Shown here piece by piece: positions 1-37,164 of a DNA stretch of 37,164 nucleotides. Both the position numbers and the translations under genes were made by a program. Origin of the DNA: a virus. The first letter of the stretch is position 1. Each line of letters starts with the position of its first letter. The notes beneath the pieces were generated by a model, which did no database searches, had not been told where the DNA came from, and saw only the letters and a program-made list of their open reading frames with translations. The stretch spans positions 1 to 37,164 of IMG/VR virus record IMGVR_UViG_3300036820_000051; one strand, 5' to 3'.

Positions 1-127
1 CTGTGATTTCGGTGATTCCATTTGGTTTGCTTAATTCATTCATTATTTTTGTCCTTCAAAATAAGTTCTAATATTTGTCTACACCGTATTACTGCCATAA
101 GATAAGATGCTCCCGGAGTAGCATATT
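1..127. repeat. Terminal direct repeat, copy 1 (circularity overlap)
   Basis: These 127 bases are identical to 37038-37164. The length equals a common maximum assembler word size, so this is most simply the overlap left when a circular (or circularly permuted) molecule is assembled. The non-redundant unit is 37,037 bp. Genes run through the junction without disruption, which supports a closed circle rather than ends with biological meaning. Confidence 0.95.
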
Positions 128-236
128 TTTCTGAATCAGAATTTATAGTATCGGTAGTTGATTTTATTTCTATTTCTGTTAATTCATGAAAGATTCCTAA
201 AATAGACTTTTTATATTCAGATATATCGAATTTCAT
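36..236 (-). CDS. Small hypothetical protein (66 aa)
   Basis: Function not recognised. The product is mostly helical by eye, with a Ser/Thr/Asp-rich middle and a C-terminal amphipathic helix (YLMAVIRCRQILELIL). The gene sits in the leftward early operon. Its ATG overlaps the upstream gene's TAA (TAATG at 238-234), and its own TGA overlaps the start of the next gene across the circular junction (AATGAATGA). Such overlaps indicate translational coupling and make the gene credible despite its size. Confidence 0.7.
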   Translation of the reverse strand: MKFDISEYKKSILGIFHELTEIEIKSTTDTINSDSEKYATPGASYLMAVIRCRQILELILKDKNNE

Positions 237-499
237 TAATATTCCTCAATTTCTTCACGAAGTGATAATCGAATGAGCTTAACTTTTTTACCTGTTTCAT
301 AAGCAATTTTTTTTGCTAATGGCTTGAGGGATTTCATGCGTGCGAAATCAGCGCATACAAATGGCATGAAAACATTTTGACCCGATATCTGAATGGTTTG
401 GCCGATGACGCCTTCGCCTTTTTCATCGACTGAAATAAATGCGAAAATTTCGTCAATTCTCAAGATATCATTTTCATGGTTTAAATAAACTTTAGTCAT
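236..499 (-). CDS. Small hypothetical protein (87 aa)
   Basis: Function not recognised. The N-terminal half looks like a beta-rich fold (VYLNHENDILRIDEIFAFI, then GQTIQISGQNVFMPFV) and the C-terminal half is basic and helical. It lies between two other small early genes in the leftward operon, overlapping the upstream gene by 8 bases and the downstream start by one base. It contains no cysteine pair, signal peptide or membrane segment. Confidence 0.7.
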   Translation of the reverse strand: MTKVYLNHENDILRIDEIFAFISVDEKGEGVIGQTIQISGQNVFMPFVCADFARMKSLKPLAKKIAYETGKKVKLIRLSLREEIEEY

Positions 500-935
500 T
501 TGGTAATTCCATTAATTTGTTTTCTAAAAGATAAATAAGCATTTTTGCTCGGGCATTAGCTTCGTTTTCGTCTTCTTGATCTTGACCAGTCCATGAATTA
601 AATGCCGCTCTATAAAAAATTATCCACTTATCTAAATGTTGTGAAGGAATTTGTGTGTAATAAAATTCACATTGATTTAATTTAACATAGGGTGGAAGCA
701 TTTCACCAAGTTCTGCGACTGTGAAAGCAGAATATAAATTATAAATATCCTCATCAGGATAATCATTATTGATAGCGGAAAAACTTCTTACTTTGTTATT
801 AGTAAGCAATAAATCCATATCAATACTTATTACAACTGATCCATCAGCCCAATAAAATACGCTTTCTTGCTTAACCCCAAGCTCTTTTAATCGTTTTGAT
901 AACTCGAGCGAACAAACTTGGTTTTCTAGGTTCAC
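492..935 (-). CDS. Conserved phage hypothetical protein (147 aa)
   Basis: The N-terminus (LELSKRLKELGVKQESVFYW) and C-terminus (ANARAKMLIYLLENKL) match, from memory, a widespread phage protein of unknown function, so the ATG at 935 is probably the true start. No catalytic motif is visible. The first 65 bases overlap the 3' end of the upstream zinc-ribbon gene in another frame, which is a long overlap for this compact operon. It belongs to the leftward early operon with the recombination genes. Confidence 0.8.
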   Translation of the reverse strand: MNLENQVCSLELSKRLKELGVKQESVFYWADGSVVISIDMDLLLTNNKVRSFSAINNDYPDEDIYNLYSAFTVAELGEMLPPYVKLNQCEFYYTQIPSQHLDKWIIFYRAAFNSWTGQDQEDENEANARAKMLIYLLENKLMELPND

Positions 936-1074
936 GCACCCATTCTCCTTTAAATTTACAGCATGGACATTCCCAAGGAATGCTTAATTCGTCATCTTGA
1001 TAGAGACATGTTACATATACTTTATGGCTTCGTTCACTCATGCACCGTGGGCAGATAAAATTTAAGGTTTTCAT
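871..1074 (-). CDS. Small zinc-ribbon protein (67 aa)
   Basis: Two CxxC knuckles (C8-P-R-C11 and C36-P-C-C39) separated by about 25 residues form a classical zinc ribbon, followed by a basic tail (RVIKTIKRAW) that could contact nucleic acid. The ATG at 1074 overlaps the stop of the upstream gene by four bases (ATGA type). The 3' end runs 65 bases into the next gene in a different frame. The specific role is unknown. It is co-transcribed with recombination functions. Confidence 0.75.
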   Translation of the reverse strand: MKTLNFICPRCMSERSHKVYVTCLYQDDELSIPWECPCCKFKGEWVREPRKPSLFARVIKTIKRAWG

Positions 1075-1283
1075 TCTTCTGTATCCAATTTTAAAATTGC
1101 TCTTTTTAATTCTTTATAATTAATTTCAAAAGTTTTAATAATTTTCTGATCACTATTATCAATAATTTTCATTTCTATATACCATGCTGCATCAAGACGG
1201 CTGATTTCAATATTTAATCCATTACTGAAATTTTCCTCGGATGAATCAGTTGATATATAAGCAGTAATAATCATTTGTGACAT
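1071..1283 (-). CDS. Small hypothetical protein (70 aa)
   Basis: Function not recognised. Alternating hydrophobic and polar residues in the first two thirds (MIITAYIST, LNIEISRLDAAWYIEMKII) suggest a small beta sheet followed by a C-terminal helix (ELKRAILKL). It overlaps the 3' end of the Cas4-like nuclease gene by 13 bases and overlaps the zinc-ribbon start by 4, so it is an integral member of the leftward operon. Confidence 0.7.
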   Translation of the reverse strand: MSQMIITAYISTDSSEENFSNGLNIEISRLDAAWYIEMKIIDNSDQKIIKTFEINYKELKRAILKLDTEE

Positions 1284-1924
1284 ACCTTATTAAATTTACA
1301 CATCTTGCAGGCAAACCATAACGGCGAGTTATTTATTTTTGGTGGAATGGAGTCTGTATTCGCAATTAAAAAAGCTTTTCTGCATAATTGCTGATAAAAA
1401 CCATCATCAAAAGTTACTAGTTCATCGGAAATATCACTATTATCCTTGTTTAGTACAAGTATATATGAACTATGAATACCACTCATACCCATATACGATT
1501 GGATTTGCGCATAATACTGTGGATTCCACGTTCGTAAACCTTTTTTAACAAAAATATTATAGCTTGCATCCTTGGCGGTTTTGATTTCAATAATGGCAAA
1601 TGCTTTTCCTTTCTTAAGCCATACGGAATCAAGATGTCCTCTAAAAAAAGGCATTTCTTGAGCTACAAGGTCAGCCCATTCGCGGGCAATCTCAATCCCG
1701 GCCTCCGTTAACCAGTCCAGTATCAACCCTTCAAGATGTCGTCCAATAGCCCACGTTCTGCGTATTTTTGTGGGGACTGCTTCGGCTTTGGTTCCTTTAA
1801 ATTCATACCAGATTTGACGCGGGCAATCGGCACCAATACCCGATGCCCCAATGTAGTCGCGGGTTTGTCTATCATCCCGCGACTGTACTTTTTCTATCTT
1901 TTTACATAATGTATTTTTACTCAC
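1271..1924 (-). CDS. Cas4/RecB-like PD-(D/E)XK nuclease with Fe-S cysteine set
   Basis: A 217-aa protein with the full motif series of the RecB/Cas4 nuclease family: GRHLEG (residues 61-66), the metal-binding Asp of GHLD (D99), the EIK signature (E113, K115) and a downstream QIQSY (Q140-Y144). One Cys near the N-terminus (C34, ADCPRQ) plus three at the C-terminus (C206, C209, C215) match the 4Fe-4S arrangement known from Cas4 and AddB. The family processes DNA ends. Next to a Sak4-like ATPase and an SSB it probably generates 3' single strands for annealing. No Cas1 or CRISPR array is present, so a role in spacer acquisition is not implied. Confidence 0.88.
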   Translation of the reverse strand: MSKNTLCKKIEKVQSRDDRQTRDYIGASGIGADCPRQIWYEFKGTKAEAVPTKIRRTWAIGRHLEGLILDWLTEAGIEIAREWADLVAQEMPFFRGHLDSVWLKKGKAFAIIEIKTAKDASYNIFVKKGLRTWNPQYYAQIQSYMGMSGIHSSYILVLNKDNSDISDELVTFDDGFYQQLCRKAFLIANTDSIPPKINNSPLWFACKMCKFNKVCHK

Positions 1925-1936
1925 TTGTAAGCCTTT

Positions 1937-2527
1937 TTAAAATGGAACGTCGCTCAAATCGAGTGGCGCGTTATTGTCATACATGCCCACTGGTGGACGG
2001 CTAGACGAATAACTGCTACTGATTGCAGCATGTGCCACTATCGGTAATCCAACGCCAGTCTCGCTTTTAAACCCTGTTGATGCGTGTACCTCTGCGACCC
2101 AGTTATATACTTTGCCTTTTTCATTCATTGCTGTTTCACGAATCTTAATACCGGCAATCTTGCCAACAAACGTGGCAAGGTCTGGATCGGTGGGTGGATT
2201 CGTGTGCTTTGGCTTTATGTTGAATAGTTGATACAAAAGCTTAAGCATGTTCAAAGCACGATGACGTGTTTTCATTGGGTCTTTATCGTATTGATCGCCG
2301 CCATAGACTTTTAATTTTTGCTGCACTTTCTGGCCTCTGAAATCACCATCCTGTAGTACCCATTCAATATTCAGATACTTAAATCCTGAATCCTTGTACT
2401 CTTGGTTGGTGAAGCTCTCGATTTTAGCGAGAGCTTTTGTGCCATCTGGTATTTGCGAAAATTGTTTTGCAAATGCGTCTTCAGATTTTCCTGTTACGTC
2501 ACCCAATTCTGATTCCCAAAAAGTCAT
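1937..2527 (-). CDS. DUF669-type ssDNA-binding protein
   Basis: A 196-aa protein with the pattern of the DUF669 phage family (N-terminal FWESELGDVTGKSEDAF, central VQQKLKVYGG, then TFVGKIAGIKIRETAMNEKGKVYNW). These proteins accompany phage annealing recombinases and are thought to bind single-stranded DNA. The very C-terminus, residues 189-196 (LDLSDVPF), mimics the acidic tip of bacterial SSB (DDIPF), which docks host replication and repair enzymes, and it is preceded by a Ser/Pro/Asn-rich flexible linker. It lies 2 bases downstream of the Sak4-like gene, a pairing known from phage recombination modules. Confidence 0.82.
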   Translation of the reverse strand: MTFWESELGDVTGKSEDAFAKQFSQIPDGTKALAKIESFTNQEYKDSGFKYLNIEWVLQDGDFRGQKVQQKLKVYGGDQYDKDPMKTRHRALNMLKLLYQLFNIKPKHTNPPTDPDLATFVGKIAGIKIRETAMNEKGKVYNWVAEVHASTGFKSETGVGLPIVAHAAISSSYSSSRPPVGMYDNNAPLDLSDVPF

Positions 2528-2529
2528 GA

Positions 2530-3324
2530 TTATTCTTCCTCACTTAGTTGATAAAAAGGTATGTACTGTTTTATAGATTCAAAATTCATTTCAATTTCCA
2601 TGGGCATATTGAATCTGTTTTTGCTTATATGAGCGTCTGAAACGCCGCTTAAAATAATCCTGTCATCAGTGCTGGAAATGAGATTCCTCCCTGATTCCGT
2701 CTGATTAACAAAAGACTTTAGTCTGCAAAAAAATACTGCATCCACATCATCAATATATACTTCACGACTTTTTTCGTGATTCATGACGATTGAGTAACGG
2801 TCGTAATCATCAAGATCGGGCGCTTTGTATTTTGTGGTTGTTAGATGAGCAATATAAATAACTGTAATACCTTTTTTCTGGAAATTATCTAATAAGCTTT
2901 TAGCATAACGATGCTCTTGTTGAGCAGCTTGAAAACCAGCGCCATACCCGCCGCAAGCTGAATTGAGTGAAGGTGGCTTTCCATTTTTTGTAAGAGTTTC
3001 CTTTTGTAAAATGTCATTAACAATGAGCTGATCCAGTTTTGAAATACTGTCAATGATTAATGTTTTAAACGGAGGGTTCTCAATTTCCAATAACTTGGCG
3101 ATACCTTCTAAAAATTTATCGTAGGACTTAATAACACCGATATAATCAACATTATCAACACAACACTCCTCTGTCAGAAAAAACAGAGGAGATGGAAATT
3201 GACTGGCCAATGTTGATTTGCCAATGCCCGGAACACCGTATATCGTAATTCTTGGCGCAACGGGGCCTGATTTTTTTATAAAATTTAAAATATTATTCGG
3301 TTCTTTTTGTTTTCTATTTTGCAT
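2530..3324 (-). CDS. Sak4-like RecA-fold ATPase (annealing recombinase)
   Basis: A 264-aa single-domain RecA-like ATPase. Walker A is GVPGIGKST (residues 30-38), the Walker B strand is KTLIIDSIS (87-95), and a sensor-like strand is VIYIAHL (about 155-161). Size, single-domain layout and the adjacent ssDNA-binding protein match the Sak4 family of Rad51/RecA-related single-strand annealing proteins. The ATG overlaps the stop of the upstream coiled-coil gene by one base. An alternative reading is a generic phage nucleotide-binding protein (AAA_24-type), a common annotation for the same family. Confidence 0.82.
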   Translation of the reverse strand: MQNRKQKEPNNILNFIKKSGPVAPRITIYGVPGIGKSTLASQFPSPLFFLTEECCVDNVDYIGVIKSYDKFLEGIAKLLEIENPPFKTLIIDSISKLDQLIVNDILQKETLTKNGKPPSLNSACGGYGAGFQAAQQEHRYAKSLLDNFQKKGITVIYIAHLTTTKYKAPDLDDYDRYSIVMNHEKSREVYIDDVDAVFFCRLKSFVNQTESGRNLISSTDDRIILSGVSDAHISKNRFNMPMEIEMNFESIKQYIPFYQLSEEE

Positions 3325-3737
3325 TAGAATCTCTCCTTGATAACGACGCTTGCCTTTCCTGGCTTTTTATCGATCAATTCCGCTAGTGCATTCTTGACCT
3401 TTTTAGGGGCCTCTAGCATATATCTATCACATAATCCTTTATCGATTGAATACGACACCGATTCTTTGATAGGATTGTAATTGTCTGGAAGCACCACACT
3501 TCCTGATTCATATAATTTTTTATTGAGCGAGTATGTAACTGGTGTTTTAATTTCCACTTTCCATTCATCATACTCGTATGTACGTTGGCCTTCATGATCG
3601 TGACTCATGCCAGAGACAATCATACCGGTCAATTGTTCTTTTCTTAAGGTAAGCCTTGCTAACTGCTTGTTTACCTTTTCCAATTCCTTAATCAGGTCTG
3701 CGAGACCTTGAAACTCAACTATATTAAAAGATTGCAT
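3324..3737 (-). CDS. Coiled-coil early protein, first gene of leftward operon (137 aa)
   Basis: Residues about 12-40 form a heptad-rich helix (LADLIKELEKVNKQLARL), followed by a beta-rich section (EWKVEIKTPVTYSLNKK) and a basic C-terminus ending PGKASVVIKERF. Proteins of this form often precede Sak4-type genes in phages, but no biochemical role is known to me. It is the promoter-proximal gene of the leftward early operon, starting 50 bases from the -10 of the leftward promoter. Confidence 0.75.
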   Translation of the reverse strand: MQSFNIVEFQGLADLIKELEKVNKQLARLTLRKEQLTGMIVSGMSHDHEGQRTYEYDEWKVEIKTPVTYSLNKKLYESGSVVLPDNYNPIKESVSYSIDKGLCDRYMLEAPKKVKNALAELIDKKPGKASVVIKERF

Positions 3738-3786
3738 CTTGTGTACCTCTTTAGTTTATTTACTGCGTCGGTATTGACGTAAAGCT

Positions 3787-3815
3787 AGGGTACGACAAGT
3801 CTCGACTTAAGTCAA
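3787..3815 (-). promoter_or_regulatory. Leftward early promoter
   Basis: On the minus strand TTGACT (3815-3810) is separated by 17 bases from TACCCT (3792-3787), a good sigma-70 arrangement. It overlaps both 17-bp operators and faces the recombination operon that starts at 3737. It would be the functional counterpart of lambda or P22 PL. Confidence 0.7.
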
Positions 3816-3825
3816 CACTTGTCGT
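3792..3825. promoter_or_regulatory. Two abutting 17-bp operators between divergent promoters
   Basis: O1 (3792-3808, read on the minus strand) and O2 (3809-3825, plus strand) are inverted copies of AAGTC-(GA/AA)-(G/C)ACTTGTCGT that meet exactly at 3808/3809, creating the palindrome GACTTAAGTC (3804-3813) and a 10-bp inverted repeat TACGACAAGT/ACTTGTCGTA (3791-3800, 3817-3826). O2 shares the core GTCAACACTTG with operators at 8094-8129. They cover the -10 and spacer elements of both divergent promoters, so a bound repressor would block both. The Cro-like product of the adjacent gene is the obvious ligand. Confidence 0.75.
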
Positions 3826-3830
3826 ATACT
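3802..3830 (+). promoter_or_regulatory. Rightward early promoter
   Basis: TCGACT (3802-3807), a 17-base spacer and TATACT (3825-3830) give a plausible sigma-70 promoter firing toward the cro-like gene at 3866. It is interleaved with the leftward promoter and both operators, so the two promoters probably interfere and are repressed together. Confidence 0.65.
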
Positions 3831-3865
3831 ATTTTTAAATATTTATAAGGGAGGAGGAAAACGGG

Positions 3866-4054
3866 GTGAAACCACAAGACGTTAAAAATTATTACGGAAA
3901 CCAATACAAATTTAGAAAGGTAACGGGCATGTCATCTTCTACGTTAGGTAATTGGCTTAAATGGGGATTTGTCCCCGAGGATGCTCAATATAAACTTGAG
4001 CGGTTAACAAAGGGTGGATTGAAAACGGAATGGACGAACGATGCAGAAAAATGA
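3866..4054 (+). CDS. cro: Cro-like helix-turn-helix repressor
   Basis: A 62-aa protein with a small HTH (FRKVTGMSSSTLGNWLKWG) followed by PEDAQYKLERLTKGGLK. The latter closely resembles the P22 Cro signature in which a DA-Y-LE-T-GALK stretch follows the recognition helix. The start is GTG at 3866, ten bases after a very strong GGAGGAGG ribosome site. It is the first gene of the rightward early operon and sits next to twin 17-bp operators, so it probably represses both early promoters. No divergent CI-type repressor gene accompanies it, which is unusual for this arrangement. Confidence 0.8.
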   Translation: MKPQDVKNYYGNQYKFRKVTGMSSSTLGNWLKWGFVPEDAQYKLERLTKGGLKTEWTNDAEK

Positions 4055-4232
4055 AAGAGAGAATCATGCGTATATTGGTGATGGCGTATATGCTGAATTT
4101 GACGGATACCGTATTTGGCTAAGAACAGGGCATCATCTGGATAGTGAATGCGACAACAAAATTTGTCTCGAGCCAGAGGTATTGGATTCTTTAAATGAAT
4201 TTTATAACAATTGTATAGGAAAAAAAGAATGA
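4041..4232 (+). CDS. Conserved small phage protein (63 aa)
   Basis: The core YIGDGVYAEFDGYRIWLRTG and the later SECDNKICLEPEVL resemble a small conserved phage family of unknown function that I recall from many proteobacterial phages. It is predicted to be a compact beta-rich fold. The start overlaps the cro stop by 14 bases and the TGA overlaps the next ATG (ATGA at 4229-4232), so it is translationally coupled on both sides. Confidence 0.75.
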   Translation: MQKNERENHAYIGDGVYAEFDGYRIWLRTGHHLDSECDNKICLEPEVLDSLNEFYNNCIGKKE

Positions 4233-4612
4233 GCTTGGTTAAAGATGATGATTTACCAGTAGGAATGAAAGCACGACAACGGATTGCTCATGAAATTGCA
4301 CAACAAGCTGCTTCTCAAGTATGGAATATCGCAGTCGATGAGCATAAAAAAATTGATTCCCAGATCACAGGTAATGAAGCTTTGTCTTACTTGGGAACAC
4401 TTTTGCAAGATTTTTGTGGGCATTGGATTTGTATGATGGATCGTATCAGGCTAGAAGACGATGCGGGCGTTTTACGCGAAGATATGATTAAAAATTTAAT
4501 GAATGGAATTCTGGCTACTATTGGTTGCACTGCTTCTTTTGAAGCAGAACCCGAGTTGCCTCAAGGAATTAAAAAATTGAAAAAGGAATGCAGTAATGAA
4601 AAGCCCGAATAA
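4229..4612 (+). CDS. Early hypothetical protein (127 aa)
   Basis: Function not recognised. The protein is mostly helical with a conserved-looking segment LSYLGTLLQDFCGHWICMMDRIRLEDDAGVLREDM. I chose the ATG at 4229, which overlaps the upstream stop, over the TTG at 4211, because AGGAAAAAAAG lies just upstream and ATGA coupling is the operon's habit. There is no signal peptide or membrane segment. The last 17 bases overlap the next gene. Confidence 0.7.
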   Translation: MSLVKDDDLPVGMKARQRIAHEIAQQAASQVWNIAVDEHKKIDSQITGNEALSYLGTLLQDFCGHWICMMDRIRLEDDAGVLREDMIKNLMNGILATIGCTASFEAEPELPQGIKKLKKECSNEKPE

Positions 4613-4913
4613 AATTGTAAGCACGATATTTTTTTGTTTAACGTGTAAAAATGGGCCGTTCTCGGAAGAGACAGTGCGGGATCATGGTTGTCCTCTTCCA
4701 TTAGAAGTCATTCAGAACACTATTACCTGCACCAAAAAACCTTGGGCACGTTTCCTAGATTGGATTTTACAGGATATAACTTTTTGGTTGGCTTTCATGG
4801 GTGGAGTTATAATCAATAGTCTTCTAATGCCACATTTTCATTTAAGCTTTTCTCAAGAATTATTGGAATCATTTTGTTTGGGATTATTATTAGTTGGACT
4901 ACTTAAGGGATAA
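4596..4913 (+). CDS. Small membrane protein with N-terminal Cys cluster (105 aa)
   Basis: The N-terminal 50 residues contain C14-x2-C17, C32 and C45, which could bind a metal. Two hydrophobic helices follow (about residues 57-77 and 89-103), so the protein probably spans the inner membrane twice. Function not recognised. Early position and a two-helix topology leave open a role in host takeover or exclusion. It could also be a holin-type protein, but it lies far from the lysozyme gene. Confidence 0.65.
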   Translation: MKSPNKIVSTIFFCLTCKNGPFSEETVRDHGCPLPLEVIQNTITCTKKPWARFLDWILQDITFWLAFMGGVIINSLLMPHFHLSFSQELLESFCLGLLLVGLLKG

Positions 4914-4916
4914 TTG

Positions 4917-5144
4917 ATGACAAAGGAACATAACAACGTATTGGAAGCGAAACGCAGCCTTAAGGCTCACATTAGTTTTATGGAAACGCTTGTCAAACAT
5001 TTGAACGGCACCGATAAACTATTGCGTGGTCGCGCAATGTGGACAGCATGGTGCTTACATCGGTATTTCAATGACAACCTTATGCGTGATCTTCAAGATG
5101 CCATCGAACAGAACGTTCCACCTGCTGGTCAGCCTACTAACTAG
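4917..5144 (+). CDS. Early hypothetical protein (75 aa)
   Basis: All-helical, soluble small protein of unknown function, with a Trp/Arg-rich middle (LLRGRAMWTAWCLHRYFND). The ATG at 4917, with AAGGGA seven bases upstream, is preferred over the TTG one codon earlier. It follows the membrane-protein gene directly within the rightward early operon. Confidence 0.65.
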   Translation: MTKEHNNVLEAKRSLKAHISFMETLVKHLNGTDKLLRGRAMWTAWCLHRYFNDNLMRDLQDAIEQNVPPAGQPTN

Positions 5145-5184
5145 GTATCTGTCTAAACGAAAACAATTAAGTTAAGATGATCTC

Positions 5185-5210
5185 TTGCCGGAGAATAAAC
5201 TTCGGTAAGA
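5185..5210 (+). other. Hairpin immediately upstream of a ribosome-binding site
   Basis: CTTGCCG (5185-5191) pairs with CGGTAAG (5204-5210) through a 12-base loop. The strong ribosome site AAGGAG starts at the next base and the ATG is at 5221. The structure sits too close to the ribosome site to be a terminator and may protect the message or tune translation. Confidence 0.45.
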
Positions 5211-5220
5211 AGGAGTTCTC

Positions 5221-5385
5221 ATGGAAATTGATTTACATTCAAAAGCTATTAATCTTCTGGAAAATATTGCTAATTCTGTCCATGAGCGAGAGCCAAATAA
5301 TCCGAATATATTATGTTTTACGAAGAATGAAGTAGAAGTAGTGGAGCAATGGTTGGCAAATTTTATCCACATACATCTGAAATGA
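5221..5385 (+). CDS. Small hypothetical protein (54 aa)
   Basis: The ATG at 5221 is preceded by GAAGGAG at ideal distance, and an intrinsic terminator begins three bases after the stop, so this short gene is well delimited. The product is acidic and amphipathic (MEIDLHSKAINLLENIANS ... EVEVVEQWLANFIHIHLK). Function not recognised. A perfect DnaA box (5363-5371) lies inside its 3' end. Confidence 0.65.
   Translation: MEIDLHSKAINLLENIANSVHEREPNNPNILCFTKNEVEVVEQWLANFIHIHLK
5363..5371 (+). promoter_or_regulatory. DnaA box (outlying)
   Basis: TTATCCACA is a perfect match to the E. coli DnaA box consensus. A second perfect copy lies 773 bases downstream at 6136 next to the iterons. One such 9-mer could occur by chance in a genome of this size, so by itself this copy is weak evidence. 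Confidence 0.4.
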
Positions 5386-5387
5386 AC

Positions 5388-5435
5388 AAGCCCGTTTGTG
5401 TTTGCGTGTCCACTCAACGGGCTTTATGTTTTTTT
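5388..5435 (+). terminator. Intrinsic terminator after the early gene cluster
   Basis: AAGCCCGTT (5388-5396) pairs with AACGGGCTT (5416-5424), a 9-bp stem, followed by TATGTTTTTTT. It closes the cro-proximal part of the rightward operon, so antitermination or a new promoter would be needed to reach the initiator gene. Confidence 0.8.
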
Positions 5436-5455
5436 GCTTAATAAGGAGTTTTGTC

Positions 5456-5535
5456 ATGAAAAACAAGAGTAATATAACACGCTTGAAAGGGAATGGATAG
5501 GCTTAAAGCAATTGGCATCCATGCCAGCTAATTAG
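5456..5535 (+). pseudogene. Possible frameshifted mini-gene
   Basis: A strong AAGGAG site precedes ATG 5456, but the frame stops after 14 codons (5498-5500). A +1 shift at about 5484 gives a coherent continuation, EREWIGLKQLASMPAN, ending at 5535. Either a single base was lost from a 26-aa peptide gene or the 14-aa frame is a leader peptide. From 5386 to 5782 the DNA otherwise holds two terminators, a short direct repeat and a promoter, with no clear gene. Confidence 0.3.
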
Positions 5536-5585
5536 AAAGTGTAAATGTGAAGTTTGTCCGACCGATCATTTACGAAATTAACGAT

Positions 5586-5617
5586 AGCCCTGAAAACATC
5601 ATGTTTTTGGGCTTTTT
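5586..5617 (+). terminator. Intrinsic terminator upstream of the initiator gene
   Basis: AGCCC (5586-5590) and GGGCT (5609-5613) flank an inner stem AAAACAT/ATGTTTT with a single-base loop, followed by TTTTT. It insulates the initiator-like gene from upstream transcription. Confidence 0.75.
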
Positions 5618-5630
5618 ACATAAACAAAAC

Positions 5631-5660
5631 TTATAACATGCAAGGTGCATTATAACATGC
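5631..5660 (+). repeat. Tandem 11-bp direct repeat upstream of the initiator promoter
   Basis: TTATAACATGC occurs at 5631-5641 and 5650-5660, a 19-base period with further similarity in the flanks (GCAAGG/GCCAAG). Position upstream of the -10 element at 5729 fits an operator or activator site. It does not match the 17-bp Cro-type operators. Confidence 0.45.
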
Positions 5661-5704
5661 CAAGATTAAAAGAAAACCCCAATATCTCTCCTTTCCTCTC
5701 GCAA

Positions 5705-5734
5705 TGCATTCGACTTTTTAAAGTACAATATAAT
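5705..5734 (+). promoter_or_regulatory. Probable promoter for the initiator-like gene
   Basis: A perfect -10 hexamer TATAAT (5729-5734) lies about 50 bases before the ATG. The -35 region is poor (TGCATT at 5705-5710 with an 18-base spacer), which would fit a promoter that needs an activator. Confidence 0.5.
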
Positions 5735-5782
5735 CGCAATCCCCTTAAAGGAATTAAGGGTTTTAACTAGGAGACGGATTTT

Positions 5783-6463
5783 ATGTCACATCAAGTACGC
5801 AAATTGCATAACCCGAAATCACATGCCCCAGCCGTTTATATTCCATGTTGGTTAATTCAAGTTTCCTCCACATTACTATCCTATGCCGCCAAAATTGTTT
5901 ATGGGCGACTATCTCAGTGGAGTACAACGAAATGTACGGTGCATAGAAGTCTTGACCAGCTTAGCCAAGAAATAGGTATGAATAGACGCTCGCTTGAACG
6001 AATCCTTAAAGAGCTTAGAAATGTGGATTTGATTGGCACTTATCAAGCCGAAGCCGGTGGCGTTAATCACTACCAATTTTATGACCACCCGTGGATGCAC
6101 GCGCCAATAAATGAACATCTTGTCTACCATGAAAGTTATCCACAGGCACATCCCGCAAAAGTTGTACCCCCCCGCGAATCTGCGGATACCCCCCCCGCAA
6201 CTTTGCGGGTACCTACCCGCGAATCTGCGGAACCTAAAATAAGAGAAATAAAAGTAAATAATAATAAAAGCTTTTGCGCTGACGCTTCAAAAAAGCCCAA
6301 AAGCGACTGGAAGGCAGAGAACGCCAAAGTGCATTCCTTTGCAGAAAGCAAAAACCAAATGGCGAACGAAGCCAAGCACATTGAAGAACACGAAGCAATC
6401 AAACGAGCGCCCATGCCAGAGAGTTTGAGGTCTCTCGTTAAAAATATAAGTCGTAGGTGCTAG
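5783..6463 (+). CDS. Winged-HTH replication initiator-like protein
   Basis: A 226-aa protein. Residues about 15-110 form a winged helix-turn-helix (LSYAAKIVYGRLSQW ... SLDQLSQEIGMNRRSLERILKELRNVDLIGTY) as in phage O-type and plasmid initiators. A Pro/Arg-rich linker (about 118-150) is encoded by the iteron repeats, and the tail is charged and helical (about 165-226). As in lambda O, the candidate origin lies inside the gene between the DNA-binding and C-terminal parts. It would bind the iterons and recruit the host DnaB system. A clear lambda P-like loader is not seen, though the next gene overlaps in position. ATG 5783 follows TAGGAGACGG. Confidence 0.75.
   Translation: MSHQVRKLHNPKSHAPAVYIPCWLIQVSSTLLSYAAKIVYGRLSQWSTTKCTVHRSLDQLSQEIGMNRRSLERILKELRNVDLIGTYQAEAGGVNHYQFYDHPWMHAPINEHLVYHESYPQAHPAKVVPPRESADTPPATLRVPTRESAEPKIREIKVNNNKSFCADASKKPKSDWKAENAKVHSFAESKNQMANEAKHIEEHEAIKRAPMPESLRSLVKNISRRC
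6136..6275 (+). other. Candidate replication origin inside the initiator gene
   Basis: In order: a perfect DnaA box TTATCCACA (6136-6144); a partial repeat CCCGCAA (6152-6158); three palindromic iterons with cores CCCGCGAATCTGCGGA (6171-6186), CCCGCAACTTTGCGGG (6194-6209) and CCCGCGAATCTGCGGA (6216-6231), spaced 22-23 bases, each preceded by TACC-type C-rich DNA; then a strongly A+T-rich segment (about 6232-6275) suitable for unwinding. This DnaA box, iteron and AT-rich order within an O-like gene matches the lambda origin plan and many iteron plasmids. Confidence 0.72.
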
Positions 6464-6465
6464 CT

Positions 6466-6711
6466 ATGAGTCAACCAAGGACGGTTGAAGAATGCAAAAA
6501 GACTTTGATCAAACTCGCCATACGGCACGGCGTACCTCCGAAGCTTATTTCTGAGAGGCTCTTGAGTCAGAACGACAAAGACGATATGTTAAGCGGGCTT
6601 ATTCCAGCAGACACGCTGGATTGTTACGTCAGAGTGTGGAAGCAATACGGAATGTGCAACTACGCAGACGGCACAGGCGCTTGGTACAGCGATTTTAAAC
6701 TTTACCAATAG
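6466..6711 (+). CDS. Small hypothetical protein downstream of initiator (81 aa)
   Basis: Function not recognised. The helical N-terminal part (TVEECKKTLIKLAIRHGVPPKLISERLLSQNDKDDML) leads into an aromatic C-terminus (CYVRVWKQYGMCNYADGTGAWYSDF). I prefer ATG 6466, just after the initiator stop and behind TAGGTG, over the GTG at 6457. By position it is where lambda has its helicase loader P, but it is far too short and shows no such motif, so I make no such call. Confidence 0.65.
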   Translation: MSQPRTVEECKKTLIKLAIRHGVPPKLISERLLSQNDKDDMLSGLIPADTLDCYVRVWKQYGMCNYADGTGAWYSDFKLYQ

Positions 6712-6792
6712 GTCAGGGGTCACCAGAGAAAGTCGCCCTAGTAACGGATTTACCCCATAGGATTTGATATTTAACGTAAGGATACGGACGAA

Positions 6793-6993
6793 ATGCAGAA
6801 AGGAACAGTAAAATGGTTCAATGATGGTAAAGGTTTTGGTTTCATTGCCTCTGAGGGCAGTGATTATTTTGTTCATTTTAAAGAAATCCAGAGTGAAGGG
6901 TTCAAAAGCCTCAAAGAGGGTGACAGGGTTACCTTTGAGCGCGGTGATTCACCCAAAGGCCCTGTTGCAAAAAATGTTCAAATCGAAAGGTAA
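6793..6993 (+). CDS. Cold-shock-domain protein (CspA family)
   Basis: A 66-aa, full-length single cold-shock domain: KGTVKWFND at the N-terminus, RNP1 KGFGFI (about residues 13-18) and RNP2-like DYFVHF (about 24-29). The family binds single-stranded RNA and DNA and melts RNA structure. RNP2 has Tyr where cellular proteins usually have Val. An 80-base leader with GTAAGGATACGG before the ATG precedes it. Phage copies are uncommon but known. It may help early translation or act as an antiterminator, as cellular Csp proteins do. Confidence 0.93.
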
Positions 6994-7000
6994 TGTTGTA

Positions 7001-7024
7001 TAGGGCATTTGAGCGAATGCCCTA
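7001..7024. terminator. Hairpin between converging genes
   Basis: TAGGGCATT (7001-7009) and AATGCCCTA (7016-7024) form a perfect 9-bp stem with a 6-base loop, exactly between the rightward cold-shock gene and the leftward gene ending at 7022. There is no strong U-run on either side, so it may work as a bidirectional, partly factor-dependent terminator. Confidence 0.6.
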
Positions 7025-7207
7025 ACCTTCTCCGTTTTCGAGTAGCGAGATGTGGCCTATGGCTGCAAAGCGGGCTATACCTTCGTACTGGAACATTTCG
7101 TCAGAGGATCGCAATACCGTCATCTGGTTACTCGAGATTTGGTAATACCATCCCTTTCTATCTTCATCCCACAATATTCTAAAATAATAAGCTCCAAATT
7201 TTTCCAT
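7022..7207 (-). CDS. Small hypothetical protein (61 aa)
   Basis: Function not recognised. Tyr/Trp-rich beta-like N-terminus (YYFRILWDEDRKGWYYQISSN) and an alanine-rich helical C-terminus. Last gene of the short leftward operon that starts at the operator-controlled promoter near 8100. Its stop lies inside the converging-gene hairpin. Confidence 0.65.
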   Translation of the reverse strand: MEKFGAYYFRILWDEDRKGWYYQISSNQMTVLRSSDEMFQYEGIARFAAIGHISLLENGEG

Positions 7208-7216
7208 GTATTTCCC

Positions 7217-7570
7217 TCAATTAAAAACGTCTGGTATTAAATCATCCACCAATTGCTGCATTTTGCTTGTTATGTAATCTGTGACGCATTCGCGCCATAC
7301 GGTGTTAAACTCGATGGCTTCGTCAAAATCTGTTGAGTTTTTGAGATAGCGGGTTAAGGCTGGTAACATTCTGGTTTCCCAGTGTTTGTTATCCGGCCCC
7401 GAGGCTTCAGTAGCCCACGCATTATCGTCACACATAATGATTGCAGCAAATTCGGTTTGCACAAAATCCGGCAAATCGTGGACGTTTAAACTGTAAAAAC
7501 CGTCGAGTCTATCGAATTTTGCGTAATGTGACACGCATTCCTTGGCAAAGCTTCGCACTTGATTATGCAT
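7217..7570 (-). CDS. Conserved small phage protein (117 aa)
   Basis: Contains HDLPDFVQTEFAAIIM and later ATEASGPDNKHWETRMLPALTRYLKNSTD, a pattern I recall from a conserved phage family of unknown function. The start at 7570 is chosen because GAGGGATCAACT precedes it and the more upstream in-frame ATG (7618) lies inside the preceding gene without a ribosome site. The product is acidic and mostly helical. Confidence 0.72.
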   Translation of the reverse strand: MHNQVRSFAKECVSHYAKFDRLDGFYSLNVHDLPDFVQTEFAAIIMCDDNAWATEASGPDNKHWETRMLPALTRYLKNSTDFDEAIEFNTVWRECVTDYITSKMQQLVDDLIPDVFN

Positions 7571-7584
7571 AGTTGATCCCTCAA

Positions 7585-7761
7585 TTATCGTTGACAAAGG
7601 GTATTGTTTGCGTGCCATACGTCACATAGCGGGCACCAAACATCGCCGTTGATTAACACGGGTCTTCCGTTGACCCATTTTTTTGCATTTATGTTGAACA
7701 AATCAATGATGAATTCTTGTATATTCCATTTTACTGGTTGTGCTATATTTCTGTTAGACAT
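7585..7761 (-). CDS. Tiny zinc-knuckle protein (58 aa)
   Basis: Start at 7761 behind CAAGGAAAAAATC, stop at 7585, fifteen bases before the start of the next gene. The C-terminal half carries CPLCDVWHANNTLC, a C-x2-C-x4-H-x5-C metal-binding pattern. The N-terminal half is a WNIQEFIIDLFNINAKKW helix. It is too short for standard gene-length cut-offs, but ribosome site, spacing and motif all support it. Role unknown, possibly nucleic-acid or protein binding. Confidence 0.65.
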   Translation of the reverse strand: MSNRNIAQPVKWNIQEFIIDLFNINAKKWVNGRPVLINGDVWCPLCDVWHANNTLCQR

Positions 7762-7793
7762 GATTTTTTCCTTGTAGGTTAATTTGTGTCAAC

Positions 7794-7820
7794 GAGCTAG
7801 GGGTCTGAAGCCTCTAGCTC
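7794..7820. other. Hairpin inside the small leftward operon
   Basis: GAGCTAGGGG (7794-7803) pairs with CCTCTAGCTC (7811-7820) through a 7-base loop. It lies between the 19-aa membrane peptide gene and the zinc-knuckle gene. No U-run follows on the minus strand, so RNA processing, stabilisation or attenuation is more likely than plain termination. Confidence 0.55.
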
Positions 7821-7824
7821 ATCC

Positions 7825-7884
7825 TTATTTTTGATTCGCAATTATCACAAGTAATAGTATTATTACTATCCACATCATTTTCAT
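7825..7884 (-). CDS. 19-residue membrane peptide
   Basis: MKMMWIVIILLLVIIANQK is one transmembrane helix with a basic end. Its ATG overlaps the TGA of the upstream gene (ATGA), which argues for real coupled translation. Such peptides occur in phages as holin-like, toxin-like or membrane-protein modulators. The position in a repressor-controlled early operon away from the lysozyme gene makes a lysis role less likely. Confidence 0.45.
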   Translation of the reverse strand: MKMMWIVIILLLVIIANQK

Positions 7885-8057
7885 TTCTCCTCTTTCAATA
7901 TTTCTTTCAATTCTTCCAGCGCAGATAAAACCTTTCCATAATGAAATACTAACTTTTGAAATTTTTGTTCATCATTTGGATGACACTTAAATAATCCATC
8001 CTGCGCAAATTCTAGGAAGCCTTGATATTTATTAATGTCATTTTCTATTATTGTCAT
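7881..8057 (-). CDS. Small acidic helical protein (58 aa)
   Basis: First gene of the leftward mini-operon, 34 bases from the promoter's -10 element and preceded by AAGGAAACTGAA. The product (MTIIENDINKYQGFLEFAQDG..., ending LEELKEILKEEK) is acidic with a C-terminal coiled-coil-like helix. Function not recognised. The small size, acidity and strong regulated promoter are typical of phage host-interaction or anti-defence proteins, which is inference only. Confidence 0.6.
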   Translation of the reverse strand: MTIIENDINKYQGFLEFAQDGLFKCHPNDEQKFQKLVFHYGKVLSALEELKEILKEEK

Positions 8058-8090
8058 TTCAGTTTCCTTCTAGGCGTTGTTGATAAAACC

Positions 8091-8119
8091 ATTATGCCAA
8101 CACTTGACACACATGTCAA
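8091..8119 (-). promoter_or_regulatory. Strong leftward promoter of the mini-operon
   Basis: On the minus strand TTGACA (8119-8114), a 17-base spacer and CATAAT (8096-8091) make a near-consensus sigma-70 promoter. The -35 lies within operator O3 and the -10 within O4, so it is probably shut off by the same repressor that acts at 3792-3825. Confidence 0.8.
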
Positions 8120-8129
8120 CACTTGACAT
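8094..8129. promoter_or_regulatory. Twin 17-bp operators sharing the Cro-region motif
   Basis: ATGTCAACACTTGACAT (8113-8129) is a 7-bp perfect inverted repeat around CAC. ATGCCAACACTTGACAC (8094-8110) is a near copy 19 bases away. Both share the CAACACTTG core and the GTCAACACTTG extension with O2 at 3809-3825. The arrangement links this promoter to the cro-region regulation. Confidence 0.72.
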
Positions 8130-8214
8130 GAATTATTTTCATGAGCATTTACCTCTCACAAATCCTTGACATTTATGTTATTGTTATTTTGCTACGTAGG
8201 AAGCGTACAATCAG

Positions 8215-8232
8215 TTATTAATCGATTAATAA
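8215..8232. promoter_or_regulatory. Perfect 18-bp palindrome before the late operon
   Basis: TTATTAATCGATTAATAA is a perfect 18-base palindrome ending 21 bases before the first gene of the rightward block. A TTGACA at 8166-8171 and a TACAAT at 8206-8211 lie upstream but are not well spaced as one promoter. The palindrome could be a regulator site for late transcription. Confidence 0.5.
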
Positions 8233-8253
8233 TTTTTAAAGGGAGCAACAAAC

Positions 8254-8442
8254 ATGAGCGAAGATGTCAAAGACTATACATCCGCCGATGGTGACGAAGG
8301 CAACACTCATTACAACGGCGTGCCATCCTCTTATGGCAAACGAGTTGAGATGCAGAACAAAATGCAGCCTAAATATTGCGAGCCAGGTGCAGCAGGCGAC
8401 GATATGAAGGGCGAAAAGCGTAACGAACAAGCTGGGCCGTAA
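8254..8442 (+). CDS. Small hydrophilic hypothetical protein (62 aa)
   Basis: Function not recognised. Highly polar, probably disordered, rich in Gly, Asp, Glu and Lys. AAAGGGAG precedes the ATG, and the stop is three bases from the small terminase gene. As promoter-proximal gene of the late block it is probably expressed with packaging proteins. Confidence 0.65.
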   Translation: MSEDVKDYTSADGDEGNTHYNGVPSSYGKRVEMQNKMQPKYCEPGAAGDDMKGEKRNEQAGP

Positions 8443-8445
8443 ATT

Positions 8446-8913
8446 ATGACTCGGCGTAAAAATCCCGAGGATAAACTTAAAATGGGTCGCCCTCTCGAAT
8501 ATACCAAAGAGATGGGCGATTACATTTGCGAGCTAGTTTCCTCTACAGGATTTGGCTTATTGAAGCTGACAAAGCTCTACCCTGAATTACCCGACAAGAT
8601 AACTATTAACCGTTGGCGCTATCGCGTGCCTGACTTTCGCCACCAATACGCAATGGCAAAGATTGAGCAAGCTGATATTTTGGCTGAAGAATGCCTTGAA
8701 ATTGCAGATGATGATAGCGGCGATACCAAATTATCGCCCGATGGTTTTGAACTTTGTAACACCGAATTTATTGCTCGTGCGCGTCTACGCGTAGATACGC
8801 GTAAATGGCTGGCATCTAAATTGTTACCTAAACAATACGGGCAACAGGCTGAAGAAGTTAAGCCCGAAAACAAATCCATAATTGAAATGTTGATAGACAA
8901 ACTGGCGGAGTAG
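8446..8913 (+). CDS. terS: Terminase small subunit
   Basis: A 155-aa protein of the Sf6 gp1-like group. An N-terminal HTH (YICELVSSTGFGLLKLTKLYPELPDKITINRWRY) recognises packaging DNA. A central helical hairpin follows (FRHQYAMAKIEQADILAEECLEIADD), and the terminal signature is RARLRVDTRKWLASKLLPKQYG. The family forms rings that bind the pac site and hand DNA to the large subunit. It lies upstream of the large terminase with one small Cys-rich gene between. A recognition site may lie in or near this gene, as in Sf6 and P22, but I cannot pick it out. Confidence 0.9.
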   Translation: MTRRKNPEDKLKMGRPLEYTKEMGDYICELVSSTGFGLLKLTKLYPELPDKITINRWRYRVPDFRHQYAMAKIEQADILAEECLEIADDDSGDTKLSPDGFELCNTEFIARARLRVDTRKWLASKLLPKQYGQQAEEVKPENKSIIEMLIDKLAE

Positions 8914-8915
8914 AA

Positions 8916-9188
8916 ATGTCAAATGTTGTTCCATTGCGTGATGGTGTTAAATTATTAATTTGTGGTTGCAGTAATGATAGGTTTTATCTTCATTGCTCGC
9001 CGTCTGAAAAATTAACCTTGGTTTGCACTGAATGTTTGTGCGGTATAAATGGCTATGATGTGACAAAGAAAAATTATGTTGATGGATGTCCCTGCACAAA
9101 TAATTGTTGCGAACACCCCAAAGTAAATCATGCTGAATCTTATTCAGAATGTGTAAATTGTTGGACTGGCTGTCACTGCAATAGTTGA
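8916..9188 (+). CDS. Cysteine-rich protein between terminase genes (90 aa)
   Basis: Starts MSNVVPLRDGVKLLICGCSNDRFYLHCS, which resembles the opening of small phage zinc-ribbon proteins. It then adds a C-terminal Cys-dense stretch (GCPCTNNCCEHPKVNHAE ... CVNCWTGCHC). More than a dozen cysteines in 90 residues imply two or more metal sites. GGAG precedes the ATG. Its place between the terminase subunits suggests expression with packaging, but no function is assigned. Confidence 0.7.
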   Translation: MSNVVPLRDGVKLLICGCSNDRFYLHCSPSEKLTLVCTECLCGINGYDVTKKNYVDGCPCTNNCCEHPKVNHAESYSECVNCWTGCHCNS

Positions 9189-9197
9189 GGCTATAAC

Positions 9198-10721
9198 ATG
9201 GATGAAGCAAAGTTGATTCGTGTGCTGAAGTCGCTGCCGCTCTTTGCTAAAAATTTTTTAATCATTCATGACAAGTCAGGTCGTGAATTAAAGTTTGAAA
9301 TGAACCGCGCACAGCTCTATGTTCACGAACGACTTGAGGCACAGCTACTGGCAACCGGTAAGGTTCGAGCCTTGATATTGAAAGGGAGGCAGCAAGGTGT
9401 ATCAACGTATGTACAAGCTCGATACTTTCAAAAGATTATTACAAAGCGTGGCAAGAAAGCATTCATTTTGACTCATTTGTCCGATGCTACAGCCGCCATA
9501 TTTGAGATGACAAAACGCTACAGCGAAAACGTAGACAGCTCCCTCTTTCCCACCCCTGATAAGAAAAACGATAACAAGCTGACGTATGATGGTTTGGGTT
9601 CGGGTTATCGTGTGGGCACAGCAGGCAGTGTTGAGATTGGTCGATCCATGACTAATCAGTATCTCCATTTGTCTGAATATGGATTTTATAAAGATGCATC
9701 CAGTATTAGCTTGGGATTGCTGCAAACGGTTGCCGAGATTGCTGATACTGAAATCATCAAGGAATCAACTGCCAACGGACAGGATAATGATTTCTATTCT
9801 GACTGGATGGAAGCGAAGAACGGCAAGACACGGTATCAGGCAATCTTTGTCCCGTGGTATTGGCAAGACGAATACTGCATTGATGATCCAGCATTCATTC
9901 CCAATGATGAGGAACGGGAGTGGCTTACAAAGTTTGGTGTAAATGGTTTGAAAGCGGGTCACTTAAACTGGCGTCGAATCAAGCTTCAAGATTTCAAGGG
10001 TGATTATGAGCAGAAATGTAGAAAGTTTCGTCAGGAATATCCGTTCACCGATGACGAAGCATTCCTTTCATCCATCACAGATACATTCATTCAGGTTGAA
10101 CACGTACAGAAAGCGCGTAAAACAATAGTTGATAGCACATCCGAATTGGTCATTGGTGTTGATCCAGCACGTATGGGTGATGACCGTATCGCAATCATAC
10201 GTCGTAAAGGTCGTAAGGCGTTCAAACTGGAAACGCATTACAATATTGATACGATGGAACTTGCGGGAATGATTAAACGAATCATAGAAAAGGAAAAACC
10301 ACGTAAGGTTTATATTGATTGCATCGGGATTGGTGCGGGTGTCGTTGATCGATTGCATGAATTGGGATATACCGATATTGTAGTTGGTGTAAATGTTGCC
10401 AGAAAAGCCGAGGAACCAAAACGCTACAAAAATGTGCGTGCTGAATTGTGGGATCGCACTCGCGAATGGCTGATTCAGGATATGGATGTAGAGATACCAG
10501 ACAGTGATGAGCTGCAAACTGATTTAACGATCTTTGGCTATAAGTACGATTCAAGTGATAAACTTGTGATCGAAGGCAAAGACGATATGAAAAAGAGAGG
10601 ATGTCTGTCACCGGATTGTGGCGAGGCATTGATGCTAACATTTTACGAAGGGGAATACGTATCAGAGGGCAGTTACCAGCCCACTAAATTACCAGAACGA
10701 CATGCAGGTATGCTGATTTAA
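9198..10721 (+). CDS. terL: Terminase large subunit (ATPase and nuclease)
   Basis: A 507-aa protein with the N-terminal packaging ATPase: Walker A as LKGRQQGVST (residues 61-70), a Walker B-like strand YLHLSEYGFY with E160 in the acidic position, and a coupling motif ESTANG (189-194). The C-terminal RNase H-fold headful nuclease has D322 (GVDPARMGDDRIAI), D374 (VYIDCIGIGAG) and D473 (SPDCGEALML). This organisation and the GRQQG-type Walker A match Sf6/P22-like TerL, consistent with headful packaging and with circularly permuted virion DNA. Confidence 0.95.
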   Translation: MDEAKLIRVLKSLPLFAKNFLIIHDKSGRELKFEMNRAQLYVHERLEAQLLATGKVRALILKGRQQGVSTYVQARYFQKIITKRGKKAFILTHLSDATAAIFEMTKRYSENVDSSLFPTPDKKNDNKLTYDGLGSGYRVGTAGSVEIGRSMTNQYLHLSEYGFYKDASSISLGLLQTVAEIADTEIIKESTANGQDNDFYSDWMEAKNGKTRYQAIFVPWYWQDEYCIDDPAFIPNDEEREWLTKFGVNGLKAGHLNWRRIKLQDFKGDYEQKCRKFRQEYPFTDDEAFLSSITDTFIQVEHVQKARKTIVDSTSELVIGVDPARMGDDRIAIIRRKGRKAFKLETHYNIDTMELAGMIKRIIEKEKPRKVYIDCIGIGAGVVDRLHELGYTDIVVGVNVARKAEEPKRYKNVRAELWDRTREWLIQDMDVEIPDSDELQTDLTIFGYKYDSSDKLVIEGKDDMKKRGCLSPDCGEALMLTFYEGEYVSEGSYQPTKLPERHAGMLI

Positions 10722-10745
10722 GATTGACACAGGAAGTTGTCAATC
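10722..10745 (+). other. Hairpin between large terminase and portal
   Basis: GATTGACA (10722-10729) pairs perfectly with TGTCAATC (10738-10745) around an 8-base loop that contains AGGAAG. It begins one base after the terL stop. An in-frame TTG (10737) lies at the loop edge. It may modulate portal translation or protect the transcript. Confidence 0.5.
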
Positions 10746-10784
10746 AACTTGGGAAAAGTTGATAAATATATACAAGGGACTGCC

Positions 10785-13190
10785 ATGGCCAAGGTGAACG
10801 AGAAAATTGCGCGTGAAGCGCGTATCGCGTATGAAAAATTCTACGCGAGTTTCAAACAAAATATTGATTTGTACCACATGATGCACACCTTCGTTTTGGG
10901 ATCGCAATGGTCTGACGAAGAAGAAGACGACATGATTAAGACGTACCGTAAGGTGCCTCTTACTGCAAACAAACTTGGCACAATGGCCAATGCATTGTTG
11001 GGCGAGCAACAACAAAATACTCCTCAATTACAAGTCGTACCGATGACCGGGTGTGACGAGAAAGTAGCGTCACTTCGTGAAGTCATCACGAAAGATATTA
11101 TGTTTTCAACGTCTGCCACGATTGCTTATCAGGTATCAGCAAGTCAGGCTGCTATTGGTAGTTACAGTGCGTATTGCGTGGGGACAGATTATTCGCATTC
11201 CAAATCCTTCAATCAGGATATTGAGTACTGGTATTTCAAGGATGCAACACGTTGCTATTGGGATGTTGGCGCCGAATCAATCAGTAAAACTGATGGCACG
11301 CTATGCGGTTACCTGTCACGCATGACTCGTACAAAGTTTCGCCAAGTTTATGGTAAAGAGATTGAAAAGCAAATCATGAAATCGAGCAGCATCGCAGCGC
11401 CCGAGGAAGAAGTGGCACTCGCTGTGCAGCCGAATGATTCCGGCAATCCGTTCATGTGGGCAGACGATGATTCAATCACCATCATTGATCATTATGTACG
11501 CAAGTTTGAAAAGGATACGCTATACAAACTATCAAACGGCAATGTCCTGAATCAGGAAGAAATGGACGAGCTGATTGATAAGTCCAAAGCGATTAATGCC
11601 CGTCATGCTGAAATAGATGAACGAATGCAGTATATGAGCATGGATGGAATGCCGCCGTCCGATGGGCATTTTGCAAGTGCTGGTGCAGATGCCGGTGATC
11701 TGGCAACACAACTTGCTCAAGCGGGTAAACCCCCAATGGGTCAGGGTCAACCCGATGAACAAAAGCAATCCTACAACCCACAAGGTTTTGGGATGGAAGG
11801 TGACCACGACATATTGCCACAGGATAAAGGCGTTGATGTCACACCTAACAAGCAAGTGACGCCCAACGAAGAAACAGAATCGGTTGATACGATGGTATTG
11901 TGGGATGAGGGTGAAATGGTTCGCATTGAAGAAAAGCGCCCATCCAAAAAACATAAGATTATTCATTACCGGATAGCAGGTGAATATGAGCTTGACAAGA
12001 CAGAGTTTCCCAGCGAGCAATTGCCCTTGGTTTTCGTTGACAATAACAGTTACTACGACAAAACGGGTCGGCAAATTACGCGCTCTTTCTTTGGTGATTG
12101 TCGCGATACGCAACGTTATATCAACTATTTACGCACACAATCAGCTTATATCCTGAAAGTGAGCCGATACGATCAATGGATAGGTTCAAAGAAAAATGTA
12201 ACCAGTCTGGATACGTCACGCAATTGGAAAGACCCAACATCAATTCAAGGAATGTTAACGTATGACGAATCACCTGAAGGAAACAAGCCCGAGCAAGTTA
12301 GACCGCCAGAATTGTCTCAATCCTTGTTTCAGCAATACGAACTTGCTATCCAAGACTTGTACACTTCTACAGGCTTGTACCCAGCTCGCATGGGTGATAA
12401 TGGAGACGAGGCATCCGGTGCTGCAATCGATGCCCGAACACGACAAGGCAGTTATGCAACGTATGTATTTTTTAACTCAATCAATCGTGCCATAGCAACA
12501 GGTGGGGAAATTGTTAATGAGATGATCCCGCGTGTATATGATACCGAACGCGTATTAACGCTCATGATGCCTGACAAGGGTATGAAGAATGTGACGATTA
12601 ACCGTGAGGCAGATGAATATGGCGAAAGCATTGAAAATGATATCCGAAAGGGAACGTATCAAGTCAGATTGAAGCCAGGCCCATCGTATGAAGGACAGAA
12701 AGAAGTCGCGTTGCAATCATTACGTGAAGTATTAAAAGCCGATCCAACATCATGGACATTGATTGCTGATCTTTTTGCAGCGAACTTGCCATTGTCTAAT
12801 ACGCTTGAAATTACCAATCGATTAAAGACTCGCGTACCGCCGCAAATCATTGAAGCGGGTAAGACAGGCGAAATGCCTCAACAGCAGGATCAAGGCCCGA
12901 CACCAGAGCAACAAGCTATGCAATTGCAGCAACAACAATTGCAACAGCAACAGCAATACCAACAGGCACAGATACAACTCAAAATGCAAGAGTTGGCAAT
13001 CAAGCAAAAAGAATCTCAAGCGGAAATTGAAATTGAGAAGATGAAACTTGAAATTGCCCAGCTCGAGCTGGCAGGAAGCATTGAGGAAAGCAAAATGCGT
13101 TTCATGGGCGAGGCTAACCGTACGGAAACAGATAGATCGATTGCGCACGCTGATAACTTGGTCAAAATTTTAACGCACAAGGTTCATTAA
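10785..13190 (+). CDS. Portal protein (P22 gp1-like)
   Basis: About 801 aa. The N-terminus (YHMMHTFVLGSQWSDEEEDDMIK, then VPLTANKLGTMANALLGEQQQNTP) and the later SFFGDCRDTQRYINYLRTQSAY region are typical of P22-type portals, which form the dodecameric DNA channel. A Gly/Met/Pro/Gln-rich insertion occupies about residues 285-375. The C-terminus is a long Gln-rich coiled coil, as in the P22 barrel. I prefer ATG 10785 behind ACAAGGGACTGCC. An upstream TTG (10737) would add 16 residues but has its ribosome site too close. Confidence 0.92.
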   Translation: MAKVNEKIAREARIAYEKFYASFKQNIDLYHMMHTFVLGSQWSDEEEDDMIKTYRKVPLTANKLGTMANALLGEQQQNTPQLQVVPMTGCDEKVASLREVITKDIMFSTSATIAYQVSASQAAIGSYSAYCVGTDYSHSKSFNQDIEYWYFKDATRCYWDVGAESISKTDGTLCGYLSRMTRTKFRQVYGKEIEKQIMKSSSIAAPEEEVALAVQPNDSGNPFMWADDDSITIIDHYVRKFEKDTLYKLSNGNVLNQEEMDELIDKSKAINARHAEIDERMQYMSMDGMPPSDGHFASAGADAGDLATQLAQAGKPPMGQGQPDEQKQSYNPQGFGMEGDHDILPQDKGVDVTPNKQVTPNEETESVDTMVLWDEGEMVRIEEKRPSKKHKIIHYRIAGEYELDKTEFPSEQLPLVFVDNNSYYDKTGRQITRSFFGDCRDTQRYINYLRTQSAYILKVSRYDQWIGSKKNVTSLDTSRNWKDPTSIQGMLTYDESPEGNKPEQVRPPELSQSLFQQYELAIQDLYTSTGLYPARMGDNGDEASGAAIDARTRQGSYATYVFFNSINRAIATGGEIVNEMIPRVYDTERVLTLMMPDKGMKNVTINREADEYGESIENDIRKGTYQVRLKPGPSYEGQKEVALQSLREVLKADPTSWTLIADLFAANLPLSNTLEITNRLKTRVPPQIIEAGKTGEMPQQQDQGPTPEQQAMQLQQQQLQQQQQYQQAQIQLKMQELAIKQKESQAEIEIEKMKLEIAQLELAGSIEESKMRFMGEANRTETDRSIAHADNLVKILTHKVH

Positions 13191-13209
13191 ACCACGTAGA
13201 GAGGGACAC

Positions 13210-14169
13210 ATGAGTATAAGTAGTATTGATGATCTTTTGATGGGTACAGGTAATTCACAGCAAGCGACGACACCCGAGCATAAGGACAAACTGGAAAACG
13301 AAAAGGCACCGATTGAGGAAATGGATGCGGATGCACCCGAGTACGATACCGGTGATGATGCAGGAACCGATGAACCAGATAGTGAATTGGATGAATCAGA
13401 GAGTGAAGACGATAAGCCGGAGAAGAAAGCTGATTCGGAAGACGAAGCAGAGTTTGAGGAGGACGAGTACGGCAACAAGAAAGAACGCATGTCCAAAGGC
13501 ATGAAGGATCGCCTTGACCGCAAAGAGAAACAACATCAGCGTGAGATTGAACAGCGTGACTTTGAATTGCAACAACTTCGTCAGCAATTGGCCAGCAAGG
13601 GTGCAAGTCCTGATGTCCAGAAAGCCGCCGCTGACTTTGAGTATAATCCAAATGACGAATCATCATGGCAAGAGCAATTGACAGATTTCGTCAAGCAAAC
13701 CGTCAAAGGTATGCATTCTGATGAAGAACAAAAAACACGTGAGATACAGGAACAACATGCGCAACGTGAGTTCCACCAAAAATTCACGAAAGGCATGGAT
13801 CGGTTTACTGATTTCCGTGAAGTAGTCGGTGCTATGCCCATGAGAGATGCGATGACGTTATCCCTTCGTGCCATGGCCGATCCGTCTGCATTCATTTATG
13901 CAGCAAGCAAACGTCATCCACAGGAAATCGAGCGTATTTCAAAACTGGCAGACCCTTATGCGCAAATTGCTGAAATGGGCAAGCTTGAGGAACGTATGCG
14001 CCGAAACAAGCCGACAACCAAAGCACCCAGACCGTTGGGACGCACGCGTGAAGATGCAACCTCGAAGATAACACCTAAACAAAAAGACACGTCCGGCGAT
14101 GATTTATTGGCGAAAGCTGATGCTAAGCGCTTGGCAACAGTGAAAACACGACATAAGGCTAATCGATAA
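13210..14169 (+). CDS. Scaffolding protein
   Basis: A 319-aa protein placed between portal and coat, where P22 has gp8 (303 aa). The first 90 residues are very acidic, the middle is a long charged coiled coil (RKEKQHQREIEQRDFELQQL...), and the C-terminal 40 residues are basic (SKITPKQKD ... RLATVKTRHKANR), matching the helix-turn-helix by which P22 scaffold binds coat. It guides procapsid assembly and is expected to leave before DNA packaging ends. ATG follows GAGAGGGACAC. Confidence 0.85.
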   Translation: MSISSIDDLLMGTGNSQQATTPEHKDKLENEKAPIEEMDADAPEYDTGDDAGTDEPDSELDESESEDDKPEKKADSEDEAEFEEDEYGNKKERMSKGMKDRLDRKEKQHQREIEQRDFELQQLRQQLASKGASPDVQKAAADFEYNPNDESSWQEQLTDFVKQTVKGMHSDEEQKTREIQEQHAQREFHQKFTKGMDRFTDFREVVGAMPMRDAMTLSLRAMADPSAFIYAASKRHPQEIERISKLADPYAQIAEMGKLEERMRRNKPTTKAPRPLGRTREDATSKITPKQKDTSGDDLLAKADAKRLATVKTRHKANR

Positions 14170-14181
14170 GGAGAATAAGTA

Positions 14182-14421
14182 ATGGCTTTAGATATTCGTT
14201 TGGATTTTATTAAAAATATTGACCCGACATACATTGAGAAAATGACAGAAATTCGCAAAGGCTTCATTGCCGTTGATGATTTGTTGAAAGGTATGGCAGA
14301 TGAAGCCGCAGCCAAGGATGATGCGAGTGCCGGTCGTTGTGTTGCGCTGGCTCGCACTTTTAATGAACAAGCATGTCAGTCAACAATCAAATCACTCTGT
14401 CTTTTGGGTGAAATGAAGTAA
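14182..14421 (+). CDS. Small helical-hairpin protein, possible Acb2-like sponge (79 aa)
   Basis: Two long helices (about 15-42 and 50-76) joined by a short charged turn. The second helix reads RCVALARTFNEQACQSTIKSLCLLGE, which from memory resembles the R-x-A-I-x-x-T-x-x-x-Q-x-x-M-x-x-x-R-A-V helix of Acb2/Tad1-hairpin proteins, small phage proteins that bind cyclic oligonucleotide signals of CBASS. The resemblance is short and untested. The alternative is an ordinary small head-module protein. It follows scaffold by 12 bases with AAGGAGAATAAGTA before the ATG. Confidence 0.65.
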   Translation: MALDIRLDFIKNIDPTYIEKMTEIRKGFIAVDDLLKGMADEAAAKDDASAGRCVALARTFNEQACQSTIKSLCLLGEMK

Positions 14422-14427
14422 CCAAAT

Positions 14428-14465
14428 TGACCTAACTCGTTTTTAACATAAAGCTAGTTAGGTCA
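14428..14465 (+). terminator. Long-stem hairpin after the scaffold block
   Basis: TGACCTAACT (14428-14437) pairs perfectly with AGTTAGGTCA (14456-14465). There is no U-run behind it, so termination may be partial or factor-dependent. It separates scaffold-level transcription from the coat gene, which has its own promoter downstream. Confidence 0.6.
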
Positions 14466-14469
14466 CTAT

Positions 14470-14499
14470 TTGACAAAAGTATGTTCAAAGGAATAAGAT
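14470..14499 (+). promoter_or_regulatory. Probable promoter for the coat gene
   Basis: TTGACA (14470-14475), an 18-base spacer and TAAGAT (14494-14499) lie in the 212-base gap before the coat gene. A dedicated promoter here would raise coat over scaffold expression. The gap contains no protein-like frame. Confidence 0.55.
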
Positions 14500-14587
14500 T
14501 GCCTTGATGAGTAAGGGATTCCATCACCCAAGATAGATTAGACGCGTAATGTATTGTCGCCCGTCAGACAAATGAAAAGTTAAAGGC

Positions 14588-14606
14588 GCTCGCAAGAGCA
14601 TTTTTT
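14588..14606 (+). other. Terminator-like hairpin in the coat leader
   Basis: GCTC (14588-14591), a GCAA tetraloop and GAGC (14596-14599) are followed by A and six Ts (14601-14606), 28 bases before the coat ATG. The stem is only 4-5 bp, so it may be a weak attenuator or a 5' stabilising hairpin. Confidence 0.45.
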
Positions 14607-14633
14607 CTAATTATTTGTTCAGGGAGAACAATA

Positions 14634-15878
14634 ATGTCGAACCTATTTAGGGAAACTCAATACGTTCTGGATGACGTATTTGTACGTTTCTGGAACAGCT
14701 TATCTTTCGCAAGAACTTCAAACCGTAACCTCGAAGGTGATTTCAAAAACCTACGCTTTGCTACTGGTCAAACACTTGACTATCGTCTGGAAGAAAGATA
14801 TTTAGGCGGTGAAGGTGCAAGTGCAACATCCGAATCTCGCGTACAGGTCATCCGACCGTTAACCATTACCAAGCAATTCCGCATCATGCTCGAGTACACA
14901 GGGTTTAATCTGACCTTTGATCGCGCACGTGACGAACCTTACCTTGAAATGGCCAACGCACCGCGCGCAAAGCGCTTGGGTAATATGGTTGAACGCTTTA
15001 TTGCTAGTGAATTTCAAACCAAAACATACCAGGCCGTTGGTACACCGGGCGTTCCTGTAGACTTCAACACAATTCTAAGTGCTGATGCGTACATGACCGA
15101 ACTTGCAATTCCTGAAGATGGTAAACGTTATTCAGGTGTGGGACCTCGTATTGCCGCTAACCTTTCAAATGACCTTTACAACACATTCAACAACACGGTA
15201 AACACGGGCGCGTTGATTGATGGTTTCGTAGGTCACTTGTCCGGGTTTGACTTCTTCAAGACCAATTTCTTGACACGTCAAATAGCAGGTGCAGGTCAGG
15301 CAGGCGGTTCACCTCCGGCTGGATTCCTGTTGGGCGGAACAGTTACAAACGGCCCTATCACAGGTGGAAACACAATCAGCGTAACAGGCTTGGGTCAAGC
15401 ACCTGGAACAGTTGTTTTCCGCTTAGGCGATATCATTGAAATTGATGATGCAGCCGGTGTATTCATGGTCAATCCGTTGACCTATGAAGCATTGGAACAA
15501 CGTGCCCAGTTTGTTGTAACAGCCGATGTCGTTTCAGCCGATGGTAACACAGCAGATATTCCTGTTAACCCAACGATTGTTATTGATGGCGCACGCCAAA
15601 ATATTTCTGCCGCGATTCCAATGGGCGCTCAAATATTGCTGCGGGCTTCTCATAACGTATCTCTCGCCTATCACACTCAAGCTGTTGTGTTCGCTGCACC
15701 TCCCATTAAAGAATTGCGCGGTGGTGTTGAGGCAGTAACCCGTTATTCCGACTTGTACAAGTTGGCAATGACCTACTCCCTCGGTGCGGATATTCGTAAC
15801 TACGAACAGTTGGATCGTATCGACGTTATTTGCGGTGTTGCAATTAACCCGGAATTTGCGGTTCGTATTTGTTCGTAA
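14634..15878 (+). CDS. Major capsid (coat) protein, P22-coat-like
   Basis: A 414-aa protein in the P22 gp5 position, directly after scaffold and close to its length (430 aa). Recognisable parts are the N-terminal FRETQYVLDDVFVRFWNSL arm and a middle insertion rich in Gly and Thr (about 215-250). The C-terminal sheet has NVSLAYHTQAVVFAAPPIKELRGG and YSLGADIRNYEQLDRIDVICGVA, where P22-type coats carry the HTQAVVFA-like strand. It would form the T=7 shell. A strong AGGGAGAACAATA ribosome site and its own leader suggest high expression. Confidence 0.85.
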   Translation: MSNLFRETQYVLDDVFVRFWNSLSFARTSNRNLEGDFKNLRFATGQTLDYRLEERYLGGEGASATSESRVQVIRPLTITKQFRIMLEYTGFNLTFDRARDEPYLEMANAPRAKRLGNMVERFIASEFQTKTYQAVGTPGVPVDFNTILSADAYMTELAIPEDGKRYSGVGPRIAANLSNDLYNTFNNTVNTGALIDGFVGHLSGFDFFKTNFLTRQIAGAGQAGGSPPAGFLLGGTVTNGPITGGNTISVTGLGQAPGTVVFRLGDIIEIDDAAGVFMVNPLTYEALEQRAQFVVTADVVSADGNTADIPVNPTIVIDGARQNISAAIPMGAQILLRASHNVSLAYHTQAVVFAAPPIKELRGGVEAVTRYSDLYKLAMTYSLGADIRNYEQLDRIDVICGVAINPEFAVRICS

Positions 15879-15890
15879 GCTAACCTTGGT

Positions 15891-15906
15891 GCCCCCTTGC
15901 GGGGGC
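15891..15906 (+). terminator. Short GC-rich hairpin after the coat gene
   Basis: GCCCCC, loop TTGC and GGGGGC form a stable 6-bp stem twelve bases after the coat stop. It has no U-run, so it is probably a partial terminator or a 3' end protector that sets coat expression above downstream tail genes. Confidence 0.65.
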
Positions 15907-15929
15907 GTCATCATGTCAAGAGGTGAAGG

Positions 15930-16277
15930 ATGGAAGGAACACCCGCTGTATATCTAGGCAGAATCATTGAGAAAAAACATTTTCGTGCGTTTATCTATGG
16001 GTCAAATGGCGAAAAAAAACTGGTTGAGTCATGGGATGAATTCGAGGCCAACATGCAATCCGGTATTTGGTTTGCAACCGTTGAAGATGCAGCAGCGAGT
16101 AAGGCAATTGTTGAAGATGCCGAACCCGTTGAAGTCGTCAAAAAGGCACGTAAAAAACCTGTTCCCAAGCCAAAACCTGAAGCTGTTGAGCCAGTAGATG
16201 AATTGGAAGACGTACTACCAGACGATGGATCGGTGATTGAAGTGAAGGACGATTTTCTACCTACCGGGAATGAATAA
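15930..16277 (+). CDS. Hypothetical head-region protein with Pro/Lys/Glu-rich tail (115 aa)
   Basis: The N-terminal 55 residues look folded (VYLGRIIEKKHFRAFIYGSNGEKKLVESWDEF). Residues 60-115 are low-complexity and charged (KKARKKPVPKPKPEAVEPVDEL). Function not recognised. Its position between coat and the gp4-like gene suggests a minor head protein. The TAA overlaps the next ATG (TAATG), giving coupling. Confidence 0.7.
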   Translation: MEGTPAVYLGRIIEKKHFRAFIYGSNGEKKLVESWDEFEANMQSGIWFATVEDAAASKAIVEDAEPVEVVKKARKKPVPKPKPEAVEPVDELEDVLPDDGSVIEVKDDFLPTGNE

Positions 16278-17221
16278 TGTCTACGACGGTTCGAGACTTT
16301 GTATTTCAAATGTACCGGTTGATTACGGCATCCTCGCCCGTTGTACCGGAACATGGTGATGATCAGAAACTTGCAATACAGGTGTTGAACCAAATTTTAC
16401 AAAGCTATGCGTCAACTGGGTTGCTTCTAACGATTGCCAAAACGGTATCAGTTGATGTCAATTTGCCAGTGAAAGAAATCTGGTTTGTATCACCAGATTA
16501 TGTTGGGCCTGTTACGACACAACAGGAAACTGTCACCCTAACGGCTGTCTCTCCCAGTTTCAATGTGGCAGACGGTTCGATTTACAGTGTAGGTGATGGT
16601 GTTTCAGGTGGAGGGATTCCGCTGGGGACGAAGATATTAAGCATTGTAGTAAACGTGGTCACGATGACCATGAATGCAACGCTAACAGGTGCGAGTGTGT
16701 TGACATTCTCACATGAGATTGCAACACCAGACGTTGCGTATATCAGGGAAGGACGGCTTGCCAACCTTGATAGTGCATGGCTTGTCTTAAGCGGAGTTAC
16801 CTATCCGCTGATTGAGAAGTCCAGGGATGAATTCTTGGCGGCATGGAAATATGAACCTTTACAAGGTTTGCCGCGTTTTATTATTACTTTTCCCGATACG
16901 AATTTTGTCCGGGCGCAGTTATATCCTGCACCTAGCCAATTTTATACGTTTTTCTGCCGGGGGAAGTTTCAAAAGTTGCCACTGACTTCAAACGATACTC
17001 TGGATGGATTGCCACAGTATCAAGAGCTGTTTTTGCTTTATGCAGTGGCAAAGTATGTTTGCAAGTTTAAAGGTCGAAGTGGGGCATGGACGCAGGATTT
17101 AGAGGCTGACTATCGGGAACTTAAAATGCAGATGGAAGCTGCATCCGAAGTCAATCTCTCTATTGCCGGTGATGAGCAGTCATTATTGAATGGCGCGTGG
17201 CGTGTCAGGGCAGGTGTTTAG
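16277..17221 (+). CDS. Head-tail connector / tail accessory factor (P22 gp4-like)
   Basis: The N-terminus (TTVRDFVFQMYRLITASSPVVPEHGDDQKLAIQVLNQILQSYASTG) and C-terminus (LPQYQELFLLYAVAKYVCKFKGRSG ... ELKMQMEAA) follow the helical gp4 plan, which plugs beneath the portal. At 314 aa it is nearly twice P22 gp4 (166 aa). The extra length includes a small beta module (about residues 85-150, GDGVSGGGIPLGTKIL ... MNATLTGASVLTF) that recurs in the collar fibre protein. It is coupled to the gp10-like gene by a TAGTG overlap. Confidence 0.78.
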   Translation: MSTTVRDFVFQMYRLITASSPVVPEHGDDQKLAIQVLNQILQSYASTGLLLTIAKTVSVDVNLPVKEIWFVSPDYVGPVTTQQETVTLTAVSPSFNVADGSIYSVGDGVSGGGIPLGTKILSIVVNVVTMTMNATLTGASVLTFSHEIATPDVAYIREGRLANLDSAWLVLSGVTYPLIEKSRDEFLAAWKYEPLQGLPRFIITFPDTNFVRAQLYPAPSQFYTFFCRGKFQKLPLTSNDTLDGLPQYQELFLLYAVAKYVCKFKGRSGAWTQDLEADYRELKMQMEAASEVNLSIAGDEQSLLNGAWRVRAGV

Positions 17222-19014
17222 TGGCCGCGCTGGACAAGCAAGAGGTTGCCAAGATAGAGCAACTACCCATTTTTTGTTATTTCGACAAGCAGCGTTTTAC
17301 GCAATTTGGTGCGATGGATTGTGCCAACTGGTATGGCATTCAGGTTGAATCTGGTAAGAAAACACAAGCTTTGTACCCTGCCATGGGTCGTCAGCATGTG
17401 CGTTTCCTTAACCAGAATCGGCTTGTTTTTAATGCGCAGCCGCGTGTTGAGTTCAAATCGATAAATTATTTGTATGTGGTGGATGGTACAACCGTTTATC
17501 AATACGACAGATTCTATAACAGAAAAGTATTATCGATCAGTGTGTCATTGGGTACGCCCATTTGGTTTGCGACATTAGCCGTCGGCACGCTGGTTTATAA
17601 CATGATGACGGATGGCAACCATATATTCGTAATAAAAGAAGATGGTTCCAACGTCACAGCCGAGGTGGTTACCGATCCCAATGCTCCCGGTGGTGCAACC
17701 ACAGGTGGCAAACCTCTCTACGTTGCGGCGTTCGGTAACCGCTTCGTTGTAAGCGTAGAGAATACACCCGATTTTTACCTAAGCACGGTTAACCTGACGG
17801 GTACTGCGAATACGTACTTCACGATTAATGGTGCTGCGTTGAATGGTCGGGCATCCGGTGTTATTGGGCAATTTGCAGTATTACACAACCAGTTGTATAT
17901 CATGTGCAGTTTCACGACGGATGTTTGGGCAAATATCATTACCCAAATTACGGTTGGAAGTGTGACACGTGAATTTCCATGGAAACTGAATAGTTCATAC
18001 AACTTTGATTATGGTATTGCTGATCCGCGTAGTTTAGCGGTTGGATTTGGCATGATGGTGTGGCTTGCTCAAAATGAAGAAGGACTTGTGTCATTCATGA
18101 TGAGTAATGGTCAAACACCGCAGGATATCTCAAGCCAGGCGATTAACGTCTTGCTTGAAAACTCGACGCACCCAGACACGTTAAGCCCATTTTTAACGAC
18201 TGAAGTCGATGGGTTTTTGTATCAGTATGAGAACACGGTTTTTTATCGTGCAGCCGCTGGAACATTTGTTGGTTTTGGTGATTTGGATATTATTGATAAT
18301 GCGAATTCCATTGAATATAACTTTGAAACTACAAAATGGGGTCGCTGTATTGAATTGAATGGCGAGCGTAATCGCATACAAAAGCACGTTTATTTTAATA
18401 ATACGCATTTGGTGATTGTGCAGGATGATCCAGCCATTTATCAGATGGCAGGAAACATTTATCACAATGAACTTAGAAATCCTGATCAGCCAAATGAACA
18501 AGCTGATGATGCATTTTTAAAATTTCCAATGCGATATGAGTTGGTTACAAAACAAATTTTTCAGGATGATTATTCGGAGTTCGTCGATGAATATGTGGAA
18601 ATTGATTTCGTTTTCGGTAACAAAACTTTTTATAAGAGTTGCGCTCCTTTTCTTAACACTACGTTTATCGTTGGTGAAGATAGTACGCCGACAAACCCTA
18701 TTTATATGCTTACAGAGGATGATAAATACATTATTGCAGAAGGATCGAATACACCTTCTTTTGATGATAACCACTATTGTGCTTTGTTTAAGCCTTACCT
18801 TGAACTTTATTACTCTGACGATGGGGGAGAAACTTACCTCCCAGCAGACGTCCGGGAATTCTCTCCATTGGGTCAATATCGATGGCGGATGCGTTGGTAT
18901 GAATTGGGATGCTCAAGAAACCGATGTTACCGATTAGTGTGTGTGTCATCAGCCCCTATTGTGATTTTGGGCGCTGTGCGTAACACGAAACGTGTGAGCG
19001 GAGGTGCTAATTAA
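17221..19014 (+). CDS. Tail needle-hub / DNA stabilisation protein (P22 gp10-like)
   Basis: About 597 aa, following the gp4-like gene as gp10 follows gp4 in P22. The N-terminus (LPIFCYFDKQRFTQFGAMDCANWYGIQVESGKKTQALYPAMGRQHV) and repeated beta strands resemble a beta-propeller-like tail plug protein. It is longer than P22 gp10 (472 aa). GTG 17221 overlapping the upstream TAG is preferred over GTG 17197 because GGGCAGGTG lies at ribosome-site distance. It closes the channel after packaging. Confidence 0.78.
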   Translation: MAALDKQEVAKIEQLPIFCYFDKQRFTQFGAMDCANWYGIQVESGKKTQALYPAMGRQHVRFLNQNRLVFNAQPRVEFKSINYLYVVDGTTVYQYDRFYNRKVLSISVSLGTPIWFATLAVGTLVYNMMTDGNHIFVIKEDGSNVTAEVVTDPNAPGGATTGGKPLYVAAFGNRFVVSVENTPDFYLSTVNLTGTANTYFTINGAALNGRASGVIGQFAVLHNQLYIMCSFTTDVWANIITQITVGSVTREFPWKLNSSYNFDYGIADPRSLAVGFGMMVWLAQNEEGLVSFMMSNGQTPQDISSQAINVLLENSTHPDTLSPFLTTEVDGFLYQYENTVFYRAAAGTFVGFGDLDIIDNANSIEYNFETTKWGRCIELNGERNRIQKHVYFNNTHLVIVQDDPAIYQMAGNIYHNELRNPDQPNEQADDAFLKFPMRYELVTKQIFQDDYSEFVDEYVEIDFVFGNKTFYKSCAPFLNTTFIVGEDSTPTNPIYMLTEDDKYIIAEGSNTPSFDDNHYCALFKPYLELYYSDDGGETYLPADVREFSPLGQYRWRMRWYELGCSRNRCYRLVCVSSAPIVILGAVRNTKRVSGGAN

Positions 19015-19310
19015 TGGCTATCTTTCTCGATAGAATTGATGCAGTGCCAATTGCGAGTAACACGGAGTTTGACTCGCAATTTTTACAATGGCTCTGGGTA
19101 TTGGTGGATGCCTTAAATGGCAACATGACTGATATTCAGGGAGCCTTTAATTTACTAACAGCTATTGGATATACGCAGACACAAATTACAGACATGAATA
19201 CAGCCGGAGAATTGGCTAATGGTGTGATCCTGTATGACACCACCAATGATGTGTACGTAGGGAGAGAAGCCGGATCGCTTGTGAAATTCACCACGACCGC
19301 TTACCCATAA
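19014..19310 (+). CDS. Small virion-region protein (98 aa)
   Basis: The ATG overlaps the TAA of the gp10-like gene. An N-terminal helical part (FDSQFLQWLWVLVDALNGNMTDIQGAFNLL) is followed by a small fibre-like sheet (NGVILYDTTNDVYVGREAGSLVKFTTTAYP). It may be a short adaptor or needle-related piece. No specific match is recognised. Confidence 0.65.
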   Translation: MAIFLDRIDAVPIASNTEFDSQFLQWLWVLVDALNGNMTDIQGAFNLLTAIGYTQTQITDMNTAGELANGVILYDTTNDVYVGREAGSLVKFTTTAYP

Positions 19311-19321
19311 GGAGATGTGAT

Positions 19322-20011
19322 ATGAGCTGGTTAGACGGTATTGGGAACATGTTTGATAGTTTTTTGAATCCACAAAAAGGATATCAAAAAGGCCAGGATC
19401 AACTTAATAAATACTATCGAGATGCTCAAGGCAATTTGCAGCCCTATAACGCGAATGGACAAAGTGCCTATGGTGATTATTCGGGTGCCATGAAGCGATT
19501 GCTCGATCCCGCTGCTTTAGAGGCTGAATGGACTAAGGGTTATAGCGAATCGCCGTCTGCCAAAAATGCGGAGGGAATGGCGCAAGAACATGGATTGGAT
19601 GCAGCAAGTGGTTTGGGTCTGATGGGTTCCAATACCGCGTTGAATGCGATTCAAGGTGGTACGACCCAAATCGGATTAGATGACAGACAAAATTATCTGA
19701 ATAACCTGATGCAGAAATACATGGCAGGCGCAGGTATCGCGGGTAATATCTATGGGACTGGTGCGAGTGCTGCAAGCAACATGAGCAATAATGCGATGAA
19801 CATGGGGAATAATTCAGCGCAGATGGCTTATGGCGAACAAAATGCACCGGGTGATTTATTTGGTAAGCTATTGGGAACCGGCATAAGCATGTACACCGGT
19901 GGTATGGGTGGCGGTGGTTTCGGAGGTAGCGCTGGAATGCCTGAATATGCAAAGAATGCCATTATGTCTAGCGGTGGTGGTGGTAATGGTTGGTCTTTTG
20001 GAGGTAGATAA
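19322..20011 (+). CDS. Candidate ejection protein 1 (229 aa)
   Basis: The N-terminus (SWLDGIGNMFDSFLNPQKGYQKGQDQLNKYYRDAQGNLQPY) and an Ala/Asn/Met-rich middle are typical of P22-type ejection (pilot) proteins. The C-terminus is strongly Gly-rich. The length equals that of P22 gp7 (229 aa), though I see no close sequence match. Ejection proteins are packaged inside the head and leave with the DNA to cross the periplasm. AAGGAGATGTGAT precedes the ATG, and the stop overlaps the next start. Confidence 0.65.
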   Translation: MSWLDGIGNMFDSFLNPQKGYQKGQDQLNKYYRDAQGNLQPYNANGQSAYGDYSGAMKRLLDPAALEAEWTKGYSESPSAKNAEGMAQEHGLDAASGLGLMGSNTALNAIQGGTTQIGLDDRQNYLNNLMQKYMAGAGIAGNIYGTGASAASNMSNNAMNMGNNSAQMAYGEQNAPGDLFGKLLGTGISMYTGGMGGGGFGGSAGMPEYAKNAIMSSGGGGNGWSFGGR

Positions 20012-21705
20012 TGGCTCTTAATATACCGATGCCGGAATCCCCAGGGAAATCCCTTTTGCAGGGACTTGATACAGGGTCGTCCATGATGAGTCGTATCATG
20101 CAGCCTGTGATTGAGCGTGAGCGTATGAAGCAGCAACAAGCCCAGTTTGCCCAGGATTATATACTCAAAAAGCAAGCTGAAAGCCGTGCCAATGCTTTAA
20201 TGCCGTATATGATTCAGCAATATCAGGATACGCATAAAACGGCAGCCAATGCAGCACAAATGAAATCCATATATTTGGGACTGATGCAAGATGCGTTAAA
20301 AGGAGGTGGTGATGCTGGTGCGTCCCCTGTTCCTGCACCTTTACCAGGAATGGCGTCACAAGCTGGCGGTGGTCAACCGAATGCAGCACCAAGTGGGATG
20401 CCTCCTCAAGCAGGCGGTATGCCGCAGCTCGGCGTAATGCCGCCAGAGCTAGGTGGGACGGCTCCGGAAGTGGGTAACTTTCTGAATACTGGGGGACAAT
20501 TACCAGAGGGGTCTGATAACAGTCAACCAGTGGCACCTCATCCTGATTTAATGTTACCTCAGGGTGTTGGTACCCCTTCTCAACCTATTCCAGCACCTCC
20601 TCAAATGGGCGGTATGCCTAGTCCTGTTCAGGGTTTACCCGTTGGTGGACAAGCGCCTGTAGCGCCGTCCGTGCCTCAGGTTATGCCCAATCAGAATATG
20701 ATAGACACCCAGGAACACGTATTGCGTCCGGGTAATCCAAGATTATCAAAAATGGATGCTGTGGCAGGATTAGTACCGGGTATTCCAAAGCCTGTTCAAC
20801 ATTTTTCTGATGGTATGCTTATTACGTCATATCCTAGTGGACGAATAACGGCACAACAAATTGCCGGAGGAAATAGCACACTTCGTGGGCCTGCAAGAGA
20901 TGCATCTGATTTGGAGAAACTTAAAAATCAAGCAGGTGAAAATAGCGAAGTTTATCAAAATGCTAAATCCGCTTATGACGCCACACTGGAAGCTAAAAAA
21001 GACTTGCGGGATTTGCGTGCGAGGACTAAAGCAGGAATAAAGCCGGGTGAAAAAGAATTTTTTGATACTGCGTCTGGACAACCTCTAGGTAAAGAAGTTC
21101 CTTTCACTGATAAGGAGCGACAATCAGAGGAAGGAAACATTATGTTCAATGAATTGTATCCTATTGTATATAAGGGTGCTGCTCCTTTTTCTGGTGAGGG
21201 GTCTATCACTCGACTTCAAAAAGCGGCTGCAAATTACAAAACTGATCCGCAAGCGAAAAAACTATTCGATGATTTTTTATTGGCTAATAAAATGTTAGCT
21301 GCAACTACTGTGAATGAAGCATCTACTTTGAAAGCGCGTGGTACTAACACGACTTATCAGATGCTTAAATCTTCATTGGATGCGCAAGACATTCCCAAAG
21401 TTATTACAAAATTAATCAGTCAATATAATATTCCGGCTTCCGCGCAATTAACGGCTGCCATGCGTTATCAAAAAGCGCTTTCAGATGCACGAATTAAAGC
21501 ACGTAAAACTGTTCCTGCCACGCAGAAACTATTTTATGATCCACAGAAACAGGCTCAATATGAACAACAGGATTATACTGGTTCCGGTGCTACGACTACA
21601 CCTACTTCAGATAAGGAAGTAATTGTTGTTTCACCAGATAAAAAACGATTCAAAACTACCGAGGCAAATGCAGCGAATTTACCAGAGGGGTGGTCTCGTG
21701 GCTAA
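20011..21705 (+). CDS. Candidate ejection protein 2 (564 aa)
   Basis: N-terminal helical segment (ERERMKQQQAQFAQDYILKKQAESRANALMPYM), then a 150-residue Pro/Gly/Gln/Met-rich disordered zone (about 98-230), then a helical C-terminal half (AKSAYDATLEAKKDLRDLRARTKAG and onward). The layout suits an internal virion protein that unfolds to pass through the tail. Position and coupling (TAATG at 20009-20013) put it in the ejection block. The exact P22 equivalent (gp16 or gp20) cannot be decided. Confidence 0.65.
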   Translation: MALNIPMPESPGKSLLQGLDTGSSMMSRIMQPVIERERMKQQQAQFAQDYILKKQAESRANALMPYMIQQYQDTHKTAANAAQMKSIYLGLMQDALKGGGDAGASPVPAPLPGMASQAGGGQPNAAPSGMPPQAGGMPQLGVMPPELGGTAPEVGNFLNTGGQLPEGSDNSQPVAPHPDLMLPQGVGTPSQPIPAPPQMGGMPSPVQGLPVGGQAPVAPSVPQVMPNQNMIDTQEHVLRPGNPRLSKMDAVAGLVPGIPKPVQHFSDGMLITSYPSGRITAQQIAGGNSTLRGPARDASDLEKLKNQAGENSEVYQNAKSAYDATLEAKKDLRDLRARTKAGIKPGEKEFFDTASGQPLGKEVPFTDKERQSEEGNIMFNELYPIVYKGAAPFSGEGSITRLQKAAANYKTDPQAKKLFDDFLLANKMLAATTVNEASTLKARGTNTTYQMLKSSLDAQDIPKVITKLISQYNIPASAQLTAAMRYQKALSDARIKARKTVPATQKLFYDPQKQAQYEQQDYTGSGATTTPTSDKEVIVVSPDKKRFKTTEANAANLPEGWSRG

Positions 21706-22660
21706 TTCTCGATTTGATCCGTCATTATTGAAACCGGTCGATGAAAAGGAAAATAATTTTCAAAGCCAATTGACACCTGTTGATGATAATCAACAAGATC
21801 CCGGTTCGTACCTGGATAATCTTTCATCGGCTGATGAAGGATTTTTTCATAAACTGCCGCGTAATATTTTAATTGGTTTGGCAAAATTAGGTCATTCCAC
21901 GATTAATATGCCGCATGATGTGGCGGCGCTCGCTGATAAAAGACTGGGTGATTTGTCTGATCAAATGAATAAAGCTTTTAATCCAGCGACTGTTCCTAAA
22001 TATAAAAATTTAAAAATGTCCGATTATGTACCTCAACAACAGGATTATGATTTTGCAGGAATGCTTGGGCAGAAAGGTGAACCTTCATTAATGGATAAGT
22101 TAGTGCAAGGCGGTGTTGAATATTTGCCTGAAATTGCGGGTGGTAAAGGTTTGTTAACGGCAGCGACTCGCAGATTAACAGGGGTTCATGAATTAGATGC
22201 TGTAAAAAAAGCCGCAGAGAAATTTGGACAAAATAATTTTGCTTATTCACCCGCAGATATCAATGAAGCAAAAAATTATATGCCTAATACGGAAGCCACT
22301 CGACAACTTCTTACAAGTAGTCAAGCAGGTGAATATCCAGCTTCTTTTTCTGTGCGTTCGCAATTGGGTAAACATCAAAATGATTTGTCCAATTCTCCTC
22401 TCGCAGCCGAACGATTAATGGCACCGCAAGTAAAAGATTTAAGAAGAAAAATGTTAGATCAATTACAAGATGCATTGCGTACGCAGGGGATGCACACTGA
22501 AGCTGATATGTTACAAAATGGTATTAAAAATTATGGGCAGTATATGCGTGTTAAAAATGCTGTCATGCCCGTTTTAAAAAGATTAGGCGTTCCTATGACG
22601 GCTGCGGCAGCCATCGGATATGGTTTTACAAAAGGAAAGAATTTAGTTAATAGTCCATAA
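21698..22660 (+). CDS. Candidate ejection protein 3 (320 aa)
   Basis: GTG 21698, overlapping the upstream TAA and preceded by GAGGGG, is the likely start. The product has a polar N-terminus, a helical middle and a hydrophobic C-terminal patch (VMPVLKRLGVPMTAAAAIGYGF), which could insert in membrane during ejection. The gene may be truncated: downstream DNA (22661-22835) encodes broken pieces of a further domain, and its first piece (GLNIDKAD) is in this gene's frame just past the stop. Confidence 0.65.
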   Translation: MANSRFDPSLLKPVDEKENNFQSQLTPVDDNQQDPGSYLDNLSSADEGFFHKLPRNILIGLAKLGHSTINMPHDVAALADKRLGDLSDQMNKAFNPATVPKYKNLKMSDYVPQQQDYDFAGMLGQKGEPSLMDKLVQGGVEYLPEIAGGKGLLTAATRRLTGVHELDAVKKAAEKFGQNNFAYSPADINEAKNYMPNTEATRQLLTSSQAGEYPASFSVRSQLGKHQNDLSNSPLAAERLMAPQVKDLRRKMLDQLQDALRTQGMHTEADMLQNGIKNYGQYMRVKNAVMPVLKRLGVPMTAAAAIGYGFTKGKNLVNSP

Positions 22661-22835
22661 GGTCTAAACATTGACAAGGCAGATTAGATGCTTTAGCTGT
22701 ACAACATGGTGTGGTTTTATCCAAAATGTAGGATATAGTTAAGCAGGATATGCCGAATATAAAAAGGAACATTAACATGATAATCTCTCAAAAAATGACA
22801 GATTATCTTTAAAATGGACAAAAAGCCAGCATTAA
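22661..22835 (+). pseudogene. Decayed domain after the ejection block
   Basis: Read through three frames with in-frame stops, the DNA gives a coherent series: GLNIDKAD (22661-22684), LDALAVQHGV (22684-22713), then GYS, AGYAEYKKEH, and DNLSKNDRLSLKWTKSQH (to 22832). The A-D-x-L-A-x-x-H-x-x-x-Y-x-x-AGY pattern recalls phospholipase-A2-like segments of phage proteins. It appears to be the broken C-terminus of the preceding gene or a lost small gene. The degree of decay and the family are inferred by eye. Confidence 0.4.
22779..22807 (+). other. Inverted repeat within the decayed region
   Basis: GATAATCT (22779-22786) and AGATTATC (22800-22807) can pair across a 13-base loop, followed by TTTAAAA. 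It could serve as a weak terminator ahead of the fibre block. Confidence 0.35.
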
Positions 22836-22850
22836 TTGACAGGAGTCATT

Positions 22851-23000
22851 ATGCCATTAGTTTCAGGGAAAAAAGCAAAAACCCGCTCTGGATTTTCTGA
22901 AAACATCAAGCGTGAAATGAACGCTGGAAAGCCACAGAAACAAGCGGTTGCAATTGCTTATTCCAAAGCCGGAGAAAAGAAAAAGACCACTAAAAAATAA
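22851..23000 (+). CDS. Small basic conserved phage protein (49 aa)
   Basis: The product contains SGFSENIKREMNAGKPQKQAVAIAYSKAG with a lysine-rich tail. The pattern ENI-x-x-E-M-x-AGKPQKQAVAIAYS is a very common small phage and mobile-element protein of unknown function. ACAGGAGTCATT gives a strong ribosome site. Below usual gene-length cut-offs but secure by sequence pattern. Confidence 0.85.
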   Translation: MPLVSGKKAKTRSGFSENIKREMNAGKPQKQAVAIAYSKAGEKKKTTKK

Positions 23001-23018
23001 TTTGATAAGGATATCAAA

Positions 23019-24647
23019 ATGGCATTAGGCATACGCGGGGCTAACCCGATATGGTCAGAGGTGGATTTACAGGGCAATTTATTCGATGACACGTTCTATT
23101 TGTTCGTGCTCGAAAACACGATTCCCTATATTCCGGCTACCGTCTATCACGATCCAGATTTAAACGTGCCTTGGACACAGCCTATTCGCTTTTTGGCTAA
23201 TGGCACGCTACCTGTGGATATTTATTTTGAGGCTGATGTGGTTTACCGCCTTGAGTTTCGACAAGGAAACACACAGCAAGCCCCGCTTATTTATGAAGTA
23301 AATAACTATGTGGCTGGAACAGGTGGTTCAACCCCTGTTGATACTGTTGCTTTTGCCTCAAGCAATCAGATTACAAACCCACAATTTGTATTGATGAACC
23401 TGCAAAACCCTGTGACGATCACAGGTACTGATCCTGATCCGATCCAGCTTGCACCGGGTTGGACGCTTTCATTAGCCGGTACTGGTAGCGTTACCATTAC
23501 GCAGGTTCCATTAAATGATTCCAATATTAATCCCTCTAATGCGCCCTTTGCCTTACAGCTCACAATGAGTGGCTGGACGGCTGATTCTGTCATTTTACGT
23601 CAGCGATTTCAGCAAAATGGGATGCTATGGGCTGATAAGATCGTATCAAGCACTATTACTGCGCGACTGAATGGTAGTCCTCAAACTATTAGCGCGACGT
23701 TGGTTGATTCCAATAACTCTGTACTGGGCACCGTCTTGCCATTAACGACGGTAAATGAGGAATGGAATGAATATACCGGTTATGCAGATTTGCCAACATC
23801 GACCAATCCAAATACCCCACCGGCTGCCTACATTGAATATTTGTTACATATGCCGAGTAATATCGATATTTACGTAACGAGTTTTCAGCTTGTTGTGCAG
23901 GAATTACCGATTGAACCCTCGTTTGAGCAGGACTCGGTTGATCGGCAAATAGACCATACCTATAATCGTGCCTATCCTATTGTTCCGGTGGGTAGCATTA
24001 TTGATTTTGGTGGTTTTATAGTCCCTCAGCATTATTATTTATGTGATGGATCTACCAAAGATCGGGTGCGTGATTGGCTTTTGTTTAATGCAATTACATT
24101 TACTGATACCCCGACCTTAACGACAGGTATGAACACATTTACTGTGAGTAGTAGTGATTTACTTCAATTCTATATTGGTATGCCGATTGAATCGGCTGGG
24201 TTTCCATCAGGTACGACTATTACTTTAATTGTAGAAATGACGTCGACAATTACTGTATCCAATAATGCCACTGTTACAGGAGCAACTTTGGTAAGATATT
24301 TTGCATGGGGTAATGGGGATGGGTCTACAACATTTAATGTACCAAATTTACTGGGTTTTGTTACGGCGGGTGCCGGTGGTACTGTATTAGGAGCAAGTGT
24401 CATAAATGGAGTAGGTTTAACAGGAGGAAGTTCTACTCATACATTAACGATACCCGAAATGCCCGCTCATACTCACCCACCTCCGGCAGGCGCATCAGCT
24501 TTTCGTGTGCAAGGAGCTGGCGGTATTGACGAAGCATCTGGTTCGCTTGAAACAATAGCGGGTGCCACTGGATCAACGGGTGGTGGTGCTCCACATAGCA
24601 TTGTTCAGCCGACCGCTTTAGTTAAAAAAATTATTAGATACCAATAA
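23019..24647 (+). CDS. Tail fibre with C-terminal collar domain
   Basis: A 542-aa protein. The N-terminal domain (about 1-95, NPIWSEVDLQGNLFDDTFYLFVLENTIP) probably anchors to the tail, followed by a beta-rich middle. From about 325 there is a phage tail-collar domain (VGSIIDFGGFIVPQHYYLCDGS ... GDGSTTFNVPNL) ending with LTIPEMPAHTH and GGGAPHSIVQPT. The collar is split by an inserted beta module (about 350-425, GMPIESAGFPSGTTITLI ... NNATVTGATLV) like that in the gp4-like protein. The H-rich loop may bind metal as in other collar fibres. Confidence 0.82.
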   Translation: MALGIRGANPIWSEVDLQGNLFDDTFYLFVLENTIPYIPATVYHDPDLNVPWTQPIRFLANGTLPVDIYFEADVVYRLEFRQGNTQQAPLIYEVNNYVAGTGGSTPVDTVAFASSNQITNPQFVLMNLQNPVTITGTDPDPIQLAPGWTLSLAGTGSVTITQVPLNDSNINPSNAPFALQLTMSGWTADSVILRQRFQQNGMLWADKIVSSTITARLNGSPQTISATLVDSNNSVLGTVLPLTTVNEEWNEYTGYADLPTSTNPNTPPAAYIEYLLHMPSNIDIYVTSFQLVVQELPIEPSFEQDSVDRQIDHTYNRAYPIVPVGSIIDFGGFIVPQHYYLCDGSTKDRVRDWLLFNAITFTDTPTLTTGMNTFTVSSSDLLQFYIGMPIESAGFPSGTTITLIVEMTSTITVSNNATVTGATLVRYFAWGNGDGSTTFNVPNLLGFVTAGAGGTVLGASVINGVGLTGGSSTHTLTIPEMPAHTHPPPAGASAFRVQGAGGIDEASGSLETIAGATGSTGGGAPHSIVQPTALVKKIIRYQ

Positions 24648-24664
24648 TCACAAGGATGAATAAA

Positions 24665-25003
24665 ATGGCCATTAAATATAATGCAAATTATCTTGAAACA
24701 ATGCCTTTTAGTGATGTATGTCTTCAGTTAAATTTGGCAACAGGTGTTCCTCAATCATGGACGGTGCCGGGTACATCTGATCAGTATTTTCAGGCTTATT
24801 TTGAATATGCGTCCAATTCAAATATATTTGTACGTAATAACGGCACCGCGTCAGCTCCCGGTGGTGGTGCGCAAACTACACAACAATATAACGAATTTAA
24901 GCCTGAAAAACGCTATGTACGTGGTGGAGATGTATTGTCATTCGTGACACCTGATGCAGTTGCCTATATGGGTGTATCTCTTAGACAAATTCAAGGGAAC
25001 TAA
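24665..25003 (+). CDS. Small virion-associated protein (112 aa)
   Basis: Beta-rich, compact product (MAIKYNANYLETMPFSDVC, later KRYVRGGDVLSFVTPDAVAYMGVSLRQI). ATG 24665 is preferred over 24656 because AAGGAT sits eight bases upstream. Position between two fibre genes suggests a fibre-associated or decoration protein. No family recognised. Confidence 0.65.
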   Translation: MAIKYNANYLETMPFSDVCLQLNLATGVPQSWTVPGTSDQYFQAYFEYASNSNIFVRNNGTASAPGGGAQTTQQYNEFKPEKRYVRGGDVLSFVTPDAVAYMGVSLRQIQGN

Positions 25004-25026
25004 TAATCATTCACAAGGATAGTGTC

Positions 25027-26907
25027 ATGGCGATTGAAACTATTAAATTTAGTCAAATGACAAGTGGTGGTGATCTTGCCAATAATGACATGACACCGGG
25101 TTTGCAAAGTGGTGAAAACGTACTTTTTAATAATCCATGGACTTTTTTAGCGCCCGGAAGCACTGCGCAACGACCTACGCCCTCAACGGCTATTAACTAC
25201 CGTCTGCGCTTGAATACTGATACTCAAATTTATGAATATTATAATCCGCTATTGGCCGCTTGGGTGCAGTTAGCAGAAGGTTCTACGACTGCGGGGCCTT
25301 TTATTACTTATACTGCGGATGCAGGTTTACCTGAAGCTCAAAATCTTGGTTTATTGGCAAATGGTATATTAAAACAAACTATTTCTTCAGGAACGGCAAC
25401 GCTTAATATAGCAGTCCAGGGCACAGATTATTATGGGCCGGGCGATACCCCGACATTTGCCGGAATGACGTTATCTGGCAATTTGAATATGGGTGGCTTT
25501 ACTGCAACCAATGCAGCAAATCCTCTTAATCCACAAGATTATGCGACTAAATTTTATGTTGACCAAACAGCACTCAATGGAACATCTGTTTATGCGGCAT
25601 CGGCTGCAACGCTTGGCACAGTCACACAATCAGGTGCAGGTGTTGGCGCTACCCTTACGAATGCCGGTACACAGGCAACTCTTGCATTAGATGGTGTAAA
25701 CCCTCCTGTCGGATCGAATGTTTTAATTAAAAATACTGCGACAGGAATGACATCGGCAAATGAGGGGATTTATACAGTTACATCTGTTGGTTCTGCCTCG
25801 ACTAATTGGGTTTTAACACGTGCTACCTCTTATGATAATGTAACTGAAATAAACAACACAGGTTTGATAGCAGTCCAAAATGGTTCAACTCTGGCCGGAA
25901 CGGCATGGTATAATGTGGCCACTATTGTAACTGTCGATACCACTCCATTTAATTATCTTGAATTCGGTAATATTGTCTTTCCAATTACCTTGGCGCATGG
26001 TGGAACAAATGCCAATTTGACAGCATCCAACGGCGGAATTGTTTATAGCGGTGCGAGTTCTTTGGCAATTCTGGCTGGCACAGCAACGGCCAATCAATTA
26101 TTACTTTCTGGTGCGTCTACAACGCCCGCATGGAGTACGTCAACCTATCCAGCGACAAATGCCATTAATACATTGCTTTACGCAAGTGCAGCAAATGTAA
26201 TGGCGGCGCTTCCTACAGCAGATAGTTCGGTACTCGTTACAGGAGTGACCGGAATTCCTTCTCTTAGCACTACATTGCCATCCGGAATTTCAGCATCAGG
26301 AATGCTCTTAACTTCACCTGAAATTATTTTCGGGCTTCTTGATGGCAACGGTAATAATATGCTTGGCTGGAATCAAGCGACGAGTGCAGTAAACTATATT
26401 GCTATTCAAAATGCTGGGTCAGGAAATAATCCTTCATTTGCGGTTGTTGGTTCTGACACAAATATCTCATTAAATCTCTTTTCGAAGGGTACGGGCGGCA
26501 TAAATGTTCAGGGGTTCTCTGATGGTTCAAATGCCGCTGCGGGAATTGTAAGGGAGTTTTTATATTCAAATGTGCCATCTGGATCGGCAATTACTTTAGT
26601 TGCAAATACAACAACAAACGTTACTTCATTATCTTTAACCCCGGGTGATTGGGATGTCTATGGAAATCTGGATTTTCAGCCGACTGGGATAATTGAAACG
26701 TTGAATGGATTTATAAGTACGACTTCAGCGACTGGTGGTGATCCTTCAGTAGGTTGTCGTTTCTTGACCGCAGCAGCACTAAATGGAGTAGGTTTTGCGC
26801 TTCCCATGTTAAGAGTATCGACTGCGTCCACAATGAATGTTTATCTGGTAGCCTCTTCAAGTTCGACACCGAAAGTTTCAGGAACTTTACAGGCGCGAAG
26901 ACGTTAA
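25027..26907 (+). CDS. Long tail fibre / receptor-binding protein
   Basis: A 626-aa fibre. The N-terminal segment (IETIKFSQMTSGGDLANNDMTPGL) is typical of fibre attachment regions. A beta-helical shaft has Gly/Thr/Ala-rich repeats, including LAHGGTNANLTASNGGIVYS and repeated TANQLLLSG-like turns, a pattern common in phage fibres. The C-terminal 130 residues (LVANTTTNVTSLSLTPGDWDVYGNLDF ...) look like a jelly-roll receptor-binding head. No peptidase chaperone motif is visible. Confidence 0.8.
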   Translation: MAIETIKFSQMTSGGDLANNDMTPGLQSGENVLFNNPWTFLAPGSTAQRPTPSTAINYRLRLNTDTQIYEYYNPLLAAWVQLAEGSTTAGPFITYTADAGLPEAQNLGLLANGILKQTISSGTATLNIAVQGTDYYGPGDTPTFAGMTLSGNLNMGGFTATNAANPLNPQDYATKFYVDQTALNGTSVYAASAATLGTVTQSGAGVGATLTNAGTQATLALDGVNPPVGSNVLIKNTATGMTSANEGIYTVTSVGSASTNWVLTRATSYDNVTEINNTGLIAVQNGSTLAGTAWYNVATIVTVDTTPFNYLEFGNIVFPITLAHGGTNANLTASNGGIVYSGASSLAILAGTATANQLLLSGASTTPAWSTSTYPATNAINTLLYASAANVMAALPTADSSVLVTGVTGIPSLSTTLPSGISASGMLLTSPEIIFGLLDGNGNNMLGWNQATSAVNYIAIQNAGSGNNPSFAVVGSDTNISLNLFSKGTGGINVQGFSDGSNAAAGIVREFLYSNVPSGSAITLVANTTTNVTSLSLTPGDWDVYGNLDFQPTGIIETLNGFISTTSATGGDPSVGCRFLTAAALNGVGFALPMLRVSTASTMNVYLVASSSSTPKVSGTLQARRR

Positions 26908-27011
26908 TATTTTTTTATAAAGAATCCGACTAATATGAACATATACGTAGACATTAAAACGATACCGGTGGCTAAAAAAATCATTGCAATGCAATCTATA
27001 ACATTTAGCAT
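26904..27011 (-). CDS. Possible 35-aa antisense membrane peptide
   Basis: On the minus strand a frame starting at 27011 encodes MLNVIDCIAMIFLATGIVLM and ends FFIKKY: one clean transmembrane helix with a basic tail, and GGAAAA upstream. It lies antisense in the 205-base gap after the fibre gene, with its stop overlapping the fibre stop. The competing plus-strand frame (26935-27027) lacks a ribosome site. No other minus-strand gene is nearby, so chance remains possible. Confidence 0.35.
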   Translation of the reverse strand: MLNVIDCIAMIFLATGIVLMSTYMFILVGFFIKKY

Positions 27012-27112
27012 TTTTATTTTCCAATAAAAGGATTAATATAGGATGCGATTATGGGTAAAATGAAGAGAAATTGCCACGAATAATTTTTAATAATAGATAA
27101 AGGATTAGTCGA

Positions 27113-27361
27113 ATGTCAGAAACGAAAATGGAAACTCCGGCCTTGAGCCTGTTAGATCAGTTTAAAATGCAACATGCATTATTTATGCAACAAAAGGAAC
27201 TTGCACAAAACAATCTGAATCAATTGGTAGGTGCAATTTATGCGTGTGAAATGATGATTCAAAAGTTCGAGCAAACGGACGCTCAAAAAGGACTTTCACA
27301 GGAAAATCCAGGAGACCAAGGGAATGTCGAAGCTAACAAGATGATATCCGATGCTGGATAA
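27113..27361 (+). CDS. Small coiled-coil protein (82 aa)
   Basis: Helical product with a Gln/Met-rich coiled coil (LLDQFKMQHALFMQQKELAQNNLNQLVGAIYACEMMIQKFEQ) followed by a polar, probably disordered tail. The pattern recalls small conserved phage proteins near fibre or lysis genes. No function assigned. Confidence 0.7.
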   Translation: MSETKMETPALSLLDQFKMQHALFMQQKELAQNNLNQLVGAIYACEMMIQKFEQTDAQKGLSQENPGDQGNVEANKMISDAG

Positions 27362-27381
27362 AATATCCTATTTATGATAAA

Positions 27382-27407
27382 ATGCTCATCTTATATGGGG
27401 TGAGCAT
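27382..27407 (+). promoter_or_regulatory. Hairpin sequestering the endonuclease start codon
   Basis: ATGCTCA (27382-27388) pairs perfectly with TGAGCAT (27401-27407). The downstream arm contains the first two bases of the ATG (27406) and the ribosome site GGGG (27397-27400) lies at the loop edge. Such a structure would hold back translation until opened or bypassed by a shorter transcript. T4 homing endonuclease genes use comparable hairpins. Confidence 0.55.
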
Positions 27408-28017
27408 GAAAAAAATAACTGCAAGAGAAGCATTTGAAAAAGGCTTAACAAGATACTTTACCGGTAAAAAATGTAATTATGATCATTTAGATGAAAGAAT
27501 GATTAGTAATGGAAGCTGTGTAAGTTGTCTTAATGAAAAAAGAAAAAGAAGCCGTGATGATCTATATGAAGCTACTAAAGTTTGGAGATTAAAAAATCCA
27601 GATTCTCGAAGAATAGAGGCAGAAAAATATAGAAAAAAACATCCTGAAAAAGTAGCTAAAAATGTAAAAGCATATCGACAAAGAAATATAGAAGAAGTGA
27701 GAAAAAGAGAAAGAGAGAACGCAAAAAGAATGCGAGCTGTTAATCCACAAAAAGAAAAAGAGAGACTTAAACGATTTTCATTAAAACGAGAACAAAAAAG
27801 AATAGAGGAAGCTGGTCGTAAAAAACCAGATTTATGTGAGATTTGTGTTTCAAATGAGTTTAAGATTGTATTTGATCATTGTCATAATTCAAATAAATTT
27901 CGGGGTTGGATTTGTGATAGATGCAACAGGGTTCTTGGAATAGTTAAAGATAATTCTAAGCTTTTAAATGATTTGGCATTATATTTGGAGAAATTCAATG
28001 TCAAAGTTAAATGCTAA
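27406..28017 (+). CDS. Endonuclease VII-like HNH nuclease (homing type)
   Basis: A 203-aa protein. An N-terminal zinc module (AREAFEKGLTRYFTGKKCNYDHLDERMISNGSCVSCLNEKR) common to phage HNH proteins is followed by a long basic helix (about 50-145). The C-terminal recombination endonuclease VII fold has CEIC, FDHCHNSNKFRGWICDRCN and LGIVKDN. The DHCH is the beta-beta-alpha metal centre and the CxxC pairs hold zinc. The gene is more A+T- and AGA-rich than its neighbours, which suggests a later insertion. The last 20 bases overlap the next gene. Confidence 0.85.
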   Translation: MKKITAREAFEKGLTRYFTGKKCNYDHLDERMISNGSCVSCLNEKRKRSRDDLYEATKVWRLKNPDSRRIEAEKYRKKHPEKVAKNVKAYRQRNIEEVRKRERENAKRMRAVNPQKEKERLKRFSLKREQKRIEEAGRKKPDLCEICVSNEFKIVFDHCHNSNKFRGWICDRCNRVLGIVKDNSKLLNDLALYLEKFNVKVKC

Positions 28018-28222
28018 AAGAAGGGATGCTTTACCAAAAAAAGAATTTGCTTTACCAGACTCTCGAAAGTATCCCGTAGATACTAAAGCTAGAGCTGCCA
28101 ATGCGAAAGCGCGTGCGACGCAAATGGTAAACAAAGGCAAGCTTTCACCTGCATCAAAAGCCAAAATTGATGCCAAAGCCAATCGTGTTTTGGATAATGG
28201 TCACAGAGGAGCTAAAGGATGA
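27998..28222 (+). CDS. Small basic conserved phage protein (74 aa)
   Basis: The product (LNAKRRDALPKKEFALPDSRKYPVDTKARAANAKARATQMVNKG) matches a pattern I recall as a widespread phage protein with AL-x-x-x-FALP-x-x-RKYP, function unknown, often encoded near virion genes. ATG 27998 behind GGAG is preferred over the start 30 bases upstream. It is coupled to the next gene (ATGA at 28219-28222). Confidence 0.78.
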   Translation: MSKLNAKRRDALPKKEFALPDSRKYPVDTKARAANAKARATQMVNKGKLSPASKAKIDAKANRVLDNGHRGAKG

Positions 28223-28416
28223 GCTTACTATCAAATTTTATTGTCGCTCACGTTATTCAAGCGCTCGAGCAGGAATTCATTTCTCATGAACCTGATTTGC
28301 AGAAAGCTTTTTTAGATGAAGTTTCTGCATTCACTTCACAGATTGTTCAATGGTTGGAATCAAGACTTTCTAATGATCACTCAAATGATGCGGAGGCCAG
28401 TAATGAAGAAAAATAA
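28219..28416 (+). CDS. Small acidic helical protein (65 aa)
   Basis: Function not recognised. An amphipathic helix-rich protein (SLLSNFIVAHVIQALEQEFISHEPDLQKAFLDEVSAF) with an acidic tail. Similar small proteins are sometimes found next to phage lysis genes, but there is no membrane segment here. Confidence 0.7.
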   Translation: MSLLSNFIVAHVIQALEQEFISHEPDLQKAFLDEVSAFTSQIVQWLESRLSNDHSNDAEASNEEK

Positions 28417-28528
28417 AACTGTTAAAAAAATACCTGAAAAAATACCTGAAAAAAACATCCGAAATCTGGATAGCAAGGAACCAAAAATGGAAAAGAAAAA
28501 AATGCCTGTAAAAAAAGGACGTAAATAA
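28403..28528 (+). CDS. Lysine-rich 41-aa protein
   Basis: ATG 28403 follows a perfect GGAGG site. The product is almost wholly basic (KKNKTVKKIPEKIPEKN and KMEKKKMPVKKGRK) with an in-frame repeat of KIPEK encoded by a 12-base tandem repeat. A nucleic-acid-neutralising or virion-packaged basic peptide is possible. No function is known to me. Confidence 0.6.
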   Translation: MKKNKTVKKIPEKIPEKNIRNLDSKEPKMEKKKMPVKKGRK

Positions 28529-28543
28529 TTCAAGGAGCGAATC

Positions 28544-28753
28544 ATGGCTTATGACGAGATTCCACGGAAACCGATAGAGATTAGAGAAGGTAAAGGAGAA
28601 GGTCGCACAGGTCATGATGAACTGATTGATCGTGCCGGTGCTTCTGGTAAGTTTGGTGTCCGTACTGATGCCGCAGCAGAAGGTGTTGGGTATTTGGGAA
28701 TGGACGATTTGGATCGCATTCGTCGGGAAAGGTTGAAAAAACAAACTTCCTAA
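28544..28753 (+). CDS. Small hypothetical protein (69 aa)
   Basis: Hydrophilic product with Gly/Arg/Asp-rich segments (REGKGEGRTGHDELIDRAGASGKFGV ... GMDDLDRIRRERLKK). AAGGAGCGAATC gives a strong ribosome site. Function not recognised. It lies within the string of small genes between the fibre and the paired decoration-type proteins. Confidence 0.68.
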   Translation: MAYDEIPRKPIEIREGKGEGRTGHDELIDRAGASGKFGVRTDAAAEGVGYLGMDDLDRIRRERLKKQTS

Positions 28754-28769
28754 TTATGGAGAGAATCTG

Positions 28770-29417
28770 ATGACGCAAACAGCCACGATTACTTCCATTA
28801 AAAGGGAATTTAATTTATTCCCCAATATTGTCGGCATTGTTACAACTGCAGATTTGACCGATATCACCACTACCGGTTATTGGACAAATGAATCTGATAA
28901 TGTGACATTTTTAAATAATGGTGTTTGGACATGGGAAGCTGAAGATATTGTTTTGATATATTATGCAACGAATCAGGTAGGCTGGTTTTCCTATAATGCA
29001 AGCACTGCTTCATTTGTAAATTTAATTACTGTCAGCTTTTCCCCTTCAAATCCATCACTTTCAGTTGTTGCATCGGTGCTTGATTCTGGATCATGTACTG
29101 TGAGCAACATTCCAGTTTTTCAAGATGTAGATGGAACGATTGGTGATTCAGGTGTAGCAATAAATGATGTTCAATTATCAACAAATATTCAAGCAGGTGC
29201 TACTAACGATATTGGTGGCCAAGGAGCTGGCCCAATAACAGTCACCCAATCAGGAATAACAGCGAATAGCGCTATTGTTGGAACTATTCGAAGTTCATCA
29301 AATCCTGTTTCAATCGTATCAATTTTACCAGGTAGTGGCAGCTTTGCTATTACTTTTAGTGGTGACCCAGGCGTATCTTGTCGTGTTTCTACTGTAGCAT
29401 TTATACAAGCCCAATAA
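28770..29417 (+). CDS. Virion protein A of a paralogous pair (215 aa)
   Basis: Residues about 10-85 (FNLFPNIVGIVTTADLTDITTTGYW ... NGVWTWEAEDIVLIYYATNQVGWFSYN) are clearly homologous to the N-terminal domain of the next gene product. The C-terminal part is a different beta sandwich (ITVTQSGITANSAIVGTIRSSSN ...). A shared anchor with exchangeable C-terminus is the logic of fibre or decoration proteins, so binding to the virion surface or tail is likely. Confidence 0.7.
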   Translation: MTQTATITSIKREFNLFPNIVGIVTTADLTDITTTGYWTNESDNVTFLNNGVWTWEAEDIVLIYYATNQVGWFSYNASTASFVNLITVSFSPSNPSLSVVASVLDSGSCTVSNIPVFQDVDGTIGDSGVAINDVQLSTNIQAGATNDIGGQGAGPITVTQSGITANSAIVGTIRSSSNPVSIVSILPGSGSFAITFSGDPGVSCRVSTVAFIQAQ

Positions 29418-29434
29418 CTTAAGGAGATAATGGA

Positions 29435-30298
29435 ATGTCTATTCTATCGATTGCAAGGAATTTTAACGGAGATCCAAACATTGTCACCATCACATCGGAT
29501 GATGACTTAACGGCACTTACAACGGCTGGCTATTGGCAACTCCAAACAACTATTGACTCTGTCGCTGCATTACAGAATGGTGTGTGGGAATGGTCTCCAA
29601 CTGATCTGGTTTTGATTTACTATTCAGCCGCTCAAATTGGATTCTTCACCTTTGATGCAACCACAAATGCTTTTGTTGCGCTTGCTGATAATGGAAATCT
29701 TTCCAATACTCTATCATCCGGAAACATTTTTGTGGGTAATGCTTCAAACATCGCAACCGGCGTTGCAATGTCTGGCGATGGAACAATGAGCAACACAGGT
29801 GTATTAACAATTGGTACTGGCGCTATTACAGGATCAAAGATTGCAAACAATGCAGTTGATTATGCGCAGTTAGCTTTGGATGTTGGTGCAAGCGTTACTG
29901 TTGCTCTAACTGCCGCACAAATTAAAGCATTGTATGATACCCCTGTTCAACTAGTAGCGGCTCCCGGTTCTGGTAAATTGGTCGTTATCGATAGCATCCT
30001 TTGGGATATCGCATTTGGTACTACTCAATATACAGCCGGTGGTGTGATCGCTGCCCAGTATGGTAATGCAGCGCATGGAGCCGGCCCAGCAGCTTCTGGT
30101 ACATTAGCGGCGGCTTCTTTAAATGCCATTGCTGCAAGTAGCTTCTTATCAAACGGTGGCATCGCTGGTGGGTTGGATGTAGCAAAATCTGCATCTCTAA
30201 ATACCGCAGTTTACCTGTCAAACCAAACAGCAGATTTTGCAACCGGTGACAGTACAGCTACTTTGTATGTTAGATATCGAGTTGTAACACCTGCTTAA
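29435..30298 (+). CDS. Virion protein B of a paralogous pair (287 aa)
   Basis: The N-terminal domain (FNGDPNIVTITSDDDLTALTTAGYW ... NGVWEWSPTDLVLIYYSAAQIGFFTFD) repeats that of the preceding gene. It then has a fibre-like linker (GNIFVGNASNIATGVAMSGDGTMSNTGVLTIGTGAITG) and a large C-terminal beta domain ending ATLYVRYRVVTPA. Probably a second fibre or decoration protein using the same attachment fold. AAGGAGATAATGGA precedes the ATG, and a strong terminator follows the stop. Confidence 0.72.
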   Translation: MSILSIARNFNGDPNIVTITSDDDLTALTTAGYWQLQTTIDSVAALQNGVWEWSPTDLVLIYYSAAQIGFFTFDATTNAFVALADNGNLSNTLSSGNIFVGNASNIATGVAMSGDGTMSNTGVLTIGTGAITGSKIANNAVDYAQLALDVGASVTVALTAAQIKALYDTPVQLVAAPGSGKLVVIDSILWDIAFGTTQYTAGGVIAAQYGNAAHGAGPAASGTLAAASLNAIAASSFLSNGGIAGGLDVAKSASLNTAVYLSNQTADFATGDSTATLYVRYRVVTPA

Positions 30299-30304
30299 TC
30301 GAAT

Positions 30305-30330
30305 AAGGCTCTTCGGAGCCTTTCTTTTTT
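30305..30330 (+). terminator. Strong intrinsic terminator after virion genes
   Basis: AAGGCTC (30305-30311), a TTCG tetraloop and GAGCCTT (30316-30322) are followed by TCTTTTTT. This textbook terminator ends just before the lysozyme gene's ribosome site (ACAAGGATTG), so lysis needs readthrough, antitermination or another promoter. Confidence 0.9.
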
Positions 30331-30345
30331 ACAAGGATTGTAAAA

Positions 30346-30747
30346 ATGAGCGATGTGCAGCAATGGATTAAAAAATGTGAAGCTTTACGACTTCGTATTT
30401 ACACTGATTCAACCGGGAACCCAACGATTGGGTGGGGTCGAAACCTTCGTAAAGGTATCAGTGTTGACGAAGCTGAATTGATGTTTCAGAATGATTTTAA
30501 AGAAGCTGTTTCAAAGCTTGAGTCCTGCGACTGGTATCATCCGTTGCCGGAGGGTGTCAAACTCGCATTGATCAATATGAACTTCAACCTCGGCATTTGG
30601 AAGTTGCTCGGGTTTAAGAAAATGATTGCCGCGTTAAAGGCTCAAAATTTCACGCTGGCGGCTCAGGAAGCTTTAGACAGTAAATGGTCTACCCAGGTGG
30701 GGGATCGTGCCAAGGATGTGGCCGTTATGATCAGGGAGGGTAAATGA
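30346..30747 (+). CDS. Endolysin, T4-type lysozyme (GH24)
   Basis: A 133-aa protein with the catalytic triad spacing of phage lysozymes: E12 (KKCEALRLR), D21 (YTDSTGNP) and T27 (TIGWGRNL), then FNLGIWKLLGF. It hydrolyses peptidoglycan beta-1,4 bonds. No signal peptide or N-terminal anchor is visible, so a holin is required, yet none is evident nearby. The stop overlaps the start of the following small gene (ATGA). Confidence 0.92.
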   Translation: MSDVQQWIKKCEALRLRIYTDSTGNPTIGWGRNLRKGISVDEAELMFQNDFKEAVSKLESCDWYHPLPEGVKLALINMNFNLGIWKLLGFKKMIAALKAQNFTLAAQEALDSKWSTQVGDRAKDVAVMIREGK

Positions 30748-30875
30748 AAATTATCTCATGGTTTCGTTGTAACTTTTTGAATTCCCATCGATGGACAGTT
30801 TGCAAGGCAACCGGATTAAACCGTCGTGTCTGTACTGACTGTGGTCATCAGGAATTTCGATATGAGGCAACATGA
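30744..30875 (+). CDS. Small zinc-ribbon-like protein (43 aa)
   Basis: The ATG overlaps the lysozyme TGA. The product has C9, H16, C20, C30, C33 and H35 (MKIISWFRCNFLNSHRWTVC and RRVCTDCGHQEF), a pattern I recall in tiny phage proteins with a W-x-R-C N-terminus and a VCTxCG knuckle. By position a spanin or lysis accessory might be expected, but this is a soluble metal-binding form. It overlaps the next gene's start region by 14 bases. Confidence 0.68.
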   Translation: MKIISWFRCNFLNSHRWTVCKATGLNRRVCTDCGHQEFRYEAT

Positions 30876-31248
30876 ACGAATTGACCACATTAATACAGTC
30901 AATTGGTTTAAGCATCATTATCCTGAACTCGATGATGATTTTCATCACTTCGCGAATGAGAGAAAGTGTAGTGTAATACAAGGCGCTTTATTGAAGCGTA
31001 TGGGTGTAAAAAGAGGCGTCGCTGATTTTTTTTTGGCCTTACCTCTAAACGGAAAAGCTGGTTTATGGGTCGAACTCAAAGTTGGTAAAAACAAACCTAC
31101 CAAAGAACAACAAGCCTTTTTGGAAAGAAAGGCGCAGCGAGGGTATGAGGCTGTTTGCGTGTGGGGAACTAAGGCTGCACGGGAAGCCATCAGCGCCTAT
31201 CTTAATGATTATGTTCCATGTAGAACAATTGCCTTTAAAAATACATAA
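30862..31248 (+). CDS. VRR-NUC domain nuclease
   Basis: A 128-aa single-domain protein with the PD-(D/E)XK arrangement of VRR-NUC enzymes: RGVADFFLALP (D55), GLWVELKVGKNKPTKEQQAFLERKAQRGYEAVCVWG (E71, K73, Q83/Q84). Stand-alone phage VRR-NUC proteins are held to be structure-specific (Holliday-junction-type) nucleases. It may trim branched DNA before packaging. ATG 30862 is the first start giving the family N-terminus. Its 3' end overlaps the converging methyltransferase gene by 40 bases. Confidence 0.87.
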   Translation: MRQHERIDHINTVNWFKHHYPELDDDFHHFANERKCSVIQGALLKRMGVKRGVADFFLALPLNGKAGLWVELKVGKNKPTKEQQAFLERKAQRGYEAVCVWGTKAAREAISAYLNDYVPCRTIAFKNT

Positions 31249-31952
31249 GCTATTTGTGGCACGATAGCATTTCCTAGGGATGTAATTCTGTCCAACCTAT
31301 TGGATAGCCCATCATTTTTTCGCATAAGGTCGGCATTAAATTCGAGCCAGTCTCTAGCTTGCATAACCTTCCAAGCGTTAGGGATGAGTTGTTTCCATTT
31401 TGGTTGTATTTCCTCCAAGTACCATTTTTGGTTTTCTTGTAAATATCGTGTTTCCCTATTATTGATCCCGTTCTCGCATCGCTTGCTGTCAAGGTTGGCA
31501 ATAATCCATAGCCGTTCCCTTTTATGCGGTGCTCCAATGAGACAAGCTGGTATAAGATACGCTGTCCATTGGTAGTTTTCTCCTTCCAAATCTTCAAGGA
31601 TTGAGTCAAGTAAGGGAACAATTCCAGGCACATTTTCCGCAATGATAAATTTAGGCCGGCACTGTTTGATAATTCGGAACATTTCAGGCCATAAGTATCT
31701 GTCATCCAAGAGTCCTTTCTTTTTTCCTGCCACGCTGAATGGTTGGCAAGGAAATCCACCAGTTAATATTTCCACTTCCTCATGGAAATTGAACGTCCTG
31801 ATATCATCATGAATGGGGACGTTCGGAAAATTTTTCGTTAATACTTTTTTGCAAAATTTATCTTTTTCTACGAATTGTATGGTTTGTATGCCAGCCCAGC
31901 GTGCAGCTAATGAAAAGCCGCCTATCCCTGAAAACAAATCCAGTAACTTCAT
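31209..31952 (-). CDS. DNA (cytosine-5) methyltransferase
   Basis: A compact 247-aa C5 methyltransferase with motif I LFSGIGGFS (6-14, SAM binding), motif IV GGFPCQPFS with catalytic C69, motif VI ENV (106-108), motif VIII GAPHKRERLW (140-149) and a terminal LGNAIVPQIA (226-235). The target-recognition region (about 150-220) is very short, so specificity cannot be guessed. Solitary phage enzymes of this type usually protect DNA from host restriction. It is transcribed away from parA from a shared repeat-bearing control region and contains a nested alternative frame of 161 codons. Confidence 0.92.
   Translation of the reverse strand: MKLLDLFSGIGGFSLAARWAGIQTIQFVEKDKFCKKVLTKNFPNVPIHDDIRTFNFHEEVEILTGGFPCQPFSVAGKKKGLLDDRYLWPEMFRIIKQCRPKFIIAENVPGIVPLLDSILEDLEGENYQWTAYLIPACLIGAPHKRERLWIIANLDSKRCENGINNRETRYLQENQKWYLEEIQPKWKQLIPNAWKVMQARDWLEFNADLMRKNDGLSNRLDRITSLGNAIVPQIAYVFLKAIVLHGT
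31274..31759 (-). CDS. Nested alternative-frame ORF within the methyltransferase gene
   Basis: A 161-codon frame on the same strand, shifted relative to the methyltransferase frame, lies wholly inside it. The product ends MPTLCEKMMGYPIGWTELHP and contains GNGYGLLPTLTASDARTG. I recall the paired signatures LLPTPTASD and MMGFPIGWTD from phage proteins encoded at cytosine methyltransferase loci. It has no evident ribosome site, so it may be either an overprinted gene or a frame kept open by constraint on the host gene. Expression is unproven. Confidence 0.35.
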   Translation of the reverse strand: MDFLANHSAWQEKRKDSWMTDTYGLKCSELSNSAGLNLSLRKMCLELFPYLTQSLKIWKEKTTNGQRILYQLVSLEHRIKGNGYGLLPTLTASDARTGSIIGKHDIYKKTKNGTWRKYNQNGNNSSLTLGRLCKLETGSNLMPTLCEKMMGYPIGWTELHP

Positions 31953-31965
31953 ACATCATCCTATC

Positions 31966-31994
31966 TTGACATCTATACATCTTGACATCATTAT
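31966..31994 (+). promoter_or_regulatory. parA promoter
   Basis: TTGACA (31966-31971), a 17-base spacer and CATTAT (31989-31994) form a strong sigma-70 promoter 33 bases before the parA ATG. The -35 and the spacer are themselves the two perfect ATCTTGACATC repeats, so repeat-bound RHH protein would repress it. Confidence 0.72.
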
Positions 31995-31999
31995 GTCAT
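31972..31999 (-). promoter_or_regulatory. Methyltransferase promoter
   Basis: On the minus strand ATGACA (31999-31994), a 16-base spacer and TATAGA (31977-31972) lie 20 bases before the methyltransferase ATG. The elements interleave with the parA promoter and its repeats, suggesting joint control. Confidence 0.5.
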
Positions 32000-32026
32000 T
32001 ACATCAAGACACTAAGGCATCATAAT

Positions 32027-32659
32027 ATGATAATTTCAATACTGAATCAAAAGGGCGGTACGGGTAAGACGACGCTTGCAGTCAACATGACTCGTGAGTA
32101 TACCAAGCGTGGGCTTAAAACATTATTGGTGGACTCTGACAGCCAAGGATCAGCGTTACGCTGGCATGAGGAGTCAGGCGGCGACCTAATCGATTTGACA
32201 TGCTTACCTGTCACCACCTTGGATAAGGACGTGGTGAAGTTTAAAGACCGCTACGAGCGAATTATCATTGACGGCATCCCACGGGTGTCACCTCTGACTG
32301 TTTGTGCCATCAAAGCCGCTGACGTGGTTTTGATCCCGGTACAGCCGTCCCCGTATGATGTATGGGCAACTGAAGATTTGGTACGTTTGGTTCAGGAACG
32401 AATTGAGATTACGGAAGGTAAACTCCAAGCTGCTTTTATTATTTGTCGTCGAATTAAAGGTACAGTATTAGGGCGAGAAATTGTGGATCAACTGAATGTC
32501 TTCACATTTCCAGTGTTTGTTGCAGGAACCTGCCAGCGCCAAGAATATGCAAAGTCGGTACAAGAAGGTCGTACTGTCTGTGAAGTCTATACGGAAGCCA
32601 CTCGAGAGATTGCAGAAATTGTTAGTGAATTGGAGGAATGCTACTATGGCAAAAATTGA
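32027..32659 (+). CDS. parA: ParA-family partition ATPase (small, type Ib-like)
   Basis: A 210-aa protein starting directly with the deviant Walker motif ([15 protein letters not shown]9-T16), then [11 protein letters not shown] (D36, D38) and the IIIDGIPRV strand (D82), and PVQPSPYD. The absence of an N-terminal HTH domain and the short length match the ParF/Soj-like type Ib class that works with a small RHH partner. It would move and segregate the circular genome. ATG 32027 behind CTAAGGCATCATA is preferred over an upstream non-ATG start. It overlaps the next gene by 14 bases. Confidence 0.9.
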
Positions 32660-32849
32660 GTCAGGTGTAGAATTTGACAAGAAAAAAAATCACGATAAGA
32701 TGGCAAAAGGAATGGTTTCAATTCAGCAATATACTTTGCGTATTCCTGCTAATCTTTATAAAGCAGTTAAGCTTAAGATGGTAAAAGAAAACAAGAAACT
32801 TCGGCCTATCTTAATTGAAATGTTGGAGAAGTACATCAAGACATCATGA
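32646..32849 (+). CDS. Ribbon-helix-helix partner of ParA (ParG-like)
   Basis: A 67-aa protein with a polar, flexible N-terminal 25 residues, then an RHH fold: beta strand IQQYTLRIP, helix [14 protein letters not shown] and helix [13 protein letters not shown]. The mobile tail plus RHH dimer is the ParG design, in which the tail stimulates ParA ATPase and the ribbon binds direct repeats. It overlaps parA by 14 bases, as expected for a partition cassette. Likely ligands are the ATCTTGACATC repeats at 31963-31989. Confidence 0.8.
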
Positions 32850-32884
32850 TGCCATGATGTTAATATGATTTTTATGGATATCTA

Positions 32885-33046
32885 ATGAATACGGATGAAA
32901 CAGCAAAAGAATTAGCGAAAGTCTTTACAAAAGTCATTACAGATGTTTTAAACGAAGTTATTGAGAAAAGATGTTATCTTGCTTTATTGAAAATTTTAAA
33001 TGAAATTGAAAATAAAAGGATCGGTGATGTCTGTAGTAGCATTTGA
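32885..33046 (+). CDS. Small helical protein after the partition genes (53 aa)
   Basis: The frame from 32885 encodes NTDETAKELAKVFTKVITD and a second helix with LLKILNEIENKRIG. The ribosome site is weak. The 3' end overlaps the next gene's start by 20 bases. It could be a third partition-operon component or spurious. Function not recognised. Confidence 0.45.
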   Translation: MNTDETAKELAKVFTKVITDVLNEVIEKRCYLALLKILNEIENKRIGDVCSSI

Positions 33047-33290
33047 CACATTAGCATTTGCAAACAAATTAAAAGGCGCAGGGATGCATCCAACACTAGC
33101 AGACGTTCAAGCCGAAGAAACGGCAAAAATATTGACTGATTTAACAGCAAATCAGCTCGTCACCAAGCAAGATTTAAAAAGTGAAATTGATAATTTAAAA
33201 ATGGACATGTATGGATTTACTGTTAGAGTTGCGATGTTTACAGTTAGCATTTTAGGTGGTATACAGGCTTTGTTTCACTTCATTAAGTAA
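33027..33290 (+). CDS. Coiled-coil protein with C-terminal membrane helix (87 aa)
   Basis: N-terminal AFDTLAFANKLKGAGMHPTLADVQAE, then a coiled coil (LVTKQDLKSEIDNLKMDM) and one transmembrane helix (VAMFTVSILGGIQALFHFI). The layout matches, from memory, the DUF1640-like bacterial family found on chromosomes and mobile elements, function unknown. ATG 33027 behind AAGGATCGGTG is preferred over 33000. It could anchor something at the membrane, and a holin role cannot be excluded. Confidence 0.72.
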   Translation: MSVVAFDTLAFANKLKGAGMHPTLADVQAEETAKILTDLTANQLVTKQDLKSEIDNLKMDMYGFTVRVAMFTVSILGGIQALFHFIK

Positions 33291-33300
33291 AGGATAAAAG

Positions 33301-33729
33301 ATGAAAAATAAATTAGTTTTAGTATGTGCATTATTAGCAAGCAATTTAGCTTTAGCAGACGCGCCTTTGAAAGAATCTCTACAAGATGTCGCGGTTGCGG
33401 TCGCAGGAACTCAAAGTGTTGAAACACAAATTAATCAACCTACAACACTGCGCAGCGTTCATGGTGTTACCATTTATAATACTACTCCCGGATTCAAGGA
33501 TTTTGCGTGGACTGTTTCGCTTTGTCCTGAAAGCCAACCGGAACACTGCAAGGTTATTAAGGAACACATGGGTTTAGCTACAGGACAACATTGGGGACAC
33601 ACCTATTTTCTTGAAACTGTGGTCTCTTTTCATGCTGTCGGAACCCATCCTGTGACTGCACAAACAATTATAACAGGCGGTGCATCAGATACAGCGTCTG
33701 ATACAAAGTATGTGGGCGTTCATTATTAA
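33301..33729 (+). CDS. Secreted/periplasmic protein of unknown function (142 aa)
   Basis: A clear Sec signal peptide (MKNKLVLVCALLASNLALA, cleavage after ALA-DA) is followed by a beta-rich mature domain with two Cys (about residues 75 and 83, CPESQPEHC) able to form a disulfide, and the segment GLATGQHWGHTYFLETVVSFHAVGTHPVTAQTIIT. A phage gene for an exported soluble protein beside partition genes looks like cargo that alters the carrier cell. AAAGGATAAAAG precedes the ATG. Confidence 0.72.
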   Translation: MKNKLVLVCALLASNLALADAPLKESLQDVAVAVAGTQSVETQINQPTTLRSVHGVTIYNTTPGFKDFAWTVSLCPESQPEHCKVIKEHMGLATGQHWGHTYFLETVVSFHAVGTHPVTAQTIITGGASDTASDTKYVGVHY

Positions 33730-34043
33730 TGAAAGCCTTTTGCACACAATTCACAGATCGTGAATGTCGAGAAGAAGATTGCTGTTTATTGGAATTGACT
33801 GAATCGTGTTTATTGGAATTGGCTGAAAGGATCGATAAAATTCGACATGTTTCAAAGTGTTTGAATGTAATTATCAATCCAGTTGAGCGGTGGTTTCATT
33901 ATGTGAAGCCACTGCCAATTGAAATGCCGCGTGACGTAATAATGCATACAATGAAAGACCACGATGGGAATGACGTGTTATGTTGGTTAGGAATGGCAAC
34001 TTTTAAATGCGATATTATGATTGGCGAATCAGGGGGATTTTAA
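33729..34043 (+). CDS. Cys-rich hypothetical protein (104 aa)
   Basis: The ATG overlaps the stop of the secreted-protein gene (TAATGA). The N-terminal 30 residues hold C5, C13, C18, C19 and C27, and two further Cys lie near the C-terminus (VLCWLGMATFKCD). No signal peptide, so it is cytoplasmic, possibly metal-binding. Function not recognised. The stop lies in the loop of a AGGGGG/CCCCCT hairpin at about 34031-34050, which may end this operon. Confidence 0.65.
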   Translation: MKAFCTQFTDRECREEDCCLLELTESCLLELAERIDKIRHVSKCLNVIINPVERWFHYVKPLPIEMPRDVIMHTMKDHDGNDVLCWLGMATFKCDIMIGESGGF

Positions 34044-34273
34044 ACCCCCTAGAATCTCAGAGTCTCTCGGTACATGGTCGAATTTACGATTTCACCGGTT
34101 TACCGCTCTCCGCTTTCGCTTTGATCTTTAAAATAAGGGACAGCTAGTTCGGAGTTGCACCGACACTCGCTAGGGTTTCCCCTAACTTAACCCATCCTAT
34201 GGGACTGCCATAAAAGGCCTCGAGCGGGAATCCTTGGATATCATATGCGCAAGACTACACCAAAGCCTATTTA
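34044..34273 (-). ncRNA. Candidate structured non-coding RNA
   Basis: A 230-base stretch without a protein-like frame, higher in G+C than its neighbours and rich in short hairpins. Read on the minus strand it contains CCCAU-AGG-AUGGG (34203-34191) and UAGGG with a GAAA loop (34184-34171). It also has a GCGAAAGC mini-hairpin, a CGGUAAACCG stem, and interleaved GAGU/ACUC and UCGG/CCGA pairings that could form a pseudoknot. Repeated GNRA-type loops favour the minus strand, immediately downstream of the helicase gene. I do not recognise the family: it is not tRNA, tmRNA or RNase P RNA by eye. Confidence 0.45.
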
Positions 34274-34281
34274 TTATAGGC
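34265..34281 (-). terminator. Hairpin at the helicase stop codon
   Basis: GCCTAT (34265-34270) and ATAGGC (34276-34281) pair around a 5-base A+T loop that contains the helicase stop. On the minus strand it is followed by only three Us, so it is a weak terminator. Readthrough would transcribe the structured region downstream. Confidence 0.5.
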
Positions 34282-36028
34282 ATTCTACGTCTACTTGTAT
34301 AGCCTTCTCAGGGTAAACAAAATGTTTTTTAACTACTTTGAGAGTCCCATTTTCCAGTTCGATACATTCAATTTGACTTGGTGAATATAATTCTTTTTCT
34401 TCAATAACATTTTTCAAATATATAAAATTTTGTAATCTGGAATAGGCGTCATGAGGATTTATAAAATGTTTTTTAACAAAATAATGATAGAAAAAACGAA
34501 TTGCTTTATCTGTGCTTAATAAAAATTTCTCACCAGCGTATTTCAAACCATTATAGTTAGGAATGGTATATAAGACATGAAATAGTGGTGATCCGTTATT
34601 CATGGACAGGATATATTCTGTTTGATCAACAGGAAAAACCACTCTGTTTCTTTTTGAAGCAGAATTTTGTAAATTACGATTAGGGTCGATTAATTCTGTA
34701 TGGCATGACCTGCACTGCCGTGAAACAATATCATTTTTTGTTCCACATTCTGGACAATCTTTCCACTCAAACCAATGGTCACAGCGTTTATTGTCCTTGG
34801 TTCCGATGCATCTACGCGACATTAACGTATTCATTGAATTACATTCAAAGCATTCAATGCAATATTCGGGGTCGTTCGGGTCTTTTGGTTGAATGGCTTT
34901 ATTGATAACAGGGTTATCGATATCCCCGTGTCGGTCAAGATTGCCAGCATAATCCAGAATTAGACAATCTGTTTTACCATCTGACAGGCGCAACCCTCGA
35001 CCCAAGCACTGCATATACAATACAAGCGATTCTGTGGGGCGTACGAACACGATTGTATCAAAGGAGGGTACATCTACCCCTGTACATAGAACATTGACGT
35101 TAACCAGGTATTTGATGATTCCAGCACGTGCTTGTGTAATGTAAAGCTCTCGCATTTTGTCTAACGTGTCACCAGTAATAATCGCGGTTTCCTCTCGCGG
35201 TAACCATTCTGCGCATTCGTGACAATGCTTTATGCTGGATGCAAAGATAAATGCGCCTTTGCGATCTTTAACAATCTCAGCGACTTCCGCCATGATTTTA
35301 CCAGTAAGACGCGGCTGTTTCTGTACAGCGTTATCAAGATCAACAGAATTAAACTTTCCCATTGAATTAATTTTTAATTCGTTGAAATCATACTGAAGTG
35401 TCTTTTCGCAGTAACCCCATATTGGTGGAGTTAAATAAGTATTTTCAATTAGCCAATCAGCCGTAATTGCGCATACTTCTTCTTGAAAAAATAGTTTATC
35501 ACCAACGATTGTATGGCCTTTGCCGCGATAAGGCGTTCCAGTTAAACCTACGAAACGAAGTTTATGGCCGAGCGTTTGCGCGTATATACCATAATGATTG
35601 AATATGCGCATGTACGTCGTTCCTTTATCATTAAAGTTGATGTTGTGGCATTCATCAACAATGATAAGGTTAAACGGAATTTTTGAAAGTTTACCCTCTC
35701 TTTTAATACTTCCCCGAACTGACATAGGAGATGCAAAAATAATAGGTTCGGCAATATCTCTCATACCAAGTGATGCGCAAAAAATTCCTGCGTGTCCACC
35801 TTGTTGCTTATAAGTATCAGCGTTCTGACGAATCAGCGTGCTATTCATTGTAAGACAAAGCGCCCGCCATCCAGCACGCTCTACAAGAAGCAGTATTGAA
35901 GCTATACAGACTGATTTTCCAGCCCCGACCGACATATTAACTAATAAAGGATGATCAGTTTCTTTTAATCTTTTTTTTAAAATATCAACAACCTCTTGTT
36001 GATATGGGCGTAATATTTTAGCATTCAA
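34274..36028 (-). CDS. SF2 DEAD/DEAH-type helicase with zinc-ribbon insertion
   Basis: A 584-aa helicase: Q-like LRPYQQEVV, Walker A SVGAGKS (33-39), motif II DECH (125-128), motif III GLTGTPYRG (about 157-165) and motif VI QCLGRGLRLS. These match SSL2/RAD25-like phage helicases. A four-pair Cys region follows (about 385-450, CIECFEC, CPECGTKNDIVSRQCRSC), likely zinc ribbons, then a C-terminal domain of unknown fold. It belongs at the end of the leftward early operon and probably remodels recombination or replication intermediates. It overlaps the upstream HNH gene by 11 bases. Confidence 0.9.
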   Translation of the reverse strand: MNAKILRPYQQEVVDILKKRLKETDHPLLVNMSVGAGKSVCIASILLLVERAGWRALCLTMNSTLIRQNADTYKQQGGHAGIFCASLGMRDIAEPIIFASPMSVRGSIKREGKLSKIPFNLIIVDECHNINFNDKGTTYMRIFNHYGIYAQTLGHKLRFVGLTGTPYRGKGHTIVGDKLFFQEEVCAITADWLIENTYLTPPIWGYCEKTLQYDFNELKINSMGKFNSVDLDNAVQKQPRLTGKIMAEVAEIVKDRKGAFIFASSIKHCHECAEWLPREETAIITGDTLDKMRELYITQARAGIIKYLVNVNVLCTGVDVPSFDTIVFVRPTESLVLYMQCLGRGLRLSDGKTDCLILDYAGNLDRHGDIDNPVINKAIQPKDPNDPEYCIECFECNSMNTLMSRRCIGTKDNKRCDHWFEWKDCPECGTKNDIVSRQCRSCHTELIDPNRNLQNSASKRNRVVFPVDQTEYILSMNNGSPLFHVLYTIPNYNGLKYAGEKFLLSTDKAIRFFYHYFVKKHFINPHDAYSRLQNFIYLKNVIEEKELYSPSQIECIELENGTLKVVKKHFVYPEKAIQVDVECL

Positions 36029-36764
36029 GGTATGAAATTCCTTTTTTTAAAATTTCGATAGAATCTAAGGCATTTCCGAGCATTAAATTACATCTTCTGC
36101 ATAGTAAACCACGTATTTTTCCTGTTTTATGACAATGATCAACAGATAATCTAGTTATTTCTTTAGTAATTCTATGTATTTTATCTTCTTTTTTTTCACA
36201 TATTGCACATACATAATTTTGATTTATTAAAATTTTATTATATTGATCAATAGTTAATTTAAAATTACGTTTAAATCTTGATTTTTCTTTATGAGGCTGT
36301 TGTCTTGTTTTAAGACATTTAATGCATGAAGGAGATTTTCTTTTTAATTCACTTTTGTAAAAATTATTTATAGAATAAGAAAAAGAGCATATATAACAAA
36401 TAATATTTTCTTTTTTCATGTTTTCAATCATATTGTCATTGTTATATTTTTTAGATGTTCTAAATTTACAACATTTTAAACAAACCAAATCTACCACAAT
36501 AGGATTTGTATTTTGATAAATATTTAATCCAATATCTTCATATTTAAGATCGCCATGTTTAGAGCAATATTTTATTAAATATTCTGGATTTTCTTTTTTT
36601 GGAAGCGTTTTGTCTTTTTTTCTTTTTATTAATGTTTCTTGTACATTGCAAGCTTTACATATACTGGCATAACCATCTAATCTTCTATTAGATTTTTTAA
36701 CTAATGACAAAACAATCCATTGTTTGCACTTTCTACAGAATTTTTTATTTTCTGAAGTCATCAT
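36018..36764 (-). CDS. Endonuclease VII-like HNH nuclease, second copy
   Basis: A 248-aa protein with an N-terminal CRKCKQW zinc module and further CxxC knuckles (CLKCCKF, CYIC, CIKC). The C-terminal endonuclease VII domain has CAICEKKE, SVDHCHKTGKIRGLLCRRCNLMLGNA and a closing helix. It shares the DHCH-x-x-x-KIRG-x-x-CxRCN core with the nuclease at 27406. Strong A+T richness compared with the helicase and the upstream gene suggests insertion as a homing endonuclease. The start may be 36764 or the adjacent ATG 36761. No good ribosome site is visible. Confidence 0.87.
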   Translation of the reverse strand: MMTSENKKFCRKCKQWIVLSLVKKSNRRLDGYASICKACNVQETLIKRKKDKTLPKKENPEYLIKYCSKHGDLKYEDIGLNIYQNTNPIVVDLVCLKCCKFRTSKKYNNDNMIENMKKENIICYICSFSYSINNFYKSELKRKSPSCIKCLKTRQQPHKEKSRFKRNFKLTIDQYNKILINQNYVCAICEKKEDKIHRITKEITRLSVDHCHKTGKIRGLLCRRCNLMLGNALDSIEILKKGISYLEC

Positions 36765-36765
36765 A

Positions 36766-37080
36766 TTATTTAAAATTCACCGGTCGCATTTCGCCCAAGT
36801 TACGCTTAATTCCATCCAAAACCGTTTGATAAGAATCAGCAACAATATGCATTACTTCCGTTGCGCTAACTTGGTGATGACCTGTTTGTAAATATTTATC
36901 GATATTTTTGATTGATAAATTTACCATATTAAATAGTGCTATTTCCATGAAGTCATGAATGCCGCCGCGTTTTCCGTGATCAAATTTGGCTAGGAAATCT
37001 TTTAAAAATTGGTGTGCGTTTAGCACCTCTTCGCGAGCTGTGATTTCGGTGATTCCATTTGGTTTGCTTAATTCATTCAT
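36766..37080 (-). CDS. Hypothetical protein spanning the circular junction (104 aa)
   Basis: Function not recognised. Helical product with ITAREEVLNAHQFLKDFLAKFDHGKRGGIHDFMEIALFNMVN and a C-terminal TVLDGIKRNLGEMRPVNF. The ATG (37078-37080) lies in the terminal repeat and overlaps the stop of the gene at 36-236 when the circle is closed, so the leftward operon is continuous through the junction. Confidence 0.7.
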   Translation of the reverse strand: MNELSKPNGITEITAREEVLNAHQFLKDFLAKFDHGKRGGIHDFMEIALFNMVNLSIKNIDKYLQTGHHQVSATEVMHIVADSYQTVLDGIKRNLGEMRPVNFK

Positions 37081-37164
37081 TATTTTTGTCCTTCAAAATA
37101 AGTTCTAATATTTGTCTACACCGTATTACTGCCATAAGATAAGATGCTCCCGGAGTAGCATATT
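37038..37164. repeat. Terminal direct repeat, copy 2 (circularity overlap)
   Basis: Exact copy of 1-127. See the first copy: this is the redundant end of a circular assembly and not a second genomic repeat. Confidence 0.95.

Follow-up and report, generated by a model that had tools for sequence, protein, structure and literature searches.

Background

Phage lambda is the long-known case of a replication origin that lies inside its own initiator gene. The lambda ori is made of dyad iterons in gene O, located between the DNA-binding and the helicase-recruiting parts of the protein (PMC6022878, PMC5043065; also PMC7466680). In RepA_N plasmids the origin is found in the middle of rep, where it encodes a dispensable linker (PMC5703833), and RepA_N replicons such as pSK41 and pTZ2162 carry semi-palindromic repeats and a host-specific C-terminal domain (PMC5703833, PMC7145576). 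A third arrangement is the pPR9-type chimeric initiator with an HTH_36 N-domain, in which the N-domain and the origin were exchanged as a block and the C-domain was retained (PMC5703833). The locus analyzed here, in a virus record of 37,164 bases (the window, i.e., the whole stretch of DNA analyzed), very probably has a comparable organization: an origin embedded in the initiator gene, iterons bound by initiator dimers, melting of an adjoining A+T-rich stretch and a C-terminal domain that recruits the helicase, with host DnaA probably assisting.

The phage genome and the initiator gene

Based on family matches, the window contained P22-type coat, portal and scaffold genes, and its coat protein had relatives in Vibrio, Shewanella and Thalassomonas phages at 26–28% identity. 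The host search returned 0 relatives in 84,980 species genomes (two scans), and no relative was detected by protein among plasmids and named phages at the limits used. Genes for a ResIII/DEAD helicase (34274–36028), an AAA_24 ATPase (2530–3324) and a YqaJ-type nuclease (1271–1924) were all found on the minus strand, and likely form a phage recombination and replication module. The features of the locus were as follows.

5783–6463, plus strand: initiator gene (226 aa), with a winged-helix N-terminal part, a disordered linker containing the origin DNA, and a short helical C-terminal domain
5819–6106, plus strand: N-terminal winged-helix DNA-binding domain (residues 13–108), pLDDT mostly >90
5984–6022, plus strand: recognition helix (residues 68–80), one of the domain's most variable segments and the one that tracks the iteron word
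6136–6144, plus strand: perfect DnaA box TTATCCACA, extended form AGTTATCCACAGG
6171–6186, plus strand: iteron 1, CCCGCGAATCTGCGGA, encoding part of PPRESA
6194–6209, plus strand: iteron 2, CCCGCAACTTTGCGGG, in a different frame, PPATLRV
6216–6231, plus strand: iteron 3, CCCGCGAATCTGCGGA, in the same frame as iteron 1, PTRESA
6236–6268, plus strand: A+T-rich candidate unwinding element, 91% A+T
6287–6460, plus strand: C-terminal domain of type S, common to relatives L007, L025, L026 and L085
6466–6711, plus strand: small gene directly 3′ of the initiator, kept in many relatives

The initiator gene was preceded by AGGAG at 5769–5773. Just 5′ of the gene, a tandem 19-bp pair (TTATAACATGCAAGGTGCA / TTATAACATGCCAAGATTA) at 5631–5668 is possibly a regulator site. 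Downstream, the small protein (6466–6711) and a cold-shock-like protein (6793–6993) trailed the initiator in many relatives, whichever C-domain type these had.

The best family matches of the protein were phage replication initiators, i.e., phrog_270 (6e-7) and, weakly, the O-like phrog_345 (6.5e-5). An AlphaFold2 model made with the family alignment had a confident winged helix up to about residue 110, a low-confidence segment from about residue 111 to 175, and a short, helical C-domain. The coding part for the iterons and the A+T-rich stretch falls within the low-confidence segment, which is probably a disordered linker. Compared with solved structures, the model was closest to four RepA_N initiators (4pql, 4pt7, 5kbj, and 4pta), with Z scores of 9.3–10.4 over 95–105 residues, after which the scores dropped to 8.8. 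Among solved folds, the modeled structure most resembles the N-terminal domain of RepA_N initiators (RepA_N/DnaD fold). The sequence search against solved structures gave weak winged-helix matches only (4pta at E 0.1), and the RepA_N Pfam profile had no match to the window initiator up to E 1. PF13730 (HTH_36) scored 15.3 bits, below its cut-off of 25, which was passed by four relatives (L008, L013, L018, and L022).

Iterons and the A+T-rich stretch

The sequence-only reading had described a perfect DnaA box, three 16-bp dyads spaced at 22–23 bases with the outer two identical, and an A+T-rich stretch, and all of these elements were confirmed within the gene. The steps between iterons were 23 and 22 bases, and the middle copy is consequently read in another frame. 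The statement that the repeats encode the linker stands with one amendment: copies 1 and 3 do so in one frame, with similar peptides, and copy 2 in another, with a different peptide. The dyads of the window were imperfect, with 5, 7, and 5 of 8 pairs matched in copies 1, 2, and 3, respectively.

The three-copy score at the iterons (40 of 48) was the highest anywhere in the 37-kb window, and the best scores in 20 Markov-simulated windows ranged from 29 to 33, with none above 33. The similar peptides of the two outer, in-frame copies could suggest that the DNA repeats solely because the protein linker it encodes is itself repetitive and of low complexity. This idea was refuted, because no synonymous recoding of the peptide attained the repeat score: 400 recodings gave 27.0 ± 2.0 with a maximum of 32, and 0 of 400 reached 40. 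It is also at odds with the out-of-frame middle copy, with the covariation of the dyad arms described below, and with the three exact iteron copies that lie across frames in four relatives (L017, L022, L051, and L056), so that its probability is next to nil. As a positive control, the lambda O gene had a three-copy score of 38 compared to 27.7 for its recodings.

The A+T content of the candidate unwinding element was matched by 0.14% of stretches of equal length in the window. Across the family, ATA accounted for 65 of the 67 Ile codons in this stretch and for 116 of 369 in the remainder of these genes (Fisher p 5e-26, pooled codons). This codon bias indicates that the stretch is under selection as DNA.

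Conservation of the array in relatives

The protein was shared by 25 viral loci, to which more were added by profile search, and 24 distinct members were scored. In 22 of these 24 the array scored above all 400 of the member's own synonymous recodings, with differing iteron words such as CCGACAAAAATGTCGG, CCGTCAAAAGTGACGG, CCGTATAAACATACGG, CCACCTACCCAGGTGG, and CGGCACGATCATGCCC, and two members (L012 and L024) had two clear iterons only. Most members had three copies at steps of 22 and 23, and this layout was conserved while the iteron word and the encoded peptide varied. Spacing in relatives had been proposed as a check, and this outcome contradicts the contrary possibility named with it, that of relatives keeping the protein linker without conserved nucleotide repeats. 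Together with the recoding results, the relatives strongly support the claim that the origin lies inside the initiator gene, the same DNA doubling as linker code and site array. GC skew, another proposed check, was uninformative, since it followed gene direction with no turn at 6.1 kb beyond that.

The arrays varied in a few members. L056 had a fourth iteron copy, 42 bases before the others and also inside the gene. In L028 (3343–3403), three 22-base repeats had only GTACCCCCCG in common and their words differed from copy to copy; this array may have decayed or be in the course of change.

Because the MAFFT alignment of the iteron words was out of register, base pairs were counted in the ungapped register. 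Among 18 distinct words, arm pairs 1–6 were Watson–Crick in 15–18 of 18, and the type of pair varied: pair 4, for example, was A-T in 4, C-G in 3, G-C in 2, and T-A in 7 words (shuffle p 0.0002). The arms thus showed compensatory changes at pairs 1–6 and the central four bases were free, suggesting that the iterons are read by a dimer. Short-loop palindromes of this kind could also pair in RNA, and the dyads might then be hairpins in the mRNA, acting in attenuation or antitermination. Only 5 of 32 arm mismatches were G-T, which favors a dyad at the DNA level over a hairpin in RNA, and word identity follows the recognition helix of the protein (see below); on these two grounds hairpins were rejected. 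Three evenly spaced copies in the same orientation, followed by an A+T-rich stretch, are moreover the layout of an origin, and RNA hairpins are most improbable.

The iteron word of the window occurred nowhere in the window except in this array, and in five other genomes (36–39 kb) the respective word was confined to the initiator gene; the variant word of L007 lay outside the pattern used in this genome-wide search. A general transcription operator was rejected on this confinement. More specifically, the protein could be a transcription regulator that acts on its own gene without binding an origin, the repeats being its operator. It does have a winged helix domain, and regulators commonly have sites near their own gene. 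The sites, however, lie 390–450 bp inside the gene, next to the codon-biased A+T-rich stretch, and are found nowhere else in the genomes checked; the profile matches are to replication initiators; lambda-P-like or DnaB genes are close by in the genomes of some relatives; and a promoter search near the array gave no site above chance. An autoregulatory operator is accordingly very unlikely.

Coevolution of the recognition helix and the iteron word

Variability in the stretch at the predicted recognition helix was roughly double that of the remaining N-domain (1.79 vs 0.86 bits). A partial Mantel test that controlled for the remainder of the domain gave a partial r of 0.56 between half-site distances of the iterons and distances in the recognition helix (p 0.0002). 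With a sliding window of 11 residues the correlation peaked at 0.60 over NRRSLERILKE and had a second, lower rise of 0.43 around residues 43–53; across most of the domain the values were close to zero. When near relatives were dropped it was still 0.51–0.61 (p 0.001 or less). Helices of the RVI(E/K)RG type went with GACA half-sites, ISS(I/V)ER with GTCA, and CESSVEKYQ with GTAT/GTAC. Helix and half-site do not correspond one to one, because the window and L024 have a common CCCGC half-site yet recognition helices that are only 36% identical. These comparative data indicate that the binding sites and the DNA-reading helix of the protein change together across relatives.

The DnaA box and the C-terminal domain types

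The DnaA box of the window was located in the linker-coding part of the initiator gene. A second perfect box was found at 5363–5371, about 770 bases ahead of the first; base composition predicts about 0.4 perfect boxes for the two strands of 37 kb (our own estimate). Among relatives the box was present in some members only, on either strand, and before or after the iterons. The window C-domain type S was joined to other N-domains in L025, L026, and L085, all three with a perfect DnaA box in the linker. L026 had its own dyad array (GGTTGGAATCAACC, three copies, steps of 21 and 22). The different N-domain of L026 (phrog_11233 type; array at 1051–1140) was accompanied by its own dyad iterons within the gene, as was that of L092 (1345–1400), with the word GGTTGGAATCAACC. 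A second C-domain type, T (L004, L023, L034, L092, and L094), had a DnaA box as in type S, except for L094.

Overall, a perfect DnaA box was present in 9 of 10 members with C-types S and T, compared to 2 of 19 with others (Fisher p 5e-5), an association that was noticed before being tested and whose rows are not independent. Within one N-domain family the figures were 5 of 5 for S/T and 2 of 19 for other C-types (p 0.0005). The fresh test was confined to L085, L092, and L094, with 2 of 3 positive.

No match to PF03796, PF01695 or PF06992 was found in the S/T genomes searched. A lambda-P family gene (PF06992) was found in G007, G008 and, weakly and under the cut-off, G009, which have O-like C-domains; DnaB_C was found in G002, and the L051 genome had a DnaB-type helicase gene shortly after the initiator. 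The three genomes with a lambda-P family gene and that of L051 had no DnaA box in the initiator gene. A rule of loader versus box is nevertheless incomplete, because four genomes (G001, G003, G010, and G014) carried neither a box in the gene nor a recognized loader; a missing loader is not in itself predictive of a DnaA box.

With the origin as proposed, the box could still be incidental, a chance or hitch-hiking 9-mer, with DnaA unused. Most minus-strand boxes encode one peptide (VDN/VDK), and many relatives have no box. Nor does lambda, the model: there was no perfect box in lambda 37500–40500, so the claim that the elements, box included, follow the order of lambda ori was not supported, the box being optional and variable in relatives. 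On the other side, boxes occur on either strand, on either side of the iterons, and with different peptides (SYPQ in the window), and the extended AGTTATCCACAG form is often kept. Their density was also some 11-fold higher in the vicinity of iterons (8 boxes in 15.8 kb) than elsewhere (8 in 172.7 kb), and they track two C-domain types across N-domain types. We regard an incidental box as unlikely, although less so than the other alternatives.

Reciprocal swaps between the N-domain with its iterons and the C-domain were observed among family members, and the genes of this family appear to consist of two exchangeable halves. It is possible, and we put it forward tentatively, that these halves form a two-part cassette in which each protein half has a DNA site of its own in the one coding region: the iterons belong to the N-terminal reader and the DnaA box to C-types reliant on host DnaA in place of a phage helicase loader, a C-domain swap then being a swap of helicase recruitment.

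Proposed mechanism

The embedded origin is strongly supported by four lines of evidence: the iteron words are selected and dyadic, they coevolve with the recognition helix, they are found at no other place in the genomes checked, and the A+T-rich stretch next to them is likewise under selection. Initiator dimers would bind the three dyad iterons via the N-terminal winged helix, as the coevolution suggests. From what is known of lambda O and of plasmids, dimers bound along the array may bend or strain the DNA and melt the adjoining A+T-rich stretch, after which the C-terminal domain would recruit the helicase. Host DnaA probably assists by delivering DnaB/DnaC, given that in this phage and others with its C-type no lambda-P, DnaC or DnaB family gene was detected and the linker contains a DnaA box; this is the least certain step. 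Sites placed inside the gene would keep reader and target together under recombination, which would give rise to lineage-specific iteron words and to the exchange of N-domain-plus-iterons and C-domain as blocks.

As far as the literature searched shows, two findings are new: the record of helix–word coevolution and the association of the DnaA box with C-domain type. This uncultured phage family offers some twenty natural variants of a reader and its target in one gene, so that the DNA-recognition rules for this type of initiator could be read from sequence. It is also suggested that phages can gain or lose reliance on host DnaA by exchanging one small domain along with a site of 12 bp, which offers a testable view of changes in their replication strategy.

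Comparison with known systems

Like lambda ori, the array consists of dyad iterons 20–24 bp apart inside the initiator gene, with an A+T-rich stretch on the C-terminal side. Lambda has four iterons and the window three, and the window differs further in having a perfect DnaA box and no lambda-P family gene (PF06992). The kinship implied by calling the origin lambda-like was overstated, as no homology to lambda O was detectable: profile comparison of lambda O with the window initiator gave a probability of 0.1%, and Pfam O had no match up to E 1.

The RepA_N replicons (pSK41 and pTZ2162) share the N-terminal fold (Z about 10) and a linker-coding origin inside the gene, but are plasmids rather than phages, without a profile match and with a C-terminal domain that is unrelated as far as tested. 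The pPR9-type initiator resembles the family in the block exchange of N-domain plus origin and, for four relatives, in the PF13730 family; it belongs to a staphylococcal plasmid, however, and the window initiator is below the cut-off of that family.

O-like initiators of Pseudomonas, Acinetobacter and Klebsiella phages and of EBPR podovirus 1 have C-domains common to some relatives, but other N-domains and iteron words, and a lambda-P or DnaB gene adjoins them where annotated. No three-copy array above recoding was found in the initiators of Lactobacillus CL1, Xanthomonas SAC, and PAJU2. Iteron arrays with steps of 22–24 bp were present in the linker of EBPR podovirus 1 gp48 (L077), Acinetobacter Highwayman (L080) and, weakly, Klebsiella RAH1 (L079), unannotated in their database records. 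The origin lacks detectable O homology and a P gene, and shares the RepA_N fold and layout without a profile match, but very probably works like lambda ori. Because named phages have arrays of like layout in O-like genes, the arrangement is widespread and its kind is known.

Follow-up and report, generated by a model that had tools for sequence, protein, structure and literature searches.

How is a short-tailed phage in which no integrase is found passed on to both daughters of its host cell? The question is raised by a parA gene, an overlapping RHH-type gene and short direct repeats in the window, by which we mean the whole stretch of DNA analysed, a 37,164-bp virus record from an uncultured short-tailed phage. 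A first-pass annotation of the same sequence took this locus for the partition cassette of a temperate phage kept as a circular plasmid. Our best reading, to which we give a probability of roughly two in three, is that the ParA/RHH cassette is the low-copy plasmid partition system of a complete P22-related podovirus that is inherited as a plasmid. The features on which the argument draws are located in Table 1.

Table 1. Positions of the principal features in the 37,164-bp window.
Feature	Position	Strand	Basis or remark
P22 Cro-family regulator	3866..4054	+	PF14549 E 2e-8; no divergent CI/C2-like repressor found
O-like replication initiator gene, holds predicted origin	5783..6463	+	PHROG 270 E 6e-7, O-like families
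Predicted lambda-type origin in O-like gene	6136..6268	+	DnaA box 6136-6144, 3 x 23-bp iterons 6165-6231, AT-rich tract 6237-6268
Small terminase, Sf6-like	8446..8913	+	PF20901 E 4e-27
Large terminase, highly divergent	9198..10721	+	weak Terminase_6C and PHROG matches; relatives 58-91% identical
P22-like portal	10737..13190	+	PF16510 (P22_portal) E 2e-90; profile vs P22 gp1 E 2e-19
Scaffolding protein	13210..14169	+	PHROG 8865 E 6e-15
Major coat, P22-coat related	14634..15878	+	PHROG 283 E 6e-36; profile vs P22 gp5 E 9e-6
gp10-like head closure protein	17197..19014	+	PHROG 578 head closure Hc3 E 5e-21
gp7-like DNA ejection protein	19322..20011	+	PHROG 598; profile vs P22 gp7 E 2e-5
Upstream array, nine in-phase 8-bp repeats (ACATCNNN type), predicted operator/centromere, parS-L like	31953..32026	+	overlaps parA promoter
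Promoter-like TTGACA-17-CATTAT, inside upstream array	31966..31994	+	10/12 consensus positions; consensus match only
parA, small ParF-like partition ATPase, 210 aa	32027..32659	+	NF041546, PHROG 164, PDB ParF/ParA, dN/dS
RHH DNA-binding partner (ParG/omega-like, predicted), 67 aa	32646..32849	+	PHROG, PDB omega, AlphaFold, conserved in relatives
Downstream array, 8-bp repeats ACATCAAG ACATCATG ATGCCATG ATGTTAAT, parS-R like	32833..32864	+	at/after RHH stop codon
Assembly overlap	37038..37164	.	127-bp exact copy of window 1-127, closes 37,037-bp circle

The predicted partition cassette

The parA open reading frame spans 31982–32659, with its likely ATG at 32027 and a Walker motif, KGGTGKTT. Its product scores 213.8 bits against NCBIfam NF041546 (‘ParA family partition ATPase’; cut-off 180), matches PHROG 164 (E 3e-41) and has as its best PDB neighbours an entry named ParA and TP228 ParF (4dzz, E 2e-28). 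The protein is small and lacks an N-terminal HTH, as in Type Ib (ParF/ParG-like) systems; it is 45–48% identical to ParA of many plasmids, and its closest counterparts among well-known cultured phages are those of VP882, VHML and phiHAP-1 (41–46% identity). With a dN/dS of 0.05–0.08 (about 0.05) at a near-saturated synonymous distance, ParA is under strong purifying selection.

The partner gene, which overlaps parA by 14 bp and is conserved in relatives, is short and poorly covered by family libraries. It had no match in Pfam and a weak one to the PHROG ‘Arc-like repressor’ (E 3e-4), and a profile of 16 RHH relatives came nearest in the PDB, though weakly (E 0.017), to the omega repressor, which itself works with a partition ATPase. 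An AlphaFold model (mean pLDDT 70.5) shows an extended stretch followed by two helices; Foldseek returned nothing below E 0.001 for it (best E 3.5, with Arc at rank 3). The weak Arc and omega profile matches and the model agree in suggesting that the 67-aa product is an RHH protein, the type of partner encoded beside parA in Type Ib systems.

Upstream of parA, nine octamers in phase fill 31953–32024, five of them beginning ACATC. With 46 of 72 positions matching, they form the 80-bp segment with the strongest 8-bp periodicity anywhere in the window, and the 90 bp upstream of parA reach z = 4.3 against dinucleotide shuffles, with none of 500 equally high. The downstream array is shorter and ranks only fifth among the window’s lag-8 segments. 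An upstream array stands in the same place in most relatives. When matches are summed over 17 ParA loci, the upstream flanks have a peak in match fraction at a lag of 8 bp (0.51) and another at 16, and the downstream flanks likewise peak at lag 8 (0.56); one locus among the 17, L005, gave no upstream signal. The genome’s top lag-8 segment adjoins the cassette in eight of the nine long ParA-positive genomes examined (G000, G001, G005, G006, G007, G008, G009 and a single-cell contig), and in those eight both flanks lie within the top three such segments, the window excepted. ParA-less genomes have weaker lag-8 segments, located elsewhere. A short-repeat array as predicted centromere/operator is a further Type Ib trait, and the earlier view that a ParA, an overlapping RHH partner and direct repeats over their promoter make up a complete partition cassette is borne out by the above-cut-off NF041546 match and by the nine octamers lying over a promoter match.

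The ninth genome, G004, is an exception in that its top lag-8 segment is a similar array elsewhere, its upstream array ranking third. This array (record positions 27356–27435, in L030), the strongest of the ATC type in G004, lies away from the ParA cassette and is possibly a further centromere site, comparable to the supernumerary parS of mycobacteriophage Miko. In the window, a cytosine-5 DNA methyltransferase gene (31209–31952, minus strand), which only some relatives have, runs divergently to parA. As its start codon lies directly against the first octamer, the upstream array may control the methyltransferase as well.

Array motifs and the RHH partner

By their predicted DNA-reading strand, the RHH proteins fall into two classes, QQYTLRI-like proteins paired with ACATC-type repeats and KPYLFNI-like ones paired with TATATTTATATA-type repeats, with L014 and L016 intermediate between them. 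Array similarity correlates with RHH identity (r 0.59) and not with ParA identity (r -0.02). Upstream and downstream arrays match better within one genome than between genomes (0 of 10,000 permutations), also within the window’s RHH class (p 0.004) and as a trend in the other class (p 0.08); the loci compared share ancestry, and these permutation values overstate their independence. That the array motif tracks the RHH protein rather than ParA supports the RHH protein as the putative binder of both arrays, and the two RHH/array classes would be expected to correspond to compatibility groups.

The same division could mean that ParA/RHH is kept for superinfection exclusion, for incompatibility with related phages or plasmids, or for phage gene regulation, with no role in segregation. 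RHH proteins and arrays split into two classes while ParA stays similar, as expected of incompatibility types, and RHH dN/dS is 0.24–0.43 between classes as against 0.07–0.17 within a class. We nevertheless consider such a role very unlikely, since ParA is strongly constrained and belongs to a partition equivalog, two flanking arrays are the layout of a partition system, and incompatibility itself follows from partition.

Under the preferred reading of a plasmid partition system, we infer array binding, segregation, repression of the lytic cycle and a plasmid copy number. ParG/omega-like RHH dimers would coat both flanking 8-bp arrays, the upstream one doubling as an operator through which the operon represses itself, and nucleoid-bound ParA-ATP would move the RHH–DNA complexes apart, leaving a copy in each daughter cell. 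Replication would start at a lambda-type origin within the O-like gene, and the cassette would fill the role of an integrase, the genome being inherited as a circular plasmid in the non-lytic state.

A circular genome with a P22-related virion

Closure by end overlap is seen in five of nine relatives selected through ParA and in several ParA-less ones, with overlaps of 123–141 bp; the 127-bp overlap of the window also recurs in several relatives. These lengths are those of common assembler k-mers, so they indicate circular or circularly permuted sequence and not true terminal repeats. The window is a complete circular genome of a P22-related podovirus. A P22-type headful phage would give an identical circular assembly, and a closed circle is by itself no proof of a plasmid; lytic phage DNA that is circularly permuted or replicating yields circular contigs too. 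The proposal of a phage kept as a circular plasmid gains from the cassette, the missing integrase and the closed circle, but the last of these fits a headful-packaged, circularly permuted phage equally.

As in a phage-plasmid, virion and packaging genes are accompanied by a plasmid maintenance function, the partition cassette; the origin is of phage type. A P22-type portal and coat, as in a P22-like podovirus (Lederbergvirus), are present, and the window shares with the P22/Sf6 group (Lederbergvirus and kin) the order TerS-TerL-portal-scaffold-coat-gp10-like-ejection, an O-like initiator and Cro. Unlike in that group, profile matches to P22 are confined to portal, coat and gp7, and the coat is 28% identical to the ‘P22 coat protein’ of VvAW1. 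The P22/Sf6-type head genes named in the first-pass annotation are thus recognisable in the portal and the Sf6-like small terminase, but kinship with P22 is distant, the coat and ejection proteins being far removed. Among cultured phages, those closest in coat and portal infect Vibrio, Thalassomonas, Shewanella and Rhodoferax, and these we take to be mainly lytic isolates.

The predicted origin lies inside the initiator gene, as in lambda and as in P22, where it is within gene 18. DnaA boxes show no enrichment by count over the window (4 against 5.9 expected), so it is the conserved position beside iterons that argues for this origin. Many relatives, ParA-positive and ParA-less alike, show a similar layout about as far from the cold-shock gene, and their iteron sequences differ. 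A DnaA-box/iteron origin, offered earlier as a sign of plasmid life, is therefore present but not diagnostic: being lambda-type and common to cassette-less relatives, it could be used in a plasmid state but is not peculiar to one.

Integrase, repressor and the non-lytic state

Profile searches, in which positive controls worked, found no tyrosine integrase (PF00589) in the window or in any of the 33 viral records searched, and no serine recombinase/resolvase (PF00239) in the window or in any ParA-positive viral record tested, in keeping with the first reading of a phage with no integrase. The P22-type integrase and C2 repressor of Lederbergvirus were not found in the window, which in its want of an integrase and a CI/C2-type repressor differs from the P22/Sf6 group. 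The sole record with a serine recombinase is the ParA-less genome G028 (L159, G028:C1:12682-13083; PF00239 E 4e-38, 221-aa open frame), where it is perhaps a multimer resolvase or an integrase and a possible alternative maintenance system.

A CI/S24-type repressor (HTH_3 above cut-off, Peptidase_S24) was likewise absent from the window and 32 related viral records, and the P22-Cro-family gene is kept in most relatives. As neither a tyrosine-integrase route nor a repressor can be recognised in the clade, it is from the partition cassette that we infer temperate growth. The word ‘temperate’, as applied to this phage at first pass, needs that qualification, and our best reading leaves the quiescent state unexplained.

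The phage may instead not be classically temperate, the cassette keeping copies in both daughters in a carrier or pseudolysogenic state, with no CI-type repressor and in a clade that is otherwise virulent. The lack of an HTH_3/S24 repressor and of a tyrosine integrase throughout the clade, the one serine recombinase of G028 aside, would suit such a state, as would the cassette’s clean absence from a close complete relative, G012, and the presumably lytic character of most of the nearest cultured relatives. However, phages often have repressors that go unrecognised, and a good number of the small genes here are without a family; the P22-Cro-like gene or an unassigned open reading frame could be the repressor, and the partition genes of phages studied so far accompany prophage maintenance (PMC7157519). 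On balance, a carrier state seems unlikely to us, and inheritance as a plasmid in the non-lytic state remains our preferred reading.

Distribution of the cassette and candidate host

A coat-protein search of viral contigs returned at least 149 relatives. ParA is encoded in only four of 27 long records from this search, all four already found through ParA; the other 23 are also without a tyrosine integrase, which suggests that the clade is largely non-integrating, perhaps virulent. When ParA presence is mapped on a tree built from coat, gp4-like and gp10-like proteins, four changes are required, and well-supported branches force at least two of them. In G012, a closed genome of the same subclade as the window, the methyltransferase gene stands directly before the gene that lies downstream of the window’s cassette, with no ParA and no RHH gene. 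In G007 and G009 the cassette accompanies virion genes of quite another kind (portal about 24–28% identical). Given this patchy occurrence and the association with different virions, the cassette is an exchangeable accessory, carried by a minority of a large virion clade.

Patchiness, with its two or more forced gains or losses on the virion tree, could also be expected if the phage were an ordinary one whose plasmid cassette had been acquired by accident or was decaying. The constraint on ParA disfavours decay, as do the intact reading frames and co-varying arrays of the loci compared, and we give that explanation hardly any credence. More tentatively, and with odds well against it, one may suppose a widespread environmental clade of podoviruses, lacking tyrosine integrases and known repressors, in which the cassette is gained and lost time and again, partition alone making a Legionellales phage a heritable plasmid-like element in the absence of classical lysogeny control.

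Legionellales enter through a scan of a species-genome collection, which gave three matches. The best of them is BMAG01000039.1, a contig of 36,484 bp whose two ends overlap exactly over 55 bp. It carries the cassette and, at 91% identity, stands closest to the window on the virion tree. The contig belongs to the single-cell genome BBSC-SA01 of a soil bacterium, which is 92.7% complete with 0.7% contamination and was placed in Legionellales by GTDB-Tk (PMC7453286). The other two matches (Alphaproteobacteria, Bacteroidales) are metagenome bins and were set aside as host evidence. Other contigs of BBSC-SA01 had no coat match and no close ParA match, and 35 other genomes of the host’s order had neither coat nor ParA at the thresholds used. 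The circular contig gives direct evidence, though from one case, for the presence of such a phage as a separate circle in a Legionellales cell; a lytic infection or a co-captured particle may also explain it. A search for the same circle as an extrachromosomal contig in a host, suggested at first pass, gave one candidate case, that of the nearest relative, and the host of the window phage is probably a member of Legionellales. To our knowledge, few phages are known from this order, and the window would add a P22-related phage-plasmid type with a candidate host there. With close relatives that carry the cassette and others that lack it, one can ask how a phage is altered by having partition genes.

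Relation to known partition systems and phage-plasmids

The marine phages VP882, VHML and phiHAP-1 have a different virion and are linear, telomere-ended prophages with a protelomerase. TP228 parFGH (ParF/ParG/parH) and pSM19035 delta/omega likewise combine a small ParA, an RHH partner and arrayed short boxes (PMC7308502), but these systems belong to bacterial plasmids and have another box sequence, whereas here arrays lie on both sides of the operon. RedRock, a cluster A mycobacteriophage without an integrase, has a ParB and two parS loci that each consist of eight 8-bp repeats, and is present at 2.4 copies per cell; its cassette stabilises plasmids and its prophage is extrachromosomal (PMC7157519). 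Common to RedRock and its kin and to the window are a ParA with a DNA-binding partner, two 8-bp direct-repeat loci, no integrase, and a partner more diversified than ParA (PMC7157519). Those phages, in contrast, are siphoviruses of actinobacteria from a temperate cluster, and their cassette stands where sister phages have an integration cassette, whereas the cassette-less sisters here are without a tyrosine integrase; cluster A ParA is only about 31–36% identical to that of the window. Group 10 of the cryoconite ‘phage-plasmids’ also consists of environmental circular genomes, of 37–38 kb, with ParA and/or ParB, but toxin-antitoxin genes are reported for it, and an integrase in some members (PMC4490671).

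Comparison with phage-plasmid catalogues was proposed in the first-pass annotation as a check: none of the well-defined types of a 2026 catalogue (AB, P1, N15, SSU5-related and cp32) is described there as P22-like (PMC12977533), and PLSDB gave no match to the window’s portal or coat. P22’s own portal, used as a control query, did find plasmid records with P22-type portals. Five of these were examined (Arsenophonus paNv_CH9, Acinetobacter pAS51-4, E. coli pB1.H1.18.c6, pEM03-18-08_2 and 0H24 unnamed4) and, like the window, they are circles, of 37–40 kb, with P22-type heads. Unlike it, all five encode a tyrosine-type/site-specific integrase and none lists ParA; they are most likely excised temperate phages and were rejected as precedents. 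Plasmid inheritance is known from other phages and was not found here for this kind of virion, and the window phage is probably a new type of phage-plasmid.

Further observations on the window

Searches over the whole window found no tRNA and no Rfam family. A 230-bp non-coding stretch between convergent genes (34044–34273), in which no repeats were found, resembles a structured RNA by eye. The gene at 34274–36028 (minus strand) encodes a RadD/YejH-like repair helicase (NF053632 E 3e-108, under its cut-off) that is kept in most of the clade. A 104-aa protein without a known family, encoded at 36769–37080 (minus strand), shows 45–84% identity across most of the clade, ParA-less members included. 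Two endonuclease VII-type HNH genes (27382–28017, plus strand; 36018–36764, minus strand) are missing from most relatives and are probably mobile insertions.
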